Assembly: GCF_011927825.1 (NCBI RefSeq)
Contig: NZ_JAATJI010000001.1
Span: 2,170,001-2,234,000, forward strand
DNA: 64,000 bases
Direction of reading: 5' to 3'
Source of the DNA: Polymorphobacter fuscus
GTDB taxonomy: Bacteria > Pseudomonadota > Alphaproteobacteria > Sphingomonadales > Sphingomonadaceae
The notes beneath the pieces were generated by a model that was not told where the DNA came from, made no database searches, and saw only the letters and a program-made list of their open reading frames with translations. The translations under genes were made by a program, and so were the position numbers. Positions 1-64,000 of this stretch are shown piece by piece. Numbering within the stretch: the first letter of the stretch is position 1; each line of letters begins with the position of its first letter.

Positions 1-1
1 C

Positions 2-382
2 CATGGGCCGTTCGTGTCCGACGACGAGGTCGAGGCGGTCGCCGACCATTGGCGGCGGCAAGGCATGCCGTCCTATGTCGAGGCGGTCACCGAGGAACCG
101 CTCGACGGCGGGCCATCCGATTCGGGTGGTGGCGGGCGCGGCGGCTCGGGCGGTTCCGGCGGCGGTTCGGGCGACGAGGAGGCGGACAGCTATGCCCGCG
201 CCATCGACATCATCGCCACCGCGCAAAAGGCCTCGACCAGCTATCTCCAGCGCCAGCTGCGCGTCGGCTACAACAATGCCGCCCGGCTGATCGAGCAGAT
301 GGAAGCCGATGGCTTTGTGTCGAAACCCGACCATGTCGGCCGGCGCGAGGTGTTGATCGACGAGAATGGCCAGCGGCGATAG
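2..382 (+). CDS. ftsK: DNA translocase FtsK, C-terminal part
   Basis: This is the 3' end of ftsK; the gene begins before the window. FtsK is the septal DNA pump that moves the chromosome terminus through the closing division site and activates XerCD at dif. The visible part starts with the end of the motor domain (HGPFVSDDEVEAVADHW), then a glycine/serine-rich linker at about residues 35-57, then the winged-helix gamma domain (AIDIIATAQKASTSYLQRQ, ending near VGRREVL) that reads the KOPS orientation sequences. The reading frame is open from base 2 and stops at 382. The ORF is intact at its 3' end, and family identity is clear from the gamma domain. Confidence 0.95.
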   Translation, partial: HGPFVSDDEVEAVADHWRRQGMPSYVEAVTEEPLDGGPSDSGGGGRGGSGGSGGGSGDEEADSYARAIDIIATAQKASTSYLQRQLRVGYNNAARLIEQMEADGFVSKPDHVGRREVLIDENGQRR

Positions 383-409
383 GCAACGGAAAGGGCGAGC
401 GCGCAGGCA

Positions 410-1273
410 ATGACGCATTTCGATGGCTGGACCGCGGCGGGCCTGATGTTCATGGCCAGCGCCGTGGCGCCGATGCGGTATCTGGCTATCAACGTCGCCG
501 CGCTGGTCATCGGCCTCGCGTTGCTGGCGCTGATCGTCCGGAACCGCCGTGACGCTGCCGGCACGGGCATGATGGTGCTGGCGGCGGCGACCGCCTTGCT
601 GGCAACGATGCTGTCGGGCACGATGATCGACGGTGTCGCGCGCTGGGTCAGCATCGGCGGGATCGTTCTGCAGCCGAGCCTGATCCTGTTGCCGCTGATG
701 GTCGCCGCCTTCGCCCGCACGCGCGACGCCGCGGGCACGGGGGGCATGGTCATCGCCGCCGTGGCATTGGCGCTGCAACCCGACCGGGCGATGGCAGGCG
801 CACTGCTTGCCGGCATGGCTGCAATGGCCATCGCTGCGCGGGACCGGCACATTCTGGTTGCGCTGGCCGCGGCCGCCGCAGGCTTCGCTGCCGCGCTGCT
901 GCAGCCCGACACCTTGGCGCCAACGCCCTATGTCGAGCAGGCGTTCGGCTCGGCATTTGCCGTCTCGACGGTCGTCGGTCTCGGCGCGCTGACCGGCGCT
1001 GCCTTGTTGCTGCTGCCGATGGCGGTCCGCGGCGATGCCGCCCTGCCCGTCTTTGCAGCCACATGGCTGGCGATCTTCGTCGCCGCGATTCTCGGCAATT
1101 ATCCGACGCCCTTCATCGGTTATGGCGGCAGCGGCATCATCGGCTATCTGCTGAGCCTGGCGGCGCTGCCCGGACGCCTTCAGGACACGGCGGGCGGGCG
1201 TCACCGGTCACCCGCCGACTCCCGCGACGGGCCCGATCGCCATGCCTTGCTGGCCCCGACGGCGGCCTGCTAA
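410..1273 (+). CDS. Short FtsW/RodA (SEDS)-like membrane protein
   Basis: A very hydrophobic 287-residue protein with about eight predicted membrane segments. Several short motifs recall the SEDS glycosyltransferases FtsW and RodA: GVARWVSIGGIVLQPS at about residues 74-89 (compare RW..LG...QPSE), ALQPDRAM at about 121, and PTPFIGYGGSGIIGYLLSL at about 228-246 (compare the PFISYGGSS motif). It is much shorter than true FtsW or RodA (about 370-400 residues), the QPSE glutamate is replaced, and I do not see the long catalytic extracellular loop. It lies 27 bases after ftsK, so it may be co-transcribed with it. Its stop codon overlaps the stop of the convergent permease gene. The function is unknown and the family link is my inference from motifs. 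Confidence 0.7.
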   Translation: MTHFDGWTAAGLMFMASAVAPMRYLAINVAALVIGLALLALIVRNRRDAAGTGMMVLAAATALLATMLSGTMIDGVARWVSIGGIVLQPSLILLPLMVAAFARTRDAAGTGGMVIAAVALALQPDRAMAGALLAGMAAMAIAARDRHILVALAAAAAGFAAALLQPDTLAPTPYVEQAFGSAFAVSTVVGLGALTGAALLLLPMAVRGDAALPVFAATWLAIFVAAILGNYPTPFIGYGGSGIIGYLLSLAALPGRLQDTAGGRHRSPADSRDGPDRHALLAPTAAC

Positions 1274-2010
1274 CCCCGAAGGAAAAGCCCGACCGTCAGC
1301 GCCGCGCCGATGACGATGACGCCGATCTTGATGACCCGTTCGGGCAGCACCTTGAGCGCCCGCGCGCCCAGATAGCCGCCGAGGATCGAGCCGGCCCCGA
1401 TCGCGGCCGCCTGGCCCCAGGCCACGGCGCCCGAAAAGGCGAAAACCGCCGCCGCCGCGAGGTTGCTGAGCGCCACCAGCACATTCTTGGTGCCGCCGGC
1501 GTTGCGCACCGGCATCCGCGCCAGCGTCAGCGACGCCAGCGTGACGATGCCGGCACCGCCGCCGAAAAAGCCGCTGTAGACCGCAATGATACTCTGCGTT
1601 GCCACCGTCACCCAGGCCGGTGGTGGCTGGCTCGCCAGCCTGGGCTTGTTGCCGAAGGTCGACCAGGCGAACAACAGGGTCGCCGCCAGCACCAGCCACG
1701 GCACCATCACGGCAAAGGCCCGTGACGGCGTGACGAGCAGCAGCAGCGATCCGGCGATACCGCCCACCAGACTGATCAGCGCCAGCCAGCGAAATGCCAC
1801 GCGATCGGTGCCCGACACCAGGGACCGGCCCGCGATACCGGTGGTGATCTGGCCGGGAAACAGCGCCATCGTGGAGGTGATATTGGCCAGCTTGGGATCG
1901 AGCCCGGCGGCGATCAGCGCCGGCAGGGTGATGAACGACCCGCCGCCGGCCAGGGCATTCTGCGCCCCGGCCCAGAGGCCGGCAGCGAACAGCAGGAGCA
2001 TCATCGTCAT
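1270..2010 (-). CDS. TauE/SafE family sulfite/anion permease
   Basis: A 246-residue inner-membrane protein of the TauE/SafE family (formerly DUF81), which exports or imports small sulfur-containing or organic anions. It has the typical two-fold repeated architecture, with glycine-rich starts of each half: LWAGAQNALAGGGSFITLPAL near the N-terminus and YSGFFGGGAGIVTLASL about half-way, with about eight membrane segments. I chose the ATG at 2010 because it gives the usual short hydrophobic N-terminus (MTMMLLLFAAGLWAG); the longer reading upstream adds an arginine-rich stretch untypical of the family. It stands alone between a SEDS-like gene and lptB, so the substrate cannot be deduced. Confidence 0.85.
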   Translation of the reverse strand: MTMMLLLFAAGLWAGAQNALAGGGSFITLPALIAAGLDPKLANITSTMALFPGQITTGIAGRSLVSGTDRVAFRWLALISLVGGIAGSLLLLVTPSRAFAVMVPWLVLAATLLFAWSTFGNKPRLASQPPPAWVTVATQSIIAVYSGFFGGGAGIVTLASLTLARMPVRNAGGTKNVLVALSNLAAAAVFAFSGAVAWGQAAAIGAGSILGGYLGARALKVLPERVIKIGVIVIGAALTVGLFLRG

Positions 2011-2176
2011 CGGCTTGGCGTTTCGACGGTCGCCTGCCCGATTGCAAGGCATTGGAAGGGAGGCTGCACGCCGGAAACGCCGTCGAGGCCTTTGCAAGAC
2101 GCGCCTGAGGCTTTACCATCGCCTTGCCATGCAATATTCGCGCCAACTGGCGCAGGCAGGCCGGTTGGGAGCAACG

Positions 2177-2968
2177 ATGGCGTTGAGTGAGACGATCGAA
2201 CGCAGCAGCGAGCCGCCCGAAGGCATCGAACATGCCGGCGGCGTCACCAATGGCCTGTCGGTCGATGGCATCGGCAAACGCTATGACAAGCGGGTGGTGC
2301 TGCGCGATGTGTCGCTGTCGGTGCGGCGCGGCGAAGTCGTCGGCCTGCTCGGCCCCAATGGCGCCGGCAAGACGACGTGCTTCTATTCGATCATGGGGCT
2401 GGCGATGCCCGATTCGGGCCGCATCCTGCTCGACGGCCACGACATCACCAGCCTGCCGATGTACCGGCGGGCGGTGCTGGGGCTCGGCTACCTGCCGCAG
2501 GAAACGTCGATCTTTCGGGGCATGACGGTCGAACAGAATATTCTCGCCGTGCTGGAAGTCGCCGAGCCCGACAAGGCGGCCCGCGCCGCGCGACTGGAGG
2601 CGCTGCTCGGCGAATTCAACATCACCCGGTTGCGCGACGCGCCGGCGATGGCGCTGTCGGGGGGTGAACGCCGGCGCTGCGAGATTGCCCGGGCGCTGGC
2701 CGCCAACCCGTCGATCATGCTGCTCGACGAGCCCTTTGCCGGCATCGACCCGATTTCGATCGCCGATATCCGGGCGCTGGTCGTGCAGCTGCGCGATCGC
2801 GACATCGGCGTGCTGATCACCGACCACAATGTCCGCGAAACGCTGGAAATCGTTGATCGCGCCTGCATCATCTACGATGGCCGGGTGCTGTTCGAAGGCA
2901 CGCCGCAGGCCCTGGTCGCCGACGAGAATGTCCGCCGCGTCTATCTGGGCGAGGATTTCGCGCTTTAG
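2177..2968 (+). CDS. lptB: LPS export ABC transporter ATPase LptB
   Basis: LptB is the cytoplasmic ATPase that, with LptF and LptG, extracts lipopolysaccharide from the inner membrane and drives it across the Lpt bridge. The 263-residue product has Walker A GPNGAGKTT at about residues 58-66, the signature LSGGERRRCEIARAL at about 160, Walker B with LLDEPFAGIDP at about 180-190, and the switch histidine in ITDHN. The signature LSGGERRR and FAGIDP are typical of LptB rather than of other ABC ATPases. The frame stays open upstream, but the ATG at 2177 after GGGAGC gives the normal length. The stop is 2 bases before rpoN, the conserved order lptB-rpoN. No lptA or lptC precedes it here, unlike in most relatives. 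Confidence 0.95.
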   Translation: MALSETIERSSEPPEGIEHAGGVTNGLSVDGIGKRYDKRVVLRDVSLSVRRGEVVGLLGPNGAGKTTCFYSIMGLAMPDSGRILLDGHDITSLPMYRRAVLGLGYLPQETSIFRGMTVEQNILAVLEVAEPDKAARAARLEALLGEFNITRLRDAPAMALSGGERRRCEIARALAANPSIMLLDEPFAGIDPISIADIRALVVQLRDRDIGVLITDHNVRETLEIVDRACIIYDGRVLFEGTPQALVADENVRRVYLGEDFAL

Positions 2969-2970
2969 CC

Positions 2971-4452
2971 ATGGGGTTGGGGCCGCGCCTCGAGCTGCGA
3001 CAGTCGCAGCAGCTGGTGATGACACCCCAGCTGCAGCTGGCGATCAAGCTGTTGACGCTGACCAATGTCGAGCTGGAAACCTATATCGGCGACGAGATGG
3101 AGCGGAACCCGCTGCTGTCCACCGACGACAGCAGCGATGCGCGCATGGACGGCGACGTGCCCGCCGAAGCGGCGCCGGCAGCGGTCGATCCGGTCTCGGG
3201 CGGGCTCGACCAGCTGATCGGCGCACCAACCTCCGCCACCGACGCGCCGCTCGACATCGACTATACCGGGGAAGCCTTCCACCACGACAGCGGCAGCGAC
3301 CTCAGCGACTGGGGGGCCGCGGCCAGCAGCGGCGAGGGCGAGGACAATGATTTCGAACGCTTTGCCGATGCCGAGGCGTCGCTCGCCGATGTGCTCGGGG
3401 CGCAGGCCAGTGCCGCGTTCGAAGCGGCCGATCTCGTCATCGCCCGGCATCTGATCGATCTCATCGACGACGCCGGCTATCTTACCGAAACGCTCGACGT
3501 CGTCGCGGACCGGCTCGGCGTCGATCTGGCGCATGTCGAAGCCGTGCTGTCGGTGATCCACGGCTTTGAACCCACCGGCGTCGGCGCGCGCAGCCTTGGC
3601 GAATGCCTGGCCCTGCAGGCGCGCGAGGTCGACCGGCTCGATCCGGCGATGGCAGCGCTGCTGGATCATCTCGACCTGGTGGCGCGCGGCGACCTGCAGG
3701 CGCTGGTCCGCGTCTGCCGTGTCGACCGCGAGGACGTTGCCGACATGATCCGCGAATTGCGGCGCTATGACCCCAAGCCCGGCCTGCGCCATGGCGGGGA
3801 GCGGGCGCCGCCGGTCGTCGCCGATGTCTTCGTCCTGCGCGGCGACGATGGCGAATGGTATATCGAACTCAACCAGGCGACGCTGCCGCGGCTGATCATC
3901 GATCGAGACTATCAGGCGGTGCTGGAACAGGGCGGCGACAAGGCCACCACCAATTTCGTCGGCGATTGCCTCAACAGCGCCAACTGGCTGATGAAGGCGC
4001 TCGACCAGCGCGCCCGCACCATCGTCAAGGTCGCGTCGGAAATGGTCAAGCACCAGCGCGGCTTTTTCGAACATGGCGTCAGCGAACTGCGGCCGCTGAC
4101 GCTGCGCGCCATTGCCGACGCCGTGGAGATGCACGAATCGACAATCAGCCGGGTGACGTCGAACAAATATCTCCAGTGCGAACGCGGACTGTTCGAGCTG
4201 CGCTATTTCTTCACCAGCGGGATCGGCAGCGCCGACGGCGGCGCGGCCTCGTCGGCGCTTTCGGTCAAGGACCGGATCGCCCGGCTGATCGCCGCCGAAG
4301 GCGACGACACGCTGTCCGACGACCAGCTGGTGACCATCCTGAAAGGCGAAGGTTTCGACATCGCCCGGCGCACCGTCGCCAAATATCGCGAGGCACTGGG
4401 GCTGGCGAGCAGCTTCAACCGGCGGCGGGCAAGGCTGGTCGCCGCCGCCTGA
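2971..4452 (+). CDS. rpoN: RNA polymerase sigma-54 factor RpoN
   Basis: Alternative sigma factor for -24/-12 promoters, which need AAA+ enhancer-binding activators. The 493-residue protein shows the glutamine-rich region I (LRQSQQLVMTPQLQLAIKLL), an acidic, variable region II (about residues 45-130), the core-binding domain, the HTH region (ESTISRVTSNKYLQCERG) and the diagnostic RpoN box ARRTVAKYREAL at about residues 466-477. It starts 2 bases after lptB and was probably transcribed with it. In many alphaproteobacteria rpoN is followed by hpf and ptsN; here those genes lie about 21 kb away in the opposite orientation. Confidence 0.97.
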   Translation: MGLGPRLELRQSQQLVMTPQLQLAIKLLTLTNVELETYIGDEMERNPLLSTDDSSDARMDGDVPAEAAPAAVDPVSGGLDQLIGAPTSATDAPLDIDYTGEAFHHDSGSDLSDWGAAASSGEGEDNDFERFADAEASLADVLGAQASAAFEAADLVIARHLIDLIDDAGYLTETLDVVADRLGVDLAHVEAVLSVIHGFEPTGVGARSLGECLALQAREVDRLDPAMAALLDHLDLVARGDLQALVRVCRVDREDVADMIRELRRYDPKPGLRHGGERAPPVVADVFVLRGDDGEWYIELNQATLPRLIIDRDYQAVLEQGGDKATTNFVGDCLNSANWLMKALDQRARTIVKVASEMVKHQRGFFEHGVSELRPLTLRAIADAVEMHESTISRVTSNKYLQCERGLFELRYFFTSGIGSADGGAASSALSVKDRIARLIAAEGDDTLSDDQLVTILKGEGFDIARRTVAKYREALGLASSFNRRRARLVAAA

Positions 4453-4540
4453 ATTGCGCGGTCGACAAGCTGTATCGAAGATCGGGCAGCTGGTCGTGGA
4501 ACGCTGGCGCGCTTCGGCAGCCGGAGCACCTTCGACACCG

Positions 4541-4569
4541 GCCAGGGTGTCTTTCAGGACCGCCCTGGC
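4541..4569. terminator. Hairpin between convergent rpoN and phnE
   Basis: Perfect 7-base inverted repeat, GCCAGGG at 4541-4547 and CCCTGGC at 4563-4569, in the 147-base gap between the stops of rpoN (+) and phnE (-). It has no clear T-tract, so it is a weak candidate for a two-way terminator. Confidence 0.35.
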
Positions 4570-4599
4570 TCTGTTTCCAACCGTGTGAACCGCGCGACG

Positions 4600-5622
4600 T
4601 CAAATCAAACGACGGCGCAGCCAGCTCGAAAGCTGGTCTATGGCGAATACGAGAACGAAGATGGCGATCAGGATCGTGCCGACATGGGCATATTGATAAA
4701 GGTCATAGCGCCCCTTCAATTCCATGCCGATACCGCCGGCGCCGACCAGGCCTATGACGGTCGCCATCCGCACATTGCGGTCAAGAATGTAGAGCGTGTA
4801 GGCTACATATTGCGGCAGAACCTGTGGCAGGATGGCGTAACGCAGGACCTTCAGCCGGTTGCTTCCCACGGCTGTCAGTGCCTCCTGCGGACCGGGATCT
4901 GCATTCTCGATGTCCTCCGCGTAAAATTTGCCGAGGAAGCCGGCGGCATGAAGCGCCAGCGCGAGGACGCCTGCGGCGGGACCGAAACCATAGGCGAGAA
5001 CGAAGAACAGCGCGCTGATCAATTCGGGTACCGAGCGCAGCAGGCTGACAACGCAACGGCTGAGAATCACGAGCAACGGGTGAGGCGAGAGGTTGCGCGC
5101 TCCAAGGATGGCGAGGGGGACGCCGATCAGCACCGCCAGGAGCGTGCCCCAGGTCGCGATTTCCAGCGTTTCGATGAGCTTGGCAACCACCTGGCGCAGA
5201 TATCCGAAGGGTTCGACAAGCACCTCGCGCTCCGTGGCCCGCGCAACCATGCGCATGGTTTCGGGATCCAGCGATTGCACCACCAACGTCTGCGTTTCGA
5301 CGCGGGCGAACAGGGGTAGCCGGTCACGGTCGAAACCGGCAATCCGTCCGATTTCGGTGATTTCGGCCAGCTGCGGCGGAAACATCCTGACGAGAATCGT
5401 GCCAAAGCCGCGCGCGACCTGCGAATCGTCGGCAAGGCCGGCGACCGCTGCAATGCCCTTGCCGGATTCGAAAATCGCCGGCCCGATCTCGACATCGGCG
5501 CCCGTGCGAAACAGGACCATGAAGGCAACGATGGCAACAAGCAGGGTGCGCCATCCGAACGGGCTCGGGAAGTGCCAGGTCCCGGAAGGCCGGGCGAGAG
5601 CCGCGATGTCGGTTGCGGTCAT
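4600..5622 (-). CDS. phnE: Phosphonate-type ABC transporter permease PhnE
   Basis: Inner-membrane permease of a phosphonate/phosphite-family ABC importer (PhnE). The 340-residue product has one N-terminal membrane segment, a periplasmic stretch of about 90 residues, then the BPD_transp_1 domain with the cytoplasmic EAA-type loop EALTAVGSNRLKVLRYAILP at about residues 240-260 that docks on PhnC. I chose the ATG at 5622 because it overlaps the phnC stop as ATGA, giving translational coupling; the reading nine codons longer would run further into phnC. It is the last gene of phnD-phnC-phnE. Whether the substrate is a phosphonate, a phosphoester or phosphite cannot be told from this subunit. Confidence 0.92.
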   Translation of the reverse strand: MTATDIAALARPSGTWHFPSPFGWRTLLVAIVAFMVLFRTGADVEIGPAIFESGKGIAAVAGLADDSQVARGFGTILVRMFPPQLAEITEIGRIAGFDRDRLPLFARVETQTLVVQSLDPETMRMVARATEREVLVEPFGYLRQVVAKLIETLEIATWGTLLAVLIGVPLAILGARNLSPHPLLVILSRCVVSLLRSVPELISALFFVLAYGFGPAAGVLALALHAAGFLGKFYAEDIENADPGPQEALTAVGSNRLKVLRYAILPQVLPQYVAYTLYILDRNVRMATVIGLVGAGGIGMELKGRYDLYQYAHVGTILIAIFVLVFAIDQLSSWLRRRLI

Positions 5623-6392
5623 GCGCCGACGGCCTCTCGCAGCGAACATGGTTCGGACCAGCCTGGGTCATAGATGTGCGCAAGACCTTGCCTGGCAAGC
5701 GCCTTGGGCGTGCCGTTGAACACGACCTGCCCATCCCTCAACGCCACAATCTGGTCCGCGAAGCGCATCGCCAGATCGATCTGGTGCAGGCTGCACAGCA
5801 CGGCCGCTCCGCGCTGCTTCGCTTTGCGGCGAATCAGCGCAAGGATATCGATGCTCGTTTGCGGATCGAGACTGGCAACGGGCTCATCGGCAAGCACATG
5901 GTCGGGATCGAGCATGAAGGCCCTGGCGATGCCGACACGCTGCTGTTGCCCGCCCGACAAGGACGCGACACGGCGCTGCAAATGTTCCTCGCCAAGCCCG
6001 ACATCGGCGATCAGCGCGCATGCCGTCTCGCGCAACGCTTTGGGGAACAATCCCAGCAACGCGCGGCCGGTCGAAACGGCCGGAAGCGCGCCCGCGATCA
6101 CATTTGTCGCGACGCTGGCGCGCGGCGCAAGATTGAACGACTGGTGGATCATCCCGATGCGCGGACGAAGTTGGCGAAGCGTTGCCGCCGTCACGGCCAC
6201 GCCGTCCACGACGACCCGCCCGCTGCTGGGGCTGGCCAGTCCGTTCACGCAACGCAAAAGCGTCGATTTGCCTGCCCCGGAGCGCCCGAGGATGACGCAG
6301 AAATGGCCGGCTGGCACCTCGAAGCTGACATCGGCCAGCCCGACCGTGCCGTCCTGGTACCGCTTGCCGACATGCTCGAACAGCAGGCTCAC
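5619..6392 (-). CDS. phnC: Phosphonate-type ABC transporter ATPase PhnC
   Basis: Cytoplasmic ATPase of the importer, 257 residues. It has Walker A GRSGAGKST at about residues 36-44, the Q-loop (MIHQSFNL), the signature LSGGQQQRVGIARAF at about 145-159, Walker B running into ADEPVASLDP, and the switch histidine in SLHQ. HQSFNL and ADEPVASLDP are typical of the PhnC branch. The ATG overlaps the phnD stop and its own stop overlaps the phnE start, both as ATGA, so the three subunits are made from one message. No phn C-P lyase genes (phnGHIJKLM) are present in the window. Confidence 0.94.
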   Translation of the reverse strand: MSLLFEHVGKRYQDGTVGLADVSFEVPAGHFCVILGRSGAGKSTLLRCVNGLASPSSGRVVVDGVAVTAATLRQLRPRIGMIHQSFNLAPRASVATNVIAGALPAVSTGRALLGLFPKALRETACALIADVGLGEEHLQRRVASLSGGQQQRVGIARAFMLDPDHVLADEPVASLDPQTSIDILALIRRKAKQRGAAVLCSLHQIDLAMRFADQIVALRDGQVVFNGTPKALARQGLAHIYDPGWSEPCSLREAVGA

Positions 6393-7300
6393 CGCTCGGA
6401 CGCCTTGCGGAGTATGTCCGCCTTCAAGGCATCGTCCAGCTTGGCCATGACGACGCCCGCGACGTCGAACTGTCCGGATGCGAACGCTGTATCATAGCGG
6501 TCGATCTTCTTGCCGCCATAGCCGCGGATCATGTCGGAGGTTACGCCCGGTGCCTTGTGCACGCCGGCAAAGGCTTCTCGCAGTTTCGCCTTCAAACCCG
6601 CCTCGACCCGCGTGCTCACGATCAACGGTGGATAGGGAATGGACGGACTCCTGGCGACGACGCGGACCGTTGCGGGATCGATCGCATGTTCTGCCACCGC
6701 TTTTTCGAAACTGTCGAATGACAGCGCAGCTGCATCTGCCTGACCTTGGACGAGCGCCGCCAGGCTTTCGGCATGGCTGCCCGTCATGCGGATCGCACCC
6801 AGGTCGCGGACCGGATCAAGGCCCGCATCCAGAATCATCGCCATCGGATAGACAAAGGACGAGGTGGAATTGACGTCGCCGAATGCCACCCGCTTGCCCT
6901 TGAGGTCGGCAATGACGCGAATTGGCGATGCTGCCTTGGCGAAGATGCCCGAATAATAGGTGGACTGGTTGTCTTCCACGCCGACGGCGAGCAATTCGGC
7001 GCAGCCACGATCGCGCGCCTGAAGATAGGTGACGGGTCCGACAAAGGCGATATCGGCGCCGCCGTTGCACAGGGCTTCGACGACCGTCGCATAGGACTGG
7101 CCAACCCGGATGTCGAAGCCGAGCCCGGTCATGCGCGAAACCGCCTGGAAGATCGGTTGATAGTCCGCTTTGGTGCCATCCTCGGTGCCACCATCGGCAG
7201 GGATCAGAACAACACGCAGGGCGTCCTGCGCGGGCGTATCGACCTGCGCACAGCCAGCCGACACCAGCAGGAGCGCCGCCAAACCCCAAAGCAAACGCAT
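6389..7300 (-). CDS. phnD: Phosphonate-type substrate-binding lipoprotein PhnD
   Basis: Substrate-binding protein of the importer, 303 residues from the ATG at 7300 (GGAG ribosome site about 7 bases upstream). The N-terminus MRLLWGLAALLLVSAGC is a lipoprotein signal with the cysteine at residue 17, so the protein is anchored to the inner membrane facing the periplasm. The body fits the phosphate/phosphite/phosphonate-binding family (PhnD/PtxB): ADYQPIFQAVSRMTGL, ADIAFVGPVTYLQA and LKGKRVAFGDVNSTSSF, the last being the loop that coordinates the phosphoryl group. It is first in phnDCE. A longer reading to 7426 exists but would precede the signal peptide and is unlikely. Confidence 0.93.
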   Translation of the reverse strand: MRLLWGLAALLLVSAGCAQVDTPAQDALRVVLIPADGGTEDGTKADYQPIFQAVSRMTGLGFDIRVGQSYATVVEALCNGGADIAFVGPVTYLQARDRGCAELLAVGVEDNQSTYYSGIFAKAASPIRVIADLKGKRVAFGDVNSTSSFVYPMAMILDAGLDPVRDLGAIRMTGSHAESLAALVQGQADAAALSFDSFEKAVAEHAIDPATVRVVARSPSIPYPPLIVSTRVEAGLKAKLREAFAGVHKAPGVTSDMIRGYGGKKIDRYDTAFASGQFDVAGVVMAKLDDALKADILRKASER

Positions 7301-7362
7301 GATCGACTCCTGCCGCAGCGACGGCTGAGCCCCGCCATTCCGCCCGCCGCTTAGGGCAGTGA

Positions 7363-7383
7363 TGTGACATATTCGTGATGTAA
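7363..7383 (-). promoter_or_regulatory. Possible PHO box upstream of phnD
   Basis: On the minus strand, reading towards phnD, two 7-base units TACATCA and TATGTCA are spaced 11 bases start to start, the geometry of a PhoB box (7-base repeats with 4-base spacers, TGTCA core). The match to the consensus is partial. It sits about 65 bases upstream of the phnD start in the region divergent with the HAD gene. Confidence 0.3.
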
Positions 7384-7428
7384 TCCGCATTTGCACAATC
7401 GAATATTTGAGATTATCGCACTCCACTC

Positions 7429-8268
7429 ATGAGCCTTGATCCGAGCCGTGCACCGCGCGCAGTCTTTTTGAACGACCCACTTGTCACGCGGTCGACGCCG
7501 GGACGGATCGCCAGGGACGAGGGCCCGATCGCGTCGGACGACCATTTCATTCTCGACCTTGATGGCACGCTGCTGCGGGGGGGGCATGCGACCGAGGGCG
7601 CCCATGTCTTCAGCCGCGCCGTCCAGGGTCGGTTCGTGCTGCTATCGAACAATTCGAGTGAAACCAGCCGGTCCTTGAGCGCCAAGTTGCGCCGGCTCGG
7701 TTTCGATATTCCAGCCGAGCGGATCATCCTCGCGGGCGAGGAAACGATCGGTTTCGTCGCCCGCCGATATCCGGGTGCGCGTTGCCTGATTGCCGCCTCG
7801 GACGTGTTGCGACGGTGTGCGCGGAACCGCGGGCTCGTGCCGGTCGTCGACCATGCCGATGTTGTCGTCCTGGCGCGCGACACGCGCTGGACCTATGCCA
7901 AACTCACGCTGATCGCCAACGAGGTACGGCGCGGCGCGGTGCTGGTGGCCGCCAATCCCGATCTCACCCATCCCGGCAACAACGGCTTGGTCGTGCCGGA
8001 AACGGGCGCGTTGCTCGCGGCGGTCGAGGCGGCAGCGGGCGTCGCTGCCGATCATGTGATCGGCAAGCCCTCTGCGACCCTGTTCGTCGCCGCGCTCGAC
8101 CGGCTGGGATCGACGCGCCGCAATACGATCGTGATCGGCGACAATCCGCTGACCGACCGTGTCGGTGCCACGGCGCTCGGTTTGCGTTCGCTCATCGTCC
8201 ACGCCGATCGCCACGGCGGACACCCCAATCTGGCCGACCTGTGTTACCGGCTTGCAGACGGTCAATAA
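7429..8268 (+). CDS. HAD-IIA family phosphatase (NagD-like)
   Basis: A 279-residue cytoplasmic phosphatase of the HAD superfamily, class IIA. All four motifs are visible: DLDGT at about residues 43-47 (Asp nucleophile and general acid), SNNSSET at about 74-80, the lysine in GKPSATLF at about 210, and IGDNPLTDRVGA at about 237-248. Relatives act on nucleotides, p-nitrophenyl phosphate, phosphoglycolate or sugar phosphates. Motif I is preceded by an unusual 40-residue N-terminal extension; I see no better internal start. It is divergent from phnDCE and convergent with the RpiR regulator, overlapping its stop by 7 bases. The context suggests release of phosphate from an imported phosphoester, which is inference. 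Confidence 0.85.
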   Translation: MSLDPSRAPRAVFLNDPLVTRSTPGRIARDEGPIASDDHFILDLDGTLLRGGHATEGAHVFSRAVQGRFVLLSNNSSETSRSLSAKLRRLGFDIPAERIILAGEETIGFVARRYPGARCLIAASDVLRRCARNRGLVPVVDHADVVVLARDTRWTYAKLTLIANEVRRGAVLVAANPDLTHPGNNGLVVPETGALLAAVEAAAGVAADHVIGKPSATLFVAALDRLGSTRRNTIVIGDNPLTDRVGATALGLRSLIVHADRHGGHPNLADLCYRLADGQ

Positions 8269-9137
8269 CGCTTGAGCGACAGGATCTCGAAAGACCGGCG
8301 CAGGACCGCGCTGGACGCCTCGTAATCCTCGAGCGCGAGGCAGGCGATGAGCGCATCCAGCACCGCAAGCTGGCCGATCCGGCTTGTCATCGCCTCGGTG
8401 CGGAAATTGGTCTCACGCGCCACGGTGAACAGCACGATGTCGGCAAAGGCGAGGATGGGCGACTTGCCGTAGTTTGTCACGACGATGGTCGTGGCGCCGG
8501 CCTCGCGTGCAAGCCGCGTCGCCGTGAGCGTCTCCTGGCTCGATCCCGAATGCGAGATCGTCAGGGTCGCGACATCCGGCCCGGTCAGGCTGGCGCCGAT
8601 CGCTTGAATATGGCTGTCAACCAGCACCCTTGCCTGCACCCCGATCCGCATGAGCCGATAGCCGGCGTCCTCGGCGATCGAGGCTGCGGAGCCGATGCCA
8701 TAGACCTCGACGCGGCGGGCGCGCCGGATGGCCTCCGCCGCCCGGACAAGCGCGGGAATGTCGAGGCTGGCGCGGGTGTCCTGCAACGCCTGGATGTGGC
8801 TCGCAAAGACCTTGCGCACCACCGTATCGGCATGATCGCCAGGCTCCAGATCCTCGTGGATGAACTGGACGGGGGCGACAAGGTCCTGGGCCAGCGCAAT
8901 CTTGAACTGCTGAAAACCGGTATAGCCAAGCGTCTTGGCAAGGCCGACGACGCTGCCTTCCGAAGACTCGGTCTTTTCCGCCAGTTCCGTCACCGACATA
9001 TGGACGACCTCGCTGACGTTATCGAGCACGAATTGTGCGATTCGCCGGCTGGTTGCCGGCAGGCTCGCCGCCATGCTCTGCAGCCGCGCGGCCGCCGGCT
9101 GGATATATTGTCCATGGGTTCGGGGCTGTCTGGTCAT
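8262..9137 (-). CDS. MurR/RpiR family transcriptional regulator
   Basis: A 291-residue regulator: an N-terminal RpiR-type helix-turn-helix (about residues 15-85; SVTELAEKTESSEGSVVGLAKTLGY) followed by a SIS phosphosugar-binding domain (VYGIGSAASIAEDAGYRLMRIG and the phosphate-binding loop ISHSGSSQET). SIS-domain regulators usually sense a phosphorylated sugar or similar phosphoester. The start at 9137 follows GAGG and gives the usual family length; a longer reading to 9377 adds unrelated residues and crosses the divergent promoter region. It is divergent from the TonB receptor-phospholipase C pair and convergent with the HAD phosphatase, so it probably controls this island. Confidence 0.9.
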   Translation of the reverse strand: MTRQPRTHGQYIQPAAARLQSMAASLPATSRRIAQFVLDNVSEVVHMSVTELAEKTESSEGSVVGLAKTLGYTGFQQFKIALAQDLVAPVQFIHEDLEPGDHADTVVRKVFASHIQALQDTRASLDIPALVRAAEAIRRARRVEVYGIGSAASIAEDAGYRLMRIGVQARVLVDSHIQAIGASLTGPDVATLTISHSGSSQETLTATRLAREAGATTIVVTNYGKSPILAFADIVLFTVARETNFRTEAMTSRIGQLAVLDALIACLALEDYEASSAVLRRSFEILSLKRY

Positions 9138-9253
9138 GCCGCCTCGATAGCCTTGCCCTGGTTGGCAGAGAAGCGGATTCACGCCAGCGGGCCGCGAGAA
9201 TCGCGATTGCAACCATAAGCAAGCAAATCGCTGCCCAGAACTGGATATAGATA

Positions 9254-9281
9254 TCTCAGTTTTTGCGGTCGTAATCTGAGA
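9254..9281. promoter_or_regulatory. Inverted repeat, candidate RpiR operator
   Basis: Perfect 6-base arms TCTCAG (9254-9259) and CTGAGA (9276-9281), centres 22 bases apart (two helical turns), lie in the AT-richer region between the divergent RpiR gene and the TonB receptor. Position and spacing fit a dimeric repressor site; no consensus is available to confirm it. Confidence 0.3.
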
Positions 9282-9381
9282 ATGGTTCATTTGCTTGTCA
9301 CAATCGCTCCTTATGCACCGCCTCGGAACACGCGGATGCGACGGCCCAAGGCCAAGCGTCCAGTCACGAAGGGGCAAGGGA

Positions 9382-12270
9382 ATGCGTACCTCAAAACAAC
9401 TGTTGCTTGCGGGGCTGGCAAGCTCGGCACTGACCGTTTCGACCGGCCATGCTCAGGAACTCGCCCAGTCAAGCGCCACGAGTCCGACCGTCGCGCCGGA
9501 TGACACCGGCGCGATCGTGGTCACCGGTTCTCGCATTCCGCGTCGCGAGCTTGAATCGGCCATGCCGGTAACCGTGATGGACTTTGACGAGATGGCGAAG
9601 CTCGGCCGCCTCAACGCCTATGATGCGTTGCGGCTTGTTCCCGCTCTTTCACCAGGAACCGGTGCCTACACGTCTGGCCGTTCGGATAGCCAGGCGGGCG
9701 CCGCCTATCTGAACCTGCGCAACCTGGGCGCCAACCGGACCCTCGTGTTGATCGACGGCCAGCGCCAAGTGTCCGGCACCGTGACCGCATCGCAGGTCGA
9801 CATCAACATGATCCCGGCCGGGATGATTGACCGGATGGAAGTCGTGACCGGCGGCGCTGCAGCCATCTACGGCGCCGATGCGGTAACCGGCGCCGTCAAC
9901 ATCATTACCAAGAAGGATTTTCAAGGCTTCCGCATCACCGCCCAGCAGGGCATCTCCCAGCGGGGGGATGCGCCGGAGACAAATATATCGCTGCTGGCCG
10001 GCGGCAAATTTGCGGATGATCGGGGGTCCGTCACCATCGGGGCGACATACCTGAAGACGGGTGCCCTTCTGCAGTCCGACCGGGCGTTTTCAAGAAACCA
10101 CCTGTCATTCTGGCCAAATCCGGCGAATACCGGACCGCGGGACGGGATTCCGGACAATCTGAGCTATAACGAGTTCTACCTTCCGTACAATTCGGATGTC
10201 CCTGCCCTGTACATTCCCAATAATGACACTTTCTATACCTATTTCCAGGGACAGTTGCAGCCGCTTCTGGGAAAAGAGAAGCTCAGTACCGGCGAGTTCG
10301 CGCGTGTCAACGGGATCAACAATCCCGACGTGATCAGAAGTTACCAATATTATTATCCGATGAGGCTCGGCCAGCGAACGATCGCGGGGATGGCGAACTT
10401 CAGCTATGATCTTGCAGACTGGGTCAAATTCGGCGCCCGTTTTTCCTATGGGCGTACCCAGCCGAGCGGCCAGATTTCCCTCTATCGCGAGGATTCCCGG
10501 ACCCTTTTCGCGGCCCCCTTCGGCGGTGCGGTGGCGCGCATCGATAACCCCTACATGCCAGAAAGTGTCCGCACGCTGTTGACGGGGTTCGGACTGACCC
10601 GGGCCAACATCTCTCGTTACTACGAGAATTGGCCCAAGATCGAAGTCAGGGAAGATCGCCAGACTCTGACCACGTCCCAGAATTTGGGCGGCAAGATTTC
10701 AAACTCCGTCAGTTGGCAAGTCTATTATCAATACGGCCGCACCACGCAGGACATGACGGTGCCCAACATCCCACGGACGTCGCGTTGGGTGGCAGCCCGC
10801 GATGTCATTGCCGACCCCGTGACCGGCCAGCCGGTCTGCCGCGATACGGCGGCACGTGCGGCGGGTTGCGTGCCGTATAATCTGTTCACCAGCGACCCGA
10901 TGACCCAGGCGCAACAGGACTATATCCTCACAACCGTCCGCGGCCGGAGCGAAATTTCCCAGAACCTGTTCGGCGCCGACCTGAACGGGACGCTTTTCCA
11001 ATTGCCGGCGGGTGACGTGTCCTTCGCTGCCGGCGTGGGTCGTCGCACCGAATCGGCCACGATGACCGGCGATCCGCAGACTCTCAGCGGCGACGCCCGA
11101 CCGGGCGGCTTCGAGGGCGTGGTCCCGAGCACCAATGCGCAGGGTTCGCTGGGGGTGACCGAAGCATATGGCGAGCTTGTCGTCCCGATCCTGCGCGACA
11201 GGCCGTTCTTTCGCCGGCTCGAAGTCGAAGGTGCCTATCGCTATTCCGACTATCGCGACCTCGGCGACACGCACACATGGAAGGCTGGCGCCATGTGGGA
11301 GCCGGTCGAAGGGCTGACGATCCGCGGCACCCGGTCGCGCAGCGTGCGCGTGCCCAATTTCGGCGAACTGTTCGCCCCGGTCAACACAGGCATCACCGGT
11401 TCGATCAGCGACCCCTGCCTGTTCGTCAACTATAATGCCACCCCGACGCGGGCCGCAAACTGCGCAGCCTCGGGGGCACCGACCCCGTTGGCCAATTATT
11501 CGGACAATGTGATCGTGCAAAGCGGTGGCAATCCTGATCTGCGGCCGGAAGTATCGAACAGCTATACGTTCGGTACGATCATCCAGCCCCGTTTCGCCCG
11601 GGATCTGAGCATAACGGTCGATTACTGGAATATCGAAATCAAGGATGTCATCACGACATTCCCGCTTCTGCAGATGTTGAACTATTGCGTTGATCTGCCG
11701 ACCACCGACAATCCTTTCTGCCCTTATGTTCAGCGCGGGCCCGACGGCAAGGTCACATTCGTCTCCACCCAGAATGTCAATGCTGCGAGCCTGTCGGTTG
11801 AAGGCGTCGATATCGGTGTGAACTACCGGCTGCCGCTGGGCAGCGGGCGGCTGAACTTCGCGTTCAACGGCAGCTATCTCATCCAGCGCAGGATCGAGGC
11901 CGTTCCCGGTGAGCCGGCTTCGATCATCAAATATGCCGGCGGCTATTCCGATCCTCGCTTCCGCGGCTACCTGCTGACCAGCTTCGACACCGAACGCTAT
12001 ACGGTTTCGCTCGGCACGCAGTTCATCAGCGCAGCGAAGGTCGATCCGAACGTCTCCGAAGAGTTTTACGACGACAACGACATACCCGCGATGGTGTACA
12101 ACGACGTTCAGGTGACGCGTCGGTTCGACAACGGGTTGGAGATTGGCCTGGGTATCAAAAATCTGCTCGATACCAAGCCGCCGTATAACCCGGCCACCCT
12201 CTATGGCGGCGGCGGTCGCTATGATCCGATCGGGCGCACCTTTTTCGCACGCGCCGGTCTGAACTTCTAA
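9382..12270 (+). CDS. TonB-dependent outer-membrane receptor
   Basis: A 962-residue TonB-dependent receptor. From the ATG at 9382 (after GGGGCAAGGG) it has a Sec signal peptide ending near HAQ (about residue 25), a plug domain beginning with GAIVVTGSRIPRRELESAMP and containing LRNLGANRTLVLIDGQR and GGAAAIYGADAVTGAVNIITKK, then a 22-strand barrel ending ARAGLNF with the terminal phenylalanine used for BAM insertion. A longer reading from 9295 lacks a sensible signal. The gene is 24 bases upstream of a phospholipase C gene, so the likely cargo is a phospholipid product or other large phosphoester; the receptor sequence alone does not give the substrate. Base composition is visibly less GC-rich than that of the flanking core genes. 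Confidence 0.93.
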   Translation: MRTSKQLLLAGLASSALTVSTGHAQELAQSSATSPTVAPDDTGAIVVTGSRIPRRELESAMPVTVMDFDEMAKLGRLNAYDALRLVPALSPGTGAYTSGRSDSQAGAAYLNLRNLGANRTLVLIDGQRQVSGTVTASQVDINMIPAGMIDRMEVVTGGAAAIYGADAVTGAVNIITKKDFQGFRITAQQGISQRGDAPETNISLLAGGKFADDRGSVTIGATYLKTGALLQSDRAFSRNHLSFWPNPANTGPRDGIPDNLSYNEFYLPYNSDVPALYIPNNDTFYTYFQGQLQPLLGKEKLSTGEFARVNGINNPDVIRSYQYYYPMRLGQRTIAGMANFSYDLADWVKFGARFSYGRTQPSGQISLYREDSRTLFAAPFGGAVARIDNPYMPESVRTLLTGFGLTRANISRYYENWPKIEVREDRQTLTTSQNLGGKISNSVSWQVYYQYGRTTQDMTVPNIPRTSRWVAARDVIADPVTGQPVCRDTAARAAGCVPYNLFTSDPMTQAQQDYILTTVRGRSEISQNLFGADLNGTLFQLPAGDVSFAAGVGRRTESATMTGDPQTLSGDARPGGFEGVVPSTNAQGSLGVTEAYGELVVPILRDRPFFRRLEVEGAYRYSDYRDLGDTHTWKAGAMWEPVEGLTIRGTRSRSVRVPNFGELFAPVNTGITGSISDPCLFVNYNATPTRAANCAASGAPTPLANYSDNVIVQSGGNPDLRPEVSNSYTFGTIIQPRFARDLSITVDYWNIEIKDVITTFPLLQMLNYCVDLPTTDNPFCPYVQRGPDGKVTFVSTQNVNAASLSVEGVDIGVNYRLPLGSGRLNFAFNGSYLIQRRIEAVPGEPASIIKYAGGYSDPRFRGYLLTSFDTERYTVSLGTQFISAAKVDPNVSEEFYDDNDIPAMVYNDVQVTRRFDNGLEIGLGIKNLLDTKPPYNPATLYGGGGRYDPIGRTFFARAGLNF

Positions 12271-12294
12271 TCCAGAAAAAATGAGGCCGATGCG

Positions 12295-14394
12295 ATGGCA
12301 AGCAACAACAGACGCGATTTCCTGAAGTCAGTCGGCGCGTTGGGCGCCGCCGCCGCGCTTCCCACCAGCATCGACCGGGCATTCGCCGTGCCGGCGCGCC
12401 GGGTGACCGGAACGATCAAGGATGTGAAGCACATCGTGATCCTGATGCAAGAGAACCGGTCCTTCGACCATTATTTCGGCACGATGAAAGGTGTGCGCGG
12501 TTTCGGCGACCGCCACACCGTCCCGCTGCCGGGCAATCGCACGATCTGGCAACAGCATAATGGTGCGCGTGTTCGTCCGCCCTTCTGGCTCGACACTGCC
12601 AAGACCAGCGCCATGCGGGTGCCCGACACACCGCACACCTATCCCGATACCCAGGCGGCATGGAACCAGGGCAGCTTCGGCGCGTGGCCCAAGTTCAAGT
12701 CCGATTACGCCATGGGCTTTTACAGGCGATCGGACATTCCCTTCCAGTTCGCGCTCGCTGAAGCCTTCACGGTCTGCGACGCGTATCACTGCTCGCTGAT
12801 GACCTGCACCGATCCGAACCGGATCGTATTCTGGTCCGGATCCAATTTCGATCCTCGCGAGCGGGCACGCGGGGTCAATTGTCGGGAGAACCGGGCCGAA
12901 ATCTACAATGTGCGGTGCCATGTCAAAGGCGCGATGCCCGATCCTGGCTATAGCTATGGCGGCGATGCCTTCGAATGGGAGACAATTCCCGAAGTGCTCG
13001 AAAAGAACGGGATAGGGTGGCGCATCTATCAGAATCCCAACGACAATTGCTCGGGCCTGTTCCACGGCGGCCTTGCGTTCAAGGGTTTTCGTGATAGCCG
13101 GCCGGGCGATCCGCTGTACGAGCGCGGGATGCGGCACTGGTCGCTCGATGATCTCGCACGGGACGTGCGGGAGGGGACGCTGCCGGCCGTATCCTGGATC
13201 CTCCCCCCGGCGGATTGGTCCGAGCATCCATCCGCCTCGACTCCCATCGAGGGCGCGGAATATACCGCGCGCATCCTCGATGCACTCACGGCGAATCCGG
13301 ACGTCTGGGCAAGCACCGTCTTCTTCCTCAACTTCGATGAAAACGACGGCTTTTTCGACCATATGCCACCGCCTGCGCCGCCCTCCTTCAACAAGGATGG
13401 CACGGTCGCGGGCAAGGCGACCTTCGATCTGGCAGGCGAGTATTACGACGATCATGACGGCAAATGGACGTTGCCGGAAGACAATGTGACAGGGAAGGTC
13501 CGTCCCTGGGGCCTTGGACCGCGCGTGCCCATGGTGGTCGTCTCACCATGGAGCAAGGGCGGCTGGGTCAACAGCGAGACATTCGATCACACCGGCATCG
13601 GGCGGTTTCTGGAAAAGCGCTTCGACATAAATGTGCCCGCCATCAGCCCCTGGCACCGTAAGATGTGCGGCGACCTGACCTCCTGTTTCGATTTCAGCAT
13701 GGATGCGGACCGCAACTTCCCACCCTTGCCCGATGCCCGCGGCTCGCGCGCCGCGCTCGCCGAACAGATGCAGCACTTCCCCATCATACCGCATTTTCAA
13801 TCGAAGGGGATGCTGACCCAGGAACAAGGCCTGCGTCGCTCGCGCGCCTTGCCGTACAGACTGCATGTCGATGCGCGGACACGGCAAGGGGCGGTGACGC
13901 TTACCTTCGTGAACGATGGAACAGTCGGCGCGACGTTCCATGTCTACGACAAACAAAATCTTGACCGCATTCCGCGCCGCTACTGCGTGGAAGCCGGCAA
14001 GACACTCGATGACCAATGGTCAATCGGCGAAAACGGTTTCGATCTTGTTGTGCTTGGATCCAACGGATTCATGCGGTCCTTTCGCGCTCCCCTCCGTACG
14101 GAAGTTCCGGCGCTGGTCGCGCGATACGACAGCCGCCGCAAGGAGATTGCGCTCACCATCGACCATGTCGGCACGAACCCTCTCGATGTCATAATGGCCG
14201 AAGATCGCTACGCCGTGAACGAACCGCTGCGCATCGGCATCACCGCCGGGTCTCGGGCCAAGGCACGTTGGTCGGCCGAAAAAAGCCATGGCTGGTACGA
14301 CTTCACTGTGACGGCAGGCAATTTCGTGATGTGCCTTGCCGGACGAATCGAGGACGGAAAGCCCAGCGTCAGCGATCCGCTGATGCACGTTTAG
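12295..14394 (+). CDS. Tat-exported phospholipase C (phosphoesterase family)
   Basis: A 699-residue enzyme of the phosphoesterase family that includes phosphocholine-preferring phospholipase C (PlcN/PlcH) and AcpA. The N-terminus NNRRDFLKSVGALGAAAALP carries a twin-arginine signal at residues 6-7, so the enzyme is folded before export. The catalytic domain begins HIVILMQENRSFDHYFGT at about residues 44-60. Metal- and phosphate-site stretches include FLNFDENDGFFDH and GLGPRVPMVVVSP. The last 200 residues look like the two small C-terminal domains (DUF756) of phospholipase C: TLTFVNDGTVGATFHVYD and GWYDFTVT. It probably cleaves phosphatidylcholine-type lipids to diacylglycerol and a phospho-head group. 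It is co-directional with the TonB receptor. Confidence 0.9.
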   Translation: MASNNRRDFLKSVGALGAAAALPTSIDRAFAVPARRVTGTIKDVKHIVILMQENRSFDHYFGTMKGVRGFGDRHTVPLPGNRTIWQQHNGARVRPPFWLDTAKTSAMRVPDTPHTYPDTQAAWNQGSFGAWPKFKSDYAMGFYRRSDIPFQFALAEAFTVCDAYHCSLMTCTDPNRIVFWSGSNFDPRERARGVNCRENRAEIYNVRCHVKGAMPDPGYSYGGDAFEWETIPEVLEKNGIGWRIYQNPNDNCSGLFHGGLAFKGFRDSRPGDPLYERGMRHWSLDDLARDVREGTLPAVSWILPPADWSEHPSASTPIEGAEYTARILDALTANPDVWASTVFFLNFDENDGFFDHMPPPAPPSFNKDGTVAGKATFDLAGEYYDDHDGKWTLPEDNVTGKVRPWGLGPRVPMVVVSPWSKGGWVNSETFDHTGIGRFLEKRFDINVPAISPWHRKMCGDLTSCFDFSMDADRNFPPLPDARGSRAALAEQMQHFPIIPHFQSKGMLTQEQGLRRSRALPYRLHVDARTRQGAVTLTFVNDGTVGATFHVYDKQNLDRIPRRYCVEAGKTLDDQWSIGENGFDLVVLGSNGFMRSFRAPLRTEVPALVARYDSRRKEIALTIDHVGTNPLDVIMAEDRYAVNEPLRIGITAGSRAKARWSAEKSHGWYDFTVTAGNFVMCLAGRIEDGKPSVSDPLMHV

Positions 14395-14406
14395 GACAGG
14401 CGGTGC

Positions 14407-14434
14407 CTCGACGCTGGCGCGAGCCAGCGGCGAG
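14407..14434 (+). terminator. Hairpin after phospholipase C gene
   Basis: Strong stem: CTCG and CGCTGGC pair with GCCAGCG and CGAG around the loop GCGA, with one mismatch (11 of 12 pairs). It begins 13 bases after the phospholipase C stop and probably ends the island transcript, although only a short run of T follows. Confidence 0.55.
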
Positions 14435-14481
14435 GTTGATACTTCACCACGGGTTCAGCTGTGCTAGACCAACGGCACGCC

Positions 14482-15834
14482 ATGCGTCCGCTCCCCCGTC
14501 TTGCCGCGCTGCTGGGCCTTTTGGCGGTGCTGATGAGTCCGGTCCGCGCTGGCGCCCAGTCGATCCTGCGCGATGCCGAAACCGAACGCTTTTTCCGCGA
14601 TATCTCGAAGGACATGGTCGTGGCCGCCGGGCTCGACCCCAAGTCGGTGCAGATCGTCCTGATCGGCGATCCCAGTATCAATGCCTTTGTCACCGGCGGC
14701 CAGAACATCTTCGTCCATTCGGGGCTTCTGGTCGCCGCCGACAATGTCGGCGAGGTCCAGGGCGTCATCGCCCATGAGATCGGCCATATCGCCGGCGGCC
14801 ACAATGTCCGCTTCAACGAAGGCGCCGGGCCGGCGACGAGCATATCCCTGCTGTCGCTGGTCGGGGCGGCCGCCGCCGTGGCGCTGGGCGCCGGCGAAGC
14901 GGGCATGGCGCTGCTCGGGCTCGGCACCTCGGCGGCACAGGGCAAGTTCCTGGCCTTCACCCGCGACCAGGAAAGCCGCGCCGACCAGGCCGGCGCCCGC
15001 TATCTCAGCGCCGCCGGCGTTTCGGGGAAGGGTTCGATCAGCTTTTTCCAGAAGCTGCTGGGCCAGGAATTCCGCCTCGCCATCCCGCAGACCAACGAAT
15101 ATGCCCGCACCCACCCGCTGTCCGGGACGCGCATCGCCAATCTGGAAAATGTCTATGACAAGGACCCGGCGTGGAACCGGCCCGCCGACCCGGCGCTGCA
15201 GGCGCGGTTCCTGCGGATCAAGGGCAAGCTGGTCGGCTTTGTTGATTCGCCGACACAGGTGATGCGGACCTACCCGGAAAGCGACATGTCCGACGCCGCC
15301 CATTATGCCCGCGCCTATGCGCTGCATCGGTCGGCCTATCCCGACCAGGCGACGGCGGAAACCGACATGCTGCTGAAGAAGACGCCGAACGACCCGTTCG
15401 TGCTGGAACTGAAGGGCCAGATCCTGCTCGAATCGGGCAAGGTCCAGGCGTCGCTGCCAGTGCTGCGCGAGGCGGTGCGCTATGCGCCGAACGAGCCGCT
15501 GATCCAGACGCTCCTCGGCCATGCGCTGATCTCCACCGAGAATCCCGCCGATTTCGCCGAGGCGGAACCGTTGCTGCGCCGTGCCGTGGCGCAGGACCGC
15601 GAAAACCCCTTTGCCTGGTATCAACTTGGCGTCATCTATGACCGCAAGGGCGATGCCCCGCGCGCCGCGCTGGCGGCGGCGGAACGTTACAGCCTGGAAG
15701 ACAATGCCAAGGGCGCTGCCGCCAACGCCCGGCTGGCGCTCGCCGGCCTGCCGCGCGGCAGCCCCGACTGGCTGCGTGCCGACGATATCGCACTGGTGGC
15801 GGACGATGCGCTGGGCAAGAAGAAGCGGCGATGA
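14482..15834 (+). CDS. M48 family metalloprotease with TPR repeats (BepA-like)
   Basis: A 450-residue periplasmic zinc protease. It has a signal peptide (MRPLPRLAALLGLLAVLMSPVRAGAQ), the M48 zinc motif HEIGH at about residues 98-102, and a third ligand in ESRADQAGARYL at about 164. The C-terminal half contains tetratricopeptide-like helices (for example FVLELKGQILLESGKVQASLPVL, then PFAWYQLGVIYDRKGDAPRA). This arrangement matches BepA/YfgC, which degrades or helps assemble misfolded outer-membrane proteins such as LptD. I chose 14482 over an upstream GTG because it gives a clean signal peptide. Its TGA overlaps the start of the DsbA-like gene, so the two are coupled. Confidence 0.9.
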   Translation: MRPLPRLAALLGLLAVLMSPVRAGAQSILRDAETERFFRDISKDMVVAAGLDPKSVQIVLIGDPSINAFVTGGQNIFVHSGLLVAADNVGEVQGVIAHEIGHIAGGHNVRFNEGAGPATSISLLSLVGAAAAVALGAGEAGMALLGLGTSAAQGKFLAFTRDQESRADQAGARYLSAAGVSGKGSISFFQKLLGQEFRLAIPQTNEYARTHPLSGTRIANLENVYDKDPAWNRPADPALQARFLRIKGKLVGFVDSPTQVMRTYPESDMSDAAHYARAYALHRSAYPDQATAETDMLLKKTPNDPFVLELKGQILLESGKVQASLPVLREAVRYAPNEPLIQTLLGHALISTENPADFAEAEPLLRRAVAQDRENPFAWYQLGVIYDRKGDAPRAALAAAERYSLEDNAKGAAANARLALAGLPRGSPDWLRADDIALVADDALGKKKRR

Positions 15835-16616
15835 TGGACAGGTTGAAAGCAATGATGACGAAGGACGTGCGGCTGGTCTGGGCGATCGCCGGGGCCCTGG
15901 CCGCCGGAGTCGCCGGTGCCGCACTGGCGGCAGCGAACCCGACCGCCGCAGCGCCCGCGGAAACCCCGGCAGGGCGGGCCGCGATCGAAAGGATCGTGCG
16001 CGACTATATCCTCGCCCACCCCGAGATCATCCCCGAAGCGATGACTCGGATGCAGAACCGCGAAGTCACCCGCCTGCTCGATTCGAACCGCAAGGAGATC
16101 GAGACACCCTTCGCCGGTGCCGTCGCCGGCAACCCCAAGGGCGATGTCTCGGTGGTGGTGTTCTTCGATTACGCCTGCCCCTATTGCCGCCAGGGCCATG
16201 CCGACATCGCCCGGCTTGCCGCCGGCGACCCGGGGGTGCGTGTCGTCTATCGCGACTTCCCGGTGTTGTCGCCCGCCAGCGAGGAAGCGGCGATGGCCAG
16301 CCTGTCGGCGGCGCAGCAGGGGCGGTATACGCGCTTTCACGATGCCATGTTCGAAACACCGGGCAAGGTCGCGCACGAACGCACGGTCGCCATGGTCCGC
16401 AAGGCCGGGTTGAACGAGGTGAGGACCGCAAAGGACCTCAATGCACCGGCGCTGAAGGCCGAAATCACCCGCAATCTCGAACTGGGGCGGGCGCTGGGGC
16501 TGACCGGCACGCCGAGTTATGTCGTCGGCAACCAGATCCTGTCGGGCGCCGTCGGCTATGACAAGCTGAAGGAAGCGGTCGCGGCGGCGCGCAAGCCGGC
16601 GGACAGCGCCGGCTGA
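15831..16616 (+). CDS. DsbA family thiol:disulfide oxidoreductase
   Basis: A 261-residue periplasmic thioredoxin-fold protein. A hydrophobic N-terminal segment (about residues 14-35) serves as signal or anchor, followed by an N-terminal helical part (ILAHPEIIPEAMTRMQ) typical of the Com1/ScsC/BdbD-like branch. The active site CPYC is at residues 116-119 and the cis-proline loop is in TGTPSYVVG. It likely forms or isomerises disulfides in exported proteins. It overlaps both neighbours and is second in a five-gene coupled run beginning with the M48 protease, which suggests a joint role in envelope protein quality. Confidence 0.9.
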   Translation: MMDRLKAMMTKDVRLVWAIAGALAAGVAGAALAAANPTAAAPAETPAGRAAIERIVRDYILAHPEIIPEAMTRMQNREVTRLLDSNRKEIETPFAGAVAGNPKGDVSVVVFFDYACPYCRQGHADIARLAAGDPGVRVVYRDFPVLSPASEEAAMASLSAAQQGRYTRFHDAMFETPGKVAHERTVAMVRKAGLNEVRTAKDLNAPALKAEITRNLELGRALGLTGTPSYVVGNQILSGAVGYDKLKEAVAAARKPADSAG

Positions 16617-17350
16617 TGGCGCCGCCGCCTGCCCCCGAGAACCGGCCGCGGATCGATGTGCTGCTGGCGCTGTACCGGGCCGTGCAGGTGTTCTGGCTCG
16701 ACTTTGCATCGGTGATCGCGGCCGGTGTGCTGCTCGTCACCTTGCCGGGGGCCCTGACTCATCACCTGCCGAACACCGCCGACTGGGGCACGTTGACGAC
16801 GACGCTGCGCGGTGTCTGCGCCATGCTGTACGTCGCGCTGGTCAGCTGGGGCGTCGTTGCCCGCCTGGCCGGGCGCGCGCTGCCGCCGCGTCGCTATCTC
16901 AGCGAAGGGCTGGCGCGGGCGACGCCGGGTGTCCAGGTGGCGCTGCTGATCGGCGCCATGGTCGTCGCCGGGTTGACGCTGCAGCTGTTCGCCCGCCATG
17001 GCACCTTCGCCGGCTGGCTGCTCAATTCGCTGCTGCTGACCGCCGCGCTGCTGGCGGTGACGACGCTGATGCCGGCGGTGCCGGCGGCGGTGGTGGAGCG
17101 GCTGGGGCCGATGGCGGCGCTGCGGCGGGCGGCGGCGCTGACCGCGGGGCATCGCGACCGGCTGCTGGCGCTGGCGCTGCTCGTCGGGGTGACGCTGGCG
17201 CCATCGGCGGCGCTGGTCGCCGGGGTCGGCGGGTCGGGCGGCGGCATCTGGCTGCGGTCGATCTTCGAACTGGTCGCCTGGAGCCTTGCCGCCACGGTGC
17301 CCGCCGTGGTCTATGCGCTGCTGCGCGAACCAGCGAGAGAGAGCCAATGA
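16616..17350 (+). CDS. Hypothetical multi-pass membrane protein
   Basis: A 244-residue protein with about five to six hydrophobic segments (residues about 28-48, 65-85, 105-125, 130-155, 180-200, 215-235) and an arginine-rich cytoplasmic patch (LARATPGVQ..., LGPMAALRRAAALTAGHRDR). I recognise no catalytic motif. The pattern MAALRRAAALTAGHR resembles the linker of glycerophosphodiester phosphodiesterase membrane-domain proteins, but I would not name it on that. Its ATG overlaps the DsbA-like stop by one base and its stop overlaps the next gene as ATGA, so expression is coupled to the run. Confidence 0.75.
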   Translation: MAPPPAPENRPRIDVLLALYRAVQVFWLDFASVIAAGVLLVTLPGALTHHLPNTADWGTLTTTLRGVCAMLYVALVSWGVVARLAGRALPPRRYLSEGLARATPGVQVALLIGAMVVAGLTLQLFARHGTFAGWLLNSLLLTAALLAVTTLMPAVPAAVVERLGPMAALRRAAALTAGHRDRLLALALLVGVTLAPSAALVAGVGGSGGGIWLRSIFELVAWSLAATVPAVVYALLREPARESQ

Positions 17351-18108
17351 CCGATGTGGTGACGCGCGATGATTTCCTGTCGTTCGACGGGGTGCGCATC
17401 GGCTGGCACGAACTGGGGCACGGCCGGCCGCTGCTGCTGCTGCACGGCCTGTTCAGCTCGGGGGACATGAACTGGCGGCGCTATGGCGCGGCGGCGGAGA
17501 TCGCCGGCGCCGGCCACCGGGTCATCATGCCGGATTTTCGCGCCCATGGCGTCAGCGCCGCGCCGCACGACGCCGTCGCCTATCCGCCCGATGTGCTGGC
17601 GATGGATATCGAGGCGCTGGTCAAGCATCTGGGAATCGATGATTTCGACCTTGGCGGCTATTCGCTGGGCGCGCGCACGGCGATGCGGCTGCTGGTGCGC
17701 GGCATGCAGCCGGGCCGGGCGATCCTGTCGGGCATGGGGCTGGCGGGGCTGACCGGGGGCACCGACCGCGCCGCCTGGTTCCTCAACGTCATCGCCAATG
17801 CCGACAGCTTCGCCTCCGGCACCGCCGAATATGCGGCCGCAGCCTTCATGAAGGCCAACAATATCGATGGCGCCGCGGTCGCCCATGTGCTGCGATCGCA
17901 GGTGTCGACGCCGGCCGACGCCATCGCCGCGGTCGCGACGCGCACGCTGGTGCTGTGCGGTGTCGACGATCGCGACAATGGCGCCGCGGCGGAACTGGCG
18001 ATGACACTGCCCAACGCCGCGCTGGTCGAGATTCCCGGCAACCACATGAGCGCCGTCACCAAGCCCGATTTCGGCACCGCCATCGCCGCCTGGCTCGCGC
18101 ACGCATGA
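17347..18108 (+). CDS. Alpha/beta-fold hydrolase
   Basis: A 253-residue cytoplasmic alpha/beta hydrolase. It has the oxyanion HG motif LLLHGLFSSGDMNW at about residues 32-45, the nucleophile elbow GYSLGA with serine at about 106, an acid in LCGVDDRDNG at about 205, and the terminal histidine in IPGNHMSAV at about 235. The substrate is unknown; length and motifs fit the esterase/haloperoxidase-like group. It is coupled by ATGA overlaps to the membrane protein before and the lipid kinase after. Confidence 0.88.
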   Translation: MTDVVTRDDFLSFDGVRIGWHELGHGRPLLLLHGLFSSGDMNWRRYGAAAEIAGAGHRVIMPDFRAHGVSAAPHDAVAYPPDVLAMDIEALVKHLGIDDFDLGGYSLGARTAMRLLVRGMQPGRAILSGMGLAGLTGGTDRAAWFLNVIANADSFASGTAEYAAAAFMKANNIDGAAVAHVLRSQVSTPADAIAAVATRTLVLCGVDDRDNGAAAELAMTLPNAALVEIPGNHMSAVTKPDFGTAIAAWLAHA

Positions 18109-19082
18109 CCGGCGATGCCGGCTGGTCCGCCGCCGACGCATTGGCGGCGCGGCGCATCGCCGTCATCGTCAACGGCAAATCGCGGCGCGGGCGCGAGCTG
18201 TTTCGCGCCGCCTGTGAAGGCCTCGAAGCCGAAGGCTTCACGCTGACGGCCGCCCATGCGCTGCGCAACCCAAGGCTGCTGGGCACGACGCTCGACCGGG
18301 TCATTGCCGAAGGCTGCGACGTGATCGCCGTCGGCGGCGGCGACGGCACGCTGGCGATGGCGGCGGGCAAGCTGGCGGGCAAGCCGATCCTGATGGCGGT
18401 GCTGCCGTTCGGGACGGCGAACAGCTTTGCCCGCACCTTGGGAATCGCACCCGAAGTGGGTCCGGCGGTCGCGGTCATCGCCGATGGCGATGTGGCGCGC
18501 GCCGATGTGGTGGCGGTGGGCGACACGCATTTCATCAATTCGGCCACCATCGGCGTGCCGGCGCGGATCGCGGAGGATATTCCGCCGGGGCTGAAGCGCT
18601 GGTTCGGGCGCGTCGGCTATCTGCTGTACGGCTGCTGGAAGTTCCTGACCCTGAAGTCGTTCGAAGCGCGCATCGCCATCGACGGTCAGGCCGACGTCGT
18701 CGAACAGGTGCTTGAAATCCGCGTCGGCAACGGCGCCTTCGTCGGCGGGCTGCGCGTCATCGACGGTGCCGATCCGGAAAGCCGCGATGTCGTCATCCAG
18801 CTCGTCCGCGGCCGCTATGCCGCGGCGCTGGCCGGCGTCTGGGCGGCGAGTCTTGCCGGCTGGCGCCCGGCGCGGTCCCGGGTGCGCGAATTGCGCGCCC
18901 AGGCCTTTACCCTGTCGTGCACCCCCGAACAGCCGCTGTCTGTCGACGGCGAAACCGGCACCTGCACGCCGGTGACCTTCACCGTCGAGGCCGGCGCGCT
19001 GCACATCATCGTGCCCAAGGGATCGAACGCGACGTCACGCACCAGGGACGCCGGTACCGGCTTCATGGATGTTCTGGACTGA
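18105..19082 (+). CDS. Diacylglycerol/lipid kinase family protein
   Basis: A 325-residue member of the DAGK catalytic family (YegS/DgkB type), which phosphorylates diacylglycerol, phosphatidylglycerol or sphingoid bases with ATP. The nucleotide motif [14 protein letters not shown] is at about residues 76-89, followed by [14 protein letters not shown] at about 100-113 and the C-terminal beta-sandwich ([19 protein letters not shown]). In sphingomonads, which make glycosphingolipids, a sphingosine-type substrate is possible, but nothing in the sequence decides it. The start at 18105 overlaps the preceding stop as ATGA; the frame is open further upstream but within the hydrolase gene. Confidence 0.88.
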
Positions 19083-19219
19083 AACCCTGCGGCGTTGCAG
19101 GCGTTGCCCGTTGATGACATCGGACCGCGCCCCTTCCCACACCGCCGGATGCGGACCGACAGGCCCGACCATCGGCGCGCCGGCATGAGCGGCATCGCCG
19201 GCTGCCCGGCGTCGCCGCT

Positions 19220-20431
19220 TTGGCGCGGTTGCGCGACAAATACTGGTTCCTGCCGGCACTGGCGGCGCTGACGGGGTTGCTGGCAGGGATTGCGCTGGTC
19301 GCCATTGACATCAGCGTCGGTGATGATTGGCTCGGGCAATTCGAAACCCTGCACGGCAGCCGGCCGGAAGGCGCCCGCGCCATGCTGTCGACCATCGCCG
19401 GCTCGACCATCACCGTGGCCGGCGTGGTGTTTTCCATCACCCTGGCAGCGGTCACCTATGCCTCCGGCCAGCACGGCCCGCGCCTGCTGACCAATTTCGC
19501 CCGCGACCGCGGCAACCAGCTGACGCTCGGCGTGTTCATCGGCACCTATGTCTATTGCCTGATCGTATTGCGGACGATCCGCACCGCCGGCGAAGACGGC
19601 GGCGCCAGCGCCTTTGTCCCGCAGTTCGCCGTCTATGGCGCGCTCGGCCTGGCGCTCGCGTCGATCGGCGTGCTGATCTATTTTTTCCACCATGTCACCG
19701 ACACCATCCATATCAACAACGTCATCGCCCGGATCGCGCGCGGGCTGATCGCCGAAATCCATCGCAACGAAAAAGATGGCCTTGCCGACACCGACGCGGC
19801 GCGCTTGTCCGACCCGCTCGACGACGTCGCTGTCGCGACACTGGCAGCCGATCGGGCAGGTTATGTCGAAAGTATCGACCATGAAGCGCTGGTGGCGCTG
19901 GCATCGAAGCACGACCTGAAACTGTGCGTGCAATGCCGGCCCGGCGACTTCATCCGCATCGGCACCCCCCTGCTCGCCATCGATGCGGCCCAATTGCCGG
20001 CGCACCGTGACTCGCTGCGCGATGCCTTCGCGATCGGAGACCGGCGGACCGACCTGCAGGACCTGCGGTTCGGTTTCGACGAGCTGACCGAAATTGCCAT
20101 CCGCGCCCTGTCGCCCGGCACCAACGACCCCTTTACCGCGCTTGCCTGCATCGACTGGTTGACCGCAGCCTTGTCGGAGTGCGAACGAACCGTCGCACCG
20201 GCGGCGCCCACGCTCGGCACGGTCCAATCGCGCGTCTCGGCGATTTCGCTGACCTTCGCCGATTTCATCGCGGCGACCTTTGCCAAGATGCGTCAGCACG
20301 CGGCGACGGAAGTGCAGGTCAAATCGGCAACCCTGCACGCCCTTGAAACGCTCGCTGCCGGCGCGATGCACCCGGCCAACCGGGTGCTGCTGATGGAGGA
20401 ACATGCACGGCTGGCGGCGACGCTGGCCTGA
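19220..20431 (+). CDS. DUF2254 family membrane protein
   Basis: A 403-residue protein of the DUF2254 family. Four membrane segments in the first 155 residues ([20 protein letters not shown], then [36 protein letters not shown] and [18 protein letters not shown]) are followed by a conserved cytoplasmic domain with [11 protein letters not shown] and [26 protein letters not shown], a hallmark of the family. The function is not known. The only start that places the first helix correctly is the TTG at 19220; there is no obvious ribosome site before it, and the nearby ATG at 19185 is out of frame. The 137 bases before it hold nothing I recognise. Confidence 0.82.
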
Positions 20432-20445
20432 CGAAGCGCCGGAGG

Positions 20446-22257
20446 CTAGAGCCCCGCCGCTGCCAGCATGGCCGAGGCGCCGCGTTCGGCATCGTCGGAA
20501 TGGGCGCGCAGCAGGGCGAACAGCTCGCGGCCGGTGCCTTCGGGCTGCGGCGGAGTCGGCGCATCGCTGCGGGCGGCGAGGTCGGCGGTGGTCGAAAGCA
20601 CGCCGGTCTGCGCGCACAGGCGCACCATGTCGCCGTCGCGCAGCCGTGCAAGCGCACCGCCGCCCATCGCTTCGGGGCTGACGTGGATGGCGGCGGGCAC
20701 CTTGCCGCTGGCGCCCGACATGCGGCCATCGGTGACCAGCGCCACCTTGTGGCCACGGTCCTGCAGCACGCCCAGGCTGGGGATCAGCTTGTGAAGCTCG
20801 GGCATGCCATTGGCGCGCGGTCCCTGGAAGCGCACAACCACCACCACGTCACGGTCGAGCTCGCCGGCCTTGAAGGCTTTCAGCACGTCATTCTGGTCGG
20901 CAAAGATGCGCGCCGGCGCCTCGATCGTCCAGCGCTTCGCGTCGACGGCGCTGGTCTTGAAGATGGCCCGGCCCAGGTTGCCGGCAACCAGCCGCATGCC
21001 GCCATCGGGCGCAAAGGGCGTCGCGACCGGTGCCAGGATGGTGGCGTCGCCGCTGGCAGCCGGCCCATCGACCCAGGCCAGCCCGGCATCGTCCTTCACC
21101 GGCACCTTCTGCCAATCGGCAAAGCCGGCGCCGATCGTCGCGATATCGCCATGCGCCAGGCCGTTGCCGACGAGTTCGCGGATGACGAACCCCATGCCGC
21201 CGGCGGCGTGGAACGCATTCACATCGGCGGCGCCGCTCGGATAGATGTTGCAGATCATCGGGATGACGCCCGACAGCCGGTCGAAGTCCTCCCAGTCGAT
21301 GATGATGCCGGCGGCGCGCGCCATCGCCGGCAGGTGGATGGCGTGGTTGGTGGAGCCACCCGTTGCCAGCAGGCCGATGATGGCGTTGACGATGGCGCGT
21401 TCATCGACGAGCAGCCCCAGCGGCCGCGGGTCGTCGCCGTGCCGGTCCATCGCCACCAGCCGGTGGATGGCAGCGCGGGTCAGCGCCGGGCGCAGGCCGT
21501 CGCCGGGGTTGACGAAGCTCGATCCCGGCAGTTGCAGCCCCATCATCTCGAGCATCATCTGGTTGCTGTTGGCGGTGCCGTAGAAGGTGCAGGTGCCGGG
21601 TGAATGATAGGAGGCAGCCTCGGCATCGAGCAGCTCGGCCTGGCCGATCTTGCCTTCGGCATATAGCTGCCGGACGCGCACCTTTTCCTTGTTGGGCAGC
21701 CCCGATGGCATGGGGCCCGCGGGCACGAACACCGCCGGCAGATGGCCGAAGCGCAACGCGCCGATGAGCAGGCCGGGGACGATCTTGTCGCAGATGCCGA
21801 GCAGCGCGACGCCTTCGAACATCGCATGGCTGAGCGCCACTGCCGTGCCCATGGCGATGGCGTCGCGGCTGCCGAGCGAAATGTCCATGCCGGCCTGGCC
21901 CTGGGTGACGCCGTCGCACATCGCCGGGACGCCGCCGGCCACCTGTGCCGTGGCACCGACTTCGCGGGCGAACAGCTTGATCTGTTCCGGGTAGCGGCCA
22001 TAGGGCTGATGCGCCGAAAGCATGTCGTTATAGGCGGTGACGATGCCGATGTTCATGGCGCGCTCGGCGCGGATCGCCGGCTTGTCGTCGCCGGCGGCGG
22101 CAAAGCCATGGGCAAGGTTGCCGCATGACAGCCGCGGCCGCGCCGTGCCGGCCTCGCCTTCGCGGGTGATGAAATCGAGGTAACGCTGCCGCGAGACCGC
22201 CGATCGTTCGACGATGCGCGCCGTGACGGCGGCGATGACGGGGTTGAGAGGCGACAT
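20446..22257 (-). CDS. edd: Phosphogluconate dehydratase (Entner-Doudoroff)
   Basis: Edd converts 6-phosphogluconate to 2-keto-3-deoxy-6-phosphogluconate, the committed step of the Entner-Doudoroff pathway. The 603-residue length is standard. Family stretches are clear: [27 protein letters not shown], the cluster-binding cysteines in [17 protein letters not shown] and [11 protein letters not shown], then [20 protein letters not shown] and [22 protein letters not shown] chose the ATG at 22257 with GGAG upstream rather than the reading 14 codons longer. Other Entner-Doudoroff genes (zwf, pgl, eda) are not in the window. It is divergent from an MFS transporter gene, with a 114-base intergenic region between them. 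Confidence 0.96.
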
Positions 22258-22371
22258 GGGATCTCCGTGGGGCAGCGGGGGGCGCTCGGCGATTGCCAAA
22301 GCGGCGCATTTGGCGATGATAGCAGCAACTGGCCCGAAAGTGGCCGGATATCATCGGGGAAGGATCGCGCG

Positions 22372-23799
22372 ATGACAGCCATCGCCCTGCCGAAGGACGC
22401 GCCTGCAGACCTGCCCGGGGAGGCGCCGGTGCTGCCGGCGACCCGCCCCGGTGCGGCCGGTGCCTGGGCGCTCGCCCAGGCGGCGCGCGACCCCTATGTC
22501 ATCCTCATCACCATCTACATCTTCGCGCCCTATTATGTGACGCGGGTGATCGGCGACCCGGTGGCGGGGCAGACCTTGGTCGCCGGCGCCAACAAATGGG
22601 GCGGCTGGATCGTCATGGCGACGGCGCCGCTGCTGGGCGCGACGATCGACCGGCTGGGGCCACGCAAGCCGTGGCTGGCGGCGGTCGTCGCGCTGATGGT
22701 GGCGATGACGGCGGCGCTGTGGTTCACCCCGCCCGGCGGCGGCGGGCTGTCGCCGGCGATGGTGGCGACGATCCTTGCCGCAATGACAGTGGCCTTTGCC
22801 TATCACGAGATGCTGCACAATGCCCTGCTGGTGCCGGCGGCGGGGCTGTCCGGCGCCGCGCGCGCGTCCGGGCTGGGGCTGGCGGGCGGCAATGCGATGT
22901 CGGTGCTGATGCTGGTCGGGGTGCTCATCGCCTTTGCGCTGCCGGGCAAGGTGGCGTGGGGCTGGCTGCCGGCGGCGCCGCTCTGGGGCCTCGATCCGGC
23001 GCTGGGGGAGCCCGACCGCGTCACCACGCTGATCGTGGCGGCGGCGATGGCAGCGTTCAGCCTGCCGCTGTTCCTGAAAGTGCCCGACATGGCGCGGTCG
23101 GCGCTGTCGCTGGGCGGCGCGGTGCGGACGGGCGCCGCCGACCTGGCGGCGCTGTTCCGCGGCGCGCGCGGGCATCGCAACGTGCTGACCTATCTGCTGG
23201 CACGGATGATCTTCACCGACGGGCTGACCGCCATCCTGGTGTTCAGCGGGCTGTTCGCCGCCGGCGCGATGCAATGGGCAACGCTGGAAATGCTTGCCTA
23301 TGGCATCATCCTGTCGGTGGCGGCGGTCGTCGGCGGGTTGCTCGCCGGGTGGCTCGACGATGCCGTGGGGCCCAAGACCTCGCTCAAGCTGGAACTGGCG
23401 CTGCTGATCGTCTTCGAGGCGCTGGCGCTCGGCATGGGCCGCCACCGGATGTTCTACCAGCCATGGGATGGCCCGGCGCTGTGGGACGGGCCGATGTTCA
23501 CGACGCTGCCGGAACTGGTGTTCCTGGGGCTCGGCTGCATCATCGCCATCACCGTGACGGCGGCCTATGCCTCATCCCGCACCATGCTGACGCGGGTGGC
23601 GCCGCCCGATCAGCTCGGCGTGTTCTTCGGCCTGTATGTGCTGTCGGGCAATGCCACCATGTGGCTGGGACCGTTGCTGATCGAGGCAGCGACCCGGATC
23701 GGCGGCAGCCAGTCGGCCGGCCTGACGCCGATCCTGGGCATGCTCGGGCTGGGCTGGCTGCTGCTGTTCGTGGTGCGCGGCGGCGGGCCGGTCAAATAG
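22372..23799 (+). CDS. MFS transporter (UMF1/Atg22-like)
   Basis: A 475-residue permease with about 12 membrane segments of the major facilitator superfamily. The pattern YIFAPYYVTRVIGDPVAGQ near the N-terminus, followed by a cytoplasmic loop DRLGPRKPWL after the second segment, fits the UMF1/Atg22-like or GPH-like branch. The middle has a cytoplasmic loop (KVPDMARSALSLGGAVRTG) and RTMLTRVAPPDQLGVFFGLYVLSGNATMWLGP in the C-terminal half. The ATG at 22372 follows GGGGAAGG. The substrate is unknown; being divergent from edd, a sugar or gluconate is possible but unproven. Confidence 0.85.
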   Translation: MTAIALPKDAPADLPGEAPVLPATRPGAAGAWALAQAARDPYVILITIYIFAPYYVTRVIGDPVAGQTLVAGANKWGGWIVMATAPLLGATIDRLGPRKPWLAAVVALMVAMTAALWFTPPGGGGLSPAMVATILAAMTVAFAYHEMLHNALLVPAAGLSGAARASGLGLAGGNAMSVLMLVGVLIAFALPGKVAWGWLPAAPLWGLDPALGEPDRVTTLIVAAAMAAFSLPLFLKVPDMARSALSLGGAVRTGAADLAALFRGARGHRNVLTYLLARMIFTDGLTAILVFSGLFAAGAMQWATLEMLAYGIILSVAAVVGGLLAGWLDDAVGPKTSLKLELALLIVFEALALGMGRHRMFYQPWDGPALWDGPMFTTLPELVFLGLGCIIAITVTAAYASSRTMLTRVAPPDQLGVFFGLYVLSGNATMWLGPLLIEAATRIGGSQSAGLTPILGMLGLGWLLLFVVRGGGPVK

Positions 23800-24282
23800 T
23801 CAGTCGACGCCGATCAACACGGCCTCGGGGTCATTGGCGAGCATCACGCGCAGCGCCGCGCGGCGGGCGAAGGCCAGCGTTTCGGCCTTGCGGCGCGCCG
23901 ACGACAGCGGCACCCAGGGCGCTTCGCGAACCACTTCGGCATCGAAGCGGTCGGCGACGATCAGCCCGGTCCGGGCCGGGGCCAGGCTGTCGTCGGCGAA
24001 GGGCGCCAGGTCGAACCCGGCCGGCACCGCCCAGTAGAAGCGATCGCAATAATCCAGATATTCGGGCCATTTGCGATCCCCGCGCAGATCGGCGAGCGAC
24101 ACCTTGACCTCGACCAGCGTCAACCGGCCGGCGCCATCCACCCCCAAAATGTCGGCGCGGCGGCCGCAGCCCAGCGACACTTCGGCAAGCGGCGCCACGC
24201 CGGCACGAACCAGCAGCCGCGAGACGCCCCGCACGACGTCGACAGCGGCGAAGGGCAGAGCGAGGGCGGCGGCACCGGTCAT
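23800..24282 (-). CDS. mmcB: MmcB family DNA repair protein
   Basis: A 160-residue member of the MmcB family (DUF1052), an alphaproteobacterial PD-(D/E)XK-like protein first described as SOS-induced in Caulobacter and linked to the ImuA/ImuB/DnaE2 mutagenesis pathway. Visible features are an N-terminal helix (VVRGVSRLLVRAG), the nuclease-like core with D and E-V-K in RADILGVDGAGRLTLVEVKVSLADLRGDRKWPEY, and DYCDRFYWAVPAGFDL. The core matches the spacing of a PD-(D/E)XK site (D at about 45, E and K at about 58-60). It abuts the convergent MFS gene with no gap between stops. Confidence 0.88.
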   Translation of the reverse strand: MTGAAALALPFAAVDVVRGVSRLLVRAGVAPLAEVSLGCGRRADILGVDGAGRLTLVEVKVSLADLRGDRKWPEYLDYCDRFYWAVPAGFDLAPFADDSLAPARTGLIVADRFDAEVVREAPWVPLSSARRKAETLAFARRAALRVMLANDPEAVLIGVD

Positions 24283-24340
24283 GCTGGAAGCTTAACCGGA
24301 ACAACAGGGGAACATCAACCCGGCAACGGCCGGGCCGCGA

Positions 24341-25018
24341 TCAACGGTAGAAGACGTGGTTGCCGATCCGGGCGATCCGCGTCTTGCCGCGCCAGCCCGG
24401 CGACAGGCGCGCGGCGTGGAACGACACGGCGCGCGGGGCGATGGCGCGCCACAGGTCCTGCGCGGCGATGCGGGCGATCGCCTGGGCACGGCGCCAGTCG
24501 ACGCCGACGGCGGGCGTGCGGCTGCGATCGAAGCTGAACTGGCCGGGCTGGTTGATGACGCCGCAGACGCTGTTGGCGTAACGGCCGGATTCGACCCGGT
24601 TGAGGATCACCTGGGCGACCGCGAGCTGGCCTTCGAGCGGTTCGCCGCGCGATTCGAAATAGACGGCGCTGGCAAGGCAGCGCAGATCTTCGTCTTCGGC
24701 CAGGTCGGTGGCGTTGCCCATGTCGCTGACCAGCTGCGCCAGCTTGTAGGGCGGCAGCGGCGTCGAAGGTGTGGCGGCGGCAGGAGTGCCGACGGCAGCG
24801 GCGGCGATGTCGGCCGGCAGGCTGGCGGCGAGCGCGGCGTTGGCGGCGCTGGTGTCGGTGGCAGTCATGGGAGCAAGAAGGCTGTCATCGACCACCGGGC
24901 CCATCTGGGCCGAACTGCTGGTCGATGCATCGCCGGCGGCGAGCAGGAGCGCGCTGGCGAGGGTCAAAAGGATCAGGCGGCTGCTGGTTGCACTGATCAC
25001 GGGAACCGAAAAGGTCAT
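24341..25018 (-). CDS. SleB-type cell wall hydrolase
   Basis: A 225-residue secreted protein with a C-terminal Hydrolase_2 (SleB/CwlJ) domain. The N-terminus (about residues 12-30) is a signal or anchor, residues about 30-95 are alanine-rich and low complexity, and the domain starts at EDLRCLASAVYFESRGEPLEGQLAVAQVILNRV (with the catalytic glutamate in YFESRGE at about residue 124) and ends GWRGKTRIARIGNHVFYR. SleB-type enzymes cleave peptidoglycan glycan strands; non-sporulating proteobacteria use them in wall remodelling. It is downstream of DUF1491, separated by 182 bases with a hairpin. Confidence 0.88.
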   Translation of the reverse strand: MTFSVPVISATSSRLILLTLASALLLAAGDASTSSSAQMGPVVDDSLLAPMTATDTSAANAALAASLPADIAAAAVGTPAAATPSTPLPPYKLAQLVSDMGNATDLAEDEDLRCLASAVYFESRGEPLEGQLAVAQVILNRVESGRYANSVCGVINQPGQFSFDRSRTPAVGVDWRRAQAIARIAAQDLWRAIAPRAVSFHAARLSPGWRGKTRIARIGNHVFYR

Positions 25019-25137
25019 TCAAACGTCAATCACACACGGCCTTGTCCGGGTCCGCCGTGGATGGTCCTTCCGCTCGTTTGGAAGGCCGCCATCCAGGGCT
25101 GGGCTGAAGTCCGGTCCGGTCCGCTTCGGTCACGCAA

Positions 25138-25161
25138 GCACGGCCCGCCCAAGGGCCGTGC
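25138..25161 (-). terminator. Hairpin between DUF1491 and cell wall hydrolase genes
   Basis: Perfect 9-base stem, GCACGGCCC (25138-25146) and GGGCCGTGC (25153-25161), with a 6-base loop. It lies 40 bases after the DUF1491 stop on the minus strand and before the cell wall hydrolase start. A true T-tract is lacking, so it may act as a terminator or as a structured leader. Confidence 0.45.
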
Positions 25162-25200
25162 GTTCAATGCGATTTCTGAACGATGGTTAAGGCCGGCCCG

Positions 25201-25524
25201 TCAATCGGACGAAGCCGTTTCGGCGACGAAGCGTGCGGCGTCCGGGATATCCAGTTCAATCACCCACAGGTCCGGATCGCGCTTTCGCGCGCGTTCGACC
25301 CAGCTATCGACGGATTCGCCGCTGGCCGCCGTGCGCCATTCATAGCCGCCGGCAAGGGCAAGCACCGGTTCCAGCACCTGGGTTTCACCGCGGTCACGCG
25401 TGACGATGGCGATGCTGCCGGCGGTCGCGTCGCCACGCGCCAGCACCGTGGCGAAGCCGCCGGCGGCAGCGACACGGCGCAACAGCGCCGCCACGCGGAT
25501 GCCGCTGGCCAAGCGCGCCGTCAT
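25201..25524 (-). CDS. DUF1491 family protein
   Basis: A 107-residue cytoplasmic protein of the alphaproteobacterial DUF1491 family. Features are MTARLASGIRVAALLRRVAAAGG at the N-terminus, then ATVLARGDATAGSIAIVTRD, and a C-terminal acidic stretch RDPDLWVIELDIPDAARFV. The start at 25524 gives the typical family length; the longer reading lies in the ptsN 3' end. It is 10 bases downstream of ptsN and belongs to the hpf-ptsN-DUF1491 run. No function has been established for the family as far as I know. Confidence 0.85.
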   Translation of the reverse strand: MTARLASGIRVAALLRRVAAAGGFATVLARGDATAGSIAIVTRDRGETQVLEPVLALAGGYEWRTAASGESVDSWVERARKRDPDLWVIELDIPDAARFVAETASSD

Positions 25525-25534
25525 CGCCGGCCCG

Positions 25535-26020
25535 TCATGCCGCCCGCCTCGATGCCTCCTCGACAACGGCAAGGGCGCGGCGCAGCGCCGTGGCCGAACC
25601 GGCGGCGCGCATCGCATCGAGCCGGGCGGGGTCGCGCAAGGTCCGGCTGATCCGCGCCAGCGCCTTGAGATGATCGGCGCCGGCAGCTTGCGGCGACAGC
25701 ATCAGCACGGCGATATCGACAGGTTCGCCGTCGAGCGCGGCAAAGTCCAGGGGCGCTGCCAGGCTGGCGACAACGACAATGATACCGGAAAGCGCCTCGA
25801 TCCGCGCATGCGGGATCGCGGCGCCGCCGCCGAAGCCGGTCGATCCCAGCGCCTCGCGCAGCAGGACATGTTCGAGAATGGTATCGGCCGACAGGCCGGC
25901 CGCGGCGGCAGCCCGCTCCGCCATCGCCGCCAGCAGGGCCGCCTTGTCCGTCACGGCCAGGCCGACCATCAAGCCGTCGGCATCCACCAGATCGTCGAAC
26001 CCGGTAACATTGTTCGTCAT
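25535..26020 (-). CDS. ptsN: Nitrogen PTS EIIA protein PtsN
   Basis: PtsN (EIIA-Ntr) is the terminal phosphoacceptor of the nitrogen-related phosphotransferase system; it regulates rather than transports. The 161-residue protein has the EIIA type 2 fold, with the phosphorylated histidine in GFGGGAAIPHARIEAL at about residue 68. I chose the ATG at 26020 rather than 26059, because the longer reading overlaps the hpf 3' end and adds residues unlike PtsN. The pair hpf-ptsN is conserved in proteobacteria, usually just after rpoN. Confidence 0.92.
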   Translation of the reverse strand: MTNNVTGFDDLVDADGLMVGLAVTDKAALLAAMAERAAAAAGLSADTILEHVLLREALGSTGFGGGAAIPHARIEALSGIIVVVASLAAPLDFAALDGEPVDIAVLMLSPQAAGADHLKALARISRTLRDPARLDAMRAAGSATALRRALAVVEEASRRAA

Positions 26021-26048
26021 GACACTCACTTTCGCCTTCGCTGGCGCC

Positions 26049-26657
26049 TCATTTGGCAACCCCGGCCAATGCGCGGCGCGGTTCCACCCAACCGATGCTT
26101 CCGTCGTCCCGGCGGTAGACCATATTATGGTCGCCGCTCATGCTGTTAACGAACAAAAGTGCGTTGGTGTTCCGCAGGTCGAGCATCATTACCGCATCGC
26201 CGACACTGGCTTCGGGAATGTCGACCCGGGTTTCGGCGATGACCAGCGGATGGTCGCCCTCGGGCTCGGCTTCGTCGGGCACGGGTGCGAAGATCTTGTA
26301 ATCGGCATTGTCGAGGACCGCGATGGCGGCGCGCTCGGCGGATCGCTCGGCGCCCGGGCCATGGCGGTCCTTCAACCGGCGCATGTAGCGGCGCAGCTGC
26401 TTGTCGATCCGATCGGCGGCACCGTCGAAGGCCGGATGCGCTTCCCCGGCGCGGTTGGTGCTCTTCAGGATGATGTCGGACATCACGTGCATGACGATGT
26501 CGCAGGAAAAATGCCCGTGCGGCGCCGGCGCCAGCGTCACCTGGGCGGAAATGGCGCGCGGGAAATATTTGTCGATCATCGCATTCAAACGCTCGCGAAC
26601 GTGCGTGCCGAAGGCGCTGCCCGTGTCGACCTGGTGGCCTGAAATGCGAATGTCCAT
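26049..26657 (-). CDS. hpf: Ribosome hibernation promoting factor, long form
   Basis: A 202-residue long HPF, which inactivates ribosomes in stationary phase by forming 100S dimers. It has an N-terminal S30AE domain (MDIRISGHQVDTGSAFGTHVRERLNAM ... about residues 1-105) and a C-terminal dimerisation domain (VIAETRVDIPEASVGDAVMMLDLRNTNALLFVNSMSG, about 140-190). The ATG at 26657 follows AGGAG; an in-frame TTG lies just upstream. It is immediately upstream of ptsN. A second, short HPF-fold gene is at 47049-47372. Confidence 0.94.
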   Translation of the reverse strand: MDIRISGHQVDTGSAFGTHVRERLNAMIDKYFPRAISAQVTLAPAPHGHFSCDIVMHVMSDIILKSTNRAGEAHPAFDGAADRIDKQLRRYMRRLKDRHGPGAERSAERAAIAVLDNADYKIFAPVPDEAEPEGDHPLVIAETRVDIPEASVGDAVMMLDLRNTNALLFVNSMSGDHNMVYRRDDGSIGWVEPRRALAGVAK

Positions 26658-26712
26658 GCTCAACTCCTGTGGCTCAGCCGCCCGCAGGCGGGGCGGTGGC
26701 TCTAGTCTCGCG

Positions 26713-26743
26713 CCGATAGGGGGTCAATGCCAAGTCCTATCGG
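26713..26743 (-). other. Hairpin between dnaQ and hpf
   Basis: Perfect 8-base inverted repeat, CCGATAGG (26713-26720) and CCTATCGG (26736-26743), 15 bases apart. It lies 14 bases after the dnaQ stop on the minus strand and 55 bases upstream of hpf. It could end dnaQ transcription or be a leader structure of hpf. Confidence 0.35.
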
Positions 26744-26757
26744 GGGAATTGCATGCT

Positions 26758-27423
26758 TTACTGCAGCCAGACCGGGTCCTTGAGGGTCGCGACAAAGGCC
26801 GCGTGACGCTCCAGTTCCTCGGGCAGGGCGACATGGTCGCGGATGCCGAAATTGACCCGGTCGACGACCAGCTCGACCTCCACCGCCTCGGTGGCAAGGT
26901 CGAAACCGATCTGGCGGCCACCGGTCAGCTCGACATAAACCCGCGCCAGCAACTCGGCGTCGATCAACGCGCCATGCTTGGTGCGCCCCGACAGGTCGAT
27001 GCCATAGCGGCTGCACAGCGCATCGAGCGTGTGCTTGGCACCCGGGTTGATCTTGCGCGAAATCTCCAGCGTGTCGATCGAGCGGGTATGCGGGATCAGC
27101 GGCAGGTTTGCCCGCTTCAGCTCGTAATTGAGGAATTCCATGTCGAACGCCGCATTGTGCGCCACCAGCGGCGCATCGCCGATGAACGCCAGGAATTCGT
27201 CGACCACCATCTCGAACACCGGCTGGCCGGTCAGGAACGCCGTCGACAGGCCATGCACCGCCTGGGCATCCTTGGGCATCGCCCGGCACGGATCGATATA
27301 GGTGTGAAACGTGCGACCGGTGACGACCTTGCCGATCATCTCGACGGCGCCGATCTCGACAATGCGATGACCATCACCCGGAAAGATGCCGGTGGTTTCC
27401 GTGTCCCAGACGATTTCGCGCAT
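26758..27423 (-). CDS. dnaQ: DNA polymerase III epsilon subunit (proofreading)
   Basis: A 221-residue 3'-5' exonuclease that proofreads for the replicative polymerase. The DEDDh motifs are complete: DTETTG at residues 7-12, HNAAFDMEFLNYEL at about 94-107, and KHTLDALCSRYGIDL with H and D further on in TKHGALIDAELLARVY. The C-terminal helix that binds the alpha subunit follows. It belongs to the origin-proximal order dnaQ-coaE-aroE-maf-PPSR seen in Caulobacter, but here an islet of about 1.2 kb separates it from coaE. Confidence 0.95.
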   Translation of the reverse strand: MREIVWDTETTGIFPGDGHRIVEIGAVEMIGKVVTGRTFHTYIDPCRAMPKDAQAVHGLSTAFLTGQPVFEMVVDEFLAFIGDAPLVAHNAAFDMEFLNYELKRANLPLIPHTRSIDTLEISRKINPGAKHTLDALCSRYGIDLSGRTKHGALIDAELLARVYVELTGGRQIGFDLATEAVEVELVVDRVNFGIRDHVALPEELERHAAFVATLKDPVWLQ

Positions 27424-27472
27424 GGCGGGGCTGTAGCGATTTTGCGGCGTTTTGAGAAGAGCCCCCGGCAGG

Positions 27473-27491
27473 GCAGGGGGTTACCCCCTGC
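27473..27491. repeat. GC hairpin at islet edge
   Basis: Perfect hairpin GCAGGGGG-TTA-CCCCCTGC, 49 bases upstream of dnaQ. In-frame reading gives GGYPLHPF, a phrase I associate with short intergenic repeats of alphaproteobacterial genomes. It marks the left edge of the islet between dnaQ and coaE. Confidence 0.4.
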
Positions 27492-27586
27492 ACCCGTTTA
27501 TGGGCGGGTCAGTTGACCCAAACGACGGCTTTCGCCCAAATGCGAACATTGTTTGGCATAAGCGGTCAGCGTATCGGTGCCGGGTT

Positions 27587-28267
27587 ATGTCCCCGATTGC
27601 CACCTCGCTGAATTTTCAGAGCCACGGTGCGGAACGCCTGCCGGGTGCCGTAGCCAGAGATCTCGCCGCACTGCGCGGCTCCATAGCTTACCTCCCGGCA
27701 GATCACGCCGGCATCCGCATAAGAGGGGTTGCAACACTAACCCCATTCCTCGCATCGCATGGCTCGATCGGCGCGATTGCCGCCTGCACCCTCGGTCCAA
27801 GGAGCCGACCGGTTCGGGCCGTCCTGTTTGACAAGACCGCAGGAACCAATTGGTCGCTGGCTTGGCACCAAGATCGCACCATTTGTGTGGAACGGCGCGA
27901 TGAGGTTCAAGGCTTCGGCCCGTGGACCACGAAGCAAGGGATGCAGCACGTCGCTCCGCCCTTTGAGCTGCTGTCTCGCATGGTGACGTTGCGCATCCAT
28001 TTGGACGACGTTCCCGCGACCAATGCCCCACTGCTGATCGCGCCCGGTTCGCATAAACATGGTCGCATTCCAGTCGGTGGAATTGACGCCGTTGTGCGCC
28101 AGTGTGGCACGTACACCTGCCTCGCAGATGCTGGAGACGTGTGGATTTATGCGACCCCGATCCTGCACGCATCGGAAGCCGCCGCTAAGCCCGCCCGCCG
28201 GCGGGTTTTGCAGGTCGACTTCGCAGCGGAGGAGCTTCCGGGCGGGTTAGAATGGCTAGGCGTCTGA
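27587..28267 (+). CDS. Phytanoyl-CoA dioxygenase family protein
   Basis: A 226-residue Fe(II)/2-oxoglutarate oxygenase of the PhyH-like family. The iron ligands fit the facial triad: H and D in WHQDRTICV at about residues 94-96 and the distal H in TPILHAS at about 202; the 2-oxoglutarate arginine is probably in ARRRVLQVDFA shortly after. The stretch NAPLLIAPGSHKHGRIP is typical of the family. The substrate is unknown. Base composition is lower in GC than the flanking dnaQ and coaE, and the gene points against them, which supports acquisition by transfer. I chose the ATG at 27587; the longer reading includes the hairpin repeat. Confidence 0.82.
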   Translation: MSPIATSLNFQSHGAERLPGAVARDLAALRGSIAYLPADHAGIRIRGVATLTPFLASHGSIGAIAACTLGPRSRPVRAVLFDKTAGTNWSLAWHQDRTICVERRDEVQGFGPWTTKQGMQHVAPPFELLSRMVTLRIHLDDVPATNAPLLIAPGSHKHGRIPVGGIDAVVRQCGTYTCLADAGDVWIYATPILHASEAAAKPARRRVLQVDFAAEELPGGLEWLGV

Positions 28268-28378
28268 TGGCAGATTCCCGCCCTATCCCGGTAGCTCGCG
28301 CACGTCGGAGGGGCATCAGGGGGACTTGGCAACTATCGCTCAGTGGCGGACATTAGCACCGTCTGATAAGCCAACGGG

Positions 28379-28618
28379 ATGAAGGGCCAGCAAGAGAAGG
28401 CGGCTTACGCTGCGCGCACCATTCGGACCTTTTTGGACGAAACATGCGGCCCATACGAATGGGACGATTTCACCTCATGCTCCCTTCGCGATCCCGAGGT
28501 TGATAGTATCCGGCTTCGAGCGAGCAGTGTAGACCTTCCAGTGAGCGCTGACGGAGAGCGAGAGCTTCTGGCGTTGGCGGACGAGGCTGATCGTCTCGCC
28601 ACGGGCAACGACGGCTAA
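28379..28618 (+). CDS. Small hypothetical acidic protein
   Basis: A 79-residue acidic, hydrophilic protein (MKGQQEKAAYAARTIRTFLDETC...) with two cysteines in the first half (ETCGPYEW and SCSLRDP). It has no membrane segment or signal. The length, regular start and codon pattern make it a plausible gene, but I do not recognise the family. It shares the lower-GC islet with the dioxygenase, 111 bases downstream of it. Flanking bases hold degenerate CGGACRTT-type words often seen as intergenic debris in sphingomonads. Confidence 0.5.
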   Translation: MKGQQEKAAYAARTIRTFLDETCGPYEWDDFTSCSLRDPEVDSIRLRASSVDLPVSADGERELLALADEADRLATGNDG

Positions 28619-28676
28619 CCACCCATAACGGACGTTCTGCATAGTCGGTAATGAAAGGATTTGGGGTGAAGGGGCC

Positions 28677-29267
28677 TCAGGCGCCTTCACGACGGAGGCG
28701 CTCCACGACACGGCGCACCGCCATCCATGTCACTCGTCGGCCCCGCCCGGTTTCGATCACGACATCGGCGCGCCGCCGCTTCTCAGCGTCGGGCATCTGT
28801 GACTTGAGGATCGCGGCGAACTTGGCCCGCGTCATGCCCGGCCGGGCGAGCACGCGCGCGCGTTGGACGCGCAAGGGGGCGCTGACGACGATGGTCAGGT
28901 CGCAGCGCCGCCAGCCGCCCTTTTCAAACAAGAGTGGCACGTCGAGAACGACGGCGCGTTTCAGCCGGTGGCGGGCGAGGAAGTTCGACTGCGCTTCGCC
29001 GACGAGCGGGTGGAGGATGGCTTCAAGCTGTTTGAGCGCAGCGGGGTTGCCGAAGACCTGCGCGCCGAGTTTTTCGCGGTGGAGCCCGCCGGCGTGGGTG
29101 GTGCCGGCGAAGATGGCCTCGATGGCGGGCAGGGCGCGGCCGCCCGGACCCTGGAGGGCGCGGACGGCGGCATCGGCATCGAACACCGGGATGCCCGACC
29201 GTTCGAACATCGCGGCGACGGTCGATTTGCCCATGCCGATCGATCCGGTGAGGCCGATGATGATCAT
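28677..29267 (-). CDS. coaE: Dephospho-CoA kinase
   Basis: CoaE phosphorylates dephospho-CoA on the ribose 3'-OH, the last step of coenzyme A synthesis. The 196-residue protein has the P-loop GLTGSIGMGKST at residues 5-16, then DADAAVRAL (substrate aspartate), VLDVPLLFEKGG and the lid with RPGMTRAKFAAIL followed by QMPDAEKRRRADVVIETG. Its ATG overlaps the aroE stop as ATGA. A much longer open frame continues upstream inside aroE but is not coding. Confidence 0.95.
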   Translation of the reverse strand: MIIIGLTGSIGMGKSTVAAMFERSGIPVFDADAAVRALQGPGGRALPAIEAIFAGTTHAGGLHREKLGAQVFGNPAALKQLEAILHPLVGEAQSNFLARHRLKRAVVLDVPLLFEKGGWRRCDLTIVVSAPLRVQRARVLARPGMTRAKFAAILKSQMPDAEKRRRADVVIETGRGRRVTWMAVRRVVERLRREGA

Positions 29268-30091
29268 CGGGTCAGCAACGCGCGCAGTTCGGCATCGTGC
29301 TGGCGCGGCGCCGGCGCGTCGTAAAAGGCGGCGAACGCCGTCGCCGCCTGGCCGACGAGCATCTGCAGGCCGTCGATGACCGGCATGGTGCGCGCGCGCG
29401 CCGCCGCCAGCAGCGGGGTTTCGAGCGGGGCATAGACGGCGTCGAACACCGTTGTCGTGACGGGCAGCCGCGACAGGTCGACGGGCAGCGGCGGCTGGCC
29501 GGCCATGCCGAGGCTGGTGGCGTTGAAGAACAGCGCCGTTTGATCGGCATCGGGCCAGGGCGCGTCGAATGCCAGCACCGACCCGGCCGTGCCCGCGTTG
29601 GCGAGCATCGCCTCGCCCTTGGCGCGGTCGCGCGCCAGGACGGTCACCGATGCTGCACCGGCGACGACCGCGGCGGTGATCGCGGCGCGTGCGGCGCCGC
29701 CGGTGCCGGCGATCATCACGCTGCGCCCGGCAAGGTCGAGGTGCGCGATGGGCTCCAGCACGCCGTCGATATCGGTGTTGGCGCCGGCGATGCTGCCGTC
29801 GGCGGTGACGGTGACGGTGTTGACGGCGCCCATGGCGCGCGCCGAGTCGGCCAGCGTATCGAGGTGATCGATGACCGCGATCTTGTGCGGCACGGTGATG
29901 TTGACGCCGCGCAGGCCGAGCGCCGGCAGGGCGCGGATGGCGGCGCCGAGCGCGTCGGGATGGACGGGAAAGCGCGAATAATCGCCGTCCAACCCCAGCT
30001 TGCCGAGCCAGAAACGGTGGATGACCGGCGACTTCGAATGCGCCACTGGCCAGCCGAAGATGCCGGCGCTGGCGGGCTGCAGCCGCGTCAT
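29264..30091 (-). CDS. aroE: Shikimate dehydrogenase
   Basis: AroE reduces 3-dehydroshikimate to shikimate with NADPH. The 275-residue protein shows VAHSKSPVIHRFW at about residues 15-27 (shikimate site), GVNITVPHK with the catalytic lysine at about 67, AVNTVTVTADGSIAGANTDIDG, the nucleotide loop GTGGAARAA at about 131 and FNATSLGMAGQPPLP. The start at 30091 overlaps the maf stop as ATGA, and the stop overlaps coaE, so maf, aroE and coaE are translated in series. Confidence 0.96.
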   Translation of the reverse strand: MTRLQPASAGIFGWPVAHSKSPVIHRFWLGKLGLDGDYSRFPVHPDALGAAIRALPALGLRGVNITVPHKIAVIDHLDTLADSARAMGAVNTVTVTADGSIAGANTDIDGVLEPIAHLDLAGRSVMIAGTGGAARAAITAAVVAGAASVTVLARDRAKGEAMLANAGTAGSVLAFDAPWPDADQTALFFNATSLGMAGQPPLPVDLSRLPVTTTVFDAVYAPLETPLLAAARARTMPVIDGLQMLVGQAATAFAAFYDAPAPRQHDAELRALLTR

Positions 30092-30681
30092 GTCGCCAGC
30101 ACGCCGCGATCGCGCAGGTAACCGAGCACCGCCAGCAGCGGCAGGCCGCGCACGGTGAACTGGTCGCCGTCGACGCGGGTGAACAGCTGCGCGCCCAGCC
30201 CCTCGATGCGATAGCAGCCGACGCAGCCGAGCACCGCATCGCCTTCGGCATCGAGATAATCGGCGATGAACGCGTCCGACAGCGATCGCATCGTCAGCCG
30301 CACCGACCCGCCGGCGCGCCACACCGGTTCGCCGTTTTCGGCGATGACAGCGGCGGAGATCAGCCGGTGGGTGGCACCCGACAACCGGCGCAGCTGTGCC
30401 TCCGCGCCGGCGCGGGTTTCCGGCTTGGCGATCAGCCCGCCATCGGCAGCCACGACGACCGAATCGGCGCCCAGCACCAGCACGCCCGGCAATTTGCGCG
30501 CGATCTTGACGGCCTTCAGTTCGGCGAGTGCATCGGCGATGCGATCGGGCGTCGCGCCGGCGGCGACGAGCCCGGCGGTGACACCGTCTTCGTCGACATG
30601 CGCCGGCACCGCGTCATGCGCGACGCCGGCGGCGGCGAGCATGGCGCGCCGCGCCGGGCTCTGGCTGGCCAGCACGATCAT
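30088..30681 (-). CDS. maf: Maf family nucleoside triphosphate pyrophosphatase
   Basis: A 197-residue Maf-like protein, a nucleotide house-cleaning pyrophosphatase. The N-terminal ILASQSPARRAMLAAAG is the diagnostic substrate loop; GADSVVVAADGGLIAKPE carries the catalytic aspartate and lysine; YLDAEGDAVLGCVGCYRIEGLGAQLF is the conserved C-terminal stretch. Relatives hydrolyse dTTP/UTP or modified nucleotides. It is 7 bases downstream of the kinase-pyrophosphorylase gene and overlaps aroE. Confidence 0.94.
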   Translation of the reverse strand: MIVLASQSPARRAMLAAAGVAHDAVPAHVDEDGVTAGLVAAGATPDRIADALAELKAVKIARKLPGVLVLGADSVVVAADGGLIAKPETRAGAEAQLRRLSGATHRLISAAVIAENGEPVWRAGGSVRLTMRSLSDAFIADYLDAEGDAVLGCVGCYRIEGLGAQLFTRVDGDQFTVRGLPLLAVLGYLRDRGVLAT

Positions 30682-30688
30682 CGGACCA

Positions 30689-31537
30689 TCACCGGGGTAC
30701 CGGCCCGCTCGGGCCGCGCTGGGTGCGGCCCTGGAAAAGGTTGATGATTGCGGCGGCCGTTTCCTCGATCGACCGGCGCGTCACGTCGATGACCGGAATA
30801 TCATGGTCCGCGAACAGCCGCCGGGCATAGGCGACCTCGCTTTCGATATGTGCTGCATCGACATAATCGGTGTCGGGCGCCTGGCCGATGGTCAGCAGCC
30901 GGTTGCGCCGGATCGTCAGCAGCCGTTCGGGCGCCGTCGTCAGCCCGACGACCAGCGGCCGCTTCAGCGTGAACAGCAGCGCGGGCGGCGGCGATTGCGG
31001 GACGATGGGAATATTGGCGGTCTTGTAGCCGCGGTTGGCGAGATAGATCGACGTCGGCGTCTTGGAGGTGCGCGACACGCCGGCCAGGACGATATCGGCT
31101 TCCTCCCAGTTTTCGTGGGCGGCGCCATCGTCATGGACCATGGTGAAGTTGATCGCGTCGATACGATCGAAATAGGCCTTGTCCATGATGTGCTGGCGCC
31201 CCGGCCGGCGCGTCGCGGCCTGGTCGAGCAGATCGGACAGCGCGCCGATCATCGGATCGAGCGGCGAGACGATGGGCAGCCCCAGGCTGGCGCAGCGCTG
31301 CTCGAGCCGGTCGCGGACGCCGCCATCGACAAGGGTGTAGATAATAAGGCCCGGCTGGCGGGCGATCGCCTCGATGACGCGGTCGAGATGGCCTTCGGAT
31401 CGCACCATCGGCCAGAAATGCTTGATCCCTTCCACACCTTCGAACCGCGCCAGCCCGGCCTTGGCGATCGATTCGAGCGTTTCGCCGGTCGAATCGCTGA
31501 CCAGGTGGAGATGGAGGCGGGACGGCTCGAGAGTCAT
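30689..31537 (-). CDS. Kinase/pyrophosphorylase (PPSR/PDRP, DUF299)
   Basis: A 282-residue protein of the bifunctional serine/threonine kinase and phosphorylase family that regulates PEP synthetase or PPDK by reversible phosphorylation. The opening LHLHLVSDSTGETLESIAKA and the P-loop-like GVSRTSKTPTSIYLA at about residues 150-164 are diagnostic. The ATG at 31537 follows GGAGG. In Caulobacter the homologous gene (called RP001 in Rickettsia) is the first gene left of the chromosomal origin, with hemE on the other side; the same arrangement is found here. Confidence 0.93.
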   Translation of the reverse strand: MTLEPSRLHLHLVSDSTGETLESIAKAGLARFEGVEGIKHFWPMVRSEGHLDRVIEAIARQPGLIIYTLVDGGVRDRLEQRCASLGLPIVSPLDPMIGALSDLLDQAATRRPGRQHIMDKAYFDRIDAINFTMVHDDGAAHENWEEADIVLAGVSRTSKTPTSIYLANRGYKTANIPIVPQSPPPALLFTLKRPLVVGLTTAPERLLTIRRNRLLTIGQAPDTDYVDAAHIESEVAYARRLFADHDIPVIDVTRRSIEETAAAIINLFQGRTQRGPSGPVPR

Positions 31538-31965
31538 GAAGGGCCTCCGGCGGCTGGGGCCCGAGGTACTGACGCGAAAAGACCGGGGATGAGACTGGGG
31601 ATAACCATGGGGCGCCATGGTTATGGCGCGGCGAGCGCCGGGGGCAAGCGGCTTTTGCGACAGTTCCGACCGATTCCTCCCGCCCGCCGGGATGAGTCGC
31701 GAACCGCTTATCCCGCTGGGGAAGACTCCACAGGGCAGCCTGTGGATAACGGGGACAGTTTTCGCGACTCGCCGAGATTGAGGACTCTAGCCGCGCGCCG
31801 GATTGTGGACAGGCCGGTGCGGCGCCAACAATCCCCAAATGGGTCGGGTGACAACTACCATCGCATTTTCGATTCAAGATTGAATTGCAGATGGCCCGTT
31901 GCCGGTAGTGGCGCGCGGCGCGACTGGCCCTTGACCCATGGCCGGTTTCGCGGTGATGGGTCGGC
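31538..31965. other. oriC: Probable chromosomal replication origin (oriC)
   Basis: This 428-base gap between the divergent kinase-pyrophosphorylase gene and hemE corresponds to the Cori position of Caulobacter. It contains a perfect DnaA box TGTGGATAA (31741-31749, reverse of TTATCCACA), a one-mismatch box TGGGGATAA (31596-31604), weaker sites TTATCCCGC (31708-31716) and TGTGGACAG (31804-31812), and six GANTC sites between 31672 and 31875. An AT-richer stretch at about 31863-31890 could be the unwinding element. Genes on both sides are transcribed away from it. The gap must also carry the hemE and PPSR promoters. Confidence 0.8.
31694..31770. repeat. Nested inverted repeats around the DnaA box
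   Basis: Outer perfect 10-base arms GAGTCGCGAA (31694-31703) and TTCGCGACTC (31761-31770), each carrying a GANTC site. Inside them is a second pair, TCCACAGG and CCTGTGGA (31727-31734 and 31739-31746), whose right arm is part of the perfect DnaA box; TTATCC (31708) and GGATAA (31744) also face each other. This is more symmetry than chance predicts and looks like the organised core of the origin. Confidence 0.75.
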
Positions 31966-33009
31966 ATGATTTCGAACCCGACGCCGACCGATCCCCCCCT
32001 GCTCGCCGTGCTGAAAGGCGACCGCCGCGATCCGCCGCCGGTTTGGCTGATGCGCCAGGCCGGGCGGTACCTTCCCGAATATCGGGCGCTGCGGGCCGAA
32101 AAGGGCGGTTTCCTGGCACTGGTTTATGACAGCGACGCAGCCGCAGAGATCACGCTGCAGCCGATCCGCCGCTTCGGCATGGATGGCGCCATCCTGTTTT
32201 CGGACATTTTGATCGTGCCGCACGCCATCGGCCAGGGCCTGACCTTCGGCCCCGGCGAAGGCCCGCAGCTGACGCCGCCGCTGAGCGATGCGCGGTTCGA
32301 TGCGCTGGTGGCAAAGCCCGAATATCTGGCCAGGATCTACGAGACCGTGGCCAAGGTGAAGGCGCAGCTCGGCCACGAAACCACCATGCTCGGCTTTGCC
32401 GGTTCGCCGTGGACGGTTGCCACCTATATGGTCGCCGGCCATGGCAGCAAGGACCAGGGCGAAACCCGGCGGCTGGCCTATACCGATCCGCAGGGCTTCC
32501 AGGCGCTCATCGACAAGATCGTCGCTGTCACCGTAGATTATCTGTCGGGCCAGATCGAGGCCGGCGCACAGGCGGTGCAGCTGTTCGACAGCTGGGCCGG
32601 GACGCTGTCGCCGGCGCAGTTCGAACGCTGGGTGATCGCGCCGACCGCCGATATCGTCGGCCGGCTGATGGTCCGCCATGGCGATGTGCCGATCATCGGC
32701 TTTCCCAAGGGCGCCGGCGCCAAGCTGGCCGCCTATGCGGCCGAAACCGGAGTCGATGCCGTCGGCCTCGATGAAACCATCGATCCCCAATGGGCCGATG
32801 CGATGTTGCCGCCGGGAATGCCGGTGCAGGGCAATCTCGATCCGCTGGCGCTGATCGCCGGGGGGGACGCGCTGGTGACGGCGGTCAATCGCATCCGGGC
32901 GGCGTTCGACACCCGGCCCCACGTCTTCAACCTTGGCCATGGCATCCTGCCCGATGCGCCAATCGCCCATGTCGAACAGCTGATGGCGATGCTGCGGAAG
33001 CCTTTCTGA
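31966..33009 (+). CDS. hemE: Uroporphyrinogen decarboxylase
   Basis: HemE removes four acetate carboxyls from uroporphyrinogen III to give coproporphyrinogen III in heme synthesis. The 347-residue protein has the signature WLMRQAGRYLPEYRALR at about residues 27-43, the catalytic aspartate in ILFSDILIVP at about 84, GFAGSPWTVATYM, and the histidine stretch HVFNLGHGILPD near the C-terminus. It is the first gene right of the probable origin and 1 base upstream of hemJ. Confidence 0.97.
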   Translation: MISNPTPTDPPLLAVLKGDRRDPPPVWLMRQAGRYLPEYRALRAEKGGFLALVYDSDAAAEITLQPIRRFGMDGAILFSDILIVPHAIGQGLTFGPGEGPQLTPPLSDARFDALVAKPEYLARIYETVAKVKAQLGHETTMLGFAGSPWTVATYMVAGHGSKDQGETRRLAYTDPQGFQALIDKIVAVTVDYLSGQIEAGAQAVQLFDSWAGTLSPAQFERWVIAPTADIVGRLMVRHGDVPIIGFPKGAGAKLAAYAAETGVDAVGLDETIDPQWADAMLPPGMPVQGNLDPLALIAGGDALVTAVNRIRAAFDTRPHVFNLGHGILPDAPIAHVEQLMAMLRKPF

Positions 33010-33010
33010 C

Positions 33011-33457
33011 ATGGATCACGCCGTCGGCTGGCTCGGGGACGCCTATCTGTGGGTCAAGGCGCTGCACGTCATCTTCGTCATCTTCTGGATGGCGGGGCTG
33101 TTCATGCTGCCGCGGTTCCTGGTGTATTGGTCGCAGGTTGCGCCGGGCACCCCGGAAAATGACCTTTGGGCGGAACGCTGTGCCCGGCTCAAACGCATCA
33201 TCCTCAACCCCGGCATGATCGTCGTCTGGGTGCTCGGCATCATGCTGGCGTTTCACCTGGGATGGCCGGGCTGGCTGATGGCGAAGTTTCTCGTCGTCTT
33301 CGGCCTGTCGGGATTTCACGGCTGGATGATCGGTGCGGCGCGCAAATTCGCAGCCGGCGAGCGGCCGTACGCCGAAAAGACGCTGCGGCTGGTCAATGAA
33401 ATTCCGTCGCTGACGACGATCGTCATCGTCATCCTGGTGGTGGTAAAGCCCTTCTGA
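33011..33457 (+). CDS. hemJ: Protoporphyrinogen oxidase HemJ
   Basis: A 148-residue inner-membrane protein with four to five hydrophobic segments. HemJ oxidises protoporphyrinogen IX to protoporphyrin IX in most alphaproteobacteria and cyanobacteria. The conserved histidine is in WVKALHVIFVIFWMAGLFMLPR at about residue 19; further family marks are NPGMIVVWVLGIML and GFHGWMIGAARKFAAGER, and the C-terminus ends IVVVKPF. One base separates it from hemE, a normal pairing, so both heme genes share a transcript. Confidence 0.93.
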   Translation: MDHAVGWLGDAYLWVKALHVIFVIFWMAGLFMLPRFLVYWSQVAPGTPENDLWAERCARLKRIILNPGMIVVWVLGIMLAFHLGWPGWLMAKFLVVFGLSGFHGWMIGAARKFAAGERPYAEKTLRLVNEIPSLTTIVIVILVVVKPF

Positions 33458-33760
33458 CGCTGGCGGGGGGCAGCATCCCGCGCGTCGCCATACTCTGGTG
33501 CTGCGCTGCGGCATGGTTGCAGCGAATATACCCATCTGAACCGATTCGCCGCCAGGGTGTGCGATCGGACGCGGCATAGCGCCGCGACAGCGCCTATCCG
33601 AATATCCTTCGGCAATTTCGGCAAAAGCGCCGGGATATTCTAATCTGTCGCGCATTAAACCCAACATATTCTGGTTAATGGCGGTTATGTTACAAATGTC
33701 GATCCGGATAGAAGTCGGACGCATGGGGTGGGCTGCGGGACTTTCAGGAGGGGGCATTTC
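33458..33760 (+). promoter_or_regulatory. Intergenic region before TonB receptor
   Basis: This 303-base region holds no gene I can support. The part from about 33600 to 33710 is distinctly AT-rich for this genome and probably contains the promoter. Inverted arms GAATATCC (33600-33607) and GGATATTC (33633-33640), centres 33 bases apart, are a candidate operator. An AGGAGGGGG ribosome site precedes the receptor start. Confidence 0.4.
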
Positions 33761-36055
33761 ATGAACGACTGGATTTACAAGACGCCACGGTTGCGCGGCG
33801 TACGGTTGGGTTTGCTGCTCGGCGTGACATTGATGGCGCCGGCTGCGGCCCTCGCGCAGGCAGCAACCGATGAAGGCGAGATCATCGTCACTGCACTGCG
33901 CCGCGACACGCGCATCCAGGAAACGCCGCTGGCGATTTCGGCAGTGACCGGGGCGATGCTGGAGCGCAGCGGCACGACGAGCTTCACCGATCTGACGCGC
34001 AATGCGCCGTCGCTGCGTATCGTCGATTCGGGGCCGGGCAACCGCCGCGTGCTGATCCGCGGCATCCAGTCATCGGGTGAGCCGACGGTCGGCGTCTATT
34101 TCGACGAAACGCCGGTGTCGGGGTCGGTTTCGACGAGTTCGGACGCCGCCGGATCGACGCCCGACTTCCGGCTGTTCGATGTCGAGCGCGCCGAAGTGCT
34201 GCGCGGGCCGCAGGGCACGTTGTTCGGGTCCGGGTCGATGGGCGGCACGCTGCGCGTCATCTTCGAAAAGCCCAAGAGCGATCGGGTCGAGGCGGCGTTT
34301 TCCGCCAACATGTCGAGCGTGCGCAGCGGCGGCTATGGCGGCTCGGTTGATGGCATGATCAACCTGCCGGTCGTTGAGGACAAGGTCGCGGTGCGACTCG
34401 TCGGCTTCTACAATCGCTTCGCCGGCTATGTCGACAACATCGTCTATCGCCGCAATGACATCAACGATGGCCGCAGCTATGGCGGCCGCGCGCTGGTGCG
34501 GATCACCCCGGTCGAGCGGCTGACGGTCGATCTGTCGGCGTTCTTCGAGGATGTCGCCACCGATTCGCCGCGCTGGGTCGCCGAAACCGGGATCGACTAT
34601 GCCACCGACGGCCGCTCGGCATCGGGCAATTACGACCGCAACCGGATGTACAACGGCACCGTCCGCTATGATTTCGATGCCTTCACGCTGACCGGCGTAT
34701 CGTCCTATTTCGACCGCAGCCGCACGGTCGTCGGCGATGTCAGCGACACCTTCAACGGCCGCGATACGGCGGCGGGCTGCCGCACCTATCTGCAGCGCAA
34801 CGCCCGCGCCTGCACCGATGCCGAGCTGCCGGGCTATCTGCGGCAAACCCGCGAGATCCAGGTTTCGAGCCTGTACCAGCCGCAGAATGTCAAGAACTGG
34901 ATCAACGAACTGCGCGTCAGTTCGGCCGGCGACGGCGCCTTCAACTGGACGGCAGGGCTGTTCATGGAAGATCGCAAGACCGTCGTGCGTTCGACCCTGG
35001 TGCTCGGCGATCCGCAGACCGGCCAGCTGTTGTCGCCGACCGACCCTTACAACATCCGCTACGACCGCACGATCAACGACAAGCTGAAGCAGAAGGCAGC
35101 GTTCATCGAGCTGAGCTACAAGTTCTTCGACAAGCTGACACTGACGGCGGGCACGCGCTATTTCGACTTCAACAAGGTCGTCGGCGGGCGCATCGACCAG
35201 GGCCAGATCCATTATTCTTCGGTGGTCACGCCCTATCAGGAAGTGAACTATCAGGAAGATGGTTTCATCTACAAGTTCAACCTGTCGTACCAGCACAACC
35301 GTGATATCCTGGTCTATGCTCAGGCGGCGCAGGGCTTCCGCCCGGGCGGTGTCAACCAGGTCATCGGGCTGCCGGCGGAACTGGCCGGCTATTCGTCGGA
35401 CAGCCTGTGGAACTATGAACTGGGGGTCAAGACGACCCTGGCGCCGGGCGTCTATTTCAACGTTGCCGGCTATCGCATCGATTGGGACAATCTGCAGGTA
35501 TCGGCACGGACATCGGGCACCGGGTCGGTGTTCGGGCTGATCGCCAATGCCGGCGCGGCGCGCATCTATGGCGCCGAGGCCGAGCTTTCGGCGACGCCGG
35601 TGACCGGGCTGATGCTGGCGGGCAATGTCGGCTTCACCGACGCCAAATTGTCGAAGGACCAGGTCAGCACGATCGTCACCGCAACCGGGCGCAAGGGCGA
35701 TCGGCTGGCCTATGTGCCGCGGCTGACGGCGAGCGTTTCGGCCGATTACACCACGCCCTTGTCCGACACGCTGGAACTGACGATGCGCGCCGATGCCTCG
35801 CATGTCGGATCGTCGTGGTCGACGCTGGCGCCGGCGGACGTCTTCCGGCGCTTCATCCCGGCCTATGAGGTGGTCAACCTGCGCGCCGGGATGCAGGGCC
35901 CCGATGGGGACTGGGGCGTCTATCTCTATGTCGCCAACCTGCTCGACGATGTCGCCATCAACAGCGCCAGTTCGAGCTCCAACACCGGCGGCAAGACGCT
36001 GACCTTCAGCCTGCCGCCGCGCACCTTCGGGATGAACTTCACGAAGCGCTTCTGA
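33761..36055 (+). CDS. TonB-dependent outer-membrane receptor
   Basis: A 764-residue TonB-dependent receptor. The signal peptide ends near ALAQ (about residue 29). The plug starts GEIIVTALRRDTRIQETPLAISAVTG and includes RVLIRGIQSSGEPTVGVYFDETP and ERAEVLRGPQGTLFGSGSMGGTLRVI, typical of the large sphingomonad receptor subfamily close to FecA/FyuA-like proteins. The barrel ends with FGMNFTKRF, phenylalanine last. The ATG at 33761 follows a strong AGGAGG site. Two secreted amidohydrolases follow at once, so the receptor most likely takes up the substrate or product of those enzymes. Confidence 0.93.
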   Translation: MNDWIYKTPRLRGVRLGLLLGVTLMAPAAALAQAATDEGEIIVTALRRDTRIQETPLAISAVTGAMLERSGTTSFTDLTRNAPSLRIVDSGPGNRRVLIRGIQSSGEPTVGVYFDETPVSGSVSTSSDAAGSTPDFRLFDVERAEVLRGPQGTLFGSGSMGGTLRVIFEKPKSDRVEAAFSANMSSVRSGGYGGSVDGMINLPVVEDKVAVRLVGFYNRFAGYVDNIVYRRNDINDGRSYGGRALVRITPVERLTVDLSAFFEDVATDSPRWVAETGIDYATDGRSASGNYDRNRMYNGTVRYDFDAFTLTGVSSYFDRSRTVVGDVSDTFNGRDTAAGCRTYLQRNARACTDAELPGYLRQTREIQVSSLYQPQNVKNWINELRVSSAGDGAFNWTAGLFMEDRKTVVRSTLVLGDPQTGQLLSPTDPYNIRYDRTINDKLKQKAAFIELSYKFFDKLTLTAGTRYFDFNKVVGGRIDQGQIHYSSVVTPYQEVNYQEDGFIYKFNLSYQHNRDILVYAQAAQGFRPGGVNQVIGLPAELAGYSSDSLWNYELGVKTTLAPGVYFNVAGYRIDWDNLQVSARTSGTGSVFGLIANAGAARIYGAEAELSATPVTGLMLAGNVGFTDAKLSKDQVSTIVTATGRKGDRLAYVPRLTASVSADYTTPLSDTLELTMRADASHVGSSWSTLAPADVFRRFIPAYEVVNLRAGMQGPDGDWGVYLYVANLLDDVAINSASSSSNTGGKTLTFSLPPRTFGMNFTKRF

Positions 36056-36120
36056 TGATTTCGGCGCCGGGCGGCGGGGGTCGCCCGGCGGGCAGCCATG
36101 GCAGTTACGAGGGGTGAGAC

Positions 36121-37821
36121 ATGACGATGAGCATTGGAAAATCGCGCGCGCTGTGGTTGGGCGCGGCCCTGGTCGCGCTGGCAGCAGCGGCACCGCCGCT
36201 GCACGCGCAGACCGCCGAAGCGGCAGCGCCGGCGGGCGGTCCTGTCCAGGCCGTCAAGCCGCGGGCCGGAGCGGTGCCGGCGCCGGCGCGGCCGCAGGGT
36301 GAAGGCGTCGGGCCGTTCAACCGCATGGTCATCCGCGGCGTGACGCTGATCGACGGGTCGGGCGCACCACCGCGCGGCCCGGTGGACATCATCGTCGAAC
36401 GCAACAAGATTGCCGATATCGTGGCCGCCGGCACGCCCGGCCTGCCAATGAAGCCGGGCCGCGAGCCGCGCAACTTCGATTACGAGCTCGATGCCACCGG
36501 CATGTACATGCTGCCCGGCTTTGTCGACATGCACGTCCATGGCGCCAGCGACGACAAGGCGCCCGACATGTCCTATTCGTACAAGCTGTGGCTGGCGCAT
36601 GGTGTCACCACCGTGCGCGGTGTCGACCTGGCGCCGTTCGAAACCTCGCTCAGCGAGCGCGGCCGGTCGGCGCGCAACGAGATCACCGCGCCGCGCATCT
36701 TTGCCTATCAGCGGCCCGGCCAGGGCAAGGGCTGGACCGGCGGCCGGGTCAACACGCCGGCCGTGGCGCGCGCCTGGGTGCAATGGGCCGCCAAGCAGGG
36801 CATCGACGGGATCAAGCTGCTCGACAGCGAGGACCAGCCGCCCGAAGTGATGGAAGCCATCATGGACGAGGCCAAGAAGCAGAAGATCGGCACCGTCGCG
36901 CATCTGTCGCAGATCGGCGTCGGGCGGATGAACGCGCTGCAGGCGGGCAATGCCGGCTTGGGCACTGTCACCCACTTCTATGGCCATTTCGAATCGATGC
37001 TGAAGAACGGCCCGGTGCAGAACTGGCGCCCCGACTATAATTACGCCGATGAGCAGGACCGGTTCGGCGATGTCGCCAATCTGGGCGAGGAGAGCTTCGA
37101 AGCGGGTTCGCCCGAATGGTGGGACTATCTGCACAAGCAGAAGGAAAACAAGGTCGTCTTCGATCCGACGATGACGATCTATGCGGCCGGCCGCGACCTG
37201 ATGCACGCCCGCAACGCCGACTGGCACGACAAATACACGATGCCGCAGCTGTGGGGTTTCTACCAGTCGTCGCGCGAGAACCATGGATCCTATTTTTACG
37301 ACTGGAGCCTTGGCACCGAGGTCAAGTGGCGAAATTTCTACCACAAGTTCATGCGGCTGATGAACGACTACAAGAATATCGGCGGCCGGGTGACGACCGG
37401 GTCGGATTCGGGGTTCATCTTCGAACCCTATGGCTTCGGCTATATCCAGGAGCTCGAACTGCTGCAGGAAGCCGGGTTCAACCCCTCCCAGGTGGTGCAG
37501 GCAGCGACGCTCAACGGCGCGCTGACGCTGTACGATCCCAAGGGCGAAGTGCCGCCGATCGGCACCGTGCGCGTCGGCAAGCTGGCCGACATGGTGCTGG
37601 TCAAGGAAAACCCGCTGCAGAACTTCAAGACGCTCTATGGCACCGGGGCGCTGCGGCTCAATGAAAAGACCCAGAAGCTCGAACGGGTCGGCGGGGTCAG
37701 CTACACCATCAAAGACGGGATCGTCTTCGATGCCAAGAAGCTGCTCGACGATGTCGCGGTGATGGTGCGGTCCGAAAAGCAGCGCATGGGCATGCCGGCC
37801 GAGGGCCTGCCGCACCCGTGA
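36121..37821 (+). CDS. Secreted amidohydrolase family protein, copy 1
   Basis: A 566-residue metal hydrolase with a signal peptide (ending near LHAQ, residue 30) and an alanine/proline-rich linker, so it acts in the periplasm or outside. The amidohydrolase barrel shows HVH after PGFVDM at about residues 137-140, a lysine in GIDGIKLL that may be the carbamylated bridging residue, histidines in GTVAHLSQ and THFYGH, and the aspartate in TTGSDSGF. This set fits a binuclear metal site like that of prolidase- or imidazolonepropionase-type members. It is 65 bases downstream of the TonB receptor. Substrate unknown; a dipeptide or N-acyl amino acid is my inference. Confidence 0.88.
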   Translation: MTMSIGKSRALWLGAALVALAAAAPPLHAQTAEAAAPAGGPVQAVKPRAGAVPAPARPQGEGVGPFNRMVIRGVTLIDGSGAPPRGPVDIIVERNKIADIVAAGTPGLPMKPGREPRNFDYELDATGMYMLPGFVDMHVHGASDDKAPDMSYSYKLWLAHGVTTVRGVDLAPFETSLSERGRSARNEITAPRIFAYQRPGQGKGWTGGRVNTPAVARAWVQWAAKQGIDGIKLLDSEDQPPEVMEAIMDEAKKQKIGTVAHLSQIGVGRMNALQAGNAGLGTVTHFYGHFESMLKNGPVQNWRPDYNYADEQDRFGDVANLGEESFEAGSPEWWDYLHKQKENKVVFDPTMTIYAAGRDLMHARNADWHDKYTMPQLWGFYQSSRENHGSYFYDWSLGTEVKWRNFYHKFMRLMNDYKNIGGRVTTGSDSGFIFEPYGFGYIQELELLQEAGFNPSQVVQAATLNGALTLYDPKGEVPPIGTVRVGKLADMVLVKENPLQNFKTLYGTGALRLNEKTQKLERVGGVSYTIKDGIVFDAKKLLDDVAVMVRSEKQRMGMPAEGLPHP

Positions 37822-37830
37822 CGGGTATTG

Positions 37831-37856
37831 CTGAGGGATCGACGACTGAGGGATCG
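37831..37856 (+). repeat. Two direct copies of an 11-base word
   Basis: CTGAGGGATCG occurs at 37831-37841 and 37846-37856, a 15-base period, in the 43-base gap between the two amidohydrolase genes just before the ribosome site of the second. It could be a slippage product or a binding site. Confidence 0.4.
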
Positions 37857-37864
37857 GCAGGGGA

Positions 37865-39517
37865 ATGACGATGGTGTTTCGAACATTGGCCAGCATCGCC
37901 GCGCTGGCGGCGGTGCTGGCGCCGCCGGCTGCGGCGCAGCAACGGGCGGCGCCGGCGGCAGAGCCTGCGCAGGTGGCGCGGGGCGCCCCGGCGCGGGTTG
38001 CGGGGGAAGGAATCGGCCCGTTCCGGCGGATGGTCATTCGCGGCGCGACGCTGATCGACGGCACCGGCGCGCCGCCGCGCGGGCCGGTCGACATCGTCAT
38101 CGAAGGCAATCGCATCGCCGAGATCCGCCAGGCGGGCTGGCCCGGCCTGCCGGAGCGCAGCAACCGCGAACCGCGCGATGTCGACCAGGAAATCGACGCG
38201 ACCGGCATGTATGTGCTGCCCGGCTTTGTCGACATGCACACCCACCTGCCCGGCCCCGACAAGGCGCCCGACGCCTCCTATGCGTATAAGCTGTGGCTGG
38301 CGCATGGCGTGACGACGGTGCGCGGCGTGCCGCTGGCGGCGCCGGCGCTGGCGAGTGCCGAAAAGAACCGGTCCGCCGCCAACACCATCGCGGCACCGCG
38401 GATCTTCAACTACCAGACTTTGGGGGCCGGCTGGTCGGGTGGCCGCATCCTGACGACGGAAAAAGCGCGCGAGTGGGTGCGCTGGGCCGCCGCCAACAAT
38501 ATCGACGGCATCAAGTTCTTCGGCTGGCAGGATGAAACGCCCGAGATCATCACCGCCGCCATCGACGAAGCGCACAAGAACAAGATGGGCACGGTGGCGC
38601 ATCTCAGCCAGCTCGGCGTCGCCAATTTCAACGGGCGGATCGCCGGCGAAGCCGGGCTCGACACCATCACGCACTTTTACGGTCACATGGAATCGCTGTT
38701 GAAGGACGGCACCATCCAGAAGTTCACGCCGGGCTATAATTTCTACAACGAGCTCGATCGCTTCGGCGAAGTCGCGAACATCTGGAACGAGGTGTACGAA
38801 CCGGGCAGCCCGCAATGGATGGCGTATCTGGAGGCGCAGAAGGCGCATCACGTCACCTTCGATCCGACCTTCAACATCTATGCGGCGTCGCGCGACCTGA
38901 TGCGGGCGCGCAATGCCGATTGGCAGGCGCAATATGCGACCCCGCAATTGTGGAAATATTTCCAGTCGACGCGCGACAACCATGGGTCGTATTTCTATGA
39001 CTGGAACAGCGAGATCGAGACCTCGTGGAAGCACTTTTACGGGCGGTTCTTCACACTGGTGAACGATTACAAGAATATGGGCGGCCGGGTGACCGTCGGC
39101 ACCGATTCGGGTTTCATCTACAAGGTCTATGGCTTTGCCTATGTCGAGGAACTCGAGCTGTTCCGCGAGGCCGGGTTCACGCCGCTGGAGATCTTTCGGT
39201 CGGCGACCATGTTGGGCGCGCGGACGCTTCACGAACCCAAGGGTGTCGCCGAACCGATGGGCGTGGTGCGCACCGGCATGCTCGCCGACCTGGTGGTGGT
39301 GAAGGAAAACCCGCTGCAGAATCTGAAGACGCTGTACGGCACCGGCTTCATGCGGCTGAACAATGCCACCAACGCCCAGGAAAAGGTCGGCGGCGTCCGC
39401 TATACGATCAAGGACGGCATCGTCTACGACGCGCCGCGCCTGCTCGCCGATGTCGCCGCGATGGTCGCTGCCGAAAAGCAGCGGCTGAACGCGGCCCCGG
39501 CGCCGGCGCAGCCGTGA
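37865..39517 (+). CDS. Secreted amidohydrolase family protein, copy 2
   Basis: A 550-residue paralogue of the preceding gene, colinear over its whole length. It has a signal peptide (ending near PPAAAQ), HTH after PGFVDM at about residue 118, a lysine in NIDGIKFF, histidines in GTVAHLSQ and THFYGH, and the aspartate in VGTDSGF. All metal-ligand positions seen in copy 1 are kept, so both are probably active. Differences cluster in the loops after the first metal motif and around residues 180-200, suggesting altered substrate choice after duplication. It is 43 bases downstream of copy 1 and convergent with the Lrp gene. Confidence 0.88.
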   Translation: MTMVFRTLASIAALAAVLAPPAAAQQRAAPAAEPAQVARGAPARVAGEGIGPFRRMVIRGATLIDGTGAPPRGPVDIVIEGNRIAEIRQAGWPGLPERSNREPRDVDQEIDATGMYVLPGFVDMHTHLPGPDKAPDASYAYKLWLAHGVTTVRGVPLAAPALASAEKNRSAANTIAAPRIFNYQTLGAGWSGGRILTTEKAREWVRWAAANNIDGIKFFGWQDETPEIITAAIDEAHKNKMGTVAHLSQLGVANFNGRIAGEAGLDTITHFYGHMESLLKDGTIQKFTPGYNFYNELDRFGEVANIWNEVYEPGSPQWMAYLEAQKAHHVTFDPTFNIYAASRDLMRARNADWQAQYATPQLWKYFQSTRDNHGSYFYDWNSEIETSWKHFYGRFFTLVNDYKNMGGRVTVGTDSGFIYKVYGFAYVEELELFREAGFTPLEIFRSATMLGARTLHEPKGVAEPMGVVRTGMLADLVVVKENPLQNLKTLYGTGFMRLNNATNAQEKVGGVRYTIKDGIVYDAPRLLADVAAMVAAEKQRLNAAPAPAQP

Positions 39518-39528
39518 TGTACCGCCGA

Positions 39529-39984
39529 TCAGATCTGCAGGTTGGTGGTGTATTTGACCTCCTCGAGCACGGCGTAGGTGCGGGTTTCGCGAACCCCCTT
39601 GAGCAGCGTCAGCGTGTCACCGAGAAAGCGCCGATAGGCGGCCATGTTGGCGACGCGGGTCTTCAGAAGATAATCGAAGCCGCCGGCGACCATGTGGCAT
39701 TCGAGGATTTCGGGCATGCGCCGCACGACCGCGGCGAATTCGTCGAAATGGTTGTTGGTGGTGCGATCGAGGACGACTTCGATGAACACCAGCAGCGATC
39801 GATCGAGCTTTTCCGGGTCGAGAAGCGCGACGATGTCGGTGATATAGCCCTGTTCGCGGAGCTTGCGTAGCCGGTCGAAGCACGCCGACGGCGAAATGCC
39901 GGACTTGGCGGCCAGATCCTGATTGGTGATCCGGCCGTCCTTTTGCATCACCCGAAGGATATTGCGGTCGATCTGGTCGAGCAT
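39529..39984 (-). CDS. Lrp/AsnC family regulator, probable PutR
   Basis: A 151-residue Lrp/AsnC regulator: N-terminal helix-turn-helix (LDQIDRNILRVMQKDGRITNQDLAAKSGISPSACFDRLRKL, about residues 2-42) and a RAM ligand domain (LLVFIEVVL ... ILECHMVAGGFDYLLKTRV). It is divergent from putA across 114 bases, the arrangement of PutR-putA, where the regulator activates putA in response to proline. I prefer the ATG at 39984, with GAAGG upstream; another in-frame ATG is at 40008. The frame stays open for 1,259 codons antisense to putA, but only this part is coding. Confidence 0.9.
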   Translation of the reverse strand: MLDQIDRNILRVMQKDGRITNQDLAAKSGISPSACFDRLRKLREQGYITDIVALLDPEKLDRSLLVFIEVVLDRTTNNHFDEFAAVVRRMPEILECHMVAGGFDYLLKTRVANMAAYRRFLGDTLTLLKGVRETRTYAVLEEVKYTTNLQI

Positions 39985-40098
39985 CGGTAAACCTTCGGAA
40001 ATTCCCATAGCGCGGACAGTAACATCCGGTGCGCCAACGACAAGCCAGACACGGGATTGGCGGGTGCCGGTCGTGTGCGATCGACAGGAGTGAGCAGC

Positions 40099-43000
40099 TT
40101 GAACCCACGTGATGCCCAATGGGACGCCATCGACGACCTGAAATTTCAGGATGAAGCCGAGGCGGTTCGGGCGCTGCTCGCGCGCCAGCCGCTGTCGGCC
40201 GACGACCAGGTCGCGGTCCGCGACACGGCGATCGGCCTGGTGCGCGATGCGCGCGTGGCGGCGGGCAAGCAGAGCCTGATCGAAGGGTTTTTGCAGCAAT
40301 ATTCGCTCGGGTCGCAGGAAGGCCTGGCGCTGATGTGTCTCGCCGAAGCGCTGTTGCGGACGCCGGACGCGGCGACCCGCGACCGGCTGATCTCCGAAAA
40401 GATCGGATCCGCCGATTGGGCAAGCCATCTCGGCCAGTCCGATAGCCTGCTCGTCAACGCCTCGAGCTGGGCGTTGATGCTCACCGGCCGGCTGATCGAT
40501 GTCGAACCCGAGGCCCGCCGCGATTTTCGCAGCTATATGCGGCGGCTGGTGGCGCGGCTCGGGGAGCCGGTGATCCGTGCCGCGGTCGGCACCGCAGTGC
40601 AGATGATGGGTGACCAGTTCGTCCTCGGCCGGTCGATCGACGAGGCGCTGGCACGGGCGAAGGCCAATGGCAGCCTGTGTTCGTTCGATATCCTTGGGGA
40701 AGGCGCGCGCACCGCCGCCGATGCCGAACATTATGAAAAGGCCTATGCCGCGGCGATCGAGACGGTGGGGCTGGCACGGATGGGGTCCGACACGCCCGAA
40801 CGTGGCCATGGGGTGTCGGTCAAATTGTCGGCATTGTGCCCGCGCTTCGAAGCCGTGCAGGAGGCGCGGGTCTGGGAGGAGCTTTATCCCCGGTTGAAGC
40901 GGCTGGCGCTGATCGCGGCGCGGTACGACCTCAACTTTGCCATCGACGCCGAGGAGGCCGACCGGCTGGTGCTGTCGCTCAAGCTGGTCGACCGGTTGGC
41001 GCACGAGGCGGCGCTCGGCGACTGGTCGGGGCTGGGCGTGGTCGTCCAGGCCTATCAGAAGCGCGCCCTTGCCGTCATTGCCGGCCTTGAAGCGCTCGCA
41101 CGCACCAGCCGGCGGCGGATCATGGTGCGGCTGGTCAAGGGCGCCTATTGGGACAGCGAGATCAAGCGCGCCCAGGTGGCGGGGCGCCCCGACTATCCGG
41201 TCTTCACCACCAAGGCAGCGACCGACCTCAGCTATCTCGTCTGTGCGCGGGCGCTGATCGACGCCAGCCCGCATCTGTTTGCGCAATTCGCGACGCACAA
41301 CGCCCATACGCTGGCGGCGGTGCGCAGCATGGCCGCCGCATCGGCGGTGCGCATCGAGAGCCAGCGCCTCCATGGCATGGGCGAAGCGCTCTACAGCCCC
41401 GCGCACGGCAGCAATGCGCAGATCCCGGTGCGAGTCTATGCCCCTGTCGGCGGGCATGAGGAACTGCTGCCCTATCTGGTCCGGCGGCTGCTGGAAAATG
41501 GCGCCAACAGCAGCTTTGTCCACGCCCTGCTCGACGATGATGTGCCGGTGGAAACCGTCGTCGGCGATCCGATCGCCGCCGTGATTGCCCGGCCCGGGCC
41601 GCATCCGGCGATCGCCCTGCCGCGCGACATCTATGGCGCGGTGCGCGCCAATCCGCCGGGGCGCGACTATGGTGTCCTGGCGGTCCGCGACCATGCCCGG
41701 ACGGTGGGGGAGCGCTTTTCCGGCCCGGTGGTGGCAGCGCCGATCATCGGCGGTGCGCTGCGGCCGGGCGCGGGCGCCGTGCCGGTGACCAATCCCGCCA
41801 ATCGGAACGACCGGGTCGGCAGCGTGTCGGCGGCAACTCCGGCCGATATCGACGACGCCGTGGCGCGCGCCCATCGCGCGCAGCCGGATTGGGACAGGCT
41901 GGGCGGCATCGGCCGCGGCCGGATCCTGCGCGCGATGGGCGACGGGCTGGAAGCCGCCACCGACCGGTTCGTCGCGCTGCTGGCGCGCGAAGCCGGCAAG
42001 ACCTTGAACGATGGCGTGGCGGAAGTGCGCGAGGCGGTCGATTTCTGCCGCTATTATGCCGACCTTGCCGAACGGACCTTCGATGCGCCGACCATCCTGC
42101 CCGGCCCGGTCGGCGAACTGAACCAGCTCGAACTCCACGGGCGGGGGGTGTTCCTGTGCATTTCGCCATGGAATTTCCCGCTTGCCATTTTCACCGGTCA
42201 GGTCGCGGCGGCGCTGGCCGCGGGCAATGCCGTGCTCGCCAAGCCCGCCGAGCAGACGCCGCTGGTGGCGGCCGAAGCGGTGCGGCTGTTCCACGACGCG
42301 GGATTGCCCGGCGATGTGCTGGCGCTGCTGCCGGGGGACGGCGCCACCGTCGGCGCGGCACTGGTCGCGCATGCCGGAATCGATGGCGTCGCCTTTACCG
42401 GCGGCACCGAGACGGCGTGGACGATCAACCGCAGCCTCGCTGCCCGCCGCGGCCCGATCGTGCCGTTCATCGCCGAAACCGGCGGGTTGAACGGCATGTT
42501 CGTCGACACGACGGCGCTGCGCGAACAGGTGGTCGATGACGTGCTGGTGTCGGCCTTCGGGTCGGCGGGGCAGCGCTGTTCGGCGCTGCGCCTGTTGTTC
42601 CTGCCGGCGCCGTCCGCCGACGCCATCATCGCGACGCTGGTCGGGGCGCTGGAAGCCATGGTGATCGGCGATCCGGCCGATGCCGCCACCGATGTCGGGC
42701 CGGTGATCGACGCCGATGCCTGCGCCATGCTGGCCGCGCATGTCGAGCGGCTGCAGCGCGACGCCCGGATCCTCTATCGCCATCCGGTCCCGGCGCATCT
42801 GTCCGGCAGCTTCTTCGGCCCGGTCATTGCCGAGGTGCCGGCACCCGATTTCCTCGAAAGCGAAGTGTTCGGGCCGATTCTCCACATCTATCGCTATGAC
42901 CCCAGGGACCTCGATGCGATCGCGTCCCGGCTGGCGCAGCGCGGCTATGGGCTGACGCTGGGCATCCACAGCCGCATCGACGCCTTTGCCGCCCATGTCA

Positions 43001-43206
43001 GGGCGCTGGTCCCGGCCGGCAATGCCTATGTAAACAGAACGATCACCGGCGCGGTCGTCGGCGTGCAGCCGTTCGGCGGCGAAGGCCTGTCGGGCACCGG
43101 TCCCAAGGCCGGCGGACCGCATGCCTTGCTGCGCTACGCCGTCGAACGGTCGCTTTCGGTGAACATCACGGCGCAAGGCGGCAATCCGACCTTGCTCAAT
43201 CTGTGA
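40099..43206 (+). CDS. putA: Bifunctional proline dehydrogenase/P5C dehydrogenase
   Basis: PutA oxidises proline to glutamate in two steps, using FAD and then NAD+. The 1,035-residue protein has the PRODH barrel (about residues 80-480; MVRLVKGAYWDSEIKRAQ and RIESQRLHGMGEALY) and the aldehyde dehydrogenase domain (about 540-1030; SPWNFPLAIFTGQVAAAL, then the catalytic cysteine in GSAGQRCSALRLLF at about 832). It lacks the N-terminal ribbon-helix-helix DNA-binding domain of enterobacterial PutA, so regulation must come from elsewhere, probably the divergent Lrp protein. The start is probably the TTG at 40099, 8 bases after AGGAG; a GTG at 40090 is possible. Confidence 0.95.
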   Translation: MNPRDAQWDAIDDLKFQDEAEAVRALLARQPLSADDQVAVRDTAIGLVRDARVAAGKQSLIEGFLQQYSLGSQEGLALMCLAEALLRTPDAATRDRLISEKIGSADWASHLGQSDSLLVNASSWALMLTGRLIDVEPEARRDFRSYMRRLVARLGEPVIRAAVGTAVQMMGDQFVLGRSIDEALARAKANGSLCSFDILGEGARTAADAEHYEKAYAAAIETVGLARMGSDTPERGHGVSVKLSALCPRFEAVQEARVWEELYPRLKRLALIAARYDLNFAIDAEEADRLVLSLKLVDRLAHEAALGDWSGLGVVVQAYQKRALAVIAGLEALARTSRRRIMVRLVKGAYWDSEIKRAQVAGRPDYPVFTTKAATDLSYLVCARALIDASPHLFAQFATHNAHTLAAVRSMAAASAVRIESQRLHGMGEALYSPAHGSNAQIPVRVYAPVGGHEELLPYLVRRLLENGANSSFVHALLDDDVPVETVVGDPIAAVIARPGPHPAIALPRDIYGAVRANPPGRDYGVLAVRDHARTVGERFSGPVVAAPIIGGALRPGAGAVPVTNPANRNDRVGSVSAATPADIDDAVARAHRAQPDWDRLGGIGRGRILRAMGDGLEAATDRFVALLAREAGKTLNDGVAEVREAVDFCRYYADLAERTFDAPTILPGPVGELNQLELHGRGVFLCISPWNFPLAIFTGQVAAALAAGNAVLAKPAEQTPLVAAEAVRLFHDAGLPGDVLALLPGDGATVGAALVAHAGIDGVAFTGGTETAWTINRSLAARRGPIVPFIAETGGLNGMFVDTTALREQVVDDVLVSAFGSAGQRCSALRLLFLPAPSADAIIATLVGALEAMVIGDPADAATDVGPVIDADACAMLAAHVERLQRDARILYRHPVPAHLSGSFFGPVIAEVPAPDFLESEVFGPILHIYRYDPRDLDAIASRLAQRGYGLTLGIHSRIDAFAAHVRALVPAGNAYVNRTITGAVVGVQPFGGEGLSGTGPKAGGPHALLRYAVERSLSVNITAQGGNPTLLNL

Positions 43207-43230
43207 CGGCGGGGCAGGGCAGAATCCAGT

Positions 43231-43259
43231 CGGCCCGACCCTAGGGCGCGATCGGGCCG
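43231..43259 (+). terminator. Hairpin after putA
   Basis: Perfect 8-base arms CGGCCCGA (43231-43238) and TCGGGCCG (43252-43259) begin 24 bases after the putA stop. There is no T-tract; it is a possible terminator or a structure before the next start. Confidence 0.4.
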
Positions 43260-43274
43260 GGAGACAGACCCCGA

Positions 43275-44564
43275 ATGGATGGAGCGGCGACGGTGCGACG
43301 CGGGACATGGCTGGTCGTGCTCGTCGTGCTCATCCTGGTGGCGGTCGCGGTGGGGCTGGCGCTGCGGGGCGGGCCCGTCCAGCGCACCGACGCGGTCGCC
43401 ATCGCCGCGCCCCGGGCCGCGACCGGCCAGCCGCTGATGGCGCCGGCCGCGGTCGTCGACTACCAGCAACTCGACGCGCGGCTGAAGGCGCTGATGCAGG
43501 AACCGGACATGGTCGGGCTGGCGGTCGGCACGATCGAGGCCGGGCAGGTGCGGTTCGTCAGGGCCTATGGCGAGACGCTGGCGCAATCGAAGGACCCGGT
43601 CACGCCGGACACCGTCTTTCGCTGGGCGTCGCTGTCCAAAAGCATCGCCTCGGCGGTGGTCGTCGGGCTGGCGGCAGAGGGCAAGCTGTCGCTCGATGCG
43701 CCGCTGGCGACACTGGGCACGACGCTTGCCCTGCCGGGCGGGACCCGGGCGATCACCGTGGCCGATGTCCTGTCGCACCGTCTCGGCCTGCCGCACAATG
43801 CCTGGGACGACCGGCTGGAAGCCGGCGAGGACCCCCGGATGCTGCGCGCCAGCTTTGCGACGCTGAAGCCCGAATGTCCGCCGGCGACCTGCTATGCCTA
43901 TCAGAATATCGCCTATGACACGGCGACCGAGGTCGTGGAGCGCGTGACCGGCCGGGACTATGCGACCGTGGCGCGCGCGCGGCTGTTCGTGCCGCTGGGC
44001 ATGGATCACGCCACGATCGGCCGGCAGGGACTTGAATCGGCGGCGAGCTGGGCGCGCCCGCATCGGCACAACAAGGTGTCGACCACCGTCAACGACAGCT
44101 ATTACCGCGTCCCCGCCGCCGGTGGTGTCAATTCGTCGATCCGCGACCTGCTGCGCTGGATGGGGGCCCAGATGGGCGATGCGCCGGCGGTGCTGTCCCC
44201 GGCCAGCCTGGACATGATGCACCGTTCGCGCGTGCCGACGCCGCCGCACCGGCGGCGCGGCGCGATGGACCGCGCGCTGGCCGATCCGGCCTATGGGCTT
44301 GGCTGGCGGACCTATCGCTATGCCGGCCATGCCCTGGTGGGCCATCGCGGATCGGTCGATGGCTATGGCTCGCTGATCCTGTTCGACCCGGCAGCGCGCA
44401 GCGGCATCGTGATGCTGTGGAACAGCAACACCGCGATGCCGGCCCGGGCGCAGCTCGAATTTTTCGACCTTCTGTACGGCCTGCCCCGCACCGATTGGCT
44501 GGCCCTGTCCGCGCCGCCAGCGCCGCCGGCGCGTGCCGACGCCGAAGTGCAGACCGCGCCATGA
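43275..44564 (+). CDS. Serine hydrolase, class C beta-lactamase family
   Basis: A 429-residue protein with one N-terminal membrane anchor (about residues 10-31), so the hydrolase domain faces the periplasm. The penicillin-binding fold motifs are SLSK at about residues 118-121, the Y-x-N motif in CYAYQNIAYD at about 212-216, and HRGS (in place of KTG) at about 357. Such proteins are usually D-aminopeptidases, esterases or peptidoglycan-trimming enzymes rather than true beta-lactamases. It is coupled by ATGA overlap to an alpha/beta hydrolase gene. Confidence 0.88.
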   Translation: MDGAATVRRGTWLVVLVVLILVAVAVGLALRGGPVQRTDAVAIAAPRAATGQPLMAPAAVVDYQQLDARLKALMQEPDMVGLAVGTIEAGQVRFVRAYGETLAQSKDPVTPDTVFRWASLSKSIASAVVVGLAAEGKLSLDAPLATLGTTLALPGGTRAITVADVLSHRLGLPHNAWDDRLEAGEDPRMLRASFATLKPECPPATCYAYQNIAYDTATEVVERVTGRDYATVARARLFVPLGMDHATIGRQGLESAASWARPHRHNKVSTTVNDSYYRVPAAGGVNSSIRDLLRWMGAQMGDAPAVLSPASLDMMHRSRVPTPPHRRRGAMDRALADPAYGLGWRTYRYAGHALVGHRGSVDGYGSLILFDPAARSGIVMLWNSNTAMPARAQLEFFDLLYGLPRTDWLALSAPPAPPARADAEVQTAP

Positions 44565-45607
44565 CCGGAGCGACGGGAGCCGCGGCGCCGCCCGGTCGTT
44601 CGATCCGGATGGCACGATGGATCTTGGCACTGGCACTGGCGGCGTTGTCGGCGACGGGCGTCGGCGCACAACCGGCGTCGCTGGGCGCCAACCTCGAACG
44701 GTTCGACTATCCGCTGCCGGTGCGCTGGTTCACCGCGTCGTCACAAGGCCATTCGGTCCGCATGGCCTATTTCGACGTGGCGCCGGCATCGGCTGCCAAT
44801 GGCCAGACGGTGGTGCTGCTCCATGGCAAGAATTTCTGCGCCGCGACCTGGGCCGACACCGCCACAGCGCTGGCGAAGAACGGCTTTCGCGTCCTCGTTC
44901 CCGATCAGGTCGGCTTCTGCAAATCGTCCAAGCCGGCGGGCTATCAGTACAGCTTTCATGCCCTGGCCGAGCTGACCCGGGGCCTGCTCGATGACGCCGG
45001 GGCCGATCGGGTCGTGCTTGTCGGCCATTCGACCGGCGGCATCCTCGCGGTTCGTCTGGCGCTTCTGCACCCCGACCGCGTTGCGAAGCTGGTGCTCGTC
45101 AACCCGCTCGGCCTCAACGACACGCTGGGTCAAGGCGTGCCCTACGCCGATCTGGGGACACTGCGCGCGGAGGAGGCGAAAACCGATGCCGCCTCGATCA
45201 AGGCCTATCAGCTGCGCACCTATTATCATGGCGAATGGCGGCCGGCCTATGACCGATGGGTGGCGATGTTGGCCGGTCAATATGCCGGCCCCGGTGGCGA
45301 TATCGTCCGCGATGCACAGGCGCGGCTGTCCGACATGATCCAGACCCAGCCGGTCGCCGCCGAACTGCCGCAACTGCGCGTGCCGGTCACGCTGATCATC
45401 GGCCAGCGCGACACCACGGCCTTTCGCGCCGGATCGGCACCGCCGGCGCTGCGCGGCAAGGTCCAGACCGTGCCCCAGGCCGCCGAAGATGCCGCCAGGC
45501 GCATCCCCGGGGCGCGGCTGATCCGCCTCGACGATCTCGGCCATTCGCCGCAGGTGGAGGCGCCGGCGCTGTTCCTCGACCGGCTGACGGATGCGATCGG
45601 ACGCTGA
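44561..45607 (+). CDS. Secreted alpha/beta hydrolase
   Basis: A 348-residue alpha/beta hydrolase with a signal sequence (hydrophobic from MARWILALALAALSATGVGAQ, internal methionine at residue 17). Motifs: oxyanion LLHGKNFCAATW at about 85-96, nucleophile elbow GHSTGG with serine at about 155, the acid in IIGQRDTTAF, and the terminal histidine in LDDLGHSPQVEAP. GHSTGG and the following RLALLHPDRVAKLVLVNPLGLND resemble proline iminopeptidase-like and epoxide hydrolase-like enzymes. The start at 44561 overlaps the serine hydrolase stop; translation from the internal ATG (44609) would give a standard signal peptide. Confidence 0.87.
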   Translation: MTGATGAAAPPGRSIRMARWILALALAALSATGVGAQPASLGANLERFDYPLPVRWFTASSQGHSVRMAYFDVAPASAANGQTVVLLHGKNFCAATWADTATALAKNGFRVLVPDQVGFCKSSKPAGYQYSFHALAELTRGLLDDAGADRVVLVGHSTGGILAVRLALLHPDRVAKLVLVNPLGLNDTLGQGVPYADLGTLRAEEAKTDAASIKAYQLRTYYHGEWRPAYDRWVAMLAGQYAGPGGDIVRDAQARLSDMIQTQPVAAELPQLRVPVTLIIGQRDTTAFRAGSAPPALRGKVQTVPQAAEDAARRIPGARLIRLDDLGHSPQVEAPALFLDRLTDAIGR

Positions 45608-45672
45608 CGCGCGGGGCGGCCCCGGCATTTCGCGCCATTGACGAAGACGTGCCGAGTTGCGAGGCACGGTGC

Positions 45673-46545
45673 ATGCCGCGCCTCCGCATCGCTCTCGAAT
45701 GGTTTCTCAACCCCGATCATCTGCCGTTGATCGCGGCAAGCGCGCGGTTGGTGGCCGATGGCTGGGACATCGAACTGGTGGTTCCCGACGATCATTATGA
45801 CGGTTTCCAGGCGTTGGCGGACGGCGCCGTCGACCTGGTGGTCAACGAGCCCCTCCACCTTGTCGAACAGCGGGCGCTGCGGCTGATCGCGCACGGCTGC
45901 TTCTTTGCCACGGACGGCGGCGTGCTGATGCACCGCGCAGCGCTCGACCGGCTGGTGGCGGGGGATCGGATACGGATCGCGTCGCCGGTGTCGAATGCGA
46001 CGACGGACGGGCTGTGCCGCGATATCCTGCAGGGCTGGATGGCGCAGCGCGGCGCGGTGCTGGGTCAGGACCAGGTCGTCATCGCGCCGGCCGGCTTCGG
46101 GCATGTCGACAATCTGGCCGCGGGTTTCGACGGGGCCTGGCTGGCGTTCGCCAATGTCGAAGGCGTCGCCGCGCGCCTGCGCGGGCTCGATACCCAACTG
46201 ATCACCACGGCAGAGGCCGGTATCCCGAACTTCTCGGCGCTTGAACTGATCGGTGCCGCCGATGCGCCGGACGCGGTGCGGGCGGGGATCGCCACGCTGG
46301 TGGCGACCCTCGACCGCGTCACGCCGGAACTGTGCGCCGACCCGGCCTTTGCCCGCCGCCTCTGGTATGCCGCCAGTGGCGAAGCGCCCGGCGACGAAGC
46401 CGATGCCATTGTCGCGGCGTCGCTGCCGCGCTTTCTGGCCCCGGTCCGCCGCAGCGCCGCGCTGTGGCGGCCGATGTGGCGCTACCTCCACGACCGCGGC
46501 GGCGATGTCGTCGATGAAGAAGCCTTTGAAGAAATGTTCGCCTGA
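45673..46545 (+). CDS. NMT1/THI5-like substrate-binding domain protein, no signal
   Basis: A 290-residue protein with the fold pattern of NMT1/THI5-like (SsuA-type) binding proteins: RIALEWFLNPDHLPLIAASARL at the N-terminus, then GAVDLVVNEPLHL and NATTDGLCRDILQGWM. Relatives are periplasmic pyrimidine or sulfonate-binding proteins, or eukaryotic-type Thi5 enzymes. Here no signal peptide is visible and no ABC permease or ATPase gene is adjacent, so it may be cytoplasmic. I do not see the cysteine-rich motif of yeast Thi5. It starts 66 bases after the alpha/beta hydrolase. Function uncertain. Confidence 0.75.
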   Translation: MPRLRIALEWFLNPDHLPLIAASARLVADGWDIELVVPDDHYDGFQALADGAVDLVVNEPLHLVEQRALRLIAHGCFFATDGGVLMHRAALDRLVAGDRIRIASPVSNATTDGLCRDILQGWMAQRGAVLGQDQVVIAPAGFGHVDNLAAGFDGAWLAFANVEGVAARLRGLDTQLITTAEAGIPNFSALELIGAADAPDAVRAGIATLVATLDRVTPELCADPAFARRLWYAASGEAPGDEADAIVAASLPRFLAPVRRSAALWRPMWRYLHDRGGDVVDEEAFEEMFA

Positions 46546-46702
46546 ACGGATCTCGGCAACCGTGCGCCGAAAATATCGTCAATATCCGACATGACGGTCA
46601 AGAAACGAAACAATATCGCCCTTAATATATGGCTGATGTCGGATTTTCCTTGGCCCTCATCATGCCGAATCCAGCGCTCTGGAGTTTTCTGGCCATTTTT
46701 TC

Positions 46703-46728
46703 GGAACTGATTTGCGATTTCAGTCGTT
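46703..46728 (+). promoter_or_regulatory. Candidate general-stress (EcfG) promoter
   Basis: GGAAC at 46703-46707 and CGTT at 46725-46728, 17 bases apart, match the alphaproteobacterial sigma EcfG consensus GGAAC-N16/17-CGTT. The CGTT ends 37 bases before the start of the small downstream gene, a normal distance. Confidence 0.6.
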
Positions 46729-46765
46729 GGAAGTGGAAATCCAATCTGTCTTCAGGGAGATGATC

Positions 46766-46996
46766 ATGACCGAACCGCGTTCGAAGGAAAGCCAGGCCGA
46801 CATCGCCGCGCGCGTTCATGACCAGAAGCAGCGGGCCGATGCCGAGGCCCCCGGCCACGCCGAACAGGCAAGCGAAGGCACGACGCCGGGGGACGCGGGC
46901 ATGACATCGTCGCCGCGGCCCGATTACCCGCCGTCGGGGGCTTTCGATGCGGAAGGCCAGCGGCCCGCGCTCGAACGATCGCGCAAGGCGCGCTGA
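46766..46996 (+). CDS. Small hydrophilic hypothetical protein
   Basis: A 76-residue, highly hydrophilic, probably disordered protein rich in Glu, Ala, Pro, Ser and Arg (MTEPRSKESQADIAARVHDQ...), with PDYPPSGAFDAEGQRPALERS near the C-terminus. The ATG at 46766 has AGGGAGA upstream; the open frame begins earlier but without a ribosome site. The EcfG-like promoter in front suggests induction by general stress, like many small hydrophilic stress proteins of alphaproteobacteria. No family recognised. It is 52 bases upstream of the HPF-like gene. Confidence 0.7.
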   Translation: MTEPRSKESQADIAARVHDQKQRADAEAPGHAEQASEGTTPGDAGMTSSPRPDYPPSGAFDAEGQRPALERSRKAR

Positions 46997-47048
46997 ATCC
47001 GGGTCCACCGACCGTTCCCGTTCAATATGCTGAAAAGGTAATGCCGCA

Positions 47049-47372
47049 ATGCTCGTCCAGGTCAATTCCGACAATCACATCAACGCCGGCGAAGATACAG
47101 TTGCCGAGATCGAAGCCGATGTGCGCCGGCGGCTCGACCGCTATGCGTCACGCCTGACGCGCGTCGAACTGCACTTTCGCGACGTCAATGCCGACAGCAA
47201 CGTCGGCGACGACAAGTTGTGCACGATGGAAGCGCGTCCGAACGGTCTCGATCCGCTGACGGTCACGGCGTCCGCCGCCACGATCGGCCAGGCCAGTGCC
47301 GGCGCGGCCGCCAAGCTGCTGGTCGCGCTCGAGCGGACCTTCGGCAAACTGACGTCGCGCAAAGGTCATTGA
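47049..47372 (+). CDS. Short HPF/RaiA-fold ribosome-associated protein
   Basis: A 107-residue protein with the S30AE/HPF fold: MLVQVNSDNHINAGEDTVAEIEADVRRRL, then VELHFRDVNADSNVGDDKLCTMEARPNGLDPLTVTA and a final helix KLLVALERTFGKLTSRK. It lacks the C-terminal dimerisation domain of the long HPF encoded at 26049-26657, so it would bind ribosomes without forming 100S dimers, or be a diverged member. It follows the small stress gene and may share its promoter. Confidence 0.85.
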   Translation: MLVQVNSDNHINAGEDTVAEIEADVRRRLDRYASRLTRVELHFRDVNADSNVGDDKLCTMEARPNGLDPLTVTASAATIGQASAGAAAKLLVALERTFGKLTSRKGH

Positions 47373-47473
47373 GGCGCCTGGAGACTTGCAGCGACGGAAC
47401 GCACGCAGCAAAGTGGTGAAATTCATGTAGGGGCTGGTATCGCGTCTCTCGAACCGGAAGACCCGACCAGCCA

Positions 47474-50302
47474 GTGACAGACCCCTTGGCCCTTTATACC
47501 CTGTTGGCGCTTCCGTTTCTGGCAGCGTTGCTGGTGGCCGTCGTCGGCGATCGGGGCCGGATATGGCATTCCGGCCCTGCGGCGCTTGCCAGCGCGGCGG
47601 GGTTGTTACTGCTCCTGTCGCTGGCGCCCGGTGTTTTGGCCGGCCGCGCCGCCGCCGTCTCGATGGCCTGGGTGCCGGCCATCGGCCTCGATTTCGCGCT
47701 GATGGTCGATCCGCTTGGCCTGATGTTTGCCGGACTGATCCTCGGTATCGGGCTGCTGGTGATCGTCTTCGGGCATTTCTATCTCGCCGAAGGCGAGGCG
47801 ACGCTGCGGTTTTTTGCCAGCCTGATGCTGTTCCAGGGCGCCATGCTCGGCATTGTCGTGTCGGGCAATGTCTTGCTGCTGCTGGTGTTCTGGGAAATGA
47901 CCAGCCTGTCGTCGTTCCTGCTCATCGGCTTCTGGCAAGACAAGGCCGAGGCGCGGCAGGGGGCGCGGATGGCGCTGGCGGTCACCGGCGGCGGCGGGCT
48001 GGCGCTGATCGGCGGGCTGTTGTTGCTGGGGGTCGCTGCCGGGTCTTTCGACCTGGCGACCATCCTGGCGCGCGGCGACCTGGTGCGGGCGTCGCCGCTC
48101 TACGCGCCGATGCTCGTCCTGGTGCTCATCGGCTGCTTTACCAAATCGGCGCAATTCCCGTTCCATTTCTGGCTGCCGCACGCGATGGCGGCGCCGACGC
48201 CGGTCAGTGCCTATCTCCATTCGGCGACGATGGTGAAGGCCGGCGTGTTCCTGCTGGCAAGGCTGTGGCCGGTGCTAGCCGGGACCGATCTCTACACGAT
48301 CATCGTCACCAGCGTCGGGCTGGCGACGATGCTGTTCGGCGGCTGGGTGGCGCTGTTCCGCCATGACCTGAAGAGCATTCTCGCCTATTCGACGATCAGC
48401 CAGCTGGGCTTGCTCGTCATGCTTCTGGGCTTTTCGATCGAGGCCGCGGCCGCAGCGGCGGTGTTCCACATCCTCAACCATGCCGCGTTCAAGGCAGCGC
48501 TGTTCATGTCGGCGGGCATCGTCGATCACGAAACCGGCACGCGCGATCTGCGCAGGCTCGGCGGGCTGGCGAAGGTGATGCCGATTACCGCGACGATTGC
48601 CATGCTTGCGGCAGCAGCGATGGCCGGGCTGCCGCCGATGGGGGGCTTTATTTCGAAGGAAATGATGCTCGATGAAACGCTGGCGGTCGGGCTGTTCGGC
48701 GTGCCCTGGCTGGTGCCGGTGGTGGCGACCGTCGCGGCGGCGCTGTCGGCCGGCTATTCGCTGCGCTTCGCGGTGAAGCTGTTTCTCGGCCAGCCGCGCG
48801 AGCCGGGCCCGCATGCCCGGGCGCACGACCCCGGCGCCGGCATGTGGGCGTCGCCGGCCGTGCTCGTCGCGCTCGCGCTGCTGTTCGGGCTGGCGCCGAT
48901 GCTGGTGGCAGGATCGCTGGTCGCTGCGGTGACGGGGGCCGTGATCGGCGGGCCGGCGCCGGCCGTCGCGCTCGCCCTGTGGCATGGCTTCAACTTGCCG
49001 CTGGCGATGAGCGCCGGCGCGGTCGCCGCGGGTGCGGTGCTGCTGTGGCAACACGGCGGGCTGTTGCGCTGGTACGAATCGCAGCCGCATATCGACGCGA
49101 AGCGGCTGTTCGACACCGGCCTGTCGGCAGTGGATGGCGCCGTGCGCCGCGCGGTCGTCGCCATTCATGCGCCGTCGCTGCAGCGCATGTTGTTCACTGT
49201 GTTCGCCATTGTCGTGCTGGCGGTGGTCGAAGGCGGCCTTGCCGGCGGCGGCCGGCTGACCGGGGCGCGGGCGGGCATTCCGGCATCTCCGGTGGCGATA
49301 CTGGCCTGGGGCCTGCTGCTGGCGGCGACGGTGATGATGGTCCAGAACCAGCGGCAACGTTTCCTGTCGCTGATCTATGTCAGCGTCATCGGGTTGGTCG
49401 TCGCGCTGGCGTTCGTGCTGTTCTCCGCGCCCGACCTGGCATTGACCCAGATTGCCGTCGAGGTGGTGACGATCATCCTGTTGCTGCTGGCGCTCAACCT
49501 GCTGCCGAAGACGCCGCCGACCTTGTCGTCCGATGCCCGCCGCCGCCGCGATGCGGTGCTGGCGATCCTGGGCGGCATCGCGGTCGGCGGCCTCGCCTGG
49601 GCGATGATGACGCGCGATCCGGGGCCGCTGATCTCCGCCTATCATATCGCCAACAGCTACAAGGGCGGCGGCGGCACCAATGTCGTCAATGTGACGCTGG
49701 TCGATTTTCGCGCCTTCGACACGATGGGCGAAATCATCGTTCTGGGCATCGCCGGCCTTGCCATCTACGCCCTGCTCGATCCGACGGCGCGCGGTGCCGC
49801 GGGCGCACGGCTGCGCAATTGGCAGGCCGACATGCCGCATTCGCCCGAACGCCACCCGATGATGTTCGTCATGGCGAGCCGCATCCTGCTCCCGCTCGTT
49901 CTGGCGGCGGGGATCTATATCTTCCTGCGCGGCCATAACCAGCCCGGCGGCGGTTTCATCGCGGCGCTGGTCGTCGCCATCGGGCTGCTGGTGCAATATC
50001 TGGCGTCGGGGTTCGACTGGACCGATGGGCGCCGCCGGATCGGCGAACATTTCCTCATCGCCTTCGGCGTTCTGGTGGCGATGGCGACCGGGCTGGGGTC
50101 GCTGGTCTTCGGCGCCAACTTCCTGTCGAGCGCCTTCGGCTATTTCGACCTGCCGCTGGTCGGCGAGGTCGAACTGGCGACCGCCATGCTGTTCGACCTC
50201 GGGGTGTTCGCCGTGGTGTTCGGAGCCGTCATGCTGGCGCTGGCGCAGCTCAGCCATATCGCCCAGCGTGCCGCCCGCGCCGCCGAGGAGGACCGGCGGT
50301 GA
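47474..50302 (+). CDS. mrpA: Na+/H+ antiporter Mrp subunit A (A-B fusion)
   Basis: A 942-residue subunit of the multi-component Mrp (Mnh/Pha) antiporter. The first about 500 residues form the NuoL-like proton-conducting domain (LLVFWEMTSLSSFLLIGFW, then SAQFPFHFWLPHAMAAPTPVSAYLHSATMVKAG with the key lysine, and HDLKSILAYSTISQLG). The C-terminal third carries the MrpB-like domain (GHNQPGGGFIAALVVA). The A and B subunits are fused, as is usual in alphaproteobacteria. It begins with GTG and has a weak GGAAG site. The complex exports Na+ in exchange for H+, for pH and salt homeostasis. Its stop overlaps mrpC. Confidence 0.95.
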   Translation: MTDPLALYTLLALPFLAALLVAVVGDRGRIWHSGPAALASAAGLLLLLSLAPGVLAGRAAAVSMAWVPAIGLDFALMVDPLGLMFAGLILGIGLLVIVFGHFYLAEGEATLRFFASLMLFQGAMLGIVVSGNVLLLLVFWEMTSLSSFLLIGFWQDKAEARQGARMALAVTGGGGLALIGGLLLLGVAAGSFDLATILARGDLVRASPLYAPMLVLVLIGCFTKSAQFPFHFWLPHAMAAPTPVSAYLHSATMVKAGVFLLARLWPVLAGTDLYTIIVTSVGLATMLFGGWVALFRHDLKSILAYSTISQLGLLVMLLGFSIEAAAAAAVFHILNHAAFKAALFMSAGIVDHETGTRDLRRLGGLAKVMPITATIAMLAAAAMAGLPPMGGFISKEMMLDETLAVGLFGVPWLVPVVATVAAALSAGYSLRFAVKLFLGQPREPGPHARAHDPGAGMWASPAVLVALALLFGLAPMLVAGSLVAAVTGAVIGGPAPAVALALWHGFNLPLAMSAGAVAAGAVLLWQHGGLLRWYESQPHIDAKRLFDTGLSAVDGAVRRAVVAIHAPSLQRMLFTVFAIVVLAVVEGGLAGGGRLTGARAGIPASPVAILAWGLLLAATVMMVQNQRQRFLSLIYVSVIGLVVALAFVLFSAPDLALTQIAVEVVTIILLLLALNLLPKTPPTLSSDARRRRDAVLAILGGIAVGGLAWAMMTRDPGPLISAYHIANSYKGGGGTNVVNVTLVDFRAFDTMGEIIVLGIAGLAIYALLDPTARGAAGARLRNWQADMPHSPERHPMMFVMASRILLPLVLAAGIYIFLRGHNQPGGGFIAALVVAIGLLVQYLASGFDWTDGRRRIGEHFLIAFGVLVAMATGLGSLVFGANFLSSAFGYFDLPLVGEVELATAMLFDLGVFAVVFGAVMLALAQLSHIAQRAARAAEEDRR

Positions 50303-50667
50303 TCACGCTCGAATTCCTCATGGCCAGCGCCATCGCCGTGCTGACCGCCGGCGGCATCTATCTGGCGCTGCGCGGCCGCACCTTTCAGGTCGTCCTGGGC
50401 CTCACGCTGATCTCCTATGCCGTCAACCTGTTCCTGTTCGTGTCCGGCCGGCTGACGATCAACCGGCCGCCGATCTGGTCGAAGACGATTTCCGACTATG
50501 CCGATCCGCTGCCCCAGGCGCTGGTGCTGACGGCGATCGTCATCACCTTCGGCATGACCGCCTTTGCCGTGGTGCTGTCGCTGCGCAGCTTCCTTGAAAC
50601 CGGCAGCGACCAGGTCGATGGCGATGAAGTCGCCTGCGCCACCGACTCCGACGCGACGCCGTCATGA
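50299..50667 (+). CDS. mrpC: Na+/H+ antiporter Mrp subunit C
   Basis: A 122-residue NuoK-like subunit with three membrane segments (LMASAIAVLTAGGIYLAL, VVLGLTLISYAVNLFLFVSG and ALVLTAIVITFGMTAFAVVLSLR). The motif DPLPQALVLTAIVI is diagnostic of MrpC. It starts with GTG overlapping the mrpA stop (GTGA) and its own stop overlaps mrpD, so the subunits are produced in a coupled way. Confidence 0.95.
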   Translation: MITLEFLMASAIAVLTAGGIYLALRGRTFQVVLGLTLISYAVNLFLFVSGRLTINRPPIWSKTISDYADPLPQALVLTAIVITFGMTAFAVVLSLRSFLETGSDQVDGDEVACATDSDATPS

Positions 50668-52181
50668 GCCTGTCCGACCAGCTCATCATCGCGCCGGTGG
50701 TCATTCCGGCGCTGGCGGCGCCGCTGGCGCTGCTGGTCATGCGCCGCCGCCGCTGGCTCGGCGTCGGCATTTCCTTGATGTCGTGCCTGGGCCTGCTGGT
50801 AACGGCGCTGCTGCTGCTGAACCGGGCCGGCGACGGGGCGATCCGCAGCTATGCCGTCGGCGGCTGGCCGGCGCCGTTCGGCATCGTGCTGGTGCTCGAC
50901 CGGCTGAGCGCCATGATGCTGGTGCTCGCCGCGGTGCTGGGCATGATCGCGCTGGTCCATGCCGTGCTCACGCGTGCCGATCGCGCCGGCTGGCATTTTC
51001 ACCCGCTGTTCCAGTTCCAGCTGATGGGGTTGAACGGCGCCTTTCTTACCGGCGACCTGTTCAACCTGTTCGTGTTCTTCGAAGTGCTGCTGATCGCCTC
51101 CTATGGGTTGATGTTGCACGGCCAGGGGCGGGCGCGGCTGAAGGCGGGGGTGCAATATGTCATCGTCAACATTGTCGGATCGTCGCTGTTTCTCGTCGCG
51201 CTTGGGCTGCTCTATGCGCTGACCGGCACGCTCAACATGGCCGACATGGGGCTGCGGGTGGCAGCGCTCGGTCCGGATGACCAGGGGCTGTTGCGGATCG
51301 CGGCGCTGCTGCTGGTCAGCGTCTTTGCGCTGAAGGCGGCGCTGGTGCCGCTGCATTTGTGGCTGCCGCGGACCTATGCCGTCACCACGCCCGCGGTGGC
51401 GGCGCTGTTCGCGGTGATGACCAAGGTTGGCGTCTATGCCATGATCCGTGTCGTGCCCCAGATTTTCGGCGATGGCGCCGGTGCTGCGGCCTGGGTGCCG
51501 GCGCCCTGGCTGTTGCCCGCGGCGATGGCGACGGCGGTGATGGGGTTTGCCGGGGTGTTCACGGCGCGCAACCTCTCGGAACAGGCCGCCTTTGCAGTGA
51601 TCGGGTCGACGGGCACGCTGATGATCGCGGTTGCCGGCTGGCAGGTCGAATCGCTGGCGGCGGCGCTCTACTATCTCGTCCATTCGACGCTGACCGGCAT
51701 GGCGCTGTTCCTGGTGGCCGATATCGTCGCGCGCCGGCGCGCCGGCCAGGCCGACCAGGCCAGCCCCGGACCGGCCTTCGCGCAGCGCGCCGGCATCGGG
51801 CTGCTGTTCCTGCTGGCAGCGATCGCGGCGACCGGCCTGCCGCCGCTGTCGGGCTTTCTGGGCAAGCTGCTGGTGCTGCAATCGGTGGCGGGAACGCCCG
51901 GGTGGCAATGGGCCTGGGCGGTGATCCTGGGCACGACGCTGTTCGGCGTGATCGGCTTTGCCCGCAGCGGCAGCGCAGTCTTCTGGAAGACCAGCCCGGC
52001 GGTGGACAATGCCGTCCCGCCCCCGTCACGCACGGACGACATGGTGGGCGCCATTGCCGCGCTGTTGCTGCTCGCCGCCCTGTTTCTCTGCGCCGGGCCG
52101 ATGACGGCGTTCACCCGGGCGGCGGCGGAACAGTTGCTCGACCCGGCGGCGACGGCCGCTGCCGTGCTGGGGGGGCGCTGA
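50664..52181 (+). CDS. mrpD: Na+/H+ antiporter Mrp subunit D
   Basis: A 505-residue NuoM/NuoN-like subunit with about 14 membrane segments. Family stretches are MGLNGAFLTGDLFNLFVFFEVLLIASYGL (with the conserved glutamate), FALKAALVPLHLWLPRTYAVTTPAVAALFAVMTKVGVYAMIR (with lysines of the proton path), and TGLPPLSGFLGKLLVL. It works with MrpA to drive ion exchange. It overlaps mrpC by ATGA and ends 1 base before mrpE. Confidence 0.96.
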   Translation: MSLSDQLIIAPVVIPALAAPLALLVMRRRRWLGVGISLMSCLGLLVTALLLLNRAGDGAIRSYAVGGWPAPFGIVLVLDRLSAMMLVLAAVLGMIALVHAVLTRADRAGWHFHPLFQFQLMGLNGAFLTGDLFNLFVFFEVLLIASYGLMLHGQGRARLKAGVQYVIVNIVGSSLFLVALGLLYALTGTLNMADMGLRVAALGPDDQGLLRIAALLLVSVFALKAALVPLHLWLPRTYAVTTPAVAALFAVMTKVGVYAMIRVVPQIFGDGAGAAAWVPAPWLLPAAMATAVMGFAGVFTARNLSEQAAFAVIGSTGTLMIAVAGWQVESLAAALYYLVHSTLTGMALFLVADIVARRRAGQADQASPGPAFAQRAGIGLLFLLAAIAATGLPPLSGFLGKLLVLQSVAGTPGWQWAWAVILGTTLFGVIGFARSGSAVFWKTSPAVDNAVPPPSRTDDMVGAIAALLLLAALFLCAGPMTAFTRAAAEQLLDPAATAAAVLGGR

Positions 52182-52182
52182 C

Positions 52183-52668
52183 ATGCGGCGCCTCATCCCG
52201 CACCCCGGCCTGTCGGTGTTGCTGGTCGTTTTCTGGCTGTTGATGGCGAACAGCCTGACCATCGGCGGGCTGGTCGTCGGCATCGTCATCGGCCTCGCCC
52301 TGCCGATCTTCACGGCGCCCTTCTGGCCGGGCCGGCCGCGCATCGATTTCGGCGCAGCGCTCGCCTATCTGGCGCTCGTCCTGCGCGACATCATCACGGC
52401 GAATTTCGAAATCGCGGCGATCATCCTGTTCCGCCGCAACCGCGACCTGCGGCCGGCGTGGCTGGTGATCCCGATGGACCTGGCGACGCCCGAAGCGATC
52501 ACCGTGTTTGCCGGCACGATCAGCCTGACCCCCGGCACCGTGTCGTCCGACGTTTCGGCGTGCGGTCGCTATCTTCTTGTCCATGCCCTCGATGCGCCCG
52601 ACCCGGCGGCGGAGATCGCCCGCATCAAGGCGCGTTATGAATCCCGGCTGCAAAAGGTATTCCCATGA
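52183..52668 (+). CDS. mrpE: Na+/H+ antiporter Mrp subunit E
   Basis: A 161-residue MrpE-family membrane subunit, with two N-terminal membrane segments (LSVLLVVFWLLMANSLTIGGLVVGIVIGLALP) and then LALVLRDIITANFEIAAIILFRRN and the conserved soluble part ATPEAITVFAGTISLTPGTVSSDVSA. It stands 1 base after mrpD, and its TGA overlaps the mrpF start as ATGA. MrpE is needed for full activity of the complex rather than for ion movement itself. Confidence 0.94.
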   Translation: MRRLIPHPGLSVLLVVFWLLMANSLTIGGLVVGIVIGLALPIFTAPFWPGRPRIDFGAALAYLALVLRDIITANFEIAAIILFRRNRDLRPAWLVIPMDLATPEAITVFAGTISLTPGTVSSDVSACGRYLLVHALDAPDPAAEIARIKARYESRLQKVFP

Positions 52669-52934
52669 TCGGCCTTGCGGTGATGTTCGGTTTCGGCTGC
52701 CTGGCGCTGGCGCTGTTGCTCAATCTGTGGCGGCTGTTGCGCGGCCCGACGATCAGCGACCGGATCGCGGCGCTCGACACGATGGTGATCAATGCCATCG
52801 CGCTGATCGTGCTGTTCGGCATCTCCCAGGCCGACGACACCTATTTCGAAGCGGCATTGCTGCTCGCCATGGTCGGCTTCGTCGGCACCGTCGCCTATTG
52901 CAAGTTCGCGCTGCGCGGCGACATCGTCGAATGA
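52665..52934 (+). CDS. mrpF: Na+/H+ antiporter Mrp subunit F
   Basis: An 89-residue subunit with three membrane segments. The motif RGPTISDRIAALDTMVINAIALIVLFG at about residues 25-51 is diagnostic for MrpF/PhaF. It overlaps mrpE and mrpG by four bases each, placing it in the coupled operon. Confidence 0.94.
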   Translation: MIGLAVMFGFGCLALALLLNLWRLLRGPTISDRIAALDTMVINAIALIVLFGISQADDTYFEAALLLAMVGFVGTVAYCKFALRGDIVE

Positions 52935-53353
52935 TGGCGTCGGTCAGCCTTGCCGAAATCATCGTCAGCGCGATGATCGTCCTCGGGTCGTCCTTTGCCC
53001 TCATCGGCAGCTGGGGGCTGGTGCGCCTGCCCAGCCTGATGGAACGCCTCCACGGCCCGACCAAGGCGACGACATTGGGTCTGGGCGGCATGCTGGTCGG
53101 ATCGGTGCTGTTCTTTCAGCTGGCGCGCGGCACCTGGTCCTCGCACGAACTGCTGATCACCCTGTTCCTGTTCATCACCGCGCCGATCTCGGCGAACCTG
53201 ATCGCCAAGGTCCATCTGCACCGGCTGCGGACCGAACCCGGCGGCGAGATCCGCAGCTCGGCGGGCCGGCCGCCGGCACCCCCGGGCGCCAGCGACTGGG
53301 CGACCTATGAGGAACCGCACCCCGGCGGCCCCTCCTATACGTCGGAGAATTGA
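52931..53353 (+). CDS. mrpG: Na+/H+ antiporter Mrp subunit G
   Basis: A 140-residue last subunit of the antiporter, with three membrane segments; GSSFALIGSWGLVRLPSLMERLHGPTKATTLGLGGMLVGS is typical of MrpG. The C-terminal 35 residues form a proline/glycine-rich hydrophilic tail that is longer than in many relatives. The ATG at 52931 overlaps mrpF by ATGA. The gene ends the operon and is convergent with aceB, 18 bases apart. Confidence 0.93.
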   Translation: MMASVSLAEIIVSAMIVLGSSFALIGSWGLVRLPSLMERLHGPTKATTLGLGGMLVGSVLFFQLARGTWSSHELLITLFLFITAPISANLIAKVHLHRLRTEPGGEIRSSAGRPPAPPGASDWATYEEPHPGGPSYTSEN

Positions 53354-53375
53354 GGCGCCGCGCGCCGCCGCTCAA
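53350..53375. terminator. Hairpin shared by mrpG and aceB stops
   Basis: GGCGC-CGC-GCGCC at 53354-53366 is flanked by TTGA (53350-53353) and TCAA (53372-53375), so the stop codons of both convergent genes lie in one imperfect stem. Possible two-way terminator; no T-tract. Confidence 0.35.
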
Positions 53376-54955
53376 CCGGCGAAATAATGCTCATACGCCG
53401 GCAGCGTCAGGAACGGCGCCAGTTCGTCGGCCAGCACAAGGGTGCGGAAGACGTCGGCTGCTTCCAGATATTTGCCGGTCGCGAAGAAATTGTCGCCGAC
53501 GGCGGCTTTCCACACGGCAAGCTGTTCGTCGGTGACGCGGTCGATCAGCGCCGCATCGACGGTTTCGCCGCCGTCGAGGACGACGTCCGACACGCGCCAC
53601 TGCCACAATTGGGTGCGGCTGATCTCGGCCGTGGCGGCGTCTTCCATCAGATTGTGCAGCGGCACGGCGCCCTGGCCGCGCAGCCAGGCGGCGATATAGC
53701 CGATGCCGACATTGATGTTGTTGGTAAGGCCGGCGAGGGTCTTGGGGCCATCGGGCGGGGTGGTCAGGTCGGCGGCCGTGGCATGGCCTTCGGGGATGAC
53801 CGACAGCTGGTTGGGGGTCGGCATCAGCCGGTCGAAGACTTCGCGGGCGATGCCGACGAGGCCGGGGTGGGCGACCCAGGTGCCGTCATGGCCCAGCGAG
53901 GCCTCGCGTTCCTTGTCGGCGCGGACGGCGGCGAAGGCGCGTTCATTGGCGGCTTCGTCGTCCTTGACCGGGATGAAGGCGCTCATCCCGCCCATCGCAT
54001 GGGCACCGCGCTTGTGGCAGGTGCGCACGACGTGCGCTGCATATTTGGCCATGAACGGCACGGTCATGGTAACGGCGGCACGATCGGGCAGGACCTTGTC
54101 GGGGTCGGCCTGGAAGGTCTTGATATAGCTGAAGATATAGTCCCAGCGGCCGCAATTGAGCGCGGTGATATGGTCACGCAGCTCGTACAGGATCTCCTCG
54201 GCCATGAAGGCGCCGGGCAGGGTTTCGATCAGCACGGTGGCGCGGATGGTCCCGAGCGGCAGGTCGAGCATCGACTGGGCGGTGGTGAAAATGTTGTTCC
54301 ACAGCCGCGCCTCCAGATAATGTTCCAGCTTGGGCAGGTAGAAATAGGGGCCGCTGCCCCGCGCCAGCAGCGCGCGGGCGTTGTGAAAGACATAGAGGCC
54401 GAAATCGAAGATGGCGCCGGACACGCGTTCCCCGTCCACCAGCATGTGCGCCTCATCGAGGTGCCAGCCACGCGGCCGCGCGATCAGCGTCGCCGTCTTG
54501 GGGTTGAGGGTGTAGCTTTTTCCCTTGTCTTCCAGCGAGATCGTGCCGGCGGCGGCGTCGCGCAGGTTGACCTGGCCCTGGACCATCACGTCCCAGGTCG
54601 GGGCGCTGGCATCCTCCAGGCAGGCCATGAAGCATTGCGCGCCGGAATTGAGGGCGTTGATGACCATCTTGCGGTCGCACGGCCCGGTGATTTCGACGCG
54701 GCGGTCGGTCAGATCGTGCGGCGCCGGGCGCACCTGCCAGAACGGGTCGTCGCGCACCGATGACATTTCGCCGGCAAAATCGATGCCATGGCCGGCGTTC
54801 CACCATGCCTGGTGCTGTTCGCGTGCGCCGAGCAGCGAGCGGCGGGTCGGTTCGTACATGTGGTGAAGCTGGGCGACAAAGGCCAGCGCGGCATCGGTGA
54901 GGATGGTTTCATACCCTGGCCGCAGCGCGCCAGTGATTTCGATGCCGGTGGCCAT
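53372..54955 (-). CDS. aceB: Malate synthase A
   Basis: AceB condenses glyoxylate with acetyl-CoA to malate, the second glyoxylate-shunt step. The 527-residue length and motifs match the A isoform: DPFWQVRPAPHDLTDRRVEITGP, LNSGAQCFMACLEDASAPTW, RPRGWHLDEAH, LIETLPGAFMAEEILYELRDHITALNCGRWDY with catalytic R and E, and DKEREASLGHDGTWVAHPGLV. The ATG at 54955 follows AAAGG; two extra in-frame codons from a TTG are unlikely to be used. It is followed on the other side by its probable regulator and isocitrate lyase. Confidence 0.97.
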   Translation of the reverse strand: MATGIEITGALRPGYETILTDAALAFVAQLHHMYEPTRRSLLGAREQHQAWWNAGHGIDFAGEMSSVRDDPFWQVRPAPHDLTDRRVEITGPCDRKMVINALNSGAQCFMACLEDASAPTWDVMVQGQVNLRDAAAGTISLEDKGKSYTLNPKTATLIARPRGWHLDEAHMLVDGERVSGAIFDFGLYVFHNARALLARGSGPYFYLPKLEHYLEARLWNNIFTTAQSMLDLPLGTIRATVLIETLPGAFMAEEILYELRDHITALNCGRWDYIFSYIKTFQADPDKVLPDRAAVTMTVPFMAKYAAHVVRTCHKRGAHAMGGMSAFIPVKDDEAANERAFAAVRADKEREASLGHDGTWVAHPGLVGIAREVFDRLMPTPNQLSVIPEGHATAADLTTPPDGPKTLAGLTNNINVGIGYIAAWLRGQGAVPLHNLMEDAATAEISRTQLWQWRVSDVVLDGGETVDAALIDRVTDEQLAVWKAAVGDNFFATGKYLEAADVFRTLVLADELAPFLTLPAYEHYFAG

Positions 54956-55260
54956 GAACAACCTTTCAATGCGTTTTCAAGGAATTTGCAGCGGATTCGG
55001 GCGCGATGCTGCATTGCAGCGGGCAAAATTGGAAGAAAATGATGCGTTTCCTATCGAAAGTCGCATTGACGTGCGCGTAACCCAGCGTCATTGGGCTGGC
55101 AAGCGGATCGCGCATAAAAGGGGAGGAGGTGGCGGAGGCAGCGACAAACGCGCCCCGCCACAGCCACATTTCCGCGAGCCCGGGTTTCGCACCGGCGGCC
55201 GGTCTTCCAAGGTTCGACGACGCTCCGTGTGCCAGCCTGTGCCGGCATGACCGGCCGGGG
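54956..55260 (-). promoter_or_regulatory. aceB upstream region
   Basis: These 305 bases hold no gene I can support. Close to aceB the sequence is AT-rich with TTGCA words (ATTTGCAG, CATTGCAG), including GCTGC-ATT-GCAGC, plausible regulator contacts. Near the far end, 55232-55260 reads PACAGMT in one frame, a phrase I associate with short palindromic intergenic repeats in alphaproteobacteria. Confidence 0.4.
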
Positions 55261-56688
55261 TCAGATATCCGAAAATCCGAACGGGGCGCTGGCGCGGCGG
55301 AAGTCGTCGGGCAGGACCGTGCGGCCGATGGGGGGTGCCGATCGTGCCATGCAGCGGGTGCGGTGGCACAGGTGGCAGGTCACGCCGATCGGGGTCGCGG
55401 TTTCGGGACCGGGGCTGGCGGGGTCCTGGGTATAGACAAGCCGGCCGGCATGTTCGGCGCTGCAGCCGAGCGCGATGGCGCGTTCGACCCGCGGCGAGCC
55501 CCAGGCGCCGCCGCCGGCCGTGACCGACCGGGCGATCGAGAAGAAGCGCTGGCCATCGGGCAGCTCGATCCATTGGGTGATGATCTCGCGCGGTCGCCGG
55601 AACGCCTGGTGCACCGCCCATAACGGGCAGGCGCCGCCATGGCGCGCGAACGGAAAGCCGGCGCCATCGAGGCGTTTGGAGACATTGCCCGCCGGGTCGA
55701 TGCGGATGAAGAAGAACGGCACCTGGCTGTCGCCGGGCTTCTGCAGCGTCGTCAACCGGTGCGCCACCTGCTCGAAACTGGCGCCGAACTGGCGGCCCAG
55801 CGCCTCGACATCGTAACGGCGTTTTTCGGCGGCGCGGGCAAAGCCGGCATAGGGCATCATCACCGCCGCCGCGGCATAGCTGGCGAGCGCCTTCTGGGTC
55901 AGCCGTTCGCCGCTTTCGGAACGGAAACCGGCGGTTTTCAGCGGCGCATCGATTTCGGCGCGCAGTTCGAGCCAGGCAAGCTGCAGCGCCAGCTGGAAGG
56001 TCTGGCTGGCATTGTCGAGCGTGTCGTCGAGCAGCACCTCGTCGCGATGGCGGTCGAAGCGCCGGAGCGCGCCGCCCATCACGTCGCGCGGCAGTCGCCG
56101 TATTCGTAGCTTGTGGCGCGCCTTCAGATAGGCGGCAAGGCTGCCGGCTTCGGCGACCGTGGTCGCCAGCGCATCCGCGGCATCATCGATCGCCGGGAAA
56201 TTGTTGCGCCGCGCCGCGAGGAAGCGCCGCGCCTCGGCCACCGGGTCGCTCGCCGACGCATCGCTCGCGTCCTGGCCTTCGGGACCCCGGGATTCGGCCC
56301 TGCTGTCGGCCAGCGCCAGATGCTCCTCCCGATAGGCGGTGTGAAGGCGCAGGAAGGCCTCGGTGATCCCGGGGAAGCCGGTGACGACGTCGCTTGTCTC
56401 CAGTGCCGGCACATCGATGTCGGCGAACATCGGGTCCTTCAGGACGCCATGCAGCCGCGCGATATTGTCGTCATGGCTGTCGGTCGCAAGTGCCGCCATG
56501 TCGAGCCGATAGGTGCGCGCCAACCGCAGCAACAGGTCGGCGGTCAACGGCCGCTGGTTGCGCTCCAGCAGCGCGACATAGCTGGGGGAAATATCGAGGT
56601 CGGTGGCCATGTTCGCCTGGGTCAGGCCGAGCTCGCGGCGCAGGCGCTTGAGGCGGGGGCCCATATAGACGGGATGGTCGTTCGACAT
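55261..56688 (-). CDS. XRE/ShoR-family regulator (RamB/ScfR-like)
   Basis: A 475-residue regulator: XRE helix-turn-helix (GPRLKRLRRELGLTQANMATDLDISPSYVALLERNQRPLT, about residues 10-50), a central IrrE-like segment (about 190-300), and the C-terminal ShoR (DUF2083) domain with cysteines in GACPLWAVHQAF and CHLCHRTRC. This architecture is that of RamB, ScfR and MccR, which control the glyoxylate, ethylmalonyl-CoA and propionate pathways in response to short-chain acyl-CoA. It lies between aceB and divergent aceA and so probably controls both. The start at 56688 gives the family's usual short N-terminus. Confidence 0.92.
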   Translation of the reverse strand: MSNDHPVYMGPRLKRLRRELGLTQANMATDLDISPSYVALLERNQRPLTADLLLRLARTYRLDMAALATDSHDDNIARLHGVLKDPMFADIDVPALETSDVVTGFPGITEAFLRLHTAYREEHLALADSRAESRGPEGQDASDASASDPVAEARRFLAARRNNFPAIDDAADALATTVAEAGSLAAYLKARHKLRIRRLPRDVMGGALRRFDRHRDEVLLDDTLDNASQTFQLALQLAWLELRAEIDAPLKTAGFRSESGERLTQKALASYAAAAVMMPYAGFARAAEKRRYDVEALGRQFGASFEQVAHRLTTLQKPGDSQVPFFFIRIDPAGNVSKRLDGAGFPFARHGGACPLWAVHQAFRRPREIITQWIELPDGQRFFSIARSVTAGGGAWGSPRVERAIALGCSAEHAGRLVYTQDPASPGPETATPIGVTCHLCHRTRCMARSAPPIGRTVLPDDFRRASAPFGFSDI

Positions 56689-56716
56689 GGCCTCGACTCG
56701 CGATCTTGTGGAGTTC

Positions 56717-56819
56717 TTACAACGTTACAAGATCGGCTTGTAAAGTCCTACATCCGGACTTCGCCGGGCCTTCCGAGCCGCGGGCGCGGGGCTTATGCGG
56801 CGCTGCAACATCATTGTAA
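56717..56819. promoter_or_regulatory. Repeated TTACAA/TTGTAA motifs before aceA
   Basis: The 144-base divergent region between the regulator and aceA has TTACAA at 56717-56722 and 56725-56730, and its inverse TTGTAA at 56738-56743 and 56814-56819. The first three form a compact cluster with two half-sites in one orientation and one inverted. The last copy is 13 bases before the aceA start, overlapping the translation initiation region. Candidate operator of the RamB-like protein. Confidence 0.55.
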
Positions 56820-56832
56820 CAGGGCGAAATCG

Positions 56833-58428
56833 ATGGCGTACCAGGAACACATCACCCAGATGCAGGCCCTTATCGGCAAGCAAGGCGGCAGCTGGGACGG
56901 TATCAGCGCCGAATCCGTGGCGCGGATGCGGTTGCAGAACCGCTTCCACACCGGGCTCGACATCGCGCGCTACACCGCCGGCATCATGCGCCGCGACATG
57001 GCCGCCTATGACGCCGACCCGGCGCAATACACCCAGTCGCTGGGCTGCTGGCACGGCTTCATCGGCCAGCAGAAGATGATCTCGATCAAGAAGCATTTCG
57101 GTTCGACCGACCGGCGCTATCTCTATCTGTCGGGCTGGATGGTGGCGGCGCTGCGCAGCGATTTCGGGCCGCTGCCCGACCAGTCGATGCACGAAAAGAC
57201 CAGCGTTCCGGCATTGATCGAGGAACTTTACACCTTCCTGCGCCAGGCCGATGCCCGCGAACTCGGCATGATGTTCCGCGAGATCGACGCGGCGCGCGCC
57301 GCCGGCGACGTGCTGCGCGAAAAGCAGCTGTTGACCGCGGTCGACAACCACCAGACGCACGTCGTGCCGATCATTGCCGATATCGACGCAGGCTTCGGCA
57401 ATGCCGAGGCGACATATCTGCTTGCCCGCAAGATGATCGAGGCCGGGGCCTGCGCGCTGCAGATCGAGAACCAGGTGTCGGACGAAAAGCAGTGCGGCCA
57501 CCAGGACGGCAAGGTCACCGTTCCGCACGAGGACTTTCTCGCCAAGGTCCGCGCCTGCCGCTACGCCTTCCTCGAACTGGGCGTGGAGGATGGCATCATC
57601 GTTACCCGCACCGATTCGCTGGGGGCCGGCCTCACCAAGCAGATCGCCGTGTCGAAGGAACCCGGTGACATCGGCGACCAGTACAACAGCTTCCTCGATT
57701 GCGAGGAGATCGACCCGGCCACGGCCCGCAACGGCGACGTCATCCTCAACCGCGACGGCAAGCTGCTGCGGCCCAAGCGCCTGCCGAGCAATTTGTTCCA
57801 GTTCCGCGCCGGATCGGGCGAGGACCGCTGCGTGCTCGATTGCATCACCAGCCTGCAGAACGGCGCCGACCTGCTGTGGATCGAAACCGAAAAGCCGCAT
57901 ATCGAACAGATCGCCGGCATGGTCGACCGCATCCGCGACGTCATTCCCAACGCCAAGCTGGTCTACAACAATTCGCCGAGCTTCAACTGGACGCTCAATT
58001 TCCGCCAGCAGGTCTATGACGCCTGGGTCGCCGCCGGCAAGGATGTGTCGGCCTATGACCGCGCCCGGCTGATGAGCGTCGATTACGACGGCACCGAGCT
58101 TGGCGCCGAGGCGGATGAGCGGATCCGCACCTTCCAGCGCGATGCCGCGGCGCGCGCCGGCATCTTCCACCACCTCATCACCCTGCCGACCTATCACACG
58201 GCGGCGCTTTCGACCGACAATCTCGCCCGGGAATATTTCGGCGACGCCGGCATGCTGGGCTATGTCAAGAACGTCCAGCGCGCCGAGATCCGCCAGGGCA
58301 TTGCGTGCGTGAAGCACCAGAACATGTCGGGATCGGACATCGGCGATGACCACAAGGAGTATTTCGCCGGGGAGGCGGCGTTGAAGGCTGGGGGCGCGCA
58401 CAACACGATGAACCAGTTTGCAGCGTAG
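56833..58428 (+). CDS. aceA: Isocitrate lyase
   Basis: AceA splits isocitrate to succinate and glyoxylate, the first step of the glyoxylate shunt. The 531-residue length matches the long isoform of Pseudomonas aeruginosa rather than the 430-residue enterobacterial form. Motifs: LGCWHGFIGQQKM, DIDAGFGNAEATYLLARKMIEAGA, the catalytic cysteine in DEKQCGHQDGKVTVP at about residue 220 (QCGH in place of the KKCGH of the short form), and VYNNSPSFNWTLNFRQQ. The ATG at 56833 follows AGGG; the upstream open frame runs antisense to the regulator gene. It is divergent from the RamB-like gene. Confidence 0.97.
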   Translation: MAYQEHITQMQALIGKQGGSWDGISAESVARMRLQNRFHTGLDIARYTAGIMRRDMAAYDADPAQYTQSLGCWHGFIGQQKMISIKKHFGSTDRRYLYLSGWMVAALRSDFGPLPDQSMHEKTSVPALIEELYTFLRQADARELGMMFREIDAARAAGDVLREKQLLTAVDNHQTHVVPIIADIDAGFGNAEATYLLARKMIEAGACALQIENQVSDEKQCGHQDGKVTVPHEDFLAKVRACRYAFLELGVEDGIIVTRTDSLGAGLTKQIAVSKEPGDIGDQYNSFLDCEEIDPATARNGDVILNRDGKLLRPKRLPSNLFQFRAGSGEDRCVLDCITSLQNGADLLWIETEKPHIEQIAGMVDRIRDVIPNAKLVYNNSPSFNWTLNFRQQVYDAWVAAGKDVSAYDRARLMSVDYDGTELGAEADERIRTFQRDAAARAGIFHHLITLPTYHTAALSTDNLAREYFGDAGMLGYVKNVQRAEIRQGIACVKHQNMSGSDIGDDHKEYFAGEAALKAGGAHNTMNQFAA

Positions 58429-58436
58429 CGCCGCGA

Positions 58437-58537
58437 GCGCGTAGCAAGCTACGCGCCGACAGGCGCAAGCTCGGCCAGCGAGGCGGACAGCTTCGCTGGC
58501 CGATCTCGTCTGACGCCGGCATGGGCTTTGCCCATGC
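58437..58537. repeat. Three consecutive hairpins after aceA
   Basis: Within 101 bases are three perfect inverted repeats: GCGCGTAGC-AA-GCTACGCGC (58437-58456); 11-base arms TCGGCCAGCGA (58471-58481) and TCGCTGGCCGA (58493-58503); and GCATGGGC-TTT-GCCCATGC (58519-58537). The first may terminate aceA. The set as a whole looks like a palindromic repeat element of the REP type or a structured RNA. Confidence 0.55.
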
Positions 58538-58654
58538 TCGCTGCGCCCCCCGACACCCCGCCCCCTCCGCCGCATCACCCGCCAACGCCCGCCGCAAAAA
58601 ATTCACACCCCGGCCCTCTTGCACCCCCCGCGCCACAATCGCACAACCCGCGCC

Positions 58655-59836
58655 ATGCACCGCATCTTGACCCTCGCCCTCCTCCTTGCCGCCCCTGCCT
58701 CCGCCCGCCCGCCCAGCCTGGTGCCGGCCGATGCGCCGGAACTTGCGGCGCCCGGCCCAAGCCCCGTCGGCACCCGCGAGCTGCGCTTTCCCGCCGGCCC
58801 CGGCCGCGACCTCGGCATTACCCTTTTCTACCCTGCCGCGGCCCCTGGCGCCCCCACCAGCTACCCCCACCGCTTCGAAAATCCCCCCGCCGGCATCCCC
58901 GCCGAGCTTGTCTTCGAAGGCATCGCCACCACCGATGCGGCGCCCGCGCCGGGCCCGCGCCTGCCGACGATCCTGCTCAGCCACGGCCTTGGTCGCTGGT
59001 CGACGGCGATGAGCGGGATGGCGGAAAACCTTGCTTCGAAAGGCTATTTCGTCGCCAGCATCGATCATGACGACCGCGGTGCGATGAACCCCGGCACGCG
59101 GCTGCAGGCCTTTGCCACCTCGGTCGTGCGCCGCAGCCAGGACCAGCGGGCAGCGCTCGCCTGGTTGAAGGGAAAGAGCAACCCGCTGGCAACATTGGTC
59201 GATCCGGCCAATGTCGCCGTCATCGGCTATTCGATGGGCGGTTTCGGCGCACTCGCGACCGGCGGCGCCGGTCACGCCCGCAGCGGCACGGTGATGAGCC
59301 AGGTGCCCGCCGCCGCCATGGCCTCGGTGCTCGAACCCGCGGCGCCGGCGCCCGGGGTGCGTGCGGTCGTGCTGATCGCGCCCTGGGGCGGCGCGGCTGC
59401 AACCCGGTCGTTCACGCCCGCCGGCCTGTCGGGGCTGACGCTGCCCAGCCTGTGGATCATGGGCGATCAGGACGATGTTGCGGGCGCCGACGGCATCCGC
59501 TGGCTCCACGACAATGCCGTCCGCAGCGACCGCCGCCTGCTGGTCTTTGCCAATGCCCGCCACAACCTCGGCGGCAACCCGCCGCCCGCCAGCGCCCCCG
59601 ATACCCAGCGGCTGCGCGACGCGATCGACGAGCCGGTGTGGCGCAAGGACATGGCCGACGCGATCATCTTCCGCTCGCTGACGGCGTTCCTCGACCTGAC
59701 GCTGAAGGGCGATGCTAGCCGCACCGCCTGGCTCGATGCGGCGGCGGACGGCAGCCTGAAGGGCTTTGCGCCGCGCTGGCAATTGGGGCTGACGGCGACG
59801 CACACGCCGCCAAGCCCCGCGCCGACCAAGCCCTAG
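58655..59836 (+). CDS. Secreted alpha/beta hydrolase (dienelactone hydrolase-like)
   Basis: A 393-residue secreted hydrolase: signal peptide MHRILTLALLLAAPASA, oxyanion region LLSHGLGRWSTAMSGMAENLASKGYFVASIDHDDRG at about residues 106-140, nucleophile elbow GYSMGGFGA with serine at about 192, acid in MGDQDDVAG at about 269, and a histidine in FANARHNLGGN at about 307. The layout resembles platelet-activating-factor acetylhydrolase-like and dienelactone hydrolase-like esterases. I chose the ATG at 58655 because the signal peptide starts there. It is convergent with the aminopeptidase gene, sharing stop-codon bases. Confidence 0.85.
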   Translation: MHRILTLALLLAAPASARPPSLVPADAPELAAPGPSPVGTRELRFPAGPGRDLGITLFYPAAAPGAPTSYPHRFENPPAGIPAELVFEGIATTDAAPAPGPRLPTILLSHGLGRWSTAMSGMAENLASKGYFVASIDHDDRGAMNPGTRLQAFATSVVRRSQDQRAALAWLKGKSNPLATLVDPANVAVIGYSMGGFGALATGGAGHARSGTVMSQVPAAAMASVLEPAAPAPGVRAVVLIAPWGGAAATRSFTPAGLSGLTLPSLWIMGDQDDVAGADGIRWLHDNAVRSDRRLLVFANARHNLGGNPPPASAPDTQRLRDAIDEPVWRKDMADAIIFRSLTAFLDLTLKGDASRTAWLDAAADGSLKGFAPRWQLGLTATHTPPSPAPTKP

Positions 59837-62448
59837 TATTTCGCCAGGACGGCGGCGATCTGGCTGCCGCGCGCGGCCTTCAGCGCCACGCATTGGCCGA
59901 TCCGCTCCTTGGTCTGCGACAATTCGAGGTCGCCGCCGCCCAGGATGGCGAGGTTCGGGCGCACCAGCGCCTCGACACGATCGACATCGGCCGGGGTGCA
60001 ATAGCCGTTGTAGAAGCCGATGATGCCGGCACGCGCAAAGCCTGGGAAGCTTTCGACGACGCGGGTGAAGTTCTTCGACACAAAGGCCACGGTGGCGTCG
60101 CGCGCTGCCGGATTGGCAGCAAGGCTCGACAGGACTCCGGTCCGTTCCAGACTCTGCAGGTCGTCGCCCATCGCCAGTTGCTGGACATGGGCGATGGTCG
60201 CTGCATCCTCTACGCGGCCCAGTGCCCGCGACGCCTGGGTCCGGAACAGCGGATCGGCGGACTTGACCAGCACCGGCCACAGCCGGTCGATGAAGCCGCG
60301 GCCGCCGTCCTGCACCGCCACCGCAAGGCCGGTGCTGCGGAACGCCGGGGCAAGCGCTGCGGGGTTTCCCGCCAGCAGGGCATCGACCGCAGTGACGAGT
60401 TGCTTGCGCACCGCCGGGTCGCGCGCTTCGAGCGCCACCAGCGGCAGCAACGATTCGCGCAGCGCCGCGGTTTCGGCGCTTTCGCCCGGCGCCATCGCCA
60501 CCGCCGGGTCGAACCCGATGGTGGTGAGGCGCGGCGTGTAGAGCCGAGCCATGATGCGCCGGTAGGCGGGAATTTCCGCAGGCGTCAGCATGGTCGCGCG
60601 CAGCCCGTACAGCTTGTTGCCGAGCAGCACGGCCGCCAGCCGTTCCGGATTGCCGGCGAGCGCTTCGGCGGCGCGCATGACGGTGGCGAAATCGGCGCGG
60701 CCGGCGGCAAAGTCCGCCCACAGGCTGTCGGCGAAGGCCATGGCGTCGCGGCCGGGCAAGGTCGGCGCCGCCGCGATCAGCCTGTCCCAGCCGGCCTGGT
60801 CGAGGCTGAACCGGTAATAGCCGGCGCCATCGGCGTTGGGCATCAGCGCCGGGGTGGTGCCGATCAGCGGCGGCAGTGTCGCGGTCGGTGTCGTCAGCAG
60901 CGTCGCCGCCCGGCCTTCGCCGCGCGACAGCGTCACCGGGATCGACCAGAGCCGTGCCATCTTGTCGGTCGCCACGCCGAGCGGCACATAGCGTGACTGG
61001 GCAAGGGTGATGGCCTTCGGTGTATCGGCCACGGTGATCAGCGGCACGCCCGTCTGGTCGGTGAAGGTGCGCAGCGCCGGCACCAGATCGGGGTTGCCTG
61101 CCGCCTCGCCGACCGAGGCAAAGAAATCCTCGGCGGTCGCATTCTTGTAGGCATAGCGATCGAGGTGGAGCTGGACGCCCTTGCGGAAGTTTTCCGGCCC
61201 GACAAAGGCCTCGAACATCGAAACCGTCTGCGCACCCTTGAGGTAGGTGATCGAATCGAAGGCGCTGATGACCTGGTCGTTGCGATCGATGGTCTGGCGG
61301 ATCGGCCGGCCGCGGCCGAGCGAATCGGTGTTCATCGCGGAAAAGGCTTCGTCGAGCTCGCCGGCGGCGATGCCGAGGTCGGGACGCCAGCGGTTGCTGG
61401 CCTTGTTGCCCATCCACTCGGCGAAGCTCTCGTTGAGCCAGATATCGGTCCACCACGTCGGCGTCACCAGATCCCCGAACCATTGATGCGCCGATTCATG
61501 CGCCACGACGACGCCGAAGCGGCGCAACTGGCTGGGCGGTGCCGCAGGATCGAGCAGGATCAGCGTGTCCTGGTAAAGGATCAGCCCGGCATTCTCCATG
61601 GCGCCGCCCTGGACCGGCGAGGCGATGAAATCGAGCTTTTCATACGGGTAGGGGCTTTGGAAATAGTCTTCGAGGATGGCGATGATCTTGGGGGTTTCGG
61701 TCAGTGTGGTCGCCATTCGTGGCGCCTGGCCCTTGGTGGCGATGACGCGGAAATCGAGCGGGGTCTTGCGCACCGCATTGGCAGGGATGGTGGCGCCGGC
61801 GATGTCGAACGGCCCGACGCCGATGGCGACGAGATAGGTCGGCAGCGGCTTGGTCGGCGCAAAGCGGTGCACGGTCATCGCGCCCTTGGGCGATGTGCCG
61901 GTTTCGGGCGCGTTGGCAACGGCCTTGACCGCCGACGGTGCGGTCACGGTGACGGTGAACGGCGTCTTGAACCCCGGTTCGTCGAAGCCGGGAAACATGC
62001 GCCGGGCGTCGAGCGGTTCCATCTGGGTCCAGGCGTACCAGTCCTCGCCGACCTTGGCGCGGAACAGGCCTTCGGCGCCGGTGCGAAAGCCGGTGGTATA
62101 GTCGAATTTCAGCGTGACCTTGCCGGCGGGCAGCGGCGCGGCAAAGTCGAGCTGCGCGACGCCGGAGGGGTCGACTTCGCTGTATCGGGCCGCAACCGTC
62201 CTGCCGCCGGCAGTGGCGGTGGCGCTGGCGACCTTCAGCCCGAGCCCGTGGAGATAGATTCGGCTGGTCGGCGCGGCGACGTCGGCGTCGATCTCGGTAT
62301 GGCCGCTATAGGTCGGCTGGGCGGGGTCGACGGTCAGGTCGAGCCGATACGCCGTGGGGGCGACCCCAGCAGGCAGCTTGCCGAGCGGAATGCCTTCGGC
62401 AAGCGCGGCGGTGGAGGCGAGCAACACGGACAGCGCGAACAGACGCAT
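59833..62448 (-). CDS. M1 family aminopeptidase
   Basis: An 871-residue zinc aminopeptidase with a signal peptide (MRLFALSVLLASTAALAEG), so it acts in the periplasm. The substrate-recognition motif GGAMENAG is at about residues 279-286, and HESAH ... E (HESAHQWFGDLVTPTW, then WLNESFAEW) provides the zinc site at about 315-338; the proton-donor tyrosine is probably in FDSITYLKGA. The C-terminal ERAP1-like helical domain covers about residues 530-870. The ATG at 62448 follows AAGG. It may supply amino acids from external peptides, in keeping with the amidohydrolases and putA elsewhere in the window. Confidence 0.95.
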   Translation of the reverse strand: MRLFALSVLLASTAALAEGIPLGKLPAGVAPTAYRLDLTVDPAQPTYSGHTEIDADVAAPTSRIYLHGLGLKVASATATAGGRTVAARYSEVDPSGVAQLDFAAPLPAGKVTLKFDYTTGFRTGAEGLFRAKVGEDWYAWTQMEPLDARRMFPGFDEPGFKTPFTVTVTAPSAVKAVANAPETGTSPKGAMTVHRFAPTKPLPTYLVAIGVGPFDIAGATIPANAVRKTPLDFRVIATKGQAPRMATTLTETPKIIAILEDYFQSPYPYEKLDFIASPVQGGAMENAGLILYQDTLILLDPAAPPSQLRRFGVVVAHESAHQWFGDLVTPTWWTDIWLNESFAEWMGNKASNRWRPDLGIAAGELDEAFSAMNTDSLGRGRPIRQTIDRNDQVISAFDSITYLKGAQTVSMFEAFVGPENFRKGVQLHLDRYAYKNATAEDFFASVGEAAGNPDLVPALRTFTDQTGVPLITVADTPKAITLAQSRYVPLGVATDKMARLWSIPVTLSRGEGRAATLLTTPTATLPPLIGTTPALMPNADGAGYYRFSLDQAGWDRLIAAAPTLPGRDAMAFADSLWADFAAGRADFATVMRAAEALAGNPERLAAVLLGNKLYGLRATMLTPAEIPAYRRIMARLYTPRLTTIGFDPAVAMAPGESAETAALRESLLPLVALEARDPAVRKQLVTAVDALLAGNPAALAPAFRSTGLAVAVQDGGRGFIDRLWPVLVKSADPLFRTQASRALGRVEDAATIAHVQQLAMGDDLQSLERTGVLSSLAANPAARDATVAFVSKNFTRVVESFPGFARAGIIGFYNGYCTPADVDRVEALVRPNLAILGGGDLELSQTKERIGQCVALKAARGSQIAAVLAKY

Positions 62449-62525
62449 GGGGAACCTTCGACAGAGGAACAAAAGTCTATCGTCACTCTGGCGCGACGGC
62501 GAACGAGCGGCAAGAGCGATGGCCG

Positions 62526-62918
62526 TCAGGCAAACAGCGCCAGCGGATGGCCACGCAACGCCGAATCGCGAGTCAGCAATCGCAGGCCCTCGACCTGCGC
62601 CTGCACCAGCAGCAGCTCGTCGAACGGGTCGCGGTGGGCCATGGGAACCTGCAACTGCGTTGCTGCGTGGCGAGCGGACAGCGGCAAGATCGTCCAGCCG
62701 ATGACATCGACGAAGCGCAGCAGCATCTCCGGCGCGATCACGCCCTTGCGTTGGCCGGACGGGTGAAAGCTGTTCCACTTCAATCGCGTTTCCCACACCG
62801 CGACTGCCGACACCACGGGCACGCCGGCGGCCGATATCGCATTGCGTTCGCCCGGGGTCAGCTCGGCTTCGTCGGTCGCGGCCCAGATGACGACATGCGT
62901 GTCGAGGAGCAGCGTCAA
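62526..62918 (-). CDS. PIN-domain toxin (VapC-like)
   Basis: A 130-residue PIN-domain ribonuclease of the type II toxin-antitoxin kind. The acidic site is complete: D in LLLDTHVVIWAA at residue 6, E in SAVAVWETRLK at about 43, D in HRDPFDELLLVQA at about 97 and D in LLTRDSAL at about 116. It starts with TTG overlapping the antitoxin stop as TTGA, which couples the two and may keep toxin synthesis below that of the antitoxin. It lies between an M1 aminopeptidase gene and the antitoxin gene. Confidence 0.9.
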   Translation of the reverse strand: MTLLLDTHVVIWAATDEAELTPGERNAISAAGVPVVSAVAVWETRLKWNSFHPSGQRKGVIAPEMLLRFVDVIGWTILPLSARHAATQLQVPMAHRDPFDELLLVQAQVEGLRLLTRDSALRGHPLALFA

Positions 62919-63184
62919 TCGTCCAGCCCGAGCAATGCGCGGCTGAACGCCGGATCGTTGAAGTCATCGACCCAGTCACTGCCAACGGGTGCGATACCCA
63001 GTTCCTTGCGGATCCGCGCCGCCTTCTCCCAGTCCACGCCCGTCGGTTCGGCGACGAACGGCATGATGCGCGCCACCGGCTTGCCATGCCGCGTCACCAC
63101 CACCGGTTCGCCGCGTTCGGCTGCCGCCAGCGCGGCGCTGAACCGGGCCTTGGCCTCCCGAACCGACATTTCCATCACGCGCAT
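62915..63184 (-). CDS. Phd/YefM family antitoxin
   Basis: An 89-residue antitoxin: the N-terminal DNA-binding Phd/YefM domain (MSVREAKARFSAALAAAERGEPVVVTRHGKPVARIMPF, about residues 6-43) and a C-terminal toxin-binding tail rich in W, D and E (GSDWVDDFNDPAFSRALLGLDD). Alternative starts are the ATGs at 63175 and 63169; none has a strong ribosome site. It is upstream of and overlapping the PIN toxin, as usual for this combination. Confidence 0.88.
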   Translation of the reverse strand: MRVMEMSVREAKARFSAALAAAERGEPVVVTRHGKPVARIMPFVAEPTGVDWEKAARIRKELGIAPVGSDWVDDFNDPAFSRALLGLDD

Positions 63185-63228
63185 CCCGATTGTGACTACG
63201 CGAGACTACATGTTTGCGCCGCAAAAGG

Positions 63229-64000
63229 CTAGAGGATGAACTTCGACAGATCGGTATCCCGCGCGATCGCGCCGAGTTCGCGTTCGACATAGGCCGCGTC
63301 GATCGTCACCGCGTCACCGGCGCGCTCGCTGGCATCGAAGCTGAGGCCTTCGAGCAGCTTTTCCATCACCGTCTGCAGCCGCCGCGCGCCGATGTTCTCG
63401 ACCGCGTCATTGACCTGTTCGGCGGTGCGCGCGATCGCGTCGATGCCGTCGTCGGTCAGCGTCAGCGTGACGCCTTCGGTGCCAAGCAGCGCCACATATT
63501 GGCGGACCAGCGACGCTTCGGTGTCGGTCAGAATGCGCTTGAAATCCTCATAGGTCAGGCCCTTCAGCTCGACGCGGATCGGCAGCCGGCCCTGGAGTTC
63601 GGGCAGCAGGTCGCTTGGCTTGGACACGTGAAACGCACCCGAGGCGATGAACAGGATATGGTCGGTCTTCACCGGGCCATATTTCGTCGCAACCGTGGTG
63701 CCTTCGATCAGCGGCAGCAGGTCGCGCTGCACGCCCTCGCGGCTGACCGAGCCGCCGCGCACATCGCTGACGGCGATCTTGTCGATCTCGTCGAGAAAGA
63801 CGATGCCATTGTCCTCGGCGCTGCGCACCGCCTCCCGCGCGATGTCCTCGTCATCGAGCCGCTTGTCGGATTCCTCGGCGACAAGAGCTTCCCATGCCGC
63901 CTCGACGCGCATCTTGCGACGCTTGGTCCGGCCGCCCATCGCCTTGCCGAGCATGTCCGACAGGTTGATCATGCCGACCTGGCCGGGCTGCATGCCGGGC
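63229..64000 (-). CDS. hslU: ATP-dependent protease ATPase HslU, C-terminal part
   Basis: The C-terminal 257 or so residues of HslU (ClpY), the hexameric AAA+ unfoldase that feeds HslV. Its 5' part lies beyond the window. The visible part has the end of the I domain ([22 protein letters not shown]), Walker [16 protein letters not shown], sensor [28 protein letters not shown], and the C-terminal [21 protein letters not shown] with the final LSKFIL that inserts into HslV. The frame is intact to its stop. It is 44 bases downstream, in map position, from the antitoxin start and is transcribed towards the toxin-antitoxin pair. Confidence 0.96.

Follow-up and report, generated by a model that had tools for sequence, protein, structure and literature searches.

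Does the short intergenic gap between the divergent genes PPSR and hemE serve as the chromosomal replication origin (oriC) of this genome? The window analysed here is a 64-kb stretch (C1:2170001-2234000) of a 3.36-Mb genome in three contigs, and its gap spans 428 bp (31538-31965), counted from the start codon taken for PPSR (31537, minus strand) to the ATG of hemE (31966, plus strand). A longer alternative PPSR frame of 309 amino acids would begin at 31618 and overlap the first of the DnaA boxes listed in Table 1. An earlier note had proposed the gap as a probable origin, in part because it recognized the gene order dnaQ, coaE, aroE, maf, PPSR and hemE with flanking genes pointing away. Pfam matches recover exactly this order as RNase_T (the dnaQ-type exonuclease), CoaE, Shikimate_dh_N (aroE), Maf, Kinase-PPPase (PPSR) and URO-D (hemE), and the two boundary genes are divergent. 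On the sequence features set out below, we predict with high confidence that the gap is oriC, of the known hemE type.

Table 1. Coordinates of the predicted origin, its elements and its surroundings in the window
Feature	Position	Strand	Basis or remark
Predicted oriC, PPSR-hemE intergenic gap	31538..31965		between divergent PPSR (-) and hemE (+)
PPSR (Kinase-PPPase), left boundary gene	30689..31537	-	Pfam
hemE (URO-D), right boundary gene	31966..33009	+	Pfam
Greater part of the collinear core around the gap: dnaQ-type exonuclease, coaE, aroE, maf, PPSR (-); hemE, UPF0093 gene (+)	26758..33457		Pfam and gene-order comparison
DnaA box 1, TTATCCCCA, one mismatch	31596..31604	-	genus gaps: TTATCCACA in 12/23, TTATCCCCA in 8/23
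Six GANTC (CcrM-type) sites	31672..31875		starts 31672, 31694, 31724, 31766, 31783, 31871
Inverted repeat around box 2, GAGTCGCGAA (31694-31703) / TTCGCGACTC (31761-31770)	31694..31770		left arm not conserved in the genus
Half-box (CCACA) with GANTC site, GACTCCACAG	31724..31733	+	head to head with box 2; genus gaps: CACA core 23/23, CACAG 20/23, GANTC at 31724 14/23
DnaA box 2, perfect TTATCCACA	31741..31749	-	perfect at the same position in 15/23 genus gaps
Conserved CGACTCGC	31765..31772	+	21/23 genus gaps; GANTC at 31766 in 23/23
DnaA box 3, CTGTCCACA, two mismatches	31804..31812	-	genus mostly CCATCCACA or TCATCCACA
DnaA box 4, CAATCCCCA, three mismatches to TTATCCACA	31829..31837	+	genus: TTATCCCCA in 6/23, variants elsewhere
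DnaA-trio-like ACAACTACC, CTAC at 31855, leading into the AT-rich stretch; candidate unwinding element	31851..31890	+	alignment, AT content
TTGACC	31931..31936	+	23/23 genus gaps

The divergent PPSR-hemE order is widely retained, being present at 79 of 80 named loci and in all 23 genus genomes with a PPSR match (the two sets overlap). The sole named locus with PPSR and no hemE, within 8.8 kb, is L100, from the Sphingomonas MAG RYN_524. To the right of hemE lies a UPF0093 gene, which we take to be hemJ-like. Neither a tRNA nor an Rfam family at gathering score was found in the window. Farther along it, downstream of a TonB-dependent receptor, two neighbouring long ORFs (36121-39517) encode similar proteins of 566 and 550 amino acids that look like a tandem duplication, the first of them a Pfam amidohydrolase. 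At 46001-54000 the AT skew (-0.16 to -0.28) is stronger than in the rest of the window.

The hemE region is the usual place for the origin in the class, and it has precedents among sphingomonads (PMC4741004, PMC4059872). An oriC has been predicted at the same hemE locus, within the same order of bacteria, in Sphingopyxis granuli TFA and other Sphingomonadaceae, where conserved DnaA boxes and a putative DUE are described (PMC4741004), and an origin near hemE is reported for Novosphingobium sp. PP1Y (PMC4059872). The present case concerns a different genus from that of Sphingopyxis granuli TFA, and adds a GANTC count at the resolution of the gap, an order of box and CTAC, and the rearranged flanks.

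The perfect and the one-mismatch DnaA box noted earlier in the gap are both there, as boxes 2 and 1. Box 2 is the only perfect box within the surrounding 332 kb, and the two boxes with at most one mismatch inside the gap compare with 0.06 expected. In these 332 kb of contiguous genome, the gap alone has two such boxes within 500 or 600 bp. On larger scales the boxes are ordinary: the window holds five with at most one mismatch against 3.45 expected, a count equalled or exceeded in 29 of 100 shuffles, and the whole genome shows no enrichment of perfect boxes, with 9 against 18 for the pattern read backwards. The best DnaA-box cluster coincides with this gap in each of six species for which contiguous stretches were compared (332 kb in the present genome, G000; 220 kb in G021; 160 kb in G002; 120 kb in G012; 112 kb in G009; 100 kb in G010).

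Conservation was counted over 88 distinct orthologous gaps, comprising those of 23 genus genomes, the own genome included (24 were searched and 23 matched; G016 has no PPSR match), and those of 65 further named loci, referred to as family gaps. Left out before counting were L074-L086 (overlap with the genus set), L093 (an exact duplicate) and L154 (the own genome again), as well as L177 (a second piece of G013) and the hemE-less L100. The 88 gaps contain 79 perfect boxes, where dinucleotide shuffles predict 0.12, and 222 boxes with at most one mismatch, where 4.4 are expected. At least one perfect box occurs in 22 of 23 genus gaps and 33 of 65 family gaps, and L113 is the one gap among the 88 without any box of at most one mismatch.

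Aligned across the genus and read in window order, the gap presents box 1, a GCAAGCGG-like motif, the half-box head to head with box 2, CGACTCGC, box 3, box 4, an ACTAC-type motif, the AT-rich stretch and TTGACC. Box 4 has the opposite orientation, toward the AT-rich stretch. Boxes 3 and 4 are degenerate in the window's own gap. AT content is 0.55 in 31838-31897 in a gap that is 36% AT overall, and the genus mean reaches 0.58-0.60 at -100 to -60 from the hemE ATG.

A DnaA box followed by CTAC within 4-24 nt occurs in 16 of 23 genus gaps, where shuffles give 0.4 and the opposite strand 1 of 23, and in 11 of 65 family gaps versus 1.7 in shuffles, for a pattern that was picked after viewing the alignment and with four forms of the trio pattern tried. 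The window's gap has one CTAC only. This arrangement resembles a basal unwinding system (BUS) in that a box, a spacer, CTA-type triplets and an AT-rich stretch follow in order on one strand. It differs in that three strict consecutive trios after a box are rare (4 of 23 genus gaps and 4 of 65 family gaps), and in that the window's box 4 is degenerate. A search program for the BUS is described as requiring three trios and a spacer of at most 16 bp (PMC8287927). From the aligned sequences, a BUS-like order in the genus is likely rather than proved. As single-stranded DNA, the 428 bp fold better than shuffles (z -3.65). A role for the inverted repeat around box 2 was rejected, its left arm being unconserved across the genus.

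The gap is also crowded with GANTC sites. Genus gaps carry 15.0 of them per kb and family gaps 14.5, while the coding DNA on their flanks has 2.1 and 2.5, and the observed totals (134 in genus gaps, 286 in family gaps) far exceed those of shuffled sequences (34.9 and 85.3). At least one site is found in each of the 88 gaps. Across the 332 kb, 0.11% of 428-bp intervals reach six sites, the gap included, and 78 putative intergenic stretches, which include missed genes (one stretch is 8.2 kb), average 1.58 sites per kb, again with the gap included. In all six species the densest GANTC interval of the 100-332 kb stretches is this gap. The patterns GATC, GTNAC and GGNCC, run alongside GANTC, are not enriched in the gaps. 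The genome encodes a CcrM-like protein at C1:247686 that matches PDB 6pbd CcrMI (E 6.3e-155), and it has a GcrA match.

Several GANTC sites are described in the origins of Caulobacter and close species (PMC3973325), and a strong rise in GANTC around ori is reported for four alphaproteobacterial orders at a resolution of hundredths of the chromosome (PMC9836097). GANTC is likewise reported at the second origin of Agrobacterium (PMC11514494), and according to the Epigenomic Landscape paper it is absent from the four origin clusters treated there (PMC4752239). The clustering in the gap is a sharper view of this known enrichment around ori.

The position of the gap on the chromosome was assessed from the terminus. 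Forward GGGNAGGG sites are dense up to C1 481,488, the next lying at 670,225 among the matches listed, all of which are forward; whole-genome counts are 277 forward and 251 reverse. GC skew was sampled in 36 stretches, each of 20 kb, which together make up 21% of the genome. It is clearly positive at 0.08-0.27 Mb and changes sign near 0.5 Mb; over C1 0.5-2.0 Mb most values are negative, those at 0.756, 1.344, 1.680 and 1.764 Mb being positive. Together, the GGGNAGGG distribution and the skew sign change place the terminus near 0.48-0.50 Mb. With the terminus at 485 kb and with C2 inferred to close the circle, the antipode falls at 2.166 Mb, 36 kb from the gap, and adding C2 in this presumed placement to the right arm gives arms of ~1.72 and 1.64 Mb. 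Dif-like patterns had no match in the examined parts of C1. C2 as a second replicon was rejected on account of these arm lengths and of the genome's only ParB_N match being on C1. An origin at dnaA (1.522 Mb) was also rejected, with skew negative on both sides.

The gap might instead be a regulatory region only, in which DnaA acts as a transcription factor on hemE and PPSR. The conserved TTGACC upstream of hemE in every genus gap, probably the -35 element of the hemE promoter, would fit this reading, as would the description of Caulobacter DnaA as a transcription regulator (PMC4468827). The box cluster, the AT-rich stretch, the GANTC cluster and the near-antipodal position nevertheless exceed what a promoter calls for, and we consider a purely regulatory gap extremely improbable. 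Origin and regulatory roles can coexist in the same gap.

A more specific challenge comes from local strand asymmetry, analysed, like the intergenic stretches above, with genes taken as ORFs filtered by codon-position GC, with no gene finder. Within the 332 kb, the cumulative GC-skew minimum lies at 2,151,171, 50 kb toward the PPSR side, and the strand-corrected change point at 2.152 Mb has a bootstrap 95% interval of 2.104-2.184 Mb, outside which the gap (2.2015 Mb) falls. The GC-skew check that had been suggested for the gap agrees only roughly, the switch being ~50 kb off with an interval that excludes the gap. Beyond the gap on its right, the samples show weak skew of varying sign, which is negative at 2.436, 2.520, 2.688 and 2.766 Mb and where C2 begins.

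Taken at face value, these data would put the active origin near 2.15 Mb and reduce the hemE gap to a conserved divergent promoter regulated by DnaA and CcrM. The congener G021 shows a similar offset, with a flip of skew sign around 420 kb on C14, some 60-80 kb from the gap toward PPSR, and G012 shows a smaller one (-30 kb). Best change points elsewhere lie at -52 kb in G002, +24 kb in G010, +52 kb in G009, where there is no usable step, and +5 kb in G003, with a step of the wrong sign in a 55 kb stretch. Of seven species, six have a step of the expected sign at the gap, and none has its best change point there. A Sphingobium (G024) and Glacieibacterium (G025), from two other genera, have a step of just 0.010 and 0.016 across the hemE gap. 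In G002, both sides of the gap show strong skew of the same sign. Between 68 and 260 kb on its contig C4, around hemE, the stretches read have skew of a single sign that reaches 0.20, and the sign is reversed at 40-60 and 290-310 kb; single samples from three other contigs are at or below 0.05. Near-origin skew is described as a poor guide in Wolbachia and relatives (PMC1914354), and it is a poor guide in the present group.

Gene order offers a possible explanation for the offset. A core from -7.5 to +1.7 kb is collinear, single genes apart, in six relatives (G012, G009, G002, G021, G010 and G003), and beyond this ~10-kb core the order is scrambled between species. A block lying at -57 to -15 kb in the present genome is on the PPSR side in G021, G010 and G003 and on the hemE side in G002, and did not turn up in the compared stretches of G012 and G009. 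Its far edge lies near the skew change point of the present genome. Because the flanking order is scrambled outside the core, we attribute the skew offset to rearrangement combined with weak skew; in the simplest reading, inversions beside the origin left the old skew in place. The origin may also have lain, or may lie, beyond the block, since G021 has the block in common with the present genome, on the same side, and likewise shows an offset.

For an origin near 2.15 Mb, then, stands the asymmetry switch itself. Against it, the only close pair of boxes in the 332 kb is in the hemE gap, part of the stretch of "wrong" skew is one gene block common to the present genome and G021, the varying gene order around the gap fits rearrangement, and the skew near the hemE gap in two other genera (G024, G025) is too weak for locating an origin. 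We judge an origin at that site to be very unlikely.

The place of parB differs as well. parB lies on the hemE side in seven of eight congeners, at 12-29 kb (80 kb in G002), and on a separate contig in G003; in the present genome it is 99 kb away on the PPSR side. A search for parS with at most two mismatches found five palindromic places, two beside parB and three elsewhere, with a control pattern giving 2 + 2. The two beside the sole ParB_N match, with one and two mismatches, lie outside the window at C1:2098200-2100128, and a putative intergenic stretch of 607 bp near parB (2100083-2100689) has five GANTC sites. That parB and the nearby parS-like sites are ~100 kb from the gap, on the PPSR side, was counted against the oriC reading, as was the degeneracy of boxes 3 and 4 in the window.

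The oriC reading is favoured by the agreement of sequence elements, conservation, uniqueness in the stretches read and a position opposite the terminus, the last with C2 taken to close the circle. The earlier proposal of a probable origin is accordingly supported by gene context, DnaA boxes and conservation across the 88 gaps, and further by the AT-rich stretch, the clustering of CcrM sites and the near-antipodal position.

The closest model is Cori of Caulobacter crescentus, which occupies the gap between hemE and a COG1806/DUF299 gene, the same boundary genes as here. In Caulobacter dnaA is near the origin, whereas here it is 679 kb from the gap. Like the present gap, Cori is described as having DnaA boxes, an AT-rich stretch and GANTC sites (PMC1914354, PMC4468827, PMC3973325). 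The strong box here is full-consensus TTATCCACA, whereas Cori has a weakened G-box. Cori also has five CtrA sites, whereas no TTAA-N7-TTAA with at most one mismatch occurs in the 64-kb window, where chance predicts 0.98 and degenerate sites are still possible. A perfect CtrA site is found in none of the 23 genus gaps and 5 of 65 family gaps, and one mismatch raises these counts, which have no chance control, to 3 and 17. That the gap is a hemE-type oriC without a consensus CtrA site is, as a prediction, well supported. Further sources cited in this analysis are PMC3794950 and PMC8116508.

These elements suggest how the origin might fire. DnaA would bind boxes 1 and 2 and spread across the head-to-head half-box and boxes 3 and 4. 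From box 4, which faces the AT-rich stretch, it could extend along one strand at the ACTAC motif, so that ~40 bp might melt and helicase might be loaded for two divergent forks. Transcription of hemE and PPSR would run away from the origin site.

The CcrM-like enzyme would be expected to methylate the GANTC cluster, leaving it hemimethylated after firing; a role of this hemimethylation in origin timing is conjecture. The dense solitary adenine methylase sites described for gammaproteobacterial origins, in the form of a Dam/GATC cluster, offer a likeness (PMC4752239), the site here being GANTC and the enzyme CcrM-like. A joint reading, which we offer tentatively and regard as rather unlikely, is that CcrM methylation is the origin's own cell-cycle gate in the genus and that the ~10-kb core shifts relative to its flanks between species. 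As part of that reading, the conserved GANTC cluster interleaved with DnaA half-boxes would let hemimethylation alter DnaA binding until CcrM acts late, in the manner of Dam/SeqA and in the context of genus origin gaps without perfect CtrA sites.

The prediction places an origin for the genus, and judging from titles and the openings of abstracts we found no earlier one in print among the papers listed. GC skew alone would misplace that origin by about 50 kb, and the 88 gaps form a resource for choosing the boxes, the unwinding stretch and the GANTC sites to remove.
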